In this document: positions 1 to 39,348 of the stretch, piece by piece
Layout: each line of letters starts with the position of its first letter
Numbering within the stretch: position 1 is the stretch's first letter
Virus record (IMG/VR): IMGVR_UViG_3300042564_001950
Location: 1 to 39,348 of that record
Length of the DNA: 39,348 nt
Strand: one strand, 5' to 3'
From: a virus
Made by a program: the position numbers and the translations under genes
Notes under the pieces: model-generated
Database searches by the model: none
Told to the model about the DNA's origin: nothing
Seen by the model: only the letters and a program-made list of their open reading frames with translations

Positions 1-212
1 TGAAGGCGAAGATGAATGCTGTTCTGACAGGTGGTGGTTCGCGTATGGCAACTGCGGAGAAGGTTAATCCGCTTGATGCTGAAGACGAACTGTTCGTTGA
101 AACCAAGATGCGTAATGCACCTGCTGCCAAGGCAACAGATGACAGTCCGCCTTGGAAGGAAGACAGCGACGATGACACGATGAGTTACTTCTCGAGTCTC
201 GCTGATGACTAA
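1..212 (+). CDS. 3' end of a gene with acidic C-terminal tail; possibly gp32 ssDNA-binding protein (partial)
   Basis: The reading frame is already open at the left window edge (first full codon at base 3) and ends with a stop at 210-212, so this is the C-terminal part of a longer protein and the ATG at 12 is probably internal. The visible 69 residues are low in complexity and become very acidic: a PPWKEDSDDDTMSYF stretch ends in SLADD. T4-like gp32 single-stranded DNA-binding proteins end in a flexible acidic tail that contacts replication partners, and my recollection is that marine relatives end in a similar aromatic plus Asp/Glu motif. The core OB-fold and zinc site of gp32 would lie outside the window, so the assignment rests on the tail alone. 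A strong terminator follows directly. Confidence 0.4.
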   Translation, partial: KAKMNAVLTGGGSRMATAEKVNPLDAEDELFVETKMRNAPAAKATDDSPPWKEDSDDDTMSYFSSLADD

Positions 213-215
213 ATG

Positions 216-242
216 AAAAGGGGAGCGTTTCGCTCCCCTTTT
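216..242. terminator. Bidirectional rho-independent terminator between convergent genes
   Basis: A perfect GC-rich inverted repeat (AAAGGGGAGCG at 217-227, TTT loop, CGCTCCCCTTT at 231-241) is followed by a T-run on the plus strand and, read from the other side, also by Ts. It lies between the stop of the plus-strand gene at 212 and the stop of the minus-strand tape-measure-like gene at 243-245, so it can end both convergent transcripts. Confidence 0.9.
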
Positions 243-2807
243 TTATGCTACTGCTCTTCTTTTTTGGAACACCAACCAAGTAGGGTCATCTGTCCTTACT
301 TTTCCGACGCCTCCTGGGAAAGTTATCGGCGGAGATGTTTGATCGCCACCACCACCACCTTGATTGATCACTGTTGGCGGAGGAACATTAATCTGCAGTT
401 TTTCTTTAGTTGCTTCAGTTCCCTGTTCAATTAAAGCGCCATCCATATTTTTGCCTGTTTCCGCTTTGCTACTAGACATTTTATCATAAGCAGCACCAGC
501 AATCATACCTGCTGGACCTAATGCCGCACCTGTCAACATGCCTGCATTTCTTGAGAAGAAATTGCCAGTGTTTTCTTTTGCTTTGGGTTCTATGTTAGTA
601 GAACCTTTATTGCCTGCCATTTTATCATAAGCAGCAGCAGCACTTTCACGTCCTGTAGGTCCTGCGACCACACCCTTATTTCGCGAGAAGAATCCACCAC
701 CAGAAGGTTTTTCAACTGAACCTTTCTGTGTTCCAGTATATTCACCTGCTGCCATTTTATCTTCTGTGCTGTCGACTAATCCAAATGTTAGACCACTTAA
801 AACATTTCTGCCAGCATTCTTAAACTTCTGTCCAGTCGTTGCATTGGGATCAGCATTAAATCCTTTATATCCATCATATGCTGCCATACCTGCTGCAAGC
901 GGAAGTGCGAGTTTTCCGGCAACTCTACCTGCGAATCCAAGACCTTTTGCCAATCCAGGTGCTTTACTCAACAGACCACTTGCCTTAGAACCCAAACTTG
1001 ATGCGCCACTTGCAATCTTACCTAAGAACCCAGTTGACTTGGTTGCTGCAGCAGCAGTACCAGCGGCAGCGGCAGTACCAGCAGCACCTGCTGTTCCCAA
1101 ACCAGCAGCGCCAGCAGCACCCGCTGTCCCCAACCCAGCAGCGCCAGCAGCGCCAGTAGCACCTAAACCAGCGGCACCAGCAGCACCAGTAGCACCCAAA
1201 CTAGCAGCGCCAGCGGCACCAGCAGCGCCAGTAGCACCTACTGTTCCCAACCCAAGCATTCCGAGTGTTCTGGCACCACCACTGAGAATAGCACTACCAA
1301 CTGTTCTGGCACCACTTACTAGACCGCGAGCAAGTCCTCCTACTCTACCTCTGATACCACGACTGGCCATACGAGCACGAGCACGAATTCTTCCTCGGGA
1401 TCTTCGTGGACCTCTTCTTCTATCTGGGAGATCGATATCCAGTCCACCGCCATCGCCACCGTCGCCTCCATCACCACCAGCACCACCACTTTGATTATCT
1501 GCTGACATCTTCTTCATCAGTTCTAGTATTTCTTTCAATACATCGACTGTTTCAGTTGTCTTTTCTTGGGTAGTATTAGAATACTCTTGTATTAAAACAT
1601 TGGAATCGGCAGTTTTTTGCAGTGCTTCAATTGTTGCATCTTTAGAGATACCCGCAGCATCTTCTTGTGCTTCGCTGTTTACAGGTGGTGATTTTGAAGT
1701 TCCAACTGATGCTTCATATTTGTCCATTACCGCAGTAAGTTTTTCAGTCTTTTCACGAAGAACTTCGGTTACTGCGTCGAGTTCTTTTGCGCTCTCCTTT
1801 ATCTCTTCATCTGATTTTGTTTCATCCTCAAGGTCGCCAGACAATTGCTTCCTTTTATCATTGACGATCGATTGTGTAGACTCGACATCCGCACTGCGAT
1901 CCTTTATTTCAGAGAGAAGGTTTTTCTGTTCCTCTGTTAGTGAAGATGATTCAATATTATTTTTCTCGAAAGAACCAGTTGAACTTTTACTCTCGCTGAA
2001 GTGTTGATCAAGAGCAGTTTTAAATGCTTCAGTTAAAGAAGAAACAGTTAATGTCTCTTTACTGGTTTTTTCTGAGGATTCTGATTTCTGCTTATCCTCT
2101 TTGAAGTATTCTTCGATGACTTTCTTTATAGTTTCATTCGCAGATACAGTTTGAGTCTCATTCGTTTCAGAATCTACTCTGGACAACAGACGTTCGCGTT
2201 TCTGTTCATCGGAAGTAAACACATTATCAGCGAAACTACCCTCGGGTGCTTCTCTTCCTACTGCGATATTAAATCCACGTTTGAGAGTTCCACCGATATT
2301 GGAAGCAAACCCTTTAGCGAGTTTACCAATACCTTCTCTAGTTTTTTCTACAGGTTCTTCATCGGTGTTCATTCCAACCGAACGACCAAGACGATTTAGG
2401 AATGTATCTTTTTCGCCAGTTAAAGTATACCCAGATGCCTTTACTACTTCCTCGCGAGATTTTTCTTCCATCTCTTTACCGAGTTTTTGTAATAATGGAT
2501 TGTCAGAGTCTTGAAGATCCTTTGTGATACCAACAATCTTACCGATTGCTTTCTCAAACTCTTTCATGTTTTTAGTTTGTAACTTGGTGATCTCGTCGAT
2601 CATTGTTTTGATCAACTCTTTTTGATCATCATTAGTTTCTTCGCGTAGTTCTAATGCTGAAGACTCAAAGGTCTGCATGAAAGTTGAGATCATAGATTGT
2701 GTAGCAGTAGGATTTGCCTCTGCCATCGAACCTGGATTTACTGCAGCAGCAATCTTAGAAAGTTGACTTTCCTTGCCGATACCTTTAGTTTGCTGTTGCT
2801 GTTCCAT
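243..2807 (-). CDS. Probable tail tape measure protein (854 aa, gp29-equivalent position)
   Basis: An 854-aa protein with no signature I can match with certainty. Residues 1 to about 430 are polar and rich in Glu, Lys, Gln and Ser, predicted helical or coiled coil. Residues about 437-455 form a GGDGGDGGDGG-type linker. A very basic Arg-rich segment follows (about 456-490), then a long Gly/Ala hydrophobic tract (about 500-600) and further Gly/Ala hydrophobic stretches that could span membrane. Long helix plus hydrophobic segments is typical of tape measures. It is the last gene of the minus-strand unit, directly after gp26 and the gp51-like frame, where tape measure genes follow their chaperones; in T4 gp29 (590 aa) also lies downstream of 26-51. 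Its ATG abuts the upstream stop (TAAATG), with an AGGA ribosome site inside the upstream frame. Alternative: another large virion structural protein. Confidence 0.6.
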   Translation of the reverse strand: MEQQQQTKGIGKESQLSKIAAAVNPGSMAEANPTATQSMISTFMQTFESSALELREETNDDQKELIKTMIDEITKLQTKNMKEFEKAIGKIVGITKDLQDSDNPLLQKLGKEMEEKSREEVVKASGYTLTGEKDTFLNRLGRSVGMNTDEEPVEKTREGIGKLAKGFASNIGGTLKRGFNIAVGREAPEGSFADNVFTSDEQKRERLLSRVDSETNETQTVSANETIKKVIEEYFKEDKQKSESSEKTSKETLTVSSLTEAFKTALDQHFSESKSSTGSFEKNNIESSSLTEEQKNLLSEIKDRSADVESTQSIVNDKRKQLSGDLEDETKSDEEIKESAKELDAVTEVLREKTEKLTAVMDKYEASVGTSKSPPVNSEAQEDAAGISKDATIEALQKTADSNVLIQEYSNTTQEKTTETVDVLKEILELMKKMSADNQSGGAGGDGGDGGDGGGLDIDLPDRRRGPRRSRGRIRARARMASRGIRGRVGGLARGLVSGARTVGSAILSGGARTLGMLGLGTVGATGAAGAAGAASLGATGAAGAAGLGATGAAGAAGLGTAGAAGAAGLGTAGAAGTAAAAGTAAAATKSTGFLGKIASGASSLGSKASGLLSKAPGLAKGLGFAGRVAGKLALPLAAGMAAYDGYKGFNADPNATTGQKFKNAGRNVLSGLTFGLVDSTEDKMAAGEYTGTQKGSVEKPSGGGFFSRNKGVVAGPTGRESAAAAYDKMAGNKGSTNIEPKAKENTGNFFSRNAGMLTGAALGPAGMIAGAAYDKMSSSKAETGKNMDGALIEQGTEATKEKLQINVPPPTVINQGGGGGDQTSPPITFPGGVGKVRTDDPTWLVFQKRRAVA
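1040..1255 (-). repeat. Gly-Ala repeat inside the tape-measure-like gene
   Basis: Imperfect tandem coding repeats give runs such as GATGAAGAAG-LGATGAAGAAG-LGTAGAAGAAG in the 854-aa protein, at roughly residues 518-590. The DNA is an irregular array of GCTGGTGCTGCTGG-type words on the minus strand. It makes a flexible or hydrophobic Ala/Gly segment and also a spurious Pro/Ala-rich open frame on the plus strand. Confidence 0.8.
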
Positions 2808-2954
2808 TTATTCCTGATTCTCTGCTTTCTTTTTAAGATGCGCCATAAGCATCCCTATGTAAACTTCCCTCTCCCAAGGCATCATATTCTCTAATTCAGT
2901 CAAACTATATTTATGTTCATGCATTAAAATAAAGTTGATTTTGTAGAAATTCAT
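2808..2954 (-). CDS. 51: gp51-like small tail chaperone frame, probably expressed by -1 frameshift from gp26
   Basis: This frame encodes 48 residues from an ATG at 2954 to a stop at 2808 that directly abuts the start of the tape-measure-like gene. It contains an EHKYSLTELENMMPWEREVY core and a Lys/Glu-rich end. The pattern of a short helix, PWEREVY and a charged C-terminus is the kind I associate with the small second tail-chaperone or gp51-like frame that follows gp26 in marine T4-like phages. No Shine-Dalgarno sequence precedes its ATG. The frame is open upstream through codons CGG ATA ACC CTT TCT CAT GAT AAC TTG and lies exactly in the -1 frame of gp26 at a slippery heptamer. The predicted main product is therefore a gp26-51 fusion of 284 aa, analogous to gpGT of lambda. 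Independent initiation at the ATG cannot be excluded. Confidence 0.65.
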   Translation of the reverse strand: MNFYKINFILMHEHKYSLTELENMMPWEREVYIGMLMAHLKKKAENQE

Positions 2955-2974
2955 CAAGTTATCATGAGAAAGGG

Positions 2975-3661
2975 TTATCCGAAAAAATTTTCAACACCAT
3001 CCACGACTACAGTATTTTCTGTTCCACACTTAGAGCAGGTGTAATCAATATTGTGGAAGATCTTTGGTGCCGTCACAAAGAATTCTACGATCTTCTCAAA
3101 CTGCTCATTCGTCAATCCTTCAATGAAGGTAGCAATTTCCTCAGTAGTTTGATCTTTAGCGTCATGGATTTCATCTTGTGTAAAGACTTTATCAATACAT
3201 GACACAACTAAATCAAACACAGGCAAGTCATCATCTACTAGAACTTCTGCAGTTGGATACTTCATGATAACACCAACGTCGGGAGTGATCATAATTTTAT
3301 TCTTGTGCTCAGGAGTTATCTGTAATTCAATCTGATCCAGATCCAAAATAGTTGGAGTTTTGTGACCACACTCACCGCAGATCAAGTTAAACTCTGAATC
3401 CTTACCAATAGACTGCGAGCGCAATTTAATAAAGATGTTCTGTATGTCAAAGAATGGTAGTTTCTCTGCGTCGATCTTACCATCAGAGCAAGAGTTGATG
3501 ACTTGTTGCATCGCGCGAATCATATCTGCTCGTTGATTAGATTCTGCTGCTAGAATTAAAATCTTTTCCTCTTTTACGAGGAATGGTCTCATTGATACCT
3601 TTTGTTTTGTTGAATACACTTCAACGTCAAATGTTGGTACTGATATTGTAGGTAGTGCCAT
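2975..3661 (-). CDS. 26: Baseplate hub / tail chaperone gp26
   Basis: A 228-aa protein close in size to T4 gp26 (208 aa). It starts with the family-type layout: a beta-rich N-terminus (PTFDVEVYSTKQKVSMRPF) followed by KEEKILILA, then a QVINSC and KLPFFDIQNIFIKLR helix. Two CxxC knuckles, C95-x2-C98 (CGECG) and C209-x2-C212 (CSKCG), suggest one zinc site. gp26 is needed for hub assembly in T4, and its position before gp51 and the tape measure matches tail-assembly chaperones. It lies 16 nt after the tail-tube-like gene in the same operon. Its last codons contain a slippery heptamer that would fuse part of the product to the downstream frame. Confidence 0.8.
   Translation of the reverse strand: MALPTISVPTFDVEVYSTKQKVSMRPFLVKEEKILILAAESNQRADMIRAMQQVINSCSDGKIDAEKLPFFDIQNIFIKLRSQSIGKDSEFNLICGECGHKTPTILDLDQIELQITPEHKNKIMITPDVGVIMKYPTAEVLVDDDLPVFDLVVSCIDKVFTQDEIHDAKDQTTEEIATFIEGLTNEQFEKIVEFFVTAPKIFHNIDYTCSKCGTENTVVVDGVENFFG
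2981..2987 (-). promoter_or_regulatory. Slippery heptamer T_TTT_TTC for -1 programmed frameshift
   Basis: On the minus strand the last gp26 codons read AAT TTT TTC GGA TAA. This gives an in-frame X_XXY_YYZ heptamer (T TTT TTC), two codons before the stop. Slipping by -1 enters the gp51-like frame with no intervening stop. A GGATGG purine word lies about 10 nt upstream of the heptamer and might act as an internal Shine-Dalgarno stimulator. I see no strong downstream hairpin. Confidence 0.65.
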
Positions 3662-3677
3662 AATTTACTCCAAATAA

Positions 3678-4343
3678 TTAAATGTCTTCAAATTGTGGGA
3701 TGTCATTCTCAACATCATTTATTAACTGATCAGCGTCGATATTATCATCACCGACGATATTATCATTGATATAGTCAGATTCAGATTCTGAATTTGGTTC
3801 TCCATTGTGCCCAATAGATATCCATTTCTTGTATGCAAACGTTACTGGCATACGTAAAACTTCAGAATTAGTGGAGGACACGGAAATAGGTGCCATCGAA
3901 CGAGGAAACGCATCTATGATTTCCCACTCAGCAATAACTTCGTTGTTTAAATTCAATGATACCAGAGTGATGTTTGAATAATATTCAGAAGGATAACTTA
4001 GATATCTAGAAATAGGATTTACGATAGATGTCATCCAGTCTTGAAAGAAACGTTTTGCCGCCCATGTGGTATCGACTAAAAATGTGAATGTTATTGCATC
4101 GCCGCCGAAGTCAATCACATTTGCTCTTTGTTCATTTAGATTGTTTATTCTGACTGGTCTTGTTCCGACGAGAATTCCTGGAAACAATCCATCTTCAACC
4201 ATTAATGAAATTTCTTTTGTATCACCACCTACACCAAGAACTCCTGGAGTCTGAAACCTTACTTCGAATCTGCTGGCTCTTGCGAAGTCAGTCTCGCGAA
4301 CTCTAGCGAGAAAATCTGCAATTGTGTGACCTGCTGTTGCCAT
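3678..4343 (-). CDS. Tail-tube-fold protein, gp54/gp19 family (baseplate tube initiator candidate)
   Basis: A 221-aa protein with features typical of the T4 tube-protein superfamily (gp19, gp48, gp54). It has an N-terminal DFLARVRETDFARASRFEV segment, a central beta-sandwich core with FGGDAITFTFLVD, then FFQDWMTSI, a Tyr-rich YLSYPSEYYSNI strand pair and a C-terminal VTFAYKKW strand. The acidic tail of about 45 residues (DNIVGDDNIDADQ) is an extension. The main tail tube gp19 normally sits beside the sheath gene gp18, which is absent here. The position next to gp26 and a tape measure therefore favours gp54, the baseplate tube initiator, although it is shorter than T4 gp54 (320 aa). Its ATG overlaps the upstream stop as TAATG, implying translational coupling. 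Confidence 0.65.
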   Translation of the reverse strand: MATAGHTIADFLARVRETDFARASRFEVRFQTPGVLGVGGDTKEISLMVEDGLFPGILVGTRPVRINNLNEQRANVIDFGGDAITFTFLVDTTWAAKRFFQDWMTSIVNPISRYLSYPSEYYSNITLVSLNLNNEVIAEWEIIDAFPRSMAPISVSSTNSEVLRMPVTFAYKKWISIGHNGEPNSESESDYINDNIVGDDNIDADQLINDVENDIPQFEDI

Positions 4344-4915
4344 TAGAATTTGCTCCTAGAATCTCTGAATACCTGTTCCTTTGTAGCACCTACAAAGTTC
4401 TCGATCGGCAAGAATATTGCTGCTTGCCAATCTTCAGGGTTGACTTTCATGAATTGCGAGTTAACATGATTGGTCAAGTAATGTTTGATACATGGTTTGA
4501 CTTCATTCGCATTCTTCAAGTTGTTTAATAGATTGTATGACATGCGCAACTTGGTTGTTTCAGAATATGTCTTGGTTGTCTTGTAATCTAACAACTCGCC
4601 AAGAACTTGTGCTCGTAGCATGTAAGGCAGGTAATGTAAGTTGATTCCATAGAATCCACCTTTTGCTGGACCGAATGGTAACACCAACGGAAAGGTGTCA
4701 TAGAAAGGAAGTTCTTCCTTCAACTTTGGGTCGTAGAAATACAGATACATCGAACCAATCTCGATATTGGTTTTCAATTCACCAATATCTGATTTCATTA
4801 CGCTGCTCTGAGACAACCTCGCGCCAACGAGGTTTTTCACATTGTTCATATACCAATCCATGGACTTTTGTCCATCACCTGCCTTGGCACGAAGTCTCTG
4901 AAACGGATTTGCCAA
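4343..4915 (-). CDS. Conserved T4-like phage structural or packaging protein, 190 aa
   Basis: A 190-aa protein with the pattern YLYFYDPKLKEELPFYDTFPLV followed by GFYGINLHYLPYMLRAQVLG, and an IFLPIENF...VFRDSR end. I recognise this combination as a protein widely conserved in marine T4-like phages and often left as structural, hypothetical or tentatively DNA end protector (gp2). I cannot confirm which is right. The start used is TTG at 4913-4915: it abuts the stop of the basic miniprotein (TAA-TTG), an AAGGTAGG ribosome-site-like sequence precedes it, and it gives a natural MANPFQRLRAKAG N-terminus. The next in-frame ATG would delete about 18 residues. Its stop overlaps the next start (TAATG). 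Proximity to the gp4-like gene fits a head-completion, packaging or hub role. Confidence 0.6.
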   Translation of the reverse strand: MANPFQRLRAKAGDGQKSMDWYMNNVKNLVGARLSQSSVMKSDIGELKTNIEIGSMYLYFYDPKLKEELPFYDTFPLVLPFGPAKGGFYGINLHYLPYMLRAQVLGELLDYKTTKTYSETTKLRMSYNLLNNLKNANEVKPCIKHYLTNHVNSQFMKVNPEDWQAAIFLPIENFVGATKEQVFRDSRSKF

Positions 4916-5077
4916 TTACCTACCTTGTCCTCTGTATGCTTTATAGTTTGCACGTTTACGTTTATTCATGGTTGAAAACTTAATCGAAGAGGCACTACCA
5001 CCAATTGATGTTTTGCCCTTTTTCTGATTAGTAAAGGAAATTTTAGTATTTCCGCCACCAGATTTTGCTTTTGCCAT
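4916..5077 (-). CDS. Small basic conserved protein, 53 aa
   Basis: A 53-aa frame beginning MAKAKSGGGNTK and ending MNKRKRANYKAYRGQGR, easily missed because of its size. It is strongly basic (many Lys and Arg, almost no acidic residues), Gly/Ser-rich and lacks hydrophobic segments, suggesting nucleic-acid binding or an electrostatic role in the virion. It has one of the best ribosome sites in this operon (AGGAG on the minus strand, 5085-5089). It starts 14 nt after the gp4-like gene and its stop directly abuts the TTG start of the next gene. I recall similar small MNK-basic-YRGQG proteins in T4-like phages but no assigned function. Confidence 0.7.
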   Translation of the reverse strand: MAKAKSGGGNTKISFTNQKKGKTSIGGSASSIKFSTMNKRKRANYKAYRGQGR

Positions 5078-5084
5078 AGATATT

Positions 5085-5089
5085 CTCCT
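5085..5089 (-). promoter_or_regulatory. Strong ribosome binding site for the 53-aa basic protein
   Basis: On the minus strand AAGAAGGAGAATATCT precedes the ATG at 5077, with AGGAG 7 nt from the start. This supports the small gene as real. Confidence 0.75.
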
Positions 5090-5091
5090 TC

Positions 5092-5550
5092 TTATTTATT
5101 ACGGATTCCCAACTCTTTTTCAGTTAGGATGATGAATTTCCATCCTCTATCTTCACAAAACTCAGTAGCAAATTTCCACTTTGCTTGATTTACTCCCCAT
5201 TGCATAACTTCCTGTAGAAACTTCTTTGTTTTTCTAGCAGGCACCTTGGGTTCTTTAGTAAACTTCTGCGGTTTTACCTCAACCAGATACTTCTTTGTAA
5301 CACCACTTTTTTCTTGAACCTTGATATAAAAATCCACGAAATATCTATGTACTCGATTATCTAAAGGAGAGATGTATGGTATGGGCAACTCTTCAGATCC
5401 CCATTCCAATATGTTGTCATTATTATCACACCACTTCATGAACTTCAGTTCCCAACTGGAGCGATAAACAATATTGTTCGGATTTCCAATGTATTTCTTT
5501 GAATTCTGTATTTTATACAGACCTTTCAAAGTTTCCTTGCCATAACTCAT
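5092..5550 (-). CDS. 4: Head completion protein gp4 (TnsA/PD-(D/E)xK-type nuclease fold)
   Basis: A 152-aa protein, the same size as T4 gp4 (150 aa), whose relatives complete filled heads and are related to TnsA-like endonucleases. Visible signatures are YIGNPNNIVYRSSWELKFM with E34, SPLDNRVHRYFVDFYI with D73, and YLVEVKPQK with E91 and K93. Together these form a PD-(D/E)xK-type active site (E34, D73, E91-x-K93), so the nuclease residues look intact. It is the first gene of the minus-strand unit. The ATG is at 5548-5550, about 26 nt after the predicted start site of a late promoter, and overlaps the plus-strand late promoter of the divergent operon. Confidence 0.8.
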   Translation of the reverse strand: MSYGKETLKGLYKIQNSKKYIGNPNNIVYRSSWELKFMKWCDNNDNILEWGSEELPIPYISPLDNRVHRYFVDFYIKVQEKSGVTKKYLVEVKPQKFTKEPKVPARKTKKFLQEVMQWGVNQAKWKFATEFCEDRGWKFIILTEKELGIRNK

Positions 5551-5557
5551 ATAAATA
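5550..5557 (+). promoter_or_regulatory. T4-type late promoter (TATAAATA) for the plus-strand baseplate operon
   Basis: An exact match to the T4 late consensus TATAAATA, about 37 nt before the gp48 ATG at 5594. This predicts a start site near 5564 and a leader of about 30 nt with an AATAGGA ribosome-site-like word at 5575-5581. No sigma70 -35 box is required in T4 late transcription. Confidence 0.7.
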
Positions 5558-5581
5558 TTCCAAACTCTATACTTAATAGGA

Positions 5582-5589
5582 TATTTATT
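5582..5589 (-). promoter_or_regulatory. T4-type late promoter (AATAAATA) for the minus-strand operon
   Basis: The minus strand reads AATAAATA from 5589 to 5582, one base off the T4 late consensus. It would start transcription near 5576, giving a leader of about 26 nt before the gp4-like ATG at 5550. It is interleaved with the opposite-strand TATAAATA. Confidence 0.5.
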
Positions 5590-5593
5590 CTAG

Positions 5594-6826
5594 ATGGCAT
5601 TAACTCCTGCACCTGCACCTCCCGCACAAACTCCTGCTCCAGGAGCAACTGCACCTGCCGCAGCAACTGCGGCACCTCAACCGAAAACAGAAAGTCGGTT
5701 CAGTAGAGGTAGTGCACCACTCAATTTCCTAGAAACGCCACTCGATAAAGATGGACAGAAACGTTATCCGATAAATGTTGGGAATTCTGCAGAGTTCCCA
5801 CATTACGTTGTTTTCTATCCTCTGGTGCGCGAAGGAACAAAACGAGGTAAGGAATTATTGTCATCTGGTGGTGGTAGAATTTTTGATCAGACAGATCAGA
5901 ATAGAGTCGACCCAGAAAACGGTAAAATTGCAACAGGAGCAGCAGGTGCGTTAATTGGGGCCAGTTTGGGTGCTGCTGGTGGTGCTGGCGCAGCGACCTC
6001 TCTCGGGGAGGTATTAAATAAAAATGGTGGAACAACTGTAAACAAAAATCCTAACGCTACAGGCGGACCAGTATCAATCGGCGTAAAAATGGCGGCAGGT
6101 CTTGTTGGTGGAATTTTGGGAGCAGGTGCTGGTGCTGCAGCTGGTGTTGCTGCCAGCGCAATCGCGGGGGAACAACGTCTAGTAATTGGTAGTGATGAGA
6201 TCATTCTGTATATACCAGAAAAAATCTCATCAGGTTATAATGCAAACTACGAGACTGCAGATCTAGGTGCACTCATTGGTGGTCTCGCTTCGGGTAAAGC
6301 ATCAGTAGGAGGTTTATTTACTGAAGGTACAGAAACTGCTGATTACATGATAAGAAAGGCAGGTCGTATTGCGAACATTGCTGGATTTGATCAGTTTAAT
6401 AATGTGTTGCAGGCAACTTCAAAGAGAGTAGAAAACCCATACAAAGAACAATTATTTAGATCTATGGGATTTAGAAAGTTCTCGTTTGATTATAGATTTG
6501 CACCATATAATGAAGCAGAAGCAGATGTCGTTTTCGGTGAAAACGGTATACTTAAATTGTTTACTTCGCACATGCATCCAACCCTGAGCCCTAACGGTCT
6601 GTTCCAAACTTATCCATCAGAATTTATGATAATCTACTATCACAATGGTGCCGAGAATACATATGTCAGAAAAATATCAAACTGCGTGCTGACAGATATG
6701 GTTATAGATTACGGCGCAGAAGGGTTTACCACGTTCTCTAATGGATGTCCTACTGAAGCATTTGTCAGATTGCAATTCTCTGAGTTGGAAACTTTGACTA
6801 CAGACAGAATTGAGAAGGGATACTGA
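5594..6826 (+). CDS. 48: Baseplate tail tube cap gp48
   Basis: A 410-aa protein (T4 gp48 is 364 aa). Residues 1-50 are a low-complexity Pro/Ala/Thr leader (PAPAPPAQTPAPG). RYPINVGNSAEFPHYVVFY begins the fold. Residues about 113-195 form a Gly/Ala-rich hydrophobic insert. Then come IILYIPEKISSGYNANYE and the conserved C-terminal tube domain, residues 281-410: NPYKEQLFRSMGFRKFSF, HMHPTLS, TYPSEFMIIYY, NCVLTDMVIDYG and FSELETLTTDRI. This pattern fits the T4 tail-cap family, which sits on the hub and nucleates the tube. It opens the plus-strand unit under a late promoter and is followed one base later by gp53. Confidence 0.75.
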   Translation: MALTPAPAPPAQTPAPGATAPAAATAAPQPKTESRFSRGSAPLNFLETPLDKDGQKRYPINVGNSAEFPHYVVFYPLVREGTKRGKELLSSGGGRIFDQTDQNRVDPENGKIATGAAGALIGASLGAAGGAGAATSLGEVLNKNGGTTVNKNPNATGGPVSIGVKMAAGLVGGILGAGAGAAAGVAASAIAGEQRLVIGSDEIILYIPEKISSGYNANYETADLGALIGGLASGKASVGGLFTEGTETADYMIRKAGRIANIAGFDQFNNVLQATSKRVENPYKEQLFRSMGFRKFSFDYRFAPYNEAEADVVFGENGILKLFTSHMHPTLSPNGLFQTYPSEFMIIYYHNGAENTYVRKISNCVLTDMVIDYGAEGFTTFSNGCPTEAFVRLQFSELETLTTDRIEKGY

Positions 6827-6827
6827 T

Positions 6828-7340
6828 ATGTTATTTTCTATGTTCCCGAGATTACTAGTCAATACGATTACGCCAAACACAGCGACACTTGTAACTGATA
6901 TTTTTCGCAGAATCTCATTAAATAGATTTAAGAATAATGTTGTTTTTTTACAAACAGTCACCATTCCGGATGGTTACACAATCGAACAAGTTTCCGATAA
7001 GTTTTACAACAGTCCAGATTATCATTGGGTTATTATGGCAATAAATGATATCGTCGATGCACGAAAAGAGTGGCCGATGGGTTCTTCAGATTTACTCGCA
7101 TATTGTAAAAAGAAATATGGTGAAACAGGAATCTATGAAACACATCATTATAGAACAGTAGATGTTGATAAATTGATTGTTGATTATGACGCTGCAGATC
7201 TTGCAAACGGAAATATAGAAGAAGTGACTAATATTCAGTACGAAGAAGAACTAAATAATGGTAAGCGAGAGATAAAGATTTTGGATCCAAAATACTTAGC
7301 GGAATTTGTGTCTGCGTATTCGAATTTGATTAGTAGGTAA
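6828..7340 (+). CDS. 53: Baseplate wedge protein gp53
   Basis: A 170-aa protein (T4 gp53 is 196 aa) with the family pattern: MFPRL near the N-terminus, DIFRRISLNRFKNN, the core IPDGYTIEQVSDKFYNSPDYHWVI, DIVDARKEWPM, and a Tyr-rich YCKKKYGETGIYETHHY segment. gp53 closes the wedge onto the hub in T4. I take the ATG at 6828 as the start because AGAAGG (6813-6818) sits 9 nt upstream. A TTG at 6810 lies inside gp48 and has no comparable ribosome site. The stop of gp48 and this ATG are separated by one base, indicating coupling. Confidence 0.75.
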   Translation: MLFSMFPRLLVNTITPNTATLVTDIFRRISLNRFKNNVVFLQTVTIPDGYTIEQVSDKFYNSPDYHWVIMAINDIVDARKEWPMGSSDLLAYCKKKYGETGIYETHHYRTVDVDKLIVDYDAADLANGNIEEVTNIQYEEELNNGKREIKILDPKYLAEFVSAYSNLISR

Positions 7341-7346
7341 TTAATA

Positions 7347-9428
7347 ATGGCAGAATCACCAGTAGGTCAAGGAAAAACTACTGCATCACCACCAACCGCA
7401 ATCAGTGATGCAATGACAAAACCAGGAGATGTAATTATTTCATCTCTGACTCTAAATGTCGTGTCATCAGAAGATCCTCTAGATCTGAAACCATTCATGA
7501 TGGAAATAAATCTGTATGAAGATATTTTTTCTCCAGCTCTGCACGGTTCAGTAATTATTCGCGATTCGTTGAATCTTATTGGGAGATTGCCAATCATTGG
7601 TGATGAGGTTCTCACCATGGATATTCAAACACCATGGAAAGAACTGGGCGGTTATACCAAAAGTAATCTTGGAACATTCGATCCTATCAATAAAATCCAA
7701 AAGTCATTTTCAGTTTATGCAGTCAAGAATCGTAAACTAAACAATGACAGGGAGCAATATTATGAGTTGTTATTTTGCTCTATAGAAGCATCTTCTGATA
7801 ACGTTGTAAAAGTATGTAAAAAATTCGAAGGCACCACAGACGAAATCGTTGCTGATATTTTTAAAGAAAACATAAAAGCACAAAGATTTTTTACTCGTAA
7901 AAGCGAAGTTAGCACAGGATCAACCAATCCTGAGACGCCTGAGACGGATAGCGAGTCATCATACAATATCGCGGATGAGACAGCATATACCGAACTGTAT
8001 ATCGCCGACGCTCCCCACCAATCAGAAATAACATTTGTTTCGCCAATGTGGTCACCCTTTCAGTGTATAAATTGGTTGGCGAAGAGATCTATTGGAAACA
8101 ATAATAAATCTCCAACTTTTATGTTTTATGAAACAACCAAAGCATTCTATTTCGCGTCAATCGAAGGTCTTGTCAAAAATCAGTTAGAAAACGGAGACAT
8201 ATATTCAGCCTTCGTTTATAATACGAATTTATCTAATTTACAAACGGTATCTTCGTTGGTCAAGGGATTCCAAACCATAGAAGCATTGCAATTTATTACT
8301 AATCTTGATGTCATCCAGAGTCAAGATTTAGGTCATTTTGCCAGCACTGTTCATTCATTCAATATGGTAAAGAAAGAATATACGGCATATTATTATGATC
8401 ATGGATTCAACTATAAACAATACCACCACATGGAAGATGGAACATTGGATCCATCATCAGGGGCATATAAATTCCCCGACATTGACAACGAAGATCCTAC
8501 CAAAACCGACAAACAATACAAAATGATTTTTCCAATTAACGTGTTGCGATCATCAGATACTAAACCGTTTGTTTCAACTGTGAATCCTGGTGTGCTGGAT
8601 TCAACCGTAGATTCTATCGATCTTCATCCCGAAGAATTTGTGTCGCAGAGAAATAGTTCGTTGCTGGACTTAACCACATTAAGATTGCAGATAACAGTTC
8701 CTGGAAGAACGGATGCTGAAGTTGGTAGAATGATTCAATTATATTACCCCTCCGTCGGGGAGAAAACTAAAGAGGATTCTGAAGCATTGATATGGGACAA
8801 ATTTGTAACAGGTATCTACATGATAACTGCGATACATCATCAAATATCTCCTTTGCGGCACACTATGTTTTTGGAAATTTCCAAAGATTCTTATGCGCAA
8901 GAAATTTATGAAGTTGAAGAACTTGGTGGATCGGATGGTACTAGTACTCCAACTTCTGATTCTGCGCCAACCACAACTGATCCTGCTGCGCCAGCGGCAA
9001 CACCGACGAAACCAGTTGGTAAAGGTTCGTTTATCGGCGACAGTATTGCACAAGGTCTAGGAAGTTCTGCCAAGGACGCAACAACAAATGCTACCGTTGG
9101 TTGGAATACTGACAGGATTAAACAAAATTATGCTGCAAAAGGTGGTTCTGATTATACAGTCATATCAATGGGATCTAATGATAAAGGATTCCCGAATATT
9201 AAGACTGCCGAAAATGCGACTGCAGTAAGAGAATCTATTAAAACACAAACTAAGAAAGTTATCTGGATTCTTCCGTATGATAGTGTGATTGCACAAAAGA
9301 TTCAAGGCGTAGCATCTAAATATGGTGACAAAACGATTAAACTTTCGGAATTCCCTTCGAATGACGGATTGCATCCAAAAAGTTATGCGAAGGTTCTCGA
9401 ACGTGTCAATAGTGAGATAGGAAGTTAA
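7347..9428 (+). CDS. Baseplate hub-like protein (gp27 position) fused to a C-terminal SGNH hydrolase
   Basis: A 693-aa protein. Residues about 25-530 resemble the large hub or tail proteins of marine T4-like phages: IISSLTLNVVSS, DLKPFMMEINLYEDIFSPALHGSVIIRDSLNLI, ITFVSPMWSPFQCINWLAKRS, and a beta-rich end with ALIWDKFVTGIYMITAIHHQI. They occupy the place of T4 gp27 (391 aa). After a Thr/Pro/Ala linker (about 535-558) comes a compact SGNH/GDSL hydrolase: G564-D565-S566 (block I nucleophile), G609-S-N611-D612 (block III) and D673-G-L-H676 (block V Asp/His). The full Ser-Asp-His set and oxyanion Asn are visible, so it looks active. SGNH enzymes deacetylate or de-esterify glycans and lipids; here the target would be an envelope glycan (inference). 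gp5 follows after 3 nt. Confidence 0.75.
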   Translation: MAESPVGQGKTTASPPTAISDAMTKPGDVIISSLTLNVVSSEDPLDLKPFMMEINLYEDIFSPALHGSVIIRDSLNLIGRLPIIGDEVLTMDIQTPWKELGGYTKSNLGTFDPINKIQKSFSVYAVKNRKLNNDREQYYELLFCSIEASSDNVVKVCKKFEGTTDEIVADIFKENIKAQRFFTRKSEVSTGSTNPETPETDSESSYNIADETAYTELYIADAPHQSEITFVSPMWSPFQCINWLAKRSIGNNNKSPTFMFYETTKAFYFASIEGLVKNQLENGDIYSAFVYNTNLSNLQTVSSLVKGFQTIEALQFITNLDVIQSQDLGHFASTVHSFNMVKKEYTAYYYDHGFNYKQYHHMEDGTLDPSSGAYKFPDIDNEDPTKTDKQYKMIFPINVLRSSDTKPFVSTVNPGVLDSTVDSIDLHPEEFVSQRNSSLLDLTTLRLQITVPGRTDAEVGRMIQLYYPSVGEKTKEDSEALIWDKFVTGIYMITAIHHQISPLRHTMFLEISKDSYAQEIYEVEELGGSDGTSTPTSDSAPTTTDPAAPAATPTKPVGKGSFIGDSIAQGLGSSAKDATTNATVGWNTDRIKQNYAAKGGSDYTVISMGSNDKGFPNIKTAENATAVRESIKTQTKKVIWILPYDSVIAQKIQGVASKYGDKTIKLSEFPSNDGLHPKSYAKVLERVNSEIGS

Positions 9429-9431
9429 AAT

Positions 9432-10436
9432 ATGGCAATGGACAATATTACATCTAACAATAATGCAAACTTTTATTGGTGGTTTGGTGTGGTTGAGGAT
9501 CGAAACGATCCGCTGCGACTAGGTAGATGCCGAGTAAGAATTATTGGGTATCACACTGAAGATAATGAAGTACTTCCTGCAGAAGACCTTCCATGGGCAA
9601 TACCTGTAATGCCTGCAAACTCGGCGGGAAGTTCTGGTGTTGGGTGGTCACCAACAGGCGCAGTAGAGGGTTCTTGGGTTGTTGGATTTTTCGCGGACGG
9701 TGAAAACGGTCAACACCCTATGTTCTTCGGTACAGTCGGTTCAATTCCTGGTGGGTTGGCATCTGCAAATTGCGCACCATCCGAGGGATCTGGATCTTCT
9801 AGTGATGATGCAACAGGCAGCGGGGGGACTGATACTGGTGGTGATATTGGTGAAGTGACTCAACCAACGGGCGATGCGAAAAATCTAGAAGAATATTTGT
9901 CATCTTGGTTAGATATTAATGGAAAGAAAATAAACGGATATACTCCACTTGCTAAAGCTATGATCATGGCACAATGCTCACACGAATCTGGCGGATTCAC
10001 GAGAATGACTGAAGTTGGTAGCGACGAATATTTTATTTCTGGTCTCAATCGCGGGAAAAAAGTACATAGCGGTTATGATATTCAAAGTATTCATGCAGAC
10101 GGCAGGCAAAGAGCGAGACAAAATGGTAATACACAACCAGGAGATGGTAAGAAATATCGCGGAAGAGGATTTCTAGGACTTACATGGAAAAATAGTTATC
10201 GAAACTGTGGGAAATACATTAAAAAACCATTGGAACAAAATCCAGATTTAGCAGCAACTAAAGAGGTCGCAGCAGAAATACTACTTTGGTATTTCAACGT
10301 AGAACGACCTAAAGTCGGTAAAAATAATAGATGGGGTGATGTCGAGTACGTAACCAGGCAAATTAATGGTGGAGTGCTTGGACTTGCTGATAGAAAAAAG
10401 AAATTCGCATACTACAGAAATAAATACAAAGTTTAA
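9432..10436 (+). CDS. 5: Baseplate hub gp5: OB fold plus GH19-type lysozyme/muramidase domain
   Basis: A 334-aa protein. Residues about 12-115 are the gp5 N-terminal OB fold (YWWFGVVEDRNDPLRLGRCRVRIIGYH, then LPWAIPVMP, GSWVVGFFADGENGQHPM and FGTVGSIPGG). A Ser/Gly/Asp linker (about 118-145) leads to a C-terminal glycoside hydrolase 19-like domain: S183-H-E185-S-G-G-F with the likely catalytic E185, YRGRGFLGLTW at 242-252, and VTRQINGG (I311 to G314) plus GLADRKKKFAYY near the end. T4 gp5 instead carries a GH24 lysozyme and continues into a beta-helix; this protein stops after the enzyme and the beta-helix is in the next gene. The GH19 motif normally has Gln where G249-L250 stands, a minor deviation. 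It would cut peptidoglycan during tail penetration. Confidence 0.8.
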   Translation: MAMDNITSNNNANFYWWFGVVEDRNDPLRLGRCRVRIIGYHTEDNEVLPAEDLPWAIPVMPANSAGSSGVGWSPTGAVEGSWVVGFFADGENGQHPMFFGTVGSIPGGLASANCAPSEGSGSSSDDATGSGGTDTGGDIGEVTQPTGDAKNLEEYLSSWLDINGKKINGYTPLAKAMIMAQCSHESGGFTRMTEVGSDEYFISGLNRGKKVHSGYDIQSIHADGRQRARQNGNTQPGDGKKYRGRGFLGLTWKNSYRNCGKYIKKPLEQNPDLAATKEVAAEILLWYFNVERPKVGKNNRWGDVEYVTRQINGGVLGLADRKKKFAYYRNKYKV

Positions 10437-10445
10437 GGTATAACT

Positions 10446-13400
10446 ATGATAAAATATAATCCATTTACGCCGTATTTTACAACAGTCGATAGTATCAACA
10501 TGATTGAGGATGAGACCATTGGTTCTCTGACTCGCGATGATGTAGTTACGCTTTTGAAAGAAATTCAAAAAGCGATGACTCTACAATATTATAATAAGGT
10601 ATATAACTTCGGGCAAACGCCTCCTGGTCCTGGATACAACTTATTAGAAGTAAAGGGTGGTCAACTAACACAAACTGGTGACCAATGGAAATTTACTGTT
10701 GTTCATGCAGATGGTGAGTATGGCGTATATAAACTCGGCACAACGCAACTTATTGATGCTGGAATATTCGGCAGCGATTTAAATAAATGGATCAGCAATA
10801 ATCTGCCAAATATTCCTGTTCCCTCGAAAGGTAACGAGGAATATGAAAGTTGGTATAGTCGATTCGCAAAGTACAACAACGCTAAACAAACAAGAATAAT
10901 TCAAGCGCCTGTTAATGCTCGCAATAATGCATTATACTATATGTTAATTTATATAGTAAATGGAAGCGATCCTCGGTTTAATGTTTCTATTCATCCAGAG
11001 TTAGCATCGCAAAATCCAATTGATATGCATACTGGATTTATTGAACAACCTCAACTACAAGATCTTGCTGCATCAAATCTACTGAAATTTTCATATCAAT
11101 TATTATTAACATCTCGCGCAATAAATGAAAGTGTCGATAAAAAAACTCTTGCTGGTGCCTTGGCATTATCATTGTGCTGGGATATTGATTCTGCGCAAAA
11201 CTATCTGCGAGGAAACATTAAGACAGACACAAGCGGTATATCTGCAAAGTACTGGTTCGATGTTGGGTACAATGCAGTTGCACTACCAACGGAAAAGGTT
11301 GCAACACCTGGACCAATTCCTGGTACTACCAGTGTAGTTAAGGACGAAGAAGTAACACCTCCTCCAGCAGTTGAACCTGAGACACCTGTCGGACAAACTA
11401 CTGTCGAAACTACAAAAACATCTAATTCCCCTGCAGAGGCAAAAGAAGTCCCTAAGAAAATTGTTAAGACAATTAATAATGGAACGATCACATATGAATT
11501 AACTCCTGCTGGAACTATCTCTGCTAAGGTTGTTACTGCCACAAAGAAAACTGCTAGTGTTCTTGGTTCTGGCGGGTTCATCACATCAGTAACAAATCCA
11601 TTCAGTTTTATACAGAATGGTATTGTGACGACATTAGAACAACTTGGCGCAGAAACTTTTAAACTCTCTGTTGTGGATAGAGTCGATAATGGAAGAGTTT
11701 TATTTGAGGGGTCAGATATAAATTCAGCGACTCTCGCTTCCAATGCAGCAACTAAACTCAATCAAATAAAAGCAGCAGAACGTGATTCTCTACATGGTAG
11801 AGGATCTGGTGGAACTTGGTTGCTTGCTATTGAAACTGTAGTGGAATGGTTGCCCCAAACATATCCATCTATTGTTACCGCACTGAAACAGTTAAAAACT
11901 ACTAATGAGAATACTAAAACTGATGATGTTGAAAGCAACAAAACAATTGCTTTCGATGATCCCGCTGACGTAGAAACTCTCATTAAGCAACTTGATGCTA
12001 AAGCGCAAGAAGCAGATAGATCTAGATTAAAATTTACATATGATGCATGCGTATCAGCGAAGAATGAAATTCAATCAAACTTTACTACAGATACGCAAAC
12101 AATTTCTTCCGCAATCTCACAAGCAACACAAACTTCTGCTGACGGGAGTTCTACATCATCTGTTTCAACTGTTCAATCATCTGGTGCGGTAACAACTGTT
12201 ACTACAACAACAGATGCAGACGGAACAGTAACACAAACCAAGACAGTAGAAAAGGTAGACGCACCGTTAAAAGGTTCTTCTCAGAATACTCTAGACAATG
12301 GTATCGAACACAATACAAGATCAGCAGAACCTACTTCTCAAATAAATTCTCCATCTGCTAATGCTCTCCCGACGCACGAAGGCACTAATGTAGAAAAACC
12401 AATTGAGAAAGGTTTCGCAGATCCAAATAAATCATATCCTAAACCAGACTATGTAAATAAACCAGATACTAATACTCTTGCGCTTGGGGTAAATTCTAAA
12501 AATATCAACCCAGACCCAAGAACATCTGCAGGTGATAAATCTTCACAGTCATTGGGTTCTTCACCAGCAGCAAGAAATGCATCAAGAAAACGTGCGGTAA
12601 AGATGGCAGGTCGTTCTGGATCCACGTGGGAACAACCAGCGACTCCGTACGCTGCGAAGTATCCATTTAACAAAGTTTTTGCAGGTGAATCTGGACACGC
12701 ATTAGAAATCGACGACACTCCTGGATTCGAACGATTAAATATTGCCCACAGATCAGGAACCTTTACTGAGACTGGACCTGATGGAACTCAAGTAAATAAA
12801 ATTGTGGGTAATGGGTATTCTATCGTAGAAAAAGATGGTTTCGTTTTAATTGAAGGTAATGCCAACGTTCACATTGCAGGACAATGTAATGTGTTTATTA
12901 TGAATGACACTGCACTAACTATGCACGGTAAAGTCAGTCTTGACATCCATAATGACGTTAATGTCAACATTGGTGGATCGCTTGGTCTTTCAGTACAAGA
13001 TGGTATCTATCTCAGAAACGAAGGTGATATTTCTGTTAAAAATGAAGGTAAGGTTGATGCTGAAATAACAGGAGCAGTCACTACCAAGACTACTGGTAAA
13101 TATAATCTGACAACAAATGCAGGGTTGAACCTGACATCCAAGGTTAATACGCATATCAAATCTGGCGGATCGTTCTTTAATCATTCAACTGGTAACATGA
13201 ACCTATGCACTGATGCAGAAATTCTTGCTAAATCCACTGGTGATATTAACTTGAAAACTGCTGGTATGATCAATCAAGAATCGACTGGTGATATTAACTT
13301 AAAAACTGCTGGTATGATCAATCAAGAATCGACTGGTAATGCTAATATTAAATCTGCTGGAACTATTAATGCACAAAGTGCAGGAGACATAAGTTTGAAC

Positions 13401-14459
13401 GCTCCGACAGTTCTTGCAGCACCAATCAAAACCTCTACACTAGATGTTACAACTCTACGGGCAGCAACTACCAATCTGATTGGTAACGACGAATCCAGCG
13501 GTGATGTTACAAATATCAGAGGTTCTGCTTCTGTTACTGCTCCTTCATCTGCTGGTTCTGCAGGATCCGCTGAAGATGCAGTTTGTGCGGTTGCAGCAAA
13601 ACTCCCAGTAACATACGAACTAGAACAACCTGTATCCGTATCTGCACCACAACCTGTCGAACGCACCACTAATGATGTTACTACTGGGTATGATGGTGAA
13701 AACGATGTCATGAATTCTGATGGTGATGATACTCCTCCCGCAGACGGAGATAATCCAGATTGTGTTAATACAGATGCTGATCCATCAACTGCTGGAAATG
13801 ATACATCTACATCCGATACTGGTGACCCAGAAACATCAACTGGAATGATTCCGAGTACTTCTGGTGTTGCAACGAAATCGTGCAACGCAGTTATACTCGA
13901 CGGTAAAACAGTGCAATTACCACCATTGTCTGGGAAGTATGATGGCAATCTGCAACTATCGCCCAATTTCAAACTTAAAGACCTCTGTGTGTTTCCAAGT
14001 AATGGTTGCCCAGATGGGTGGAAGGGATTGCGCAAATCTCCACATGGGCATACAGTAGCTGACATCATCAATAACTTGCGTTGTCTCTGTGTCAATATTC
14101 TTGAACCTACGCAAGCAAAATGGGGTAAACTCAAACTTTCTTGCGCATATAGAAGTCATCACCCTACTAGGGGAGGAGTTGATCCAGGCGCTCATGGTTA
14201 TGGTGCTGCTGCCGATATCGAAGGAATTGGTGGTAGAAGCAAGAAAGAATTTATTAAAATCGCAAAATGGATTACCGAAAATTGTAAACACGATCAAATC
14301 TTACTCGAGTTTACACCAGGAAAATCTGGTAGTGGTTGGATTCACGTAGGTTGGGTATATAGAGATGGAAAACAACGTGCAGGGATGAGTGGAACTATGG
14401 TCGGTCCAACTGGAAAATATATATCGAAAGGATATTTCAAACAACTTCCGACCGTCTAA
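10446..14459 (+). CDS. Spike-like protein: gp5C-type beta-helix with C-terminal M15-type peptidase (1337 aa)
   Basis: Residues 1-275 form a domain I do not recognise. Residues 280-760 are Thr/Ser/Ala-rich, low-complexity linker. Residues about 764-1000 read as a triple-stranded beta-helix like the C-terminal needle of T4 gp5: NVHIAGQCNVFI, then octads such as GDINLKTA, GMINQEST, GNANIKSA, GTINAQSA. After an Asp/Thr-rich linker, residues about 1165-1337 match M15/D,D-carboxypeptidase-type zinc peptidases: Y1235-R-S, a GAH-x-YG-x-AAD motif with H1250 and D1257 (H-x6-D), and W-I-H1300. All three zinc ligands are present. It sits directly after gp5, as if the lysozyme and needle parts of T4 gp5 were split into two genes and a peptidase added to the needle. 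Confidence 0.7.
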   Translation: MIKYNPFTPYFTTVDSINMIEDETIGSLTRDDVVTLLKEIQKAMTLQYYNKVYNFGQTPPGPGYNLLEVKGGQLTQTGDQWKFTVVHADGEYGVYKLGTTQLIDAGIFGSDLNKWISNNLPNIPVPSKGNEEYESWYSRFAKYNNAKQTRIIQAPVNARNNALYYMLIYIVNGSDPRFNVSIHPELASQNPIDMHTGFIEQPQLQDLAASNLLKFSYQLLLTSRAINESVDKKTLAGALALSLCWDIDSAQNYLRGNIKTDTSGISAKYWFDVGYNAVALPTEKVATPGPIPGTTSVVKDEEVTPPPAVEPETPVGQTTVETTKTSNSPAEAKEVPKKIVKTINNGTITYELTPAGTISAKVVTATKKTASVLGSGGFITSVTNPFSFIQNGIVTTLEQLGAETFKLSVVDRVDNGRVLFEGSDINSATLASNAATKLNQIKAAERDSLHGRGSGGTWLLAIETVVEWLPQTYPSIVTALKQLKTTNENTKTDDVESNKTIAFDDPADVETLIKQLDAKAQEADRSRLKFTYDACVSAKNEIQSNFTTDTQTISSAISQATQTSADGSSTSSVSTVQSSGAVTTVTTTTDADGTVTQTKTVEKVDAPLKGSSQNTLDNGIEHNTRSAEPTSQINSPSANALPTHEGTNVEKPIEKGFADPNKSYPKPDYVNKPDTNTLALGVNSKNINPDPRTSAGDKSSQSLGSSPAARNASRKRAVKMAGRSGSTWEQPATPYAAKYPFNKVFAGESGHALEIDDTPGFERLNIAHRSGTFTETGPDGTQVNKIVGNGYSIVEKDGFVLIEGNANVHIAGQCNVFIMNDTALTMHGKVSLDIHNDVNVNIGGSLGLSVQDGIYLRNEGDISVKNEGKVDAEITGAVTTKTTGKYNLTTNAGLNLTSKVNTHIKSGGSFFNHSTGNMNLCTDAEILAKSTGDINLKTAGMINQESTGDINLKTAGMINQESTGNANIKSAGTINAQSAGDISLNAPTVLAAPIKTSTLDVTTLRAATTNLIGNDESSGDVTNIRGSASVTAPSSAGSAGSAEDAVCAVAAKLPVTYELEQPVSVSAPQPVERTTNDVTTGYDGENDVMNSDGDDTPPADGDNPDCVNTDADPSTAGNDTSTSDTGDPETSTGMIPSTSGVATKSCNAVILDGKTVQLPPLSGKYDGNLQLSPNFKLKDLCVFPSNGCPDGWKGLRKSPHGHTVADIINNLRCLCVNILEPTQAKWGKLKLSCAYRSHHPTRGGVDPGAHGYGAAADIEGIGGRSKKEFIKIAKWITENCKHDQILLEFTPGKSGSGWIHVGWVYRDGKQRAGMSGTMVGPTGKYISKGYFKQLPTV
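13236..13331 (+). repeat. Two tandem 48-bp copies coding two beta-helix octads
   Basis: 13236-13283 and 13284-13331 are identical except for one synonymous change (TTG versus TTA). Each encodes T followed by GDINLKTAGMINQES, so a 16-residue unit has been duplicated in frame within the needle. A degenerate third copy follows (TGNANIKSAGTINAQS). Confidence 0.9.
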
Positions 14460-14480
14460 GAAGTTGATATAAATAACTAT

Positions 14481-14879
14481 ATGACAACAAAAACAGTAAA
14501 CAGAATCTATTCGGATCTAGACTTATCCTTCGCAGCGCACCCAATCACGGGTGACGTTGCGAGGAAGTTCGATGTTAATGCTGTAAAACAAGCACTGAAA
14601 CTTCTCGTTCTCACGAACTTCTACGAAAGACCGTTTCAACCAAAGATTGGTTCGCCGATCTACGGTATGATGTTTGAGAATGTTGATATTGTTACTGCCA
14701 ATTCGTTGAAATTGCGATTAGAATTATTAATTAATAAGTATGAACCACGAGTTAGATCGCAGCAGATAGATGTTGTGCCTCTCTTTGATCAGAATGCATT
14801 TAATGTAACCATATATTTTTATGTTGTCGGGGTTGCGGAACCCGTTTCATTTTCAACTGTTCTAAGAAGAAGTAGATAA
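14481..14879 (+). CDS. 25: Baseplate wedge protein gp25
   Basis: 132 aa, the same length as T4 gp25. It has the GPW/gp25 pattern: RIYSDLDLSF, HPITGDVARKFDVNAVKQALKLLVLTN, the highly conserved YERPFQPKIGSPIYGMMFE, and IDVVPLFDQNAFNVTIYFYV at the end. gp25 forms part of the inner baseplate core with gp6 and gp53. No clear ribosome site lies within 15 nt of the ATG. It ends 1 nt before gp6 begins. Confidence 0.9.
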   Translation: MTTKTVNRIYSDLDLSFAAHPITGDVARKFDVNAVKQALKLLVLTNFYERPFQPKIGSPIYGMMFENVDIVTANSLKLRLELLINKYEPRVRSQQIDVVPLFDQNAFNVTIYFYVVGVAEPVSFSTVLRRSR

Positions 14880-14880
14880 G

Positions 14881-16782
14881 ATGTCTCAACTCAATGTTAC
14901 TGAATTAGATTTTGCAACCATCAAAGAAAATCTAAAAACCTTCATGCAATCGCAAGAGGAGTTCCAAGATTACAACTTTGATGGATCTGGTCTTACTATA
15001 CTTCTTGATATTCTTGCATATAACACACACTATAATGCAACTCTCGCGCATCTTCAAGCAAATGAAATGTTCATTGATAGCGCCATCAAGAGAAACTCAG
15101 TTACATCTATTGCGAAAACATTAGGATATACACCGACATCAAGAAGATCTGCTCGTGCAAATATCACATTGCAAATTAGACCACCAGAATCTTTTACCAA
15201 TACAAGTTTGACTGTGACACGCGATACACCGTTCACGGCAAAAACAGCAAAGAACACATATACTTTCTTCCCGAGAGAAGATTATGTTTCTGGATTAGTT
15301 GTTCTTGAAACAGGTCAAACAGGATTCAGTTTCCCGATGGAACTGATCGAAGGCAAACGAGTAACCAATACATTCGTTGTTGATCAATCTAATAAATCTG
15401 GACCATTCGTTTTACCAAATGGTAATATTGATACTACTACCATAAGAGTTAGAGTACAACAATCAAACACTGTTACATCAATTACTACATGGAACTTCTA
15501 CGATGATATTGTATCAGTTGATGGAACAACTAGAGCATTTTTTGTTGAAGAAGGTCCATCTGGATTATATGAGATAAGATTTGGTGATGATATTGTTGGA
15601 CAGCAACTACAAGTTGGTAATATTGTTATCATTGATTATGTCGTAAGCAGTGGTTCAGCAGCGAACTCTATTCCCAACTTTTCAGCATCAAGAACTTTCA
15701 CTGCTTCGGGCGAAAGTAAACTCGTATATCTAGGATCTGCTGCTACTGGCGGTAGCGAAAAGGAAAGCATAGATAGTATTCGTTACAATGCTCCGAAATT
15801 TAATTCCACTAAGAATCGTGTTGTGACATCTGATGATTATGAAACATTGATCAGATCAAGGTTTGGGAATATCAATTCTATTGCTGTTTGGGGTGGTGAA
15901 GAAAACAATCCTCCAATTTATGGTAAAGTTTTTGTCTCTATTCAACCATTACCTGGTTCAATTATCTCACAATCAGATAAAGATATTATTGCTAGAGATA
16001 TTATTAGACCGCGAAGTGTTGTTTCTATTCAACCCGAATTCGTAGATCCGATCGAGACATATATCGGATTGAATATTTCAGTCAACTACAATAAGACAAT
16101 TACATCTCTTACCTCCTCTAGAATTGAGTCTGAGGTCAGAGCAGTTGTGCAAAGTTTCTTCACAAATAATGTTAATAAGTTACAGAAGAACTTCTATTAT
16201 TCCAAATTGCTTTCGGCGGTAGTCGGAACGACCCAGTCGATTTTCTCTGCGAGCATTCAAGTACTGATGCACAAACGAATTCCGATATTTTCAGGAGATT
16301 TTCCTGAGGATTACGTGGTAAGATTTAATGGACCGTTAGAAATTGAAACATTAAAGACTACGACTTTCAATACGACTATCGGAACACAGGAATATGTGGT
16401 TTATATAACTGATCAACATGATACAACAGTTGGCGATATTGGAACTCTTGTGATGAAACGTGTATCAGATGATGTTATTGTTCTATCCAACGTAGGAACT
16501 GTCGACTATACGACTGGTGTTGTTACTATTACCGATCTTCTCATTAATTCGGGAACAGAATCCACGTTAGACAATACTATTAGAGTCTATGTTGAACCGT
16601 TTGGTGATTCACCAAATATCTTAACGACAGATCTGACATCAACTACGAATACTTCAACGGCAGCAGTTTTCCCATACGCTGCTAGAAATACTGTGTTAAC
16701 TCTAGACACAAGCGCACCAAATTCGCTAGCAAATATTCCTGCAGGACTGACTGTTACTGCAATTGCTAACTCGCAAGAATAA
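14881..16782 (+). CDS. 6: Baseplate wedge protein gp6 (baseplate J-like)
   Basis: A 633-aa protein, close to T4 gp6 (660 aa). The N-terminus LNVTELDFATIKENLKTFMQSQ, FQDYNFDGSGLTILLDILAYNTHYNA, EMFIDSAIKRNSVTSIAKTLGYTPTS and RSARANITLQI is the classic gp6 signature. A central beta-domain contains LYEIRFGDDIVGQQLQVGN, and DYETLIRSRFGNINSIAVWGGEEN marks the baseplate-J core. gp6 dimers form the inner ring of the baseplate. The region after about residue 480 is beta-rich and Thr-rich. Confidence 0.9.
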   Translation: MSQLNVTELDFATIKENLKTFMQSQEEFQDYNFDGSGLTILLDILAYNTHYNATLAHLQANEMFIDSAIKRNSVTSIAKTLGYTPTSRRSARANITLQIRPPESFTNTSLTVTRDTPFTAKTAKNTYTFFPREDYVSGLVVLETGQTGFSFPMELIEGKRVTNTFVVDQSNKSGPFVLPNGNIDTTTIRVRVQQSNTVTSITTWNFYDDIVSVDGTTRAFFVEEGPSGLYEIRFGDDIVGQQLQVGNIVIIDYVVSSGSAANSIPNFSASRTFTASGESKLVYLGSAATGGSEKESIDSIRYNAPKFNSTKNRVVTSDDYETLIRSRFGNINSIAVWGGEENNPPIYGKVFVSIQPLPGSIISQSDKDIIARDIIRPRSVVSIQPEFVDPIETYIGLNISVNYNKTITSLTSSRIESEVRAVVQSFFTNNVNKLQKNFYYSKLLSAVVGTTQSIFSASIQVLMHKRIPIFSGDFPEDYVVRFNGPLEIETLKTTTFNTTIGTQEYVVYITDQHDTTVGDIGTLVMKRVSDDVIVLSNVGTVDYTTGVVTITDLLINSGTESTLDNTIRVYVEPFGDSPNILTTDLTSTTNTSTAAVFPYAARNTVLTLDTSAPNSLANIPAGLTVTAIANSQE

Positions 16783-16785
16783 TAG

Positions 16786-19700
16786 ATGTCAGAAGAAACC
16801 ACCTCATACTACAAAAAGGTTGCCAGTATAACTGTCACAAATGGCGGGGCAGATTATACTTCTGCGCCAACAGTTGTAATTGGTGGTAATGCAACAGCAG
16901 TTGCTACTATTGCAGGTGGACGAGTTACTGCAATCACAGTGACATTTGCAGGAAATAATTATCTTTCGCCACCATCTATCTCATTTACAGGCGGCAACGG
17001 AAATGGTGCTGCAGCGACTGCGAATATGGTGTATATCGATGACAGTTACAATGGTTTCAAGCAATCACTAAGTCATCTAATTGCAAATCAACTTCCGGAT
17101 TTCGTTCGCACCGAGTATCCTGTATTCATCACGTTCTTAGAAAAGTATTATGAGTTTCTTGATGAAGAAAATCAGGTAAACAATTTCCTTCTCAACTACG
17201 AGAAGAATTTTGACATCAACAGAACACTTGATGCATTCATCCCTAAGTTTAAACACCAGTATGCACAGAACTTTCCTCTTAATGCGCAAATTGATGACAG
17301 AAGATTAATCAAATTCATCAAGCAGTTCTATGAGGCAAAAGGTTCTGAGAAGGCAATCGAACTTCTCTTTAGAATCTTATATAACGAACGCACTGAAATT
17401 TTCTATCCATCTGAGCAGATTCTTCGCGCATCTGATGGTATTTGGATCGAAGACGTAACACTAAAACTGGCAGTCGATTCATCGATCACAGCAAATCCTT
17501 TTGATCTTAACAGCAAAACAATTAAAATCACATACTATGAGAATATCTCATCGGTAACATATGAAAGAACGATTGAAACCAACATAAGCAATGTTACAAA
17601 ATTTGCTTACGTTTTCCCTGCTGTGTATGAGTTGGTGACAAGTCTGCCAAAGACTGCAAGAATTATAGTTCCAGGCGCTGGCGCAGTTGCCGAGGCGCTG
17701 GTTTCAGATGGAAGAGTTAAAGCGATAGTTGGCGACGACTATACCGAATTTGATTCGTCGACAAGCGTAAATGATTCCACTAATATAATTACAATAAACA
17801 GTCACGGGTATTCTACTGGTGATATTGTAGTCTATACTAAATCTGCAGGTCATGTTGTTGGTGGGTTAACAGAGTATGTCACATATTATGTAATCGTTGT
17901 AAATTCTAACCAGATAAAATTAGCATTAACTGCGAACAATGCAGTTTTAGGTACTGCAATTAATATTGCTCCTGCTGATCCAGGAAATAACAGACTGTAT
18001 GCTCCTCTTTCCGACAATGGTAATGGATACTTTGCAGCACCAACTATCCAGTTTACTTCGGAAACGGGTGTCGGCGCAACTGCAAGAGCAGTATTAACTG
18101 ATTCTGGACAAATATCAAATATCATAGTTACTAATGGTGGTTCTGGGTATAGCACAGCACCTGCTGTTACATTTTCCACGGAAGCAATACGCACTAAAGT
18201 TGAGATTGTTTCGGGGACTGCTGATGAACCTATCATCACAAGATATGGTTATATTGTTCGCCAACTTGCATCAGTCGATGTTGCCGATTGTAGTGGAACA
18301 CCACCATGCGGGTTCGTAGTAGGTGACATCTTTGGTATAGATGAAACTGGTTCGGTTGGTCCATACACAATTGAAACAACTCCAGGAACAATCGGAACGT
18401 TGGCAGCAACTGTTGCTGTTTCTGGAACTGAGGGTCAATTTACTTGTGGTGCATCAACACTTGCAGTCAATGATACGGTAACAATTACTGGTACTCTTGG
18501 AGGAACTGCTGCTATTAGTGGTTATACCTCAGGAACTATCTATAAGGTTTCTTCTGTAACTGGTATATCGCCTAATGTTACTGGGTTTACTTTACGAACA
18601 ACTGCAGGCAGTATTATATCAACCACTGCTGGTACGCTGACAGGGTTAACATACGTCACTACAGCGAGTAATTCTGGATACTTTTTAAATAAGTATAATG
18701 AAACTGATACAGCGATAAATCCATATACTCTCGTTGGTAGAGATAACAAGGCATCTATCAGAATCGATGCAGTTGATGATGATGGTTGTCCAACTGCAGT
18801 AAGCATTTTCGATACAGGGTTTGACTTTGAACGCGAATCATTCACTGCGATAATTGAGTCAGAACTAGGATGCACTGCTACTCTGTCATTTACCACAGGT
18901 GCGGTCAACGTTAAGACGGGTAGATTTAGAGACTCGCGTGGGATGTTGTCGAATGTCAACAGACTACAAGATAACTTCTACTACCAAAACTATTCATATG
19001 TTGTTCGATCAAATGTTCCATCCAATAAATGGTTGGATATTGTAAAGAATACTACTCACCCAGCAGGTACTGCTATCTTCGGCGAACTTACCATCGAGCA
19101 GACGGTTGACTTCAGCGAATATATTACGACACCAATACAACCTCTGCATATCTATGAGTTTGTACTCGAAGAACTTTCTGCTTCGGGTGGTATTAATCGC
19201 AATAACGAATTCTATTTCGAAGTTGAGTTTATCAAGGTTCTTACTGACTCTGCGACAGTAGCAGATACAAATAGCAGTCATGTTTATAAGGTTCTTGCCG
19301 ATCTTGTTACAACTTCAGAAACTACTGCCTTTGACTTTGACATCGGTATTTATGAAGACGAAGATGATACTACAACAACTACGGATCTATTTGATAGAGT
19401 TGTCCAGTACGTTCGTGAAGTAAGCGAAAATACCATTACTGCTGAAAATGCAATAACTGACTTTGATAAGGTTCTACAAGAGGCAATTTTCCTACAAGAA
19501 CCATACGCTGAAGATTTCTTTGACGAAAATTATGTCTCGTCGGAAAATACTCAATTCAATCTCAATAAAGTTATTGCCGATATAACGAATACCTCAGAAT
19601 CGCAAGCGTTTGTGATGAGTAAACCTCTAACAGATACGGCAACCAAGTCGGATACATTCGCCAGAACGGTAGAGTATTATAGAACGTTCACAGAATCTGT

Positions 19701-20082
19701 GATCACACATGAATATACTGCTGCTGGTATAGAACGTCCAACGGGTAGTGACGAGTTTGATGTAGATGAGGCAAATGCAACTGAAACATCATTCAATCAT
19801 CTATATAAATATTTGACTGATTCCGTTACGTCAACTGATACCGCTGGCGTAATTCCATATCTGGTTAAAACTGACAATGCAGGTGCAACTGAATTATTAA
19901 TTGTGGCGAATGACTCTGCAACGATAGATTCTATTGCTGTTGCTGAACAATCGCTTATAAATACACTTAAAGGACTATTCGAAACAGTAACAGTCACCGA
20001 AGACGGTATTGTAAATACGCAAGACTATGTTGATGGCGACTTCGGTTCGGATTATGTTGGTCAAGTAACTTATTTTAACTAA
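16786..20082 (+). CDS. 7: Baseplate wedge initiator gp7, with Gly-Tyr beta modules and degenerate C-terminal repeats
   Basis: A 1098-aa protein (T4 gp7 is 1032 aa). The diagnostic part lies at residues about 90-220: LPDFVRTEYPVFITFLEKYYEFLDEE, FDINRTLDAFIPKFK, and DDRRLIKFIKQFYEAKGSEKAIELLFRILYNE followed by FYPSEQILRASDGIW. I recognise this from marine phage gp7 annotations. Extra modules decorate it. Residues about 12-82 and 410-467 carry VTNGGADYTSAPTVVIGG-type and NGYFAAPTIQF-type Gly/Tyr-Pro beta repeats. Residues about 790-1090 carry degenerate repeats with KVLADLVTTSE, KVIADITNTSE and KYLTDSVTSTD cores. These modules may be surface-exposed and adhesive (inference). The wedge-initiator name is less certain than the family membership. 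Confidence 0.65.
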   Translation: MSEETTSYYKKVASITVTNGGADYTSAPTVVIGGNATAVATIAGGRVTAITVTFAGNNYLSPPSISFTGGNGNGAAATANMVYIDDSYNGFKQSLSHLIANQLPDFVRTEYPVFITFLEKYYEFLDEENQVNNFLLNYEKNFDINRTLDAFIPKFKHQYAQNFPLNAQIDDRRLIKFIKQFYEAKGSEKAIELLFRILYNERTEIFYPSEQILRASDGIWIEDVTLKLAVDSSITANPFDLNSKTIKITYYENISSVTYERTIETNISNVTKFAYVFPAVYELVTSLPKTARIIVPGAGAVAEALVSDGRVKAIVGDDYTEFDSSTSVNDSTNIITINSHGYSTGDIVVYTKSAGHVVGGLTEYVTYYVIVVNSNQIKLALTANNAVLGTAINIAPADPGNNRLYAPLSDNGNGYFAAPTIQFTSETGVGATARAVLTDSGQISNIIVTNGGSGYSTAPAVTFSTEAIRTKVEIVSGTADEPIITRYGYIVRQLASVDVADCSGTPPCGFVVGDIFGIDETGSVGPYTIETTPGTIGTLAATVAVSGTEGQFTCGASTLAVNDTVTITGTLGGTAAISGYTSGTIYKVSSVTGISPNVTGFTLRTTAGSIISTTAGTLTGLTYVTTASNSGYFLNKYNETDTAINPYTLVGRDNKASIRIDAVDDDGCPTAVSIFDTGFDFERESFTAIIESELGCTATLSFTTGAVNVKTGRFRDSRGMLSNVNRLQDNFYYQNYSYVVRSNVPSNKWLDIVKNTTHPAGTAIFGELTIEQTVDFSEYITTPIQPLHIYEFVLEELSASGGINRNNEFYFEVEFIKVLTDSATVADTNSSHVYKVLADLVTTSETTAFDFDIGIYEDEDDTTTTTDLFDRVVQYVREVSENTITAENAITDFDKVLQEAIFLQEPYAEDFFDENYVSSENTQFNLNKVIADITNTSESQAFVMSKPLTDTATKSDTFARTVEYYRTFTESVITHEYTAAGIERPTGSDEFDVDEANATETSFNHLYKYLTDSVTSTDTAGVIPYLVKTDNAGATELLIVANDSATIDSIAVAEQSLINTLKGLFETVTVTEDGIVNTQDYVDGDFGSDYVGQVTYFN

Positions 20083-20099
20083 GAAGAAGGTAAACTCAA

Positions 20100-20549
20100 A
20101 TGAAACTAATCGAAAACGTAAAAGGTACTAAGGGCGAACTAAACATCGTTCTTCGTGACGCAACAGGGAATGTAAAGCAAGAAGTAACTGTTCCTAACCT
20201 TGTTGTCAACACTGGTCTTGCGTATATTGCTTCACGCATGAAGGATACAACTCTTTCTGCTATGTCACACATGGGAGTTGGCGCAGGCACAACAAACCCA
20301 GCAGCAGGCGATACTGGTCTTGAAAGCGCACTAGGTGCACGTGTTGCTCTTACCTCAACAACTGTAACAGCAAACGCAATTGAATATGTTGCAACGTTTG
20401 GCGCAGGTTCAGGCACTGGTGCTGTTACTGAAGCAGGTATCTTCAATGCTCTTACCAGCGGAACAATGCTTTGCCGCACTGAATTTGCTGTCATCAACAA
20501 GGGTGCGTCAGACAGCATGACAATCACTTGGACGGTAACGATCTCGTAA
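20100..20549 (+). CDS. Conserved marine T4-like virion structural protein, 149 aa
   Basis: A Gly/Ala/Thr-rich beta protein that begins MKLIENVKGTKGELNIVL and has NLVVNTGLAYIASRM, MSHMGVGAGTTNPAAGDTGLE, VTEAGIFNA and SMTITWTVTIS. This layout resembles small beta-sandwich structural or fibre-associated proteins that marine T4-like phages often encode between gp7 and gp8. I do not know its exact role. A good ribosome site (AAGAAGG) precedes the ATG. Its codon use looks more GC-rich and uniform than its neighbours (frequent CTT, GCA, ACC, CGC), which may reflect high expression. Confidence 0.6.
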   Translation: MKLIENVKGTKGELNIVLRDATGNVKQEVTVPNLVVNTGLAYIASRMKDTTLSAMSHMGVGAGTTNPAAGDTGLESALGARVALTSTTVTANAIEYVATFGAGSGTGAVTEAGIFNALTSGTMLCRTEFAVINKGASDSMTITWTVTIS

Positions 20550-20555
20550 TATAAA

Positions 20556-22169
20556 ATGGCACTTCTTCTACGATCAGCAGGTCGCACAGAAATAGCAAGA
20601 AGTCTTTATCGTGATATTTACAACGAGAACGACTTCTTCTATTTCTTTGTAGGCAGAACAACTGAATGGGATGATGAAGAATCACCCGAAATTCCAGTTG
20701 ATTCACCACGGTATGCAAACACCTCAAGCAGGAACATGCTGTTCGTAAAACGTATCCAGTCAAGCGATACGGTTCTGATGATCCCACGGATTAATTGGGT
20801 ATCAGGTACAGTATATGATCAGTATGACGACAAATATGGCGAACTAGATTCAAACGGTAATGCGATTACTGCATACAGTGGTGCTCTATCATTAAAAAAT
20901 TCACAGTTTTATGTTCTGACTCTTGATGATCATGTCTATAAATGTATTTCCAATAACAATGGTGCTGAAAGCATAGTACAACCATCAGGAACTTCAATCT
21001 CTTCGATCGAACTTGAGGATGGTTATATCTGGAAATTCATGTTTAAGGTTGAAGCGTCGGATAAGACTAAGTTCTTAACACCAGAATATATTCCAGTTAG
21101 AAAAATCGCAGGTTCTGGTGATCCTGTATTCGATGTCAATGGTAGAATTGACGACATTACGATAACTAATGCTGGATCTTCGTATGAAACTGCACCGATT
21201 GTAATTATCAACGGTGATGGGGTCGGAGCACTTGCGACTGCATCTGTTTCTGGTGGCGAACTTACTAACATCACTTTAAATAATGCTGGTGAAGGTTATA
21301 GTTTTGCATATATCACGTTCTCTGGGGGCGGTGGTTCTGGTGCTGCTGCATCGGTAACCTTGGGCGCCACAGAATCTGGAACAGTGCAAGAAGATGTAGA
21401 AAACGCAGCAATTCCTGGAACAGTTGATAGACTAGAAATTATTTCAGGCGGTATCGATTACGTTGATGGCGACGCAGCAGTAAATATTGTTGGTGATGGA
21501 TCTGGAGCAGAAGCAATTTTGGATATCGATCCTGACGATGGATCCATTCTCTCTGTTACTATCACCAATCGTGGAACTGGATATACATTTGCAGAAGTAT
21601 CAGTTAGTAGTGTTGAGGGTAATGGCGCAGAAATTATTGCAGTAATTTCACCAAGAGCAGGTCATGGGTCGAATCCACAAAAAGAGTTGTTTGCAACCAA
21701 TGTGGGATTCTCGGTAAACCTCACAAATGATTCTGCCGATCTATTCCTCAATAACGATTTCCGACAAATCGGAGTAATAAAAAACCCATTAAGGTTTATT
21801 AACAATAACAATTTCCAAGAATCTACTGGAACTTGCTGTTACGTTATCAATACGTCATCGCCTTCTAGTTACAACATGGATGACGTGGTTACAACTGATA
21901 GTGGTGGTAGATTCATTGTAGTCCAGAAAGTTGATGCTAATAATGACGGAACAACAGAAAGTATATACCTTCTGCCTATTATTCCAATCATAACATCTTC
22001 TAGTATTCTTACAAATACAACGCAGTCGTTATCTGGATTGACTATAAATAGTCTTACACCGCCGGAAATTAATAATAACACTGGTGAAATTATATATCTG
22101 GATAACAGAGAATTCATCGTTCGTCAAGAAGACCAGATAGAAAAAATTAGAGCAATTCTAAAATTTTAA
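20556..22169 (+). CDS. 8: Baseplate wedge protein gp8 with inserted Gly-Tyr beta modules
   Basis: A 537-aa protein. The first about 190 residues are typical gp8: LYRDIYNENDFFYFFVGRTTEW, MLFVKRIQSSDTVLMIPRINW, VYDQYDD, FYVLTLDDHVYKCISNNNGA and LEDGYIWKFMFKVEASDKTKFLTPEYIPV. T4 gp8 is only 334 aa; the excess comes from two inserted stretches at about 198-271 and 291-368 made of ITITNAGSSYETAPIVII-type modules. The tail resumes gp8-like sequence (FATNVGFSVNLT, DFRQIGVIKNP, IIYLDNREFIVRQEDQIEKIRAILKF). The ATG follows the previous stop by 6 nt with no obvious Shine-Dalgarno, suggesting coupling. Confidence 0.85.
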   Translation: MALLLRSAGRTEIARSLYRDIYNENDFFYFFVGRTTEWDDEESPEIPVDSPRYANTSSRNMLFVKRIQSSDTVLMIPRINWVSGTVYDQYDDKYGELDSNGNAITAYSGALSLKNSQFYVLTLDDHVYKCISNNNGAESIVQPSGTSISSIELEDGYIWKFMFKVEASDKTKFLTPEYIPVRKIAGSGDPVFDVNGRIDDITITNAGSSYETAPIVIINGDGVGALATASVSGGELTNITLNNAGEGYSFAYITFSGGGGSGAAASVTLGATESGTVQEDVENAAIPGTVDRLEIISGGIDYVDGDAAVNIVGDGSGAEAILDIDPDDGSILSVTITNRGTGYTFAEVSVSSVEGNGAEIIAVISPRAGHGSNPQKELFATNVGFSVNLTNDSADLFLNNDFRQIGVIKNPLRFINNNNFQESTGTCCYVINTSSPSSYNMDDVVTTDSGGRFIVVQKVDANNDGTTESIYLLPIIPIITSSSILTNTTQSLSGLTINSLTPPEINNNTGEIIYLDNREFIVRQEDQIEKIRAILKF

Positions 22170-22183
22170 GAGAGACATAAAAT

Positions 22184-25100
22184 ATGGCACTGAATTTAAA
22201 TGTATCTCCATACTATGATGACTTTGATGATACTAAAAATTTCAATCGAGTTCTGTTCAGACCTGGATATGCAGTACAGGCACGCGAACTTACGCAACTA
22301 CAGACTCTGTTGCAATCCCAAATTGGTAAATTCGGAAACCATATTTTCAAGAATGGTACAGTCGTTCAAGGTTGTGAATTCAAACTTGATTCACAAAGAG
22401 CATTCATCAAAATTGCAGATGCAGATGTAGATAATGACACCTTATCGACATATATTGGCGATACCGTAACAAACACATCAGGTATGACTGCAGTTATTCT
22501 TGATGTTGCAACAGGCACTGAAGCAGAACTACCAAATCTAAAAACTTTGTATCTTCGTTATACTAGCGGCGATGGTTCTTCTGCGGTTCACTTTTCAGGT
22601 GGAGAAACTCTAACAGTATCTTCCACAGTGTCGGGCAGAAATGGTGATACGTTTGTTGTCGATGACACATTTGATGAAGCAGATCCAATTAACAGTTACT
22701 GGGGTCTCTCTTCTGCTCTAACTGTGGATGATGGTATCGTGTATATTGACGGGAAATTCGTCAATCATACATCACAAACAATCATACTTTCTAAATATGA
22801 TTCAAGACCAACTCTGAAGGTTGGATTCCAGATTGTAGAAAATACTGTTTCTCCTGAAGACGATCAAACCTTATTGGATCCTGCACAAGGATCTTTCAAC
22901 TATGCTGCTCCTGGTGCAGATAGATACCAAGTTTCGACCACACTTGTCGCATATGAACCGACTGACACAATTCCTTCTACGTTTAACCAATTGGTCGATA
23001 TTATCAATGGTGAAATTCAAAGAACTTATACTGCAAATATCTATGGCGAACTCGGCAAAAACATGGCGAGACGCACATATGATGAGTCGGGCAACTATGC
23101 AGTAAGACAATTTCCAGTTCTGATCAAAGAGCATCTTAATGTTGATGGCAATAATGGTTTACGAGAACTAAACACTATTAATCCAGGAAGTGGTGGGAAC
23201 AAAGATCTTCTTGCTATTGGTTTAGAGGCAGGTAAGGTATATGTTCGTGGTTATGAACATGAAACTTTCCAAACAGAATATGTTGTTGTGCCAAAGGGTC
23301 TTACAACAGTTTCGGTGCAAGAAGCACCAATTAGTACTGCATATGGTAACTATATCCTTGTCAAAGAATTCTGCGGATTATGGGATTTAAACACTGGCGA
23401 TAAAGTTAGTCTTCGCAGCGTTGCACAAGGCGCAGTTACTGATGGAACATTCTCTGCTGCTACCGCAGCAGGATCTCAAGTTGGTACTGCTCGCGTAAAA
23501 CAGATCGTATATGAATCTGGAACAGTTGGAACTGCTGCAGCAGAGTATCGTTTATATCTCTATGACATTGCGATGTCAAGTGGCGATTTCAAAGATGTGC
23601 GTGGTATATTTTACAACGATGCGACTGCTGATGGTCATGCCGATGTTGTTTTAGATGGCGGTAATGCAGTTCTCCGAGAAACAAGTTTTAATAAATCTCT
23701 CTACAGAATTCCTGCTCGCGCCACGAAAACAATTGCACCAAATGCAGTCTACGATAACTCGTTTATCTATACTAAAGAATTCGATGGGGAACTCAATGTT
23801 AACGGGCAAGTAACAATCACTCTAAGTGGTGATGAATCTTTCCCGTATGATTCGTTTACTGAAACCATTATTAAAAATAATTTCACACTGGTATTAAAAG
23901 AAGCAGAAACAATAAATTCTGTTGCTAGACCAATTGGTTCTGTCTTAGATATTTCTGGTGCAGTATTTACTAAGAACTCATCAACATCCATAACTATTGA
24001 TCTTGCTGGTGCAGTTTCATCTGCTCCTACGCAAGTCAAACTATATGTGAATGTTCAAGTAGGAAACGCCAATCCTATTCTCAAAGTTCTTCGTGAAGAT
24101 CGTTACGTGATCATCAATACGAATACCCACCCGCTAACTAATGGTGGTGTGTATTCTCTTGGTCTCTCAGACGTCTATCAAATTAAAAATATCTTCATTG
24201 GCGCTGATACTGATACTGATGCTGCAGTAGTTGCTGCTGGCGTAGACATTGCTTCATCGTTTACTCTTGATAATGGTCAACGAGATAACGAGTATCGTAA
24301 TGCTAAGATTACGAAGAAACCTAGTGCACCGTCACTTACGAATAAGAAGTTGGTAATTAAACTTGATTACTTCACACACGATGGTGCTTCTGCAGATGGT
24401 AATTTCTTTGTAGTTGATTCGTATCCAATTGATGATACTGGAGCGACTGCAGGGAAAATCAAAACTCAAGACATTCCAGTTTACAAATCACCTCTCACTG
24501 GTGAAACGTATGACTTGCGCGACACACTAGATTTCCGTGTTCGTTATGCAGATTCTGCAGCAAACTCCGCAGCACTAGGAACTGCGACAACCAACCCGAC
24601 CGAGAGCACGACGTTATCTGCTCCTTCTGTTGGTATTACAAATCCAGTTCCAACCGAACAGTTTATTACTGATCTCGAGTATTATCTTGGAAGAACAGAT
24701 AGACTTATTATCGACTCAGAAGGTGTGTTCAGTACCATATATGGTACGCCATCACTGAATCCTGGTATCCCTGCTGAACCTGAAAATGCGATGTCGTTGG
24801 CAATTATAACAATTCCGCCATATCCATCGCTTGCTCCAAATGTCGCGAAGACTGTTAATCGCCCTGACTATGGTGTAACATTCCGCAGCATTGATAACCG
24901 TCGTTATACTATGCGCGATATTGGTGTTCTCGAACAACGTATCAATCGTCTTGAGTATTATACTTCACTATCTCTGCTCGAGAAAGCAGCAAGCGATTTG
25001 TCTATTCCTGACGGCGCAGGACTCGACAGATTTAAAAACGGTATCCTAGTTGATGCGTTTACTGGGCATAATGTCGGTAACGTTTTCGACAGCGCATATC

Positions 25101-28100
25101 ATATTTCGATTGATCCAGTAAAGAAAGAGATGCGTCCTTTCTTCCATCTAGAAAATATCGATATGGCATTTGACTATGCTAACTCAACGAACGTATATCA
25201 GACAGGCGACTTGCTCACTCTTCCATATGTGAACATTGAACTGACTAAAAATCCATCTGCCTCTAAACCAAGAAATTGTGTTGGAGAGTTACTCTTTAAC
25301 TACATCGGAAATATGGAACTAGATCCGCCAGTCGATAACTGGACGGATACCGCAATCAAACCAGATGTAAGCGTAAACTTCGACGGAAATTATGATGCTT
25401 GGGAAAACATGGCAGATGCGTGGGGAACTCAGTGGGGTGATTGGCAAGATGTCGTAACTGGGAGAAGCACAGTTGGTCAAACTGTGCAAACTGTTGCTGG
25501 TAATGCAACAATAAGTGGTGATACGCTTTTCCAAGAGCAGTCACAAGTTGTTACTACTACAACAGAGCAGCGCCAAACTCGTCAGGGCGTTTCTATAACA
25601 GTAACTCCTGAAACACAATCCCAAAGAATTGGTTCTCGTGTAACGGATACTTCGATTATTCCGTTTATGCGTTCAGTTGTGGTGACGTTCATCGCAAAAA
25701 GACTGAAACCTAATACTCGAGTATTCCCGTTCTTTGATGGTGTTGGTGTCACTCCGCACTGTAGGCCGCTGAATTTTGATCCAGCAACAGACCTTGCACC
25801 TGTCGATCCTGCGGCATATTCATCGTATGTCGATGGTAATTATGGTGATTCCCTGATCACAGATGCTCAAGGTGTTTGTGTGGGACAATTTAGAATTCCG
25901 GCGGCAACATTCCGCACAGGCGATAAGAATTTCCGCCTCTGCGATGATCCATTTAACCGCGAACCATTTGTAACAACTGCGGCGATGCAAACATGGTCAG
26001 CAAATGGATTGTCACAATCTGTCCAAGATACAGTCGTATCAACTCGCGTTGCTAATGTAGCAGTTGGTTCTGTTTCTGATTCGAGATCAGTATTCGAAAC
26101 ATCTACAACAGAAAATAGATTGGCAGATAGAAATGTTGGTGTCGTTCAAACTAATATCAACAACACCTATACTACGATCAACAACACTACGAATATTGAT
26201 AACACAGTAACAAACAACACAACAGTAAACAATACAGAAGTTACTAATGTTTTCAATGAGTATACAACAATTGTTGTAACACCTACACCTGCTCCAACGC
26301 CAGCGCCAACACCAGCGCCAACTCCTGCTCCGACGCCTGCACCGACACCTGCTCCGACGCCAGCACCTACACCTGCTCCGACACCAGCACCTACGCCAGC
26401 TCCGACACCAGCACCTACGCCAGCACCATCTCCGACACCTACGCCTGCACCGACTCCTGCTCCAACACCAGCACCGACTCCTGCTCCGACACCTGCTCCG
26501 ACACCTGCTCCGACGCCAGCACCAACACCAGCACCGACTCCTGCTCCGACACCTGCTCCGACGCCAGCACCAACACCAGCACCGACTCCTGCTCCAGATG
26601 TAATCGTACCCGAAGATACTCCTCAACCAGATCCATGTGCACCAGTAACAATCTGTAGAGAAGGCGGCGGCGAGCGAGTACTCAGAGGCCCTAATGGGTT
26701 TGGGGGGCAGGACAACATAAGACTTGAAACAATAACTGAAGAAGAAGGACCGATCTGCACATCATCAATTCCTGTTTCCTGTCAGAGAGGAGGCAGGAAC
26801 TATCGAGATCCTATCGCGCAGACATTCTATGTTGAAGGTATGCCATTTGGTTGTTATGTCACTAACCTTGACATATATTTCAGAACCAAATCATCTACTG
26901 CGCCAATCACTCTCCAATTACGTGAAGTGGTAAATGGATACCCAGGAAATAAAGTTATTCCATTCGGTGAAGTCACGTTGAATCCTGCTGATATTACAGT
27001 CAGTGAAGATGCAACTGCGGCAACAACTTTTGTGTTCCCGTCGCCAGTATACCTGCAAAACAACACAGAGTACTGTTTTGTTCTTCTTCCTGCAGGCAAT
27101 AATCCAGATTATAATATTTGGGTTTCTGAATTGGGCGCAAACGAACTTGGTACTGAAAATAGAATTTCTGAACAACCACATATTGGTCTGCTATTTACAT
27201 CTGCCAATGATAGATCGTGGACAGCGTGGCAAGCAGAAGATATTAAGTTTACTTTACGTCGCGCAGACTTCGATATTAATACAGTCGGTTTGATTGAAAT
27301 GAAAAATATGGATGTTGACTTCTTGAAGTTTAACTCGTTCACAAATGGAAATTTTGAACCAGGAGATGCAATCCATGGATTCTCGTTTGCAATTACAAAC
27401 GCAGGTTCTGGGTATACGGATGGAGATATACCACTTTCTCTATCAGGAGGTGGTGGTTCTGGTGCGACTGTTCTAGTAACAATTGCAGGCGGAGCAGTAA
27501 CAGATGTTGTGGTTACAAATCCAGGAACAGGATACACGAGTAATCCGTCACTAACTATTTCAAGTGGTAGCGGTTCTGATGCGGCAGTTGCGGTAACTCT
27601 GAATAGAGGATTCGTGAAGCAGTATGATTCTCTGTATAATGTCGGTAAAATCTTAGTAAGGGGTGGTAGATTCACTGCTACTGATATTATTGGGAATGGC
27701 ACGACTTATGCTGAAATTGTAGAAGTCGAAAATAAACAACTTAATGTTGTGGAAACTAATGTCGGGTTTATTGATCATACTCCTGCGGTAGTTTCTTGGT
27801 CTGTAGCACCAACTGCTACTGGTGCGAGTGCTGGTGGAGATTCATATGAAGGGTTTAACTTTGGACAAGAACATGCATTAACATATGAAGCGCAAGTATA
27901 TTCTTACTCAAATGAGCAAGCAAACTTGGGCGGAGATAAATCACTAAGTATAAGAGCAGGTATGGTGACACAAACGTCAACTGTTTCTCCTGTGATCGAT
28001 ACTAGAAAATGTTCAATGATCGCTATTGCCAATGACATTAATGGACCAGATGATATTTCTGGCGAAGATGGAAACAACGGAACTGCAGCATCGAAGTATA

Positions 28101-28483
28101 TTTCCCGTCGTGTTATTCTTGACGATGGTCAAGATGCCGAAGATCTCCGAGTATATCTGAGCAATCAGATTCCTGCTGGTTGTGATGTTAGAGTATATGG
28201 TAGATTCCAGAATGCGACCGACCCTAGTAATTTTGATGACTTAGAATGGATTCAATTAGAACTTGCGCAAACACCTATAGTCAGCACTGGAAAATCTGGT
28301 TTTGTTGAATACCAGTATACTATCCCAACAGCAAATAAAAATGCTGGAGTTCTTGAATATACTGCAGGAAGTGTAACTTATAGTGGTTATAAAAATTTCG
28401 CAGTGAAGGTTATTCCATCATCAACAAATAGTTCTGTAGTTCCATTAGTAAGAGAACTTAGAGCGATTGCGTTGCAGGTGTAA
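22184..28483 (+). CDS. Giant baseplate/fibre-connector structural protein (DUF4815-type, gp10-like position), 2099 aa
   Basis: The N-terminus [54 protein letters not shown] is the hallmark I associate with the DUF4815 structural protein found after gp8 in marine T4-like phages, where T4 has gp9-gp12. Residues about 1-1250 are beta-rich. An Asn/Thr-rich [13 protein letters not shown] stretch leads into a TPAP hinge (residues about 1366-1469). A short Cys-containing segment and a second conserved region follow: [28 protein letters not shown], then [13 protein letters not shown]. Residues about 1734-1805 hold another Gly-Tyr module pair. The role is probably to connect the baseplate rim to fibres (inference). 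An AGAGAG ribosome site precedes the ATG. Confidence 0.75.
26280..26595 (+). repeat. 12-bp TPAP-coding repeat array (about 26 units)
   Basis: Degenerate 12-bp units such as ACTCCTGCTCCG and ACGCCAGCACCT encode about 26 TPAP tetrapeptides, interrupted once by SPTPTPAP. Synonymous variation is high but local blocks repeat, suggesting slippage and block duplication. The product should be an extended, stiff Pro-rich hinge. The antisense strand shows long spurious Arg/Cys/Trp-rich frames here. Confidence 0.9.
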
Positions 28484-28484
28484 T

Positions 28485-28694
28485 ATGACAAGAATTAAAC
28501 TAACTGATACTACAAAGTATGAACGTGATGGTCATTCGAAGGCAATACTTTCGAATGACCTGCCTGCTCTAAAGGCATATAAGTCTCGTAAACAACATAT
28601 GAAGCAAATTGAATCATATGGAGACGATATAAATAATCTTAAGAATGAAATGATTGAGATTAAAAACTTACTAACACAAATACTACAGAAATAA
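28485..28694 (+). CDS. Small hypothetical protein with C-terminal coiled coil, 69 aa
   Basis: It begins MTRIKLTDTTKYERDG and ends in a heptad-like helix (YGDDINNLKNEMIEIKNLLTQILQK). I take the ATG at 28485, one base after the stop of the giant protein, rather than an upstream in-frame codon inside that gene. Size and coiled coil suggest a small virion linker or fibre-associated protein, but I recognise no family. Confidence 0.6.
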   Translation: MTRIKLTDTTKYERDGHSKAILSNDLPALKAYKSRKQHMKQIESYGDDINNLKNEMIEIKNLLTQILQK

Positions 28695-28705
28695 GGATAT
28701 AAAGC

Positions 28706-29188
28706 ATGAGCACACTTACCCTTAGATCTGTAAAGGGGACTCCGCTGACGAATACTGAAGTTGATACTAACTTCAGCAATTTGGATAATGATAAGTATGA
28801 GTCTGGATCAAGTCCTTCCTTTGCAGATTTAGCACTTACTGGGAGTCTAACTAAATCGGTTGCAGGCACAGTTGCAGCAGCGGGAACTACCCAAGGTACT
28901 GCAACTGCGCTGACAAAAACTCTCAACATGATCACAACAGCAACAGCAAATCAGGGTGTAAAACTTCCTACTGCTGCTGCAGGTTTGACCATCAAGGTTA
29001 TTAATACTACAGCAGTTACCATTGTTGTGTATCCAGATACTTCAGATGTTATTGACGGTGGAACTGTCAATGTTGGTGTCAATTTGTCACCATATTCGTC
29101 TGTTGAATTTGTTGCACAAGATGCTGTAGATTGGTATCGCGTAACAAGTTTAATTGTATATGACTCGAGTGGTAACAGGTTAAACTAA
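28706..29188 (+). CDS. Short fibre/structural protein with a phage fibre-anchor N-terminus, 160 aa
   Basis: The N-terminus STLTLRSVKGTPLTNTEVDTNFSNLDNDK is a motif I know from the start of many marine phage tail fibre or structural proteins (GTPLTNTEVD-NF-NL). The rest is a compact Thr/Val/Ala-rich beta domain with VKLPTAAAGLTIKVINTTAVTIVVYPDTSDVI, and it ends AVDWYRVTSLIVYDSSG, similar to small beta-sandwich tips. An AAGGA ribosome site precedes the ATG by about 10 nt. It is the first of three consecutive fibre-like genes. Confidence 0.65.
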   Translation: MSTLTLRSVKGTPLTNTEVDTNFSNLDNDKYESGSSPSFADLALTGSLTKSVAGTVAAAGTTQGTATALTKTLNMITTATANQGVKLPTAAAGLTIKVINTTAVTIVVYPDTSDVIDGGTVNVGVNLSPYSSVEFVAQDAVDWYRVTSLIVYDSSGNRLN

Positions 29189-29189
29189 A

Positions 29190-31889
29190 ATGAATCCTCT
29201 AAAGGTCAAGGCAACAGGGTCCCCAATCACTTCTGCAAACATCAGCGGGTTGCAGACCATGACCGATGCAGAGGTAAAAAATTATATTGCCAATGTTATC
29301 ACAGAAAAATTTGCTGCAGTAACAGATGGTACTGGTACTGCTGAAATAAACATCACGACAAATAACTCAGGCGCAGGAACGTCGATCGGTACGTTTGTCG
29401 ATACGACAAGAAACGAATCTATCGGAACGCATCCTGCTACTGGTGCTACTTCCACTACAACATATTATGTGAAGCAGGTTACTGCTGCGGCGACTGAAAA
29501 CATTACCAACAGACCATTAGCATGGGATTCTCGTCTGGAAGAAATGACAGACGGTGATATTGATGACACGATGGATCTCTGCGTTGAGGCGATGGTCGCA
29601 GAATCGTCGTATACTGCAGGTCAATACAAACTACAAGCAACTGCTCCATCAGGTGGAACTTGGGTCGCAAGATACACACTAACAGATACAGCGCAAGGTG
29701 GAAACACTGTAACATATCTGTGGCAGAAAACAGTCGCATCTTCAGCACCAACAGTAGATTACACACCACTAAGAATATTTAATGGTGGTAACTGCAAGCA
29801 GATGACCGAAGCAGAAATTGAACAGATGCTTCCTGTCTTCAGAAATAGAATTATTGAAACTGGTATCGGAACATATAAAATCCAAACGGATGCGCCCACT
29901 AGTGGCGGCACTTGGATTCAAACAGGCAACACATTCACTGATACTCGTGAACAAGTTTCACCACAAAACTATGTAGGAAACTTCAGCGGCAATTACACTG
30001 GTTTCTTTTCTGGTACCTTTTTAGGTACAGGAAATTTCGAGGGTTCTAGAAACTATCAGGGTAACTATTCAGGAACCTATGGCGGAATTGTAAATTATTC
30101 TGGTTCAAGAACCTATAGTAGATTCTTACCTGATGGTTACATGGGTTTTGCTACTTTCTCAAATAACTTTGCTGGATCTAGAACCTATAGTAGATTCTTA
30201 CCTGATGGTTACATGGGTTTTGCTACTTTCTCAAATAACTTTGCTGGATCCAGAGTCTATTCTGGTAACTATGCTGGTAGTGGAAACTTCACAGGTAACT
30301 ATGAAGGATCAAGAACTTACTCTGGTAATTATCTGGGTAACTTTACAGGTAACTATCTAGGAACATACACTGGAAACTTCTCTGGTTCTAGAACTTACTC
30401 TGGTAATTATCTTGGTAACTTTACAGGTAACTATCTAGGAACATACACTGGAAACTTCTCTGGATCTAGAACTTACTCTGGTAACTACCTAGGATATTTC
30501 ACTGGAACCTATGGTGGAACATATACACAGAACTTCTCTGGATCTAGAGTATATTCCGGCAATTATCTGGGTAGTTTTACAGGTAACTATGAAGGAACAT
30601 ACAGCAGAAACTTCTCTGGTTCTAGAACCTATTCTGGCAACTATGCTCAAGGATTCAGCGGAAACTACTTAGGAACATACACTGGATTTTTCTCTGGTTC
30701 TAGAACTTACTCTGGTAACTACCTTGGTTCTAGAACCTATTCTGGTAACTATGTTGGACCTCCAGGTCCACCATATACTGGATTCTTTACGGCAGAACCA
30801 TATGCCGGAACCTATGCTGGAACTGCGCAATACGCTGGTACACCATACTCAGAAATCAACTACCTTTACGAATTTGGTCCAATAGAAACAACAATTGAGT
30901 GGGTCACGCCGTACTTTTTGGGTCCAGCAAATTACACTGGATACTATACAGCAGGTAACTATGTGGGTGGTGGCGGTGGTGGACCTGGACCTGGAGGAGG
31001 ACCTGGACCAAGATTCATCCCTGCATTTTACAGTAGCAATTTCAGTGCACCAGGAGAAAACTTCGCTGGTTCTAGAGTCTACAGTGGTGCGTATGCTGGT
31101 TCTAGGGTCTACAGTGGTGCTTATGCCCAAGGGTTCAGCGGTAACTACCAAGGAACATACACTGGATTTTTCTCTGGTTCTAGAGTCTATTCTGGCAATT
31201 ATCTAGGAAACTTCAGCGGTAATTATGATGGAACATACAGCAGAAACTTCTCTGGTTCTAGAACCTATTCTGGTACCTACCTAGGATATTTCAGCGGCAA
31301 CTATGATGGCGCATATACGCAGAACTTCTCTGGGTCTAGACAATATTCCGGCAATTACACAGATAATTTCTCTGGTAACTATGAAGGAACATACAGCAGA
31401 AACTTCTCTGGTTCTAGAACCTATTCTGGTAATTACACAGATAATTTCTCTGGTAACTATGAAGGAACATACAGCAGAAACTTCTCTGGATCTAGAGTAT
31501 ATTCTGGCAACTATGAAGGAACTTATGGTGACGGTGGATTTTATGCTGGTTCTAGAACCTATTCTGGCAACTACCTAGGATTCTTCTCTGGTGTCGCTCC
31601 ATATGCTGGTTCTAGACAATATTCTGGCAACTACCTAGGATTCTTCTCTGGTCTTGCGCCATATGCTGGTTCAAGAAACTACCAAGGCGAGTATGCTGGT
31701 GGCGGAACCTTTAGTGGTAACTACAGTGGATCTAGAAATTATGCAGGTATATATAATGGACCAGCAAATTATTCAGGCAATTATTCCAGAGGATTCTCAG
31801 GAAATTATGGCGGAACTTTTTCTGGTGCAACAATACAGGCGTCTAAAGAAACAGTCTCGACTGTTAAATTGTGGTTAAGGACAGCATAA
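29190..31889 (+). CDS. Fibre-like protein with aromatic-x-Gly-x tetrapeptide repeats (899 aa), paralogue A
   Basis: Residues 1-258 are a folded N-terminal region shared with the next gene. It contains MTDAEVKNYIAN, GTAEINITTN, THPATGA and two related GQYKLQATAPSGGTW / GTYKIQTDAPTSGGTW elements. Residues about 260-880 are almost entirely tetrapeptides [Y/F]-x-G-x, e.g. YSGN YLGN FTGN YLGT YTGN FSGS, with a regular RT/RV/RQ dipeptide before the next YSGN, making a 26-residue super-repeat. A Pro/Gly-rich insert (about 519-625) with GGGGGGPGPGGGPGP interrupts it. The C-terminus ends SKETVSTVKLWLRTA, matching paralogue B, so these ends may be trimerisation or capping elements. Proposed role: tail fibre or adhesin, by position after baseplate genes and by repeat architecture. 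I do not recognise a characterised homologue. Confidence 0.7.
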   Translation: MNPLKVKATGSPITSANISGLQTMTDAEVKNYIANVITEKFAAVTDGTGTAEINITTNNSGAGTSIGTFVDTTRNESIGTHPATGATSTTTYYVKQVTAAATENITNRPLAWDSRLEEMTDGDIDDTMDLCVEAMVAESSYTAGQYKLQATAPSGGTWVARYTLTDTAQGGNTVTYLWQKTVASSAPTVDYTPLRIFNGGNCKQMTEAEIEQMLPVFRNRIIETGIGTYKIQTDAPTSGGTWIQTGNTFTDTREQVSPQNYVGNFSGNYTGFFSGTFLGTGNFEGSRNYQGNYSGTYGGIVNYSGSRTYSRFLPDGYMGFATFSNNFAGSRTYSRFLPDGYMGFATFSNNFAGSRVYSGNYAGSGNFTGNYEGSRTYSGNYLGNFTGNYLGTYTGNFSGSRTYSGNYLGNFTGNYLGTYTGNFSGSRTYSGNYLGYFTGTYGGTYTQNFSGSRVYSGNYLGSFTGNYEGTYSRNFSGSRTYSGNYAQGFSGNYLGTYTGFFSGSRTYSGNYLGSRTYSGNYVGPPGPPYTGFFTAEPYAGTYAGTAQYAGTPYSEINYLYEFGPIETTIEWVTPYFLGPANYTGYYTAGNYVGGGGGGPGPGGGPGPRFIPAFYSSNFSAPGENFAGSRVYSGAYAGSRVYSGAYAQGFSGNYQGTYTGFFSGSRVYSGNYLGNFSGNYDGTYSRNFSGSRTYSGTYLGYFSGNYDGAYTQNFSGSRQYSGNYTDNFSGNYEGTYSRNFSGSRTYSGNYTDNFSGNYEGTYSRNFSGSRVYSGNYEGTYGDGGFYAGSRTYSGNYLGFFSGVAPYAGSRQYSGNYLGFFSGLAPYAGSRNYQGEYAGGGTFSGNYSGSRNYAGIYNGPANYSGNYSRGFSGNYGGTFSGATIQASKETVSTVKLWLRTA
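30108..30251 (+). repeat. Tandem 72-bp near-perfect duplication in paralogue A
   Basis: 30108-30179 and 30180-30251 differ at one base (last position, T versus C). Each encodes RTYSRFLPDGYMGFATFSNN plus FAGS, a 24-residue unit distinct from the standard tetrapeptides. Confidence 0.9.
30312..30467 (+). repeat. Tandem 78-bp super-repeat pair in paralogue A (first)
   Basis: 30312-30389 and 30390-30467 are nearly identical. Each encodes RTYSGNYLGNFTGNYLGTYT followed by GNFSGS (26 residues: six tetrads plus Arg-Thr). Confidence 0.9.
31338..31493 (+). repeat. Tandem 78-bp super-repeat pair in paralogue A (second)
   Basis: 31338-31415 and 31416-31493 encode R(Q/T)YSGNYTDNFSGNYEGTYS followed by RNFSGS. 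The period matches the pair at 30312 but the tetrads differ, showing independent expansion of the same 26-residue unit. Confidence 0.9.
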
Positions 31890-31892
31890 AAA

Positions 31893-34148
31893 ATGGTCTT
31901 GAGAAATAAATCTTCGGCGACGCCAGTTTCTGCAGCAAACTGGCAGGGTCTTCAACAGATGTCTGTTGCCGAGGTAAAAAACTATATTGCGCAAACTCTT
32001 ACTGTTTCATTTGGTGCAAACTCAGATGGTACTGGTACTGCTGAAATTAACATTACCACAAACGGCAGCGGGTCTGGGACTACAATCGGAACATTCGCTG
32101 ATACTGATCGCCAAGAAGCAACTGGAACACACCCAGCAACTGGTGCTGTTGACACTGTCACATATACTGCCAAACAGGTTACTGCAGTTGCTACGGAAAG
32201 TATTACCAATCGTCCTCTAAAATATGACGACGGCATCAAAGAACTAACAGATGCTCAGATTGATACTGAGATTCTGGACTATGCTATTAATGCGATGGTC
32301 TCCGAAACAACTTATACTGCGGGCCAGTATAGACTGCAACCTACTGCACCATCAGGCGGCACATGGGTTTCGCGTTATACTTTAACAGATGTTGCCAATG
32401 GCGGCAACACAGTAACATACCTGTGGCAGAAAACTGCTGCGACTACTCTTTCAGACTCCAATCTAAAACCGCTGAAACTTATTGATACCAAAGATGTCAA
32501 AGAAATGTCATCTTCGGAAATCCTACAGATGCTTCCAAATTTCAGAAACAGAATTGTTGATAGTGGCGTAGGATTGTATAAGGTCCAATCATCTGCTCCT
32601 GTTTCTGGTGGAACATGGGTCGAATTGGGTGATCAGTTTGCAGATACTCGCGAACAAGTATCGCCCCAAAACTATGTTGGTAACTTTGCTGGTAACTATG
32701 TAGGCAACTTCTCGGGGTCGAGAAACTTTTCTGCTAACTATGCTGGCACATATTCTGGTTCATTCGCAAACACTTTCAGCGGCGGATATGTAGGTCCAGC
32801 AAACTATGCGGGAACATATGCAGGAAGTTTTGCAAATAACTTTAGTGGTGGATACGTTGGTCCACAGAACTATTCTGGAAATTATGCAGGCAACTTCTCT
32901 GGAAATTACGCAGGTGGATATGTTGGAACTGCTGGGTATTCTGGCAACTATACCAGAAACTTTAGCGGAACATACACTGGATTTTTCTCTGGATCTAGAA
33001 CCTATTCTGGTAACTATGCTGCAAACTTTAGTGGCAACTACCTAGGAACTTATTCTGGTTCCAGAACCTATTCCGGTAATTATCTTGGCAGTTTCAGCGG
33101 CAACTATCTAGGAACATATGCTGGTTCGAGAAACTATGCTGGCAACTATCTGGGCAACTTCTCGGGTAACTATCTAGGATATTACGCTGGTTCGAGAAAC
33201 TATGCTGGCAACTACCAAGGTAACTACCTCGGAACTTACGCGAGCAACTTCTCGGGTAACTATCTCGGCAGTTTCAGCGGTAACTACGCAGGAACTTACG
33301 CGAGCAACTTCACTGGTAACTACCTCGGCAGTTTCAGCGGCAACTATCTAGGATATTACGTTCCATTCTTTGGTGGGTTCGCTGGACCAGCATACGCTGG
33401 CAACTATCTCGGAACTTATAACAGAAACTTCAGTGGAACATACCTAGGAAACTTCACTGGCAACTATCTCGGAACATATTCCAGAAACTTCAGTGGAACA
33501 TACCTAGGAAACTTCAGCGGTAACTATCTCGGAACTTACAGTGGTTCTAGAAATTTTGCTGCTAGTTATGCAGGTAACTACCTAGGAACATATTCGAGAA
33601 ACTTCTCTGGTTCTAGAAACTATGCTGGTAACTACGCAGGAAACTATCTTGGAACATATTCGCAGAACTTCTCTGGTTCTAGAAACTATGCTGGTAACTA
33701 CCAAGGTAACTACCTCGGAACGTATACTGGATACTTCTCTGGTTCGAGAAACTATGCAGCAAACTATGCTGGAAATTTCACAGGTAACTATCTAGGATAC
33801 TTCACAGGAAACTATGTTGGACCTGCAACATATACTGGATTCTACTCAGGAACATATACTGGTTACTTCTCTGGCAATTATGCAGGCACTGCAACGTTTA
33901 CAGGCAACTATACTGGATTCTTCACAGGTAACTACACTGGGTTCTACACAGGCACTGCAACATACACAGGCAACTATACTGGATTCTTCACAGGTAACTA
34001 CACTGGGTTCTATGCTGGTTCTAGAAATTATACTGGCAATTATGCTGGCACTTTCAGTGGAACATACTCAAACACCTTCGTTGGTGCAACAGTGATTGCA
34101 ACTAAAGAAACTGTATCGACGATAAAACTTTGGGTTCGCACAGCATAA
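31893..34148 (+). CDS. Fibre-like protein with aromatic-x-Gly-x tetrapeptide repeats (751 aa), paralogue B
   Basis: A tandem paralogue of the preceding gene. The N-terminal 258 residues align almost throughout (MSVAEVKNYIAQ, GTAEINITTN, THPATGA, GQYRLQPTAPSGGTW, NTVTYLWQKT), and the C-terminal 20 residues (TKETVSTIKLWVRTA) match as well. The repeat region (about residues 259-730) is again [Y/F]-x-G-x tetrads, but with its own composition: more YAGN, YLGT, SRNF and SRNYAGN, few RT dipeptides, and no Pro/Gly insert. A local 66-bp duplication lies near the end (33900 onward). The ends are under more constraint than the repeats, as expected for a fibre whose shaft evolves by unit gain and loss. 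There are 3 nt between the two genes. Confidence 0.7.
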   Translation: MVLRNKSSATPVSAANWQGLQQMSVAEVKNYIAQTLTVSFGANSDGTGTAEINITTNGSGSGTTIGTFADTDRQEATGTHPATGAVDTVTYTAKQVTAVATESITNRPLKYDDGIKELTDAQIDTEILDYAINAMVSETTYTAGQYRLQPTAPSGGTWVSRYTLTDVANGGNTVTYLWQKTAATTLSDSNLKPLKLIDTKDVKEMSSSEILQMLPNFRNRIVDSGVGLYKVQSSAPVSGGTWVELGDQFADTREQVSPQNYVGNFAGNYVGNFSGSRNFSANYAGTYSGSFANTFSGGYVGPANYAGTYAGSFANNFSGGYVGPQNYSGNYAGNFSGNYAGGYVGTAGYSGNYTRNFSGTYTGFFSGSRTYSGNYAANFSGNYLGTYSGSRTYSGNYLGSFSGNYLGTYAGSRNYAGNYLGNFSGNYLGYYAGSRNYAGNYQGNYLGTYASNFSGNYLGSFSGNYAGTYASNFTGNYLGSFSGNYLGYYVPFFGGFAGPAYAGNYLGTYNRNFSGTYLGNFTGNYLGTYSRNFSGTYLGNFSGNYLGTYSGSRNFAASYAGNYLGTYSRNFSGSRNYAGNYAGNYLGTYSQNFSGSRNYAGNYQGNYLGTYTGYFSGSRNYAANYAGNFTGNYLGYFTGNYVGPATYTGFYSGTYTGYFSGNYAGTATFTGNYTGFFTGNYTGFYTGTATYTGNYTGFFTGNYTGFYAGSRNYTGNYAGTFSGTYSNTFVGATVIATKETVSTIKLWVRTA
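33900..34010 (+). repeat. 66-bp tandem duplication in paralogue B
   Basis: A 66-bp unit starting at 33900 (TGNYTGFFTGNYTGFYTGTA plus TY) recurs from 33966 and stays almost identical for about 45 bp before diverging to the YAGSRNY ending. Confidence 0.8.
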
Positions 34149-34154
34149 AAACCC

Positions 34155-34187
34155 TTGACTTTTGAGTCAAAATCGCGTATATATAAT
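34155..34187 (+). promoter_or_regulatory. Sigma70-like promoter with overlapping palindrome
   Basis: TTGACT (34155-34160) is followed after 17 nt by TATATA (34178-34183), which runs into TATAAT (34182-34187). The -35 box is one arm of a palindrome TTGACT-TTTG-AGTCAA (34155-34170), a possible repressor or activator site. This is the largest gap on the plus strand after 5594 and precedes a gene with a good GGAG ribosome site (34208-34211 region), consistent with a new transcription unit of early or middle type. Confidence 0.5.
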
Positions 34188-34218
34188 ATTGAGAAAATAT
34201 TTTTTAATGGAGATTTGA

Positions 34219-34674
34219 ATGACTACCACACGCACTATTGAAAATCCTTATTGGGCGAACAAAGAAAAACAACATGTTATCGCAGAGTTCGTTTATCCTG
34301 ATACGGGTAAACGAGCAACTGCGTCGATCATGAACGACGGAACTAATCGTGACTTTGATGAATTGATGAAAAAGTTTAGTGTCGAACAGATCGATGCGAA
34401 TACCAAGAAACGGTTTGATGACCGCAACCAACATATCAAACATAACATTGAACGCCAGAAAGTTGATAAGACACGTATGCAGCAAGAGCAACTGTTCGCT
34501 GCTAAACTGGATGCGTTCGAGATCGACTTGATCAAGACCTCGAAGAATCGCGAGTTGAAATCTAAGATTCGTAAAGCAAAGAACATTATGGAAGTTACTG
34601 CTTATACCGTTATCCTTCTGCAGTTAGAAGAAGCAAATACTGCTATTGTGAAAGAAACAGTTGATGCAGAATAA
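34219..34674 (+). CDS. Conserved hypothetical protein, 151 aa
   Basis: It begins MTTTRTIENPYWANKEKQHVIAEFVYPDTGKRATA, a short beta-like head, and continues as a highly charged helical segment (KKRFDDRNQHIKHNIERQKVDKTRMQQEQ) likely to be coiled coil. I recall similar IENPYW-starting proteins next to fibre genes in marine T4-like phages, without known function. It has a good GGAG ribosome site and its own promoter-like region. Its 3' end overlaps the start of the next gene by 11 nt, so the two are probably coupled. Confidence 0.6.
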   Translation: MTTTRTIENPYWANKEKQHVIAEFVYPDTGKRATASIMNDGTNRDFDELMKKFSVEQIDANTKKRFDDRNQHIKHNIERQKVDKTRMQQEQLFAAKLDAFEIDLIKTSKNRELKSKIRKAKNIMEVTAYTVILLQLEEANTAIVKETVDAE

Positions 34675-35359
34675 TGGGTTTCTTTATGTCGCGTCAGTAA
34701 GAAAAGGTTACTATAGAGCAGCGAGAAATTCTGCTATGTCTCTGCGTGACTACTATCCTGACGCAAAAATAACATTCTTCACACATGAGGAATGGGTTCA
34801 ACCAGATGATTATGAAATTTTTGATACTGTAATTACTGAGAACGTACCACGAGACAAGCGAGCAAAACTGTGGGCGCTTGATCAGACACCATATGATTTA
34901 ACTGTTTACATGGATTGTGATACAGAAGTTGAACATGAAGACATATCTAAAATCTTTGATCAGATTCCCGAAGATGTAGATGTGCTATTCACTGCCAACA
35001 GACCGTATAACGCAAAAATCACCAAACTGTCAGAAACTGAAGAGATGACTGAGCATTGTGGATTGTTTATTTACAGGAACAACGAACAAACATTGAAACT
35101 TATGCGTGCTTGGTATGATGAGTATTGGGAACAGAATAAACCAGGATGGGATCGCAAGCATTATCCCGAAGAAGCACTGCAGTGGGATACGTTTACGATG
35201 TGGAGATTACTAAATCTATTTGACTTTGGCGTCAAAACTGGCAGATTTCCTGCCCCTGATGCTAGATGGAACTTTGTTTCCGGATACACAGAAGATGAAT
35301 TACAGGGGCAACCAGTGGTAATTTATCACTACACCATTCCGCAATCATTTCTAAGTTAA
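34664..35359 (+). CDS. GT-A-type glycosyltransferase-like protein, 231 aa
   Basis: The N-terminus GFLYVASVRKGYYRAARNSAMSLRDYYPDAKITFFTHEEW is the Rossmann-like nucleotide-sugar binding start of GT-A enzymes. YMDCDTEVE supplies the D84-x-D86 metal/nucleotide-sugar motif. HCGLFIYRNNEQTLKLMRAWYDEYW and EALQWDTFTMW match the acceptor-side helices of this class (an invariant-like gly-side segment and an aspartate-rich loop). ATG at 34664 overlaps the preceding gene; a TTG one codon upstream is the only alternative. The donor and acceptor are unknown. It is not closely similar in its N-terminus to the KWGxKY paralogues on the opposite strand. Confidence 0.65.
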   Translation: MQNNGFLYVASVRKGYYRAARNSAMSLRDYYPDAKITFFTHEEWVQPDDYEIFDTVITENVPRDKRAKLWALDQTPYDLTVYMDCDTEVEHEDISKIFDQIPEDVDVLFTANRPYNAKITKLSETEEMTEHCGLFIYRNNEQTLKLMRAWYDEYWEQNKPGWDRKHYPEEALQWDTFTMWRLLNLFDFGVKTGRFPAPDARWNFVSGYTEDELQGQPVVIYHYTIPQSFLS

Positions 35360-35370
35360 ACAGGACACGC

Positions 35371-36048
35371 ATGCTACAATTTACAAATTCAGTTTCTAAA
35401 GAACTAAGTGACATTCTAGAACCATTTACTAAATGGTTTTTTGAGCAAAATGATCAACATCTTGTTCTTGGTCCACAAGAAATGCAGGAAAAACGTCGAG
35501 GTGGATTGAATGTTGACACTGCTACTGACGAGAAATATCTAAACCACATTGTCGGTAAGGGCGAAAACCACGTTGGGTTTCCTGATGTTGCGTGGTGCAC
35601 TGACATGTCAACAGCACATGGTCAACCATGGTTCCCTTCTGAATATGGCAGAAGGCAACAAGAAACTAATAAAGAGTTGATCAGTTATCTTGGTGCGAGA
35701 AACAATGCGGTGTTTACTTACTATCCAGAAAATGGTTTCATGGGATGGCATACTAACTGGAATGCATCAGGATATAATATTCTAATTACATATAACTCTG
35801 AAGAAAATGGTGGATACTTCCGCTACCTAGATCCAGTAACGAAAGAAATTGTTACTATGATTGATCCAAAAGGATGGTCATGTAAGGTTGGGCATTTTGG
35901 CGATCGCAGTGATCCGAATAAAATTGTGTACCACTGTTGTGGTAACTCTGCTAAGAGATTGACTTTAGGATATGTTGTACCGCATCTTGAAATTTGGCGA
36001 TCGATGATTGAAGATATTAGTGGTGAGGATGCTTCTCATTTTGCATGA
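35371..36048 (+). CDS. 2OG-Fe(II) oxygenase-like protein with variant iron motif, 225 aa
   Basis: The core reads GWHTNWNASGYNILITYN, then GGYFRYLDP, DPKGWSCKVGHFGD, and VYHCCGNSAKRLTLGYVV. The double-stranded beta-helix dioxygenase pattern is H-x-D...H...R: here H127-T-N129, H188 and R196 (eight residues after the His, the expected 2-oxoglutarate-binding position). Asn replaces the usual iron-binding Asp, so either another carboxylate serves or the chemistry is altered. Such oxygenases hydroxylate proteins, nucleotides or small molecules; the substrate is unknown. Placement between a glycosyltransferase gene and a convergent methyltransferase/glycosyltransferase operon suggests a modification pathway. 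Confidence 0.5.
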   Translation: MLQFTNSVSKELSDILEPFTKWFFEQNDQHLVLGPQEMQEKRRGGLNVDTATDEKYLNHIVGKGENHVGFPDVAWCTDMSTAHGQPWFPSEYGRRQQETNKELISYLGARNNAVFTYYPENGFMGWHTNWNASGYNILITYNSEENGGYFRYLDPVTKEIVTMIDPKGWSCKVGHFGDRSDPNKIVYHCCGNSAKRLTLGYVVPHLEIWRSMIEDISGEDASHFA

Positions 36049-36058
36049 TCATATTATG

Positions 36059-36715
36059 CTATTTCTTCCCAATTACCATGAAACGTTCGAAGTTTACCTT
36101 GCCGTCCCAAGACCAATATGATTGTTCGATCTGCCCCTGATAGGAAACATCGGTAACTCCAACATTTTCTATATGGTCTTCGATTGTAGGGACGCAATTA
36201 ATACCATACATTTCTCTAAAAACATTTGACGATTGGCAAGCAAATACACAGTTCTTATTTGCAGATGTCATTTTCTTAAGAGGATACATTGTTTCACTAC
36301 AGAGAGAAATTATCACATCAGTATCCAACGCATTAATATCATGATATGCAAAAGGAACATCCCAATTGATGTGATTTAACTCCACACCGTTATTGGAATA
36401 ATACTTATTGAATACTTTAGAGAGTTCTAATGCGTCTTTGTCGATATCGATTAAATTAATCTTCTTGACGTTTAGATTTTCACACAACAATGGAACAAGC
36501 GGGAACCCCAACCAAGAATTTAAAACCGTAATATTTAATTGCTTGGTTACGTCTACGCATTTCTGTAATTCTTCTACCAACCAAATAGCAGCATCCATAG
36601 TATTTGGATTCAAAGACTTACGAAAGTCTTCGTGTTTAAACGGCATTTCGTGATTGATCTTTTCTAGACCCTCACCCCAATAACGATAGTTGTTTAAGTA
36701 ATTATAATTTAACAT
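36059..36715 (-). CDS. SAM-dependent methyltransferase-like protein, about 218 aa
   Basis: A Rossmann-type core is visible: ITVLNSWLGFPLVPLLCEN (a variant of the glycine-rich SAM loop), INLIDIDKDALELSKVFNKYY (acidic residue after beta2 and following helix), VELNHINWDVPFAYHDI, then DVIISLCSETMYPLKKM, as in class I methyltransferases. The GxGxG loop is degenerate (NSWLGF). I prefer the ATG at 36715; a second in-frame ATG at 36739 would overlap the upstream gene by 38 nt. It is the last gene of the minus-strand glycosyltransferase operon, overlapping its neighbour. It is convergent with the oxygenase gene (stops 10 nt apart) and no clear terminator is visible between them. Confidence 0.55.
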   Translation of the reverse strand: MLNYNYLNNYRYWGEGLEKINHEMPFKHEDFRKSLNPNTMDAAIWLVEELQKCVDVTKQLNITVLNSWLGFPLVPLLCENLNVKKINLIDIDKDALELSKVFNKYYSNNGVELNHINWDVPFAYHDINALDTDVIISLCSETMYPLKKMTSANKNCVFACQSSNVFREMYGINCVPTIEDHIENVGVTDVSYQGQIEQSYWSWDGKVNFERFMVIGKK

Positions 36716-37385
36716 CTTGTGGTCTTTCCATTGAATCATATAAACAAATAAGTGGTTCTTCGCGCAGGACTTGTTCTCTTACATCTGTCGGCCACATATA
36801 TCCGTAGTTGTAACTGTATACCCAACCGTCTGGGAAATGGTCAATTTTCAGAAGACGTTCTCTTTGATGCCCGAATAGATTGTCGAGACCGCGATAATAG
36901 AAGAACATTTGATCTGCATAATCTGTGACGAACTTAGTGATTTTGTCGATATCTAACCTATCATTCCACCTCAACACGCTGGAATTTAAGTCTGTATATT
37001 TGTGTGGAATATCTTGCGTGTCTTGTTTCATCTTCTTGATGTTATGCCAATGAGTGCGAACAAAAGTTAAACCGTCTTCCGGATCATGATCAACGATGCA
37101 ATCGATATTCTTTTGAATACCTATATCAAGATCTAGAAAAAGTTTTTCTCCTTTTTGCTTAACAACATTTCGGTCAAAAAGATATAACTTATTCCACCAT
37201 TTTTCGTAGTAGTTATCCTCGGGTAATGGAATGACATTAATTTCTGGAAATAACCCATCAGAATGTTCGGTCAAACAATAAAAATCAAATTCTGTTGTAA
37301 TGTGTTGTTTGCATTGTTCGAGAATTTTATTGACATCTTCCGAATCATATTTGAATCCCCACTTTACTGTGTATATACTAATCAT
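36702..37385 (-). CDS. Glycosyltransferase-like protein (KWGxKY family), paralogue 1
   Basis: 227 aa from the ATG that overlaps the upstream stop as TAATG (37385). It carries the shared N-terminal YTVKWGFKYDSEDVNKI, a FYCLTEHSDGL strand, and a LFLDLDIGI motif with D85 and D87 as the GT-A DxD. YTDLNSSVLRW, YYRGLDNLFGHQRE and GWVYSYNYG parallel the C-terminal landmarks of its neighbours. It is shorter than paralogue 2. It is part of a run of coupled genes whose 5' end lies outside the window. Confidence 0.65.
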   Translation of the reverse strand: MISIYTVKWGFKYDSEDVNKILEQCKQHITTEFDFYCLTEHSDGLFPEINVIPLPEDNYYEKWWNKLYLFDRNVVKQKGEKLFLDLDIGIQKNIDCIVDHDPEDGLTFVRTHWHNIKKMKQDTQDIPHKYTDLNSSVLRWNDRLDIDKITKFVTDYADQMFFYYRGLDNLFGHQRERLLKIDHFPDGWVYSYNYGYMWPTDVREQVLREEPLICLYDSMERPQDVKL

Positions 37386-38203
37386 TAAACATTCCAATGT
37401 TCTAAAAGATCAGGATCGACCAACGATTCCTGTTTCACTTTGCCTCTGCTATTGTCTTTGAACGGGAGTAAATCCACATTAAAGACGCATACAATACAGT
37501 CTTTTCTATATATAGCGACCTCTAGATCTCCTGAATCCCAATCACGACCTCTGTTGTATGAGTAAGCAAATGTATTTGGGAAGTGCTTCCATAGAGGAGT
37601 ATTACTAAAGTCGCCCCAACGCCAACTGTGATAGTTATCTGTTCCATCGGTGAATGTAAACCAAATACGTTCTTGGTGTTCTAACACGTCCTGCCAAATA
37701 CATTCTGTCTGATCATCCGACCACACCATACAACTGCCATTGGTATATGCACCATGTGACAACTTAAAGTTACGAGACTTCATGGGTCTAGGGTCTTGCC
37801 ACCACGAACGTAACTTGGTAGGATTCTCTAGGTCATAAGTGATGATCGGCGACAAATCATTTTGAATGATAACATCAAGGTCGAAAAAGACAAATCTTCC
37901 AGTGGGTTTATCGTTTGCGAAGTTATGTGTATTGAAGATGAACGTCTTTGGTCTGTCCCAACAACGTGCCATGCCGTATTTGAAATCCTCAGATCCGAAC
38001 CAGTATTTTGGGTGGATGTCGGGAATGTCTGGGAAGTCAATGACTTTAATCTCATTATCAAATCCTTCACTGTTATCAGTATAGCAATAGAAGTGGAACT
38101 CAAAATTATCAGGGGTGTGCTTCTTTGCCATTCGATAAAGTCGGTTAACAAACTCGGCGGAATACTTTGTTCCCCATTTAGAGCAGACATAATTAACTCT
38201 CAT
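37385..38203 (-). CDS. Glycosyltransferase-like protein (KWGxKY family), paralogue 2
   Basis: 272 aa from the ATG at 38203, which overlaps the upstream TGA as ATGA. Landmarks: VNYVCSKWGTKYSAEFVNRLY, FHFYCYTDNSEGF, FVFFDLDVII with D108-x-D110, YTNGSCMVWSDDQTECIW, and a TDNYHSWRWGDF...AYSYNRG end. An upstream in-frame ATG (38209) exists but the coupled start is favoured. The family appears to be a GT-A-fold sugar transferase; sequence alone does not show the sugar or acceptor. Confidence 0.65.
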   Translation of the reverse strand: MRVNYVCSKWGTKYSAEFVNRLYRMAKKHTPDNFEFHFYCYTDNSEGFDNEIKVIDFPDIPDIHPKYWFGSEDFKYGMARCWDRPKTFIFNTHNFANDKPTGRFVFFDLDVIIQNDLSPIITYDLENPTKLRSWWQDPRPMKSRNFKLSHGAYTNGSCMVWSDDQTECIWQDVLEHQERIWFTFTDGTDNYHSWRWGDFSNTPLWKHFPNTFAYSYNRGRDWDSGDLEVAIYRKDCIVCVFNVDLLPFKDNSRGKVKQESLVDPDLLEHWNV

Positions 38204-38952
38204 TTCCACAACCTAACAATATTTTCATCTAAACAATCAGATAAGTCTATCTGTTCTTTTGCTGATGGATGTGGTATGTTGTCTGTATTGAACAAACAAA
38301 TCTTAGCATCTGGTCTAAATTTAAATCGTTCTGCATCATCGGGATGATGTTTACCACGGTTCCAAGAATATATCCATCCACCAGGAATATCCTTCCAGAA
38401 ATCTCTCTGCCTCCAGTAATGGTAATTGTCGCTTCCCTTGAAGAAAGTTTTAAATACCGACTCTGAATGTTCCAACACATCGTTGTAAATATGTTCGCAT
38501 GCAGCACCAGACCAAAGCATCATGCTGGAATTATAAAATGTTCCTCGAGTTTCGATGAAAAGTCTATCATGTTTCTGCGACTGTGGTTGCCATCGACACT
38601 GGATGATACGGGGTTTTTGTGCGAGTAACTCAACGTCAGTAATATCTTCTTGAATTACTACATCTAAATCAAAGAAACACCAGTTACCAACGTATCCTAA
38701 CCAGTTATGTGAATTGAATACTAAAAACTTTGCACGATCGAAACAGAAAGTTTCTTTTCCGAACCAATGTTTGGGATGTAAAATCCCATCATCAGGAATT
38801 GGTGCAGTATCACACTCAACACCTTCTGCGTCATCGGTATAACAAGTAAACGTAAACTCATTTTCGAAGTTTCGTTTGACCATGTTGTAAAGATTGTTTA
38901 CGTATTTCGCGGGATACTTATTCCCCCACTTAATGCATACGAAGTTCATCAT
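38200..38952 (-). CDS. Glycosyltransferase-like protein (KWGxKY family), paralogue 3
   Basis: 250 aa. It shares MNFVCIKWGNKYPAKYVNNLY, FTCYTDDAEGV, WCFFDLDVVI with D95-x-D97, FYNSSMMLWSGAACEHIY, GSDNYHYWRQRDFW and GWIYSWNRGKH with paralogue 2, so the two are recent-looking duplicates. The start is ATG at 38952 (or the adjacent ATG at 38949); it overlaps the 3' end of the upstream partial gene by 23 nt, with a GGAG about 13 nt before. Confidence 0.65.
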   Translation of the reverse strand: MMNFVCIKWGNKYPAKYVNNLYNMVKRNFENEFTFTCYTDDAEGVECDTAPIPDDGILHPKHWFGKETFCFDRAKFLVFNSHNWLGYVGNWCFFDLDVVIQEDITDVELLAQKPRIIQCRWQPQSQKHDRLFIETRGTFYNSSMMLWSGAACEHIYNDVLEHSESVFKTFFKGSDNYHYWRQRDFWKDIPGGWIYSWNRGKHHPDDAERFKFRPDAKICLFNTDNIPHPSAKEQIDLSDCLDENIVRLWK

Positions 38953-39348
38953 ATTTTTTATCTGCTCCAGGAAACTGGTCCAATCCGTTTAGTAATGCTA
39001 TGGTGTATCTCGGACGATAGACAAAAGAATCATTGTCATCATCTACGCCATAATAATCTGCGCCATATACAAATGAGTATAACTCGCCTCGCGGGAAACG
39101 ATTAAATCGAAAATCTTCATGCCATAAAAATCTATCATCACCAAAATATTTAACCATGTAGTAATCAGCGTTGTTCTCAAAGTGTTCCCAAATGTGTTGA
39201 ACAGTTCCTTCTTTCCACATTACAACACTCGAGTTGTAATTACTCAAGTAACGCATACCATGAGTTCCGCCATCATAATCTGGCCACTCTTTATTCTTCC
39301 AGTAAGTATACGCTATTGTTGGATAAATGTCAAGGTAATTCCACAGAT
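38930..39348 (-). CDS. Glycosyltransferase-like protein, C-terminal part (5' end outside window)
   Basis: The frame is open to the right window edge, giving 138 residues of a longer protein; the ATG at 39256 is probably internal. Features match the C-terminal half of the KWGxKY paralogues: WPDYDGGTHGMRYLSNYNSSVVMW (compare YNSSMMLW and TNGSCMVW), IWEHFENNADYYM, DDRFLWHEDFRFNRFP, GELYSFVYG and a YTIALLNGLD strand. It is the first visible gene of the minus-strand glyco-operon. Confidence 0.55.
   Translation of the reverse strand, partial: LWNYLDIYPTIAYTYWKNKEWPDYDGGTHGMRYLSNYNSSVVMWKEGTVQHIWEHFENNADYYMVKYFGDDRFLWHEDFRFNRFPRGELYSFVYGADYYGVDDDNDSFVYRPRYTIALLNGLDQFPGADKKYDELRMH

Follow-up and report, generated by a model that had tools for sequence, protein, structure and literature searches.

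Predicted envelope hydrolases of three different folds on the hub and spike genes of an uncultured T4-like phage

The window, the whole 39,348-nucleotide stretch analysed (IMG/VR virus record IMGVR_UViG_3300042564_001950), contains three consecutive open reading frames (7347-9428, 9432-10436, and 10446-14459) with products of 693, 334, and 1337 aa. Pfam and PHROG matches place them in a T4-like baseplate order of gp48/54, gp53, hub, OB, spike, gp25, and gp6 (Table 1), and this synteny is kept among relatives. The first-pass annotation had described three adjoining hub/spike genes, each ending in a different predicted hydrolase. Pfam, PDB, AlphaFold, and PHROG results together with the T4-like synteny bear this out, and every residue that it named is present (S566, N611, D673, and H676; E185; H1250, D1257, and H1300). 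Two further IMG/VR contigs (L006 and L007) encode all three proteins at 100% identity; the phage recurs across other samples. The nearest named gp6 is only ~35% identical. A host search with gene 2 gave no match in genome contigs, and psbA was absent from the seven long relatives examined for host clues. No PAAR cap protein was found among the scanned window proteins or in five long relatives, in records that may be incomplete.

Table 1. Features of the hub/spike locus and its flanking baseplate genes.
Feature	Coordinates	Strand	Evidence
Tube cap gp48/54-like and gp53 (upstream baseplate genes)	5594..7340	+	phrog_230, phrog_232, PF11246
Hub protein core, phrog_350 tail protein, T4 gp27 position	7347..8906	+	phrog_350 E 9e-73; synteny
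T/P/A-rich linker, apparent exchange joint	8907..9011	+	Composition; identity collapse in L045/L046/L048/L022 comparisons
SGNH hydrolase cassette, residues 556-693 (S566, G585, N611, D673, H676)	9012..9425	+	AlphaFold, Foldseek PDB, invariants, dN/dS
gp5 N-terminal OB domain	9432..9761	+	PF06714 E 9e-14; T4 gp5 1pdl E 7e-18
G/S/D-rich linker, boundary of cassette exchange between L045 and L048	9762..9923	+	Composition; L045/L048 comparison
GH19 lysozyme-like cassette, residues 165-334 (E185, E194)	9924..10433	+	PF00182 above cutoff; 4ok7
Degenerate lysozyme-like domain, spike residues ~23-283	10512..11294	+	hhalign, hmmsearch, phrog_27932, Glu loss
Variable region	11295..12365	+	Length widely different across relatives' spike genes
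Post-OB linker motif of gp5 (GFADP...YPK...DTN)	12366..12617	+	Weak PF06714 tail match, residues 642-704
gp5C-type beta-helix needle	12618..13445	+	phrog_430 E 1.4e-45; T4 gp5C and 9f4a E 7e-21
D/S/T-rich linker joining needle to tip	13446..13895	+	Composition
M15 zinc peptidase, needle tip, residues 1151-1337 (H1250, D1257, E1288, H1300)	13896..14456	+	Invariants, PF08291, phrog_894
gp25 and gp6 (downstream baseplate genes)	14481..16782	+	PF04965, PF21379, phrog_219

The core of the hub protein has homologues in Methylophilales phage Melnitz, Synechococcus phage BUCT-ZZ01, and cyanophages. Neither the hub sequence alone nor the hub profile found gp27 by sequence in the PDB, and the hub corresponds to gp27 by position only, between gp53 and gp5. 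Its C-terminal domain carries the Ser, Gly, Asn, and Asp-x-x-His blocks of SGNH hydrolases, block-II G585 included, and these five residues are invariant in 29/29 homologues at identities down to 31%. The AlphaFold model of the domain (pLDDT 94, pTM 0.90) shows the SGNH alpha/beta fold. The first 34 ranks of a Foldseek search against the PDB are all SGNH/GDSL-type proteins, with TMq of 0.60-0.72 for the top matches. The fold matches include 4rsh (E 3.5e-5), TesA, and the peptidoglycan-acetylation enzymes PatB (8tlb) and OatA (6vjp), plus many unrelated esterases; the non-catalytic Oskar domain, which has an SGNH-like fold, also sits among the 34. One of the weaker matches is the phage tail-fibre protein G7C gp63.1 (4qnl, E 0.05), which contains an esterase-type domain. 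The domain scores 16.4 bits on PF13472, below the cutoff of 32.9; it represents a short divergent branch, and its classification here thus follows fold and residues instead of membership in PF13472. Searching solved structures with the SGNH profile yielded nothing useful. Values of dN/dS of ~0.05-0.11 point to purifying selection on the domain. In L247, an SGNH relative stands alone among non-structural genes; the ancestral substrate might therefore be something other than envelope.

The second gene starts with a gp5 OB domain, recognized by PF06714 (52 bits) and by its match to T4 gp5 in the PDB. The cassette that follows scored 29.8 bits on PF00182 against a cutoff of 25.5, and its L022 orthologue 46.8 bits. 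In the PDB, it matches the SPN1S endolysin (4ok7, E 6e-21), with Glu residues of which E185 and E194 align; from the known GH19 fold, we take this pair to be catalytic. The counterpart of gp5 is divided over two genes, OB-GH19 and needle, each with its own start and stop, and the T4 layout, a single chain of OB, lysozyme, and needle that is cut during maturation, is not found in the window. The division resembles the T4 cleavage products, and OB/needle splits are present too in Melnitz and the Pootjesviridae. The notion that the split falls exactly at the T4 maturation cleavage point is only partly right, since a lysozyme-like domain lies on the needle side.

This fourth domain, N-terminal in the spike gene product, had been left out of the first-pass annotation, as had the two-gene split of gp5. 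It aligned by hhalign with the gp5 lysozyme domain of Rhizobium/Agrobacterium T4-like phages (96.6%, E 5e-10). The aligned RES Glu of the relatives is replaced by M, I, or L in 15/15 cases; the catalytic Glu expected of an active lysozyme is missing, and the domain is apparently a dead lysozyme. In the Rhizobium/Agrobacterium phages, the spike lysozyme with intact Glu goes with OB-CHAP instead, a complementarity that we counted for this reading. The model of the domain is of modest confidence (pLDDT 68), and a Foldseek search with it gave no significant fold match; repeated matches to MltE (E 2.5-8.7) are a lead only. The GFADP...YPK...DTN motif farther downstream comes after GH19 in BUCT-ZZ01 gp5. 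The needle itself has the triple-stranded beta-helix of gp5C. At its tip lies the H-x6-D, E, and W-x-H zinc/catalytic set of M15 peptidases, with E1288, W1298, and R1236 present too, and the H, D, E, W, and H residues are invariant in 17/17 homologues at identities down to 29%. On PF08291, the window domain falls below the cutoff (E 0.013), and its 92%-identical L009 orthologue exceeds it (24.1 > 23.2 bits). The tip matches the PHROG endolysin family phrog_894 at 1e-18 and is related to M15 endolysins of pelagiphages. Sonic hedgehog, the sole PDB match of the M15 profile, was weak and was not taken as proof. Sequences and models thus support a T4-type hub/spike complex whose proteins bear three different predicted hydrolase folds, each retaining its active-site residues.

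The hub cores of L045-L049 are mostly 77-100% identical per 40-column block, and hub backbones of ~90% identity end in SGNH-a, SGNH-b, or nothing. On such near-identical backbones, the OB C-terminus is Phage_lysozyme2 or SleB-like, the SleB-like assignments being just below the Pfam cutoff or made by resemblance. SGNH-a occurs in 25 contigs, many of them near-duplicates, and SGNH-b (L031) had no match in named phages. Counting many near-duplicate contigs, SGNH is absent in 17/46 relatives with a readable hub C-terminus, including L022, a 92%-identical hub. Its partners are GH19, Phage_lysozyme2, or, for SGNH-b, the SleB-like enzyme, so it is uncoupled from any one muramidase. Between L017 and L045, nucleotide identity is 0.89 in SGNH and 0.61 in the hub core, and dS is 0.47 and 1.95, respectively (dN/dS ~0.09), a contrast that indicates horizontal transfer of SGNH. 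M15 tips are 40% identical while needles are 88-91% identical. These comparisons point to a fixed scaffold with enzymes as exchangeable cassettes that are replaced singly. Within the clade, enzymes of a glycan-cutting family appear to occupy the OB position and a peptidase the tip, with the hub esterase optional; the glycan-plus-peptide rule is broken by Melnitz, in which the OB cassette is VanY-like and the tip M15-like. In the survey of co-occurrence in related phages that had been proposed at the first pass, the window clade has all three domains, and SGNH is absent or replaced in some relatives irrespective of the lysozyme cassette.

Judged as a whole, the explanation that we consider probable is that the products of the three genes (hub, OB adaptor, and beta-helix needle) form the central puncturing complex of an uncultured T4-like phage. 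At its C-terminus, every one of these proteins would bear an envelope hydrolase on a flexible linker. On contraction, the M15 domain at the needle tip would reach the peptidoglycan first and cleave peptides, and GH19 behind the OB domain would cut glycan strands, as the successor of an older internal lysozyme that persists in the needle gene as a fold lacking the catalytic Glu. The hub SGNH would strip acetyl or acyl esters from peptidoglycan, LPS, or capsule. We infer a trimeric stoichiometry, this order of action, these substrates, and an adaptation to host wall chemistry. The earlier proposal of a device that de-esterifies, cuts glycan, and cuts peptide in one penetration event is supported as to the three predicted hydrolases with intact sites, but not as to an obligate concert, SGNH being dispensable and uncoupled from the muramidase.

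With a chance only slightly short of even, SGNH instead has its target on the outer surface (LPS O-acetyl, capsule, or lipid esters) or serves in binding, and only the glycan and peptide cutters work on the wall; SGNH would then be an optional host-specific module, not a wall-penetration step. Its absence from many readable hubs, the 92%-identical one among them, its exchange independently of the lysozyme cassette, and the match to G7C gp63.1 agree with such a role, whereas its location on the central hub and not on fibres argues against it, as do PatB and OatA among the fold matches, though many unrelated esterases are found there too. Another proposal, which we regard as unlikely, is a contractile-phage spike built as a tool-holder with three ports: an optional virion-borne O-acetyl esterase (peptidoglycan or LPS) on the hub would unmask substrate for a swappable OB muramidase and tip M15, exchange would track host wall chemistry, and the ancestral lysozyme would be a dead scaffold. 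Concerted three-step penetration as one evolved unit, in which the esterase unmasks glycan, the muramidase cuts, and the peptidase opens the mesh, would fit a clade that has all three domains, with invariant SGNH and M15 active sites and an SGNH under purifying selection; it seems quite unlikely given that cassettes are swapped singly and that close relatives without SGNH keep the others. A mainly structural or vestigial role of the C-terminal domains is very improbable: the degenerate lysozyme of the needle gene shows that an enzyme fold can outlast its Glu, but the catalytic residues are invariant in the 29 SGNH and 17 M15 homologues, most at 29-45% identity, SGNH dN/dS is low, and wherever the domain that replaces the OB cassette was identified, it belongs to another hydrolase family.

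As a puncturing complex of hub, OB adaptor, and needle, the device looks like an interchangeable tool-holder, in which the needle is kept and some enzymes are replaced by unrelated ones. Phage tail enzymes are commonly treated singly; here, one clade swaps enzymes on a near-constant scaffold. L045-L049 offer natural near-isogenic sets for comparing the effect of single wall-cutting domains on penetration. The pairing of a glycan cutter with a peptide cutter, if the rule holds, would be a simple design principle for contractile tails breaching peptidoglycan. A hub esterase, if true, would mark O-acetylation (or LPS esters) as a pre-entry barrier for some phages; within the partial literature collection searched, no paper on virion-borne peptidoglycan O-acetyl esterases was found.

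The multi-enzyme hub idea has precedent in Anabaena phage A-1(L), whose hub protein gp15 combines a lysozyme, an endoglucanase, and a peptidase domain; the endoglucanase and the peptidase are lytic on host cells (PMC10966104). As in the window, several envelope-attacking domains are carried at the hub of a contractile phage. In A-1(L), however, all domains lie on one hub protein, SGNH is not named, and the baseplate is of a different type; its enzymes are not reported as swappable in PMC10966104, whereas those of the window clade are swapped. In the T4 spike, gp27-gp5 (gp5*-gp5C)3, gp5 is cleaved at Ser351/Ala352 into OB-lysozyme and needle chains (PMC3004832). The window shares with T4 the OB domain, lysozyme, beta-helix needle, and gene neighbourhood, but has OB-lysozyme and needle as separate genes, GH19 in place of the T4-type lysozyme, and, in addition, the M15 tip, the SGNH on the hub, and the pseudo-lysozyme. 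Deep-Blue gp189 and Vp4 gp110 are baseplate hub ectolysins with an NlpC/P60 peptidase, lytic in vitro (PMC11406892); they likewise carry an enzyme at the baseplate hub C-terminus, but belong to Bacillus phages and have one enzyme only. Vibrio phage 1.244.A and Pseudomonas phage Milchi also place an M15-type peptidase on a spike-tip protein, although on a separate PAAR protein, which was not found in the window clade.

The Rhizobium/Agrobacterium T4-like phages (Pootjesviridae; RL2RES, Atu_ph04) have the OB gene apart from the needle gene and the same lysozyme-like domain ahead of the needle; unlike the window, they retain the lysozyme Glu, their OB cassette is CHAP/TIGR02594, and an M15 tip was not seen. 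Melnitz (MZ577097) shares the split of the OB gene from the needle gene and the M15-like tip, but differs in its VanY-like OB cassette, a hub without SGNH, and a needle without the N-terminal extension. BUCT-ZZ01 gp5 (ON615601) is a single fused 939-aa protein, in a phage whose hub lacks SGNH and in which no pseudo-lysozyme was found, yet its order of OB, GH19, beta-helix, and M15 matches that of the window.

The 39.3-kb virus record carries a T4-like baseplate cluster, in which the three hub/OB/spike genes follow gp53 and which also includes other genes for wedge and fibres. Upstream, the opposite strand encodes tail tube, head closure and DNA end-protector proteins; downstream, three minus-strand genes were tested and gave no PHROG match. 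The hub, OB and spike proteins are 100% identical in two other IMG/VR contigs, and divergent forms occur in many more with the gene order kept. This recurrence marks them as real genes belonging to a structural cluster. Named phages are only distantly related, gp6 identity reaching ~35% at most.

Positions of features in the window and in related phage or IMG/VR sequences (L handles)
Sequence	Positions	Feature
Window	5594-6826	gp48/54-like tube cap
Window	6810-7340	gp53
Window	7347-9428	Gene 1, hub (693 aa)
Window	9432-10436	Gene 2, OB-GH19 (334 aa)
Window	9924-10433	GH19 match to C-terminal part of phrog_3201 (tail-fibre family, 2408 positions)
Window	10446-14459	Gene 3, needle/spike (1337 aa)
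Window	13231-13374	Tandem repeats in needle coding sequence (three units, each 48 nt or 16 residues)
Window	14481-14879	gp25
Window	14881-16782	gp6
Window	36059-38952	Minus-strand genes
Melnitz (L002)	14265-15005	VanY-like end of OB gene (E 5.8e-5, just under cutoff)
Melnitz (L002)	16532-17008	M15-like end of spike, invariant residues present
L008	3722-4047	Apparent hub-gene frameshift inside SGNH domain
L023	3620-5206	Apparent hub-gene frameshift inside hub core
L031	7348-7998	SGNH-b hub C-terminus
L046	2475-3113	SGNH-b hub C-terminus
L052	7306-8001	SGNH-b hub C-terminus
L244	1375-2286	OB gene directly behind hub-like gene
L245	1375-2247	OB gene directly behind hub-like gene
L246	946-1812	OB gene directly behind hub-like gene
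L247	1501-1920	Free-standing SGNH relative

Over residues 1-520, gene 1 resembles phrog_350 (E 9e-73), a tail-protein family whose members adjoin gp53 in other T4-like phages. Because searches turned up no sequence similarity to gp27, gene 1 is taken as a gp27-type hub by position. A T/P-rich linker joins this core to residues 556-693, for which an AlphaFold model built from 29 relatives (pLDDT 94, pTM 0.90) has SGNH/GDSL-type proteins as its best PDB matches, including PatB, OatA and several esterases. PatB and OatA are enzymes that acetylate peptidoglycan. All 29 relatives keep S566, G585, N611, D673 and H676. The domain is a short branch scoring under the Pfam cutoff, with at least 446 relatives confirmed by scan; outside hubs, those inspected are free-standing proteins of ~130 aa. 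One lies in a 171-kb phage of the window clade (L247), beside non-structural genes that look deaminase-like and AAA-ATPase-like by eye. The hub-gene frameshifts of two relatives (L008, L023) could be sequencing errors.

Gene 2 combines a gp5 OB domain (PF06714, with a match to the T4 gp5 structure) with a GH19 domain whose nearest structure is the SPN1S endolysin 4ok7; in the alignment with 4ok7, Glu residues stand opposite E185 and E194. The phrog_3201 match indicates that GH19 domains also occur on other tail proteins. The match of gene 3 to the T4 gp5C needle spans residues 725-1000, and a D/S/T-rich linker of 150 residues separates the needle from the M15 peptidase. M15 residues H1250, D1257, E1288, W1298 and H1300 do not vary among 17 sequences with identity down to 29%, and an orthologue 92% identical to the window protein passes the Pfam M15_3 cutoff. 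The first two needle repeats are 96% identical, and repeat number may alter needle length.

Gene 3 also carries 640 residues in front, which the first-pass annotation had not discussed. Residues ~23-283 match the gp5 lysozyme domain of Rhizobium and Agrobacterium T4-like phages by hhalign (96.6% probability, E 5e-10) and by hmmsearch, and phrog_27932 is matched in 11 of the 15 members of this domain set. An RES motif, with a presumably catalytic Glu, is invariant in those phages; at the aligned Glu, 15/15 window-type spike domains have Met, Ile or Leu. We read the domain as a probably dead lysozyme retained in place. Modelled with modest confidence (pLDDT 68), the domain gave no significant match in the structure search, so this reading rests on sequence profiles.

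The enzymes are exchanged as cassettes. Five contigs (L045-L049) share ~90% or more identity across hub core, OB domain and needle, with abrupt drops in the linkers. Their hubs end in SGNH-a, the window type (L045, L047), in a longer SGNH of another kind (L046) or in none (L048, L049), and their OB proteins in Phage_lysozyme2 (L045-L047; L049 by resemblance only) or a SleB-like hydrolase (L048). Likewise, one hub 92% identical to that of the window (L022) is without SGNH, and in L017 the needle is 91% identical but M15 only 40%. The SGNH cassette is more alike across distant backbones than the backbones themselves: between L017 and L045, nucleotide identity is 0.89 for SGNH versus 0.61 for the backbone, and dS 0.47 versus 1.95, with dN/dS near 0.09. 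These values show exchange together with purifying selection. The longer, SGNH-like cassette, SGNH-b (GDSIGVG...NDG[LI]HP), had no Pfam match in L031 or L052, the two copies tested, and that of L031 had none among named phages. L052, a long relative, has SGNH-b on the hub plus a free-standing SGNH elsewhere.

Wherever identifiable, the clade's OB position carries a glycan-cutting family (GH19, Phage_lysozyme2, SleB-like), and every complete spike tip bears the peptidase; the lysozyme of the spike itself seems to be dead. The Rhizobium/Agrobacterium phages have a spike lysozyme that retains its Glu and an OB gene that ends in CHAP/TIGR02594, again pairing one glycan-cutter with one peptide- or amide-cutter. 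Melnitz (MZ577097), with VanY-like and M15-like domains, is an exception; its description reports no lysin-like genes apart from gp67 (PMC9004378), in contrast to these domains. One glycan-cutter plus one peptide-cutter per spike is a possible rule, hypothesised from few independent lineages, many of the counted contigs being near-duplicates.

That three consecutive hub/spike genes carry different hydrolase domains is borne out by domain identities and conserved residues, which, like gene order and cassette exchange, are direct observations. If the hub, OB and needle proteins are each trimeric, a virion would carry nine enzyme domains. M15 at the tip would meet the wall first and GH19 would act after it; the hub SGNH may target esters in peptidoglycan, LPS or capsule. 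The proposal that the three de-esterify, cut glycan and cut peptide in one penetration event is unlikely as an obligate three-step device, because SGNH is lost or exchanged by itself.

T4 gp5 is a single chain in which cleavage at Ser351/Ala352 separates the OB-lysozyme part from the needle (PMC3004832), whereas OB-GH19 and needle-M15 are two genes in the window. In BUCT-ZZ01, OB, GH19, needle and M15 are fused in one protein. Melnitz has the split form, and the OB and needle genes are widely separated in the Rhizobium/Agrobacterium phages, so the window phage is not alone in having a split gp5. In L244, L245 and L246, of this last group, the OB gene directly follows a hub-like gene. For phage tail and lysis proteins in general, domain shuffling has been documented (PMC10684548), and the hubs of Deep-Blue and Vp4 have a lytic NlpC/P60 domain at their end (PMC11406892). 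The closest precedent for several hydrolase domains on a hub is phage A-1(L), with lysozyme, endoglucanase and peptidase domains, the latter two lytic on host cells (PMC10966104). Within the part of the literature covered, what is new here is the hub SGNH, the spread over three proteins, the putatively dead lysozyme and the exchange of cassettes on near-identical spikes.

Follow-up and report, generated by a model that had tools for sequence, protein, structure and literature searches.

We describe two adjacent genes of an aquatic phage that encode paralogous fibre proteins, A and B, whose long shafts are built of aromatic-x-Gly-x tetrapeptides, and behind which genes for a glycosyltransferase-like and an oxygenase-like protein are constantly found. 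The window, that is the whole stretch of DNA analysed, comprises the 39,348 nucleotides of IMG/VR record IMGVR_UViG_3300042564_001950, and its source is a T4-like, Kyanoviridae-type aquatic myophage. That A and B are virion fibres containing an ordered beta rod is likely, their location in the virion being judged from genomic place. The wider explanation, in which they are ordered, probably trimeric beta-structured tail-fibre shafts with linked enzymes, is the best that we can offer for the whole, and we regard it as evenly balanced between right and wrong. Members of the family occur widely in aquatic viral metagenomes but have no entry in the family libraries.

The window codes for T4-like tail tube, hub, tube cap, gp53, gp5, gp6 and gp8-type proteins as well as VrlC. 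Genes A and B, separated by 3 bases, lie close downstream of VrlC and behind the baseplate wedge genes (gp8-like); it is the VrlC side of this placement that is observed, the window stopping short of any neck gene. The host-recognition cluster of pelagimyophages and cyanomyophages, which has been described as non-syntenic and hypervariable, places fibre genes and glycosyltransferases behind VrlC (PMC7029224), and this genomic place supports the view, first reached by a sequence-only reading of the window, that A and B are two tandem, fibre-like paralogues. The features are as follows.

22184–28483, plus strand: VrlC-type baseplate protein (DUF4815), 2099 aa, upstream of the fibre cluster; Pfam PF16075, E 8e-52; relatives annotated VrlC
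28467–28694, plus strand: 75-aa small virion structural protein; phrog_473 ‘virion structural protein’, E 6e-14
28706–29188, plus strand: 160-aa candidate small fibre-like or decoration-like protein (putative role); same position in 23 relatives
29190–31889, plus strand: fibre protein A, 899 aa
29190–29954, plus strand: A N-terminal domain, 255 aa, tandem sub-domains, 60% identity to the B N-domain
29955–31817, plus strand: A tetrad-repeat shaft with 26-residue super-repeats
30831–31025, plus strand: A central non-tetrad Gly/Pro-rich segment, residues 548–612, which varies among relatives
31818–31886, plus strand: A conserved C-terminal tail, FSGATIQASKETVSTVKLWLRTA
31893–34148, plus strand: fibre protein B, 751 aa
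31893–32666, plus strand: B N-terminal domain
32667–34076, plus strand: B unbroken tetrad shaft, 470 aa
34077–34145, plus strand: B conserved C-terminal tail, FVGATVIATKETVSTIKLWVRTA
34219–34674, plus strand: p151, charged, probably helical, directly behind the fibre; likewise placed in 12 of the 14 lineages
34661–35359, plus strand: glycosyltransferase-like protein (GT) with a GT-A-type DxD (YMDCDTEV); follows the fibre in all 14 lineages
35371–36048, plus strand: oxygenase-like protein (OG), named by motif: invariant W-H-x-N-x-N-A, distal H and R
36059–36739, minus strand: lineage-specific ORF, no family label
36702–37397, minus strand: glycosyltransferase, phrog_1962, lineage-specific
37385–38209 and 38200–38952, minus strand: paralogues of the 36702–37397 glycosyltransferase, lineage-specific

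The 160-aa protein was without a family match in Pfam, PHROG and NCBIfam searches, and in the literature DUF4815 was found in only two papers, with a single mention in each. The minus-strand genes from 36059 to 38952 probably lie outside the core cassette; the three tandem paralogous glycosyltransferase-like genes among them (36702–38952) have a mutual identity of 28–38%, and a fragment of similar appearance lies at the contig edge (38930–39346). Tandem DNA repeats are also seen elsewhere in the window: VrlC contains about 100 residues of (T-P-A-P)n, a Pro-rich linker encoded by 12-bp and 48-bp units (26280–26595), the gp5-like hub gene (10446–14459) has an internal 48-bp repeat at 13231–13360, and a minus-strand ORF with a weak tail-fibre match (243–2807; phrog_3201) has 33-bp and 9-bp repeats at 1078–1240. 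The major capsid protein gp23 of a relative (L009) is 67% identical to that of Methylophilales phage Melnitz and 65% to that of Pelagibacter phage HTVC008M. A cyanobacterial host is not supported, since psbA was not found in 13 records.

Both fibre proteins begin with a conserved, non-repeat domain of 255 residues (60% identical between A and B) and end in a conserved 23-residue tail with the consensus ...GATxxAxKETVSTxKLWxRTA. When family profiles are compared, sub-domains 2 and 3 of the N-terminal domain match each other (hhalign E 3e-13), and a domain of such tandem sub-domains suggests a docking role. The sequence-only reading had tetrads throughout both shafts; they are indeed found in both, and run without a gap in B, but in A they are interrupted by the non-tetrad residues 548–612, a candidate recognition or flexible segment.

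A search with a fibre query returned 72 loci of the tetrad fibre family among viral contigs, at 28–100% identity; the longest members reach 3769 aa with similar N-domains and C-tails. A and B are without a match in Pfam, PHROGs, NCBIfam and PDB sequences; the PDB sequence matches that did appear (an ARID-domain protein and others), with A, the repeat blocks or the N-domain profile as queries, were rejected as low-complexity artefacts. Among 50,697 phage records the only full-length strong match is Phage C48C1 (OQ984149, Kyanoviridae), while Synechococcus phage S-RIM2 matches along a short repeat stretch only. The single match in a bacterial genome, a contig with tetrad fibre genes assigned to a Sphingobacteriales MAG (L083), is probably a mis-binned phage contig. 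We found no literature on an aromatic-glycine tetrad repeat, and likewise none on Phage C48C1. In the 49-kb regions of Melnitz and HTVC008M that were searched, the aromatic tetrad fibre is absent.

Behind the fibre, GT and OG follow in all 14 divergent lineages, joined by p151 in 12, and the fibre-GT-OG order is retained down to about 30% identity; genes farther out from the cassette are common to close relatives only. Where a locus had at least 3.5 kb of upstream sequence, fibre and GT were both present in 141 of 141 cases, a set that was gathered with OG and GT queries, includes loci found by the fibre, often overlaps or repeats one contig, and reduces to 48 distinct OG proteins or 14 clusters at 65% identity. 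Searching the same 50,697 phage records with p151 and GT gave C48C1 only, and with OG gave C48C1 and one weak record; in C48C1 the fibre, p151, GT and OG matches all adjoin one another. GT is present in single copy in seven of eight records. OG has additional copies elsewhere in four of eight, so it is not exclusive to the fibre; for instance, C48C1 (L210) has extra members at 8268–8921 and 30131–30805, one beside head and tail tube genes and the other beside NifU, near an endolysin.

We call GT glycosyltransferase-like as a putative assignment. The residues D85 and D87 of its DxD are invariant, and profile searches hit Glycos_transf_2 in four of seven members (best E 0.0025) and also, weakly, Nucleotid_trans, all of them below the cut-off, as is the Glycos_transf_2 score of the window member. 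OG has invariant H127, N129 (Asn replacing Asp), H188 and R196, the distal H and R being eight apart, and lacks a classical HxD; it had no match in Pfam, PHROG or PDB or among the HTVC008M proteins annotated as 2OG oxygenases, and the putative label of 2OG-oxygenase-like is taken from its motif only. p151 is a candidate fibre assembly factor, a function suggested by its place.

Whether the two enzymes serve the fibre can be argued in two ways. They might act instead on host surface sugars, in the exclusion of co-infecting phages, as has been proposed for glycosyltransferases of the host-recognition cluster (PMC7029224), and owe their place behind the fibre to nothing more than operon position; the three further tandem glycosyltransferase-like genes of the window and the copies of OG elsewhere would be in keeping with this. 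We consider it a real possibility that falls somewhat short of even, as the cluster is described as hypervariable, yet the fibre-GT-OG order is kept in every lineage when the genes outside it are not. That the enzymes act on the fibre is our tentative preference, and we would not rate it as probable.

The tetrad repeat claimed by the sequence-only reading is borne out by counts. From residue 256 onwards there are 103 [YF]-x-G motifs in A and 96 in B, compared with 29.3 ± 4.3 (maximum 43) and 24.5 ± 3.9 (maximum 36) in 1000 composition-preserving shuffles. The spacing between successive motifs is even in 100 of 102 cases in A, 91 of 95 in B and 272 of 277 in a relative (L034), which has 172 consecutive aromatics at exact four-residue spacing. 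Such even spacing would align aromatics and glycines along one side of an extended strand and leave the other side to the polar x residues. The position after Gly is Asn or Asp in 45–68% of tetrads. Collagen-like G-x-y triplets are absent from A and B, whose motifs are spaced by four or other even numbers, in agreement with the original view that the repeat is not collagen-like. An N-x-S/T sequon code (N-[YF]-[ST]) in the fibre was rejected, as the pattern is depleted (odds ratios 0.58, 0.33 and 0.72).

Above the tetrad there is less constancy. The 26-residue super-repeat (six tetrads plus a dipeptide) noted earlier for A is seen in the DNA as 78-bp arrays of about five copies each at 30312–30718 and 31134–31510, but it is local to parts of A and not constant across the family; repeats in the B gene are mainly of 60 and 66 bp (20 and 22 aa). 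Motif steps of 4, 6, 8 and 12 are intermixed. In the wider family YxRx and FxGx tetrads often alternate (899 neighbouring pairs YR-FG and 554 FG-YR), which gives an octad, F-x-G-N-Y-x-R-N. These data bear on whether each chain could coil alone as a beta-solenoid with its aromatics stacked in ladders, like the pentapeptide- and hexapeptide-repeat proteins with their other codes. A strict short period in which a small residue always takes the same position would suit such a fold, as would an even register, and the local super-repeats of 26 residues in A and of 20 and 22 in B could be its rungs. No rung is common to the family, however: the autocorrelation of tetrads is highest at lag 3 for A and at lag 5 for B, while the wider family shows peaks at lags 2, 3, 5 and 7, and 2-residue insertions are frequent. 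The absence of a single rung length speaks against a single-chain solenoid, which we think unlikely, and a constant super-repeat as solenoid rung was rejected as it varies within the family.

The repeats are under purifying selection. In a comparison of B between the window and a relative (L004), dS in the repeats is 0.60 and dN 0.05 (dN/dS 0.083), close to the dN/dS of 0.053 in the N-domain, and over 90 tetrads the changes at positions 1 to 4 number 1, 11, 5 and 11, so that the aromatic changes least; these values, like the indel counts, come from related and hence non-independent sequences. Among 23 B proteins, indels in the repeat region are of even length in 587 and of odd length in 62 of 649 distinct contexts, compared with 42 even and 176 odd in the N-domain (218, tallied per pair). 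Parity was uninformative for A (1550 even, 1526 odd), where the alignment is messy. The length of B proteins varies between 486 and 771 aa while both of their ends stay conserved, and gain or loss in even-length blocks would make the rod length tunable with the register intact. Together the regularity and the selection data fit an ordered rod with a selected register and a tuned length, and not low-complexity drift.

The B gene also has a local peculiarity when the window is compared with another relative (L003), as dS is 0.34 in the N-domain and 0.06 in the repeats, which points to a mosaic origin, the repeat block having probably been exchanged by recombination. The idea that A and B match in length, as parts of one joint fibre might, was rejected (Spearman 0.40, p 0.09; zero without the three longest pairs).

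The same data weigh on a disordered thread that would bind weakly through Tyr and Arg, like the Gly/Ser/Tyr-rich prion-like domains. The composition of the repeats invites the comparison, being mostly Gly, Tyr, Ser, Asn, Thr, Phe and Arg, with hardly any Lys and no Cys. Exact spacing is unnecessary in a sticker-spacer thread; here the register is almost always even, up to 172 tetrads pass without a slip, the aromatics are the least changed residues and B indels keep an even length. We therefore find this explanation quite improbable, and the earlier suggestion of a stretchable thread or low-complexity sticky shaft does not survive, the even-step register being kept by selection. A secreted, curli-like aggregating fibre that binds host cells together and is no part of the virion is very improbable, for though curli secretion genes occur in pelagimyophages and the idea of ‘sibling capture’ has been put forward (PMC7029224), no N-terminal secretion signal is evident by eye in these proteins, whose genes sit within a baseplate-fibre block and whose N-domain of tandem sub-domains suggests docking.

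The nearest structural likeness is found in the cell-puncturing needle of T4, the triple-stranded beta-helix at the C-terminus of gp5 (gp5C), whose repeating octads carry Gly at position a, Asn/Asp at b, Val at g and a polar residue at h (PMC3004832). The [YF]-x-G-[N/D] tetrad resembles its g-h-a-b corner, V-polar-G-N/D (PMC3004832), in having a buried hydrophobic residue two before Gly, Asn/Asp after Gly, an even period and a place in the phage baseplate region. The period is however 4 with Tyr/Phe in A and B rather than 8 with Val, their repeats are hundreds of residues long and the gene neighbours differ. A and B thus depart from the octad rule, keeping Gly and Asn/Asp and replacing Val by Tyr/Phe, while the alternation in distant members is octad-like. 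PDB sequence searches gave no match of A or B to gp5 or any solved fibre, so that a solved repeat fold with a strong match, which would have told against a novel fibre, was not among the results. The earlier statement that the repeat follows no familiar beta-helix code was too strong in view of the gp5C corner (PMC3004832).

The period of gp12 is about 6 as opposed to 4. The ‘structural protein’ SWTG_00067 of S-RIM2, a Kyanoviridae virion-type gene beside neck genes, has [V/L]-T-G-N tetrads, and a synthetic VTGN block taken from it matches gp5C weakly (E 0.013), but its tetrads are aliphatic and form a short stretch in a large protein with another N-terminus and without the cassette behind. 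The one full-length homologue, CDS0201–CDS0204 of Phage C48C1, shares the N-domain, the tetrads, the C-tail and the three downstream genes; its fibre differs in its 3348 aa, its mixture of YxRx and FxGx tetrads and its non-repeat inserts, and is annotated as hypothetical.

On the preferred reading of an ordered fibre with linked enzymes, the N-domain would attach A and B to the baseplate periphery, and the [Y/F]-x-G-x region would fold as a long ordered beta-rod, with aromatics and glycines alternating along its buried side and the polar x positions (Ser, Thr, Asn) pointing outwards. Given the resemblance of the tetrad to the gp5C corner at half the period, our best guess is a homotrimeric triple-stranded beta-helix in which [YF]-x-G-[N/D] would serve as a corner or half-corner; this is the most likely form of the rod, though as a claim of its own it falls a little below an even chance. 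The C-tail would cap the rod, the length of which would change by gain or loss of even-length blocks. B would be a plain rod, and the variable central segment of A may touch the host. p151 may aid folding, and the GT-like and OG-like proteins may modify the fibre or, as the rival explanation has it, the host surface.

A bolder possibility, which we consider doubtful, is that the tetrad represents a structural code new for phage rods, specifying an intertwined beta-fibre whose core consists of aromatics and glycines, and that this fibre has hydroxylase-like and glycosyltransferase-like enzymes of its own for its maturation. The logic of maturation by a hydroxylase and a glycosyltransferase is known from collagen and would here apply to a beta-structured viral fibre. 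Among the present observations, the constant association of fibre, GT and OG is new.

The family, which Pfam, PHROGs and NCBIfam lack, is defined by a sequence code that is simple and can be tested, and by a gene cassette that stays constant. Should the fold prove new, it would offer a rule for designing long protein rods of tunable length. Should the fibre be a substrate of the linked enzymes, the phage would be modifying the apparatus of its own adhesion, which is unusual, and knowledge of this would aid the annotation of host-recognition clusters in abundant uncultured phages.
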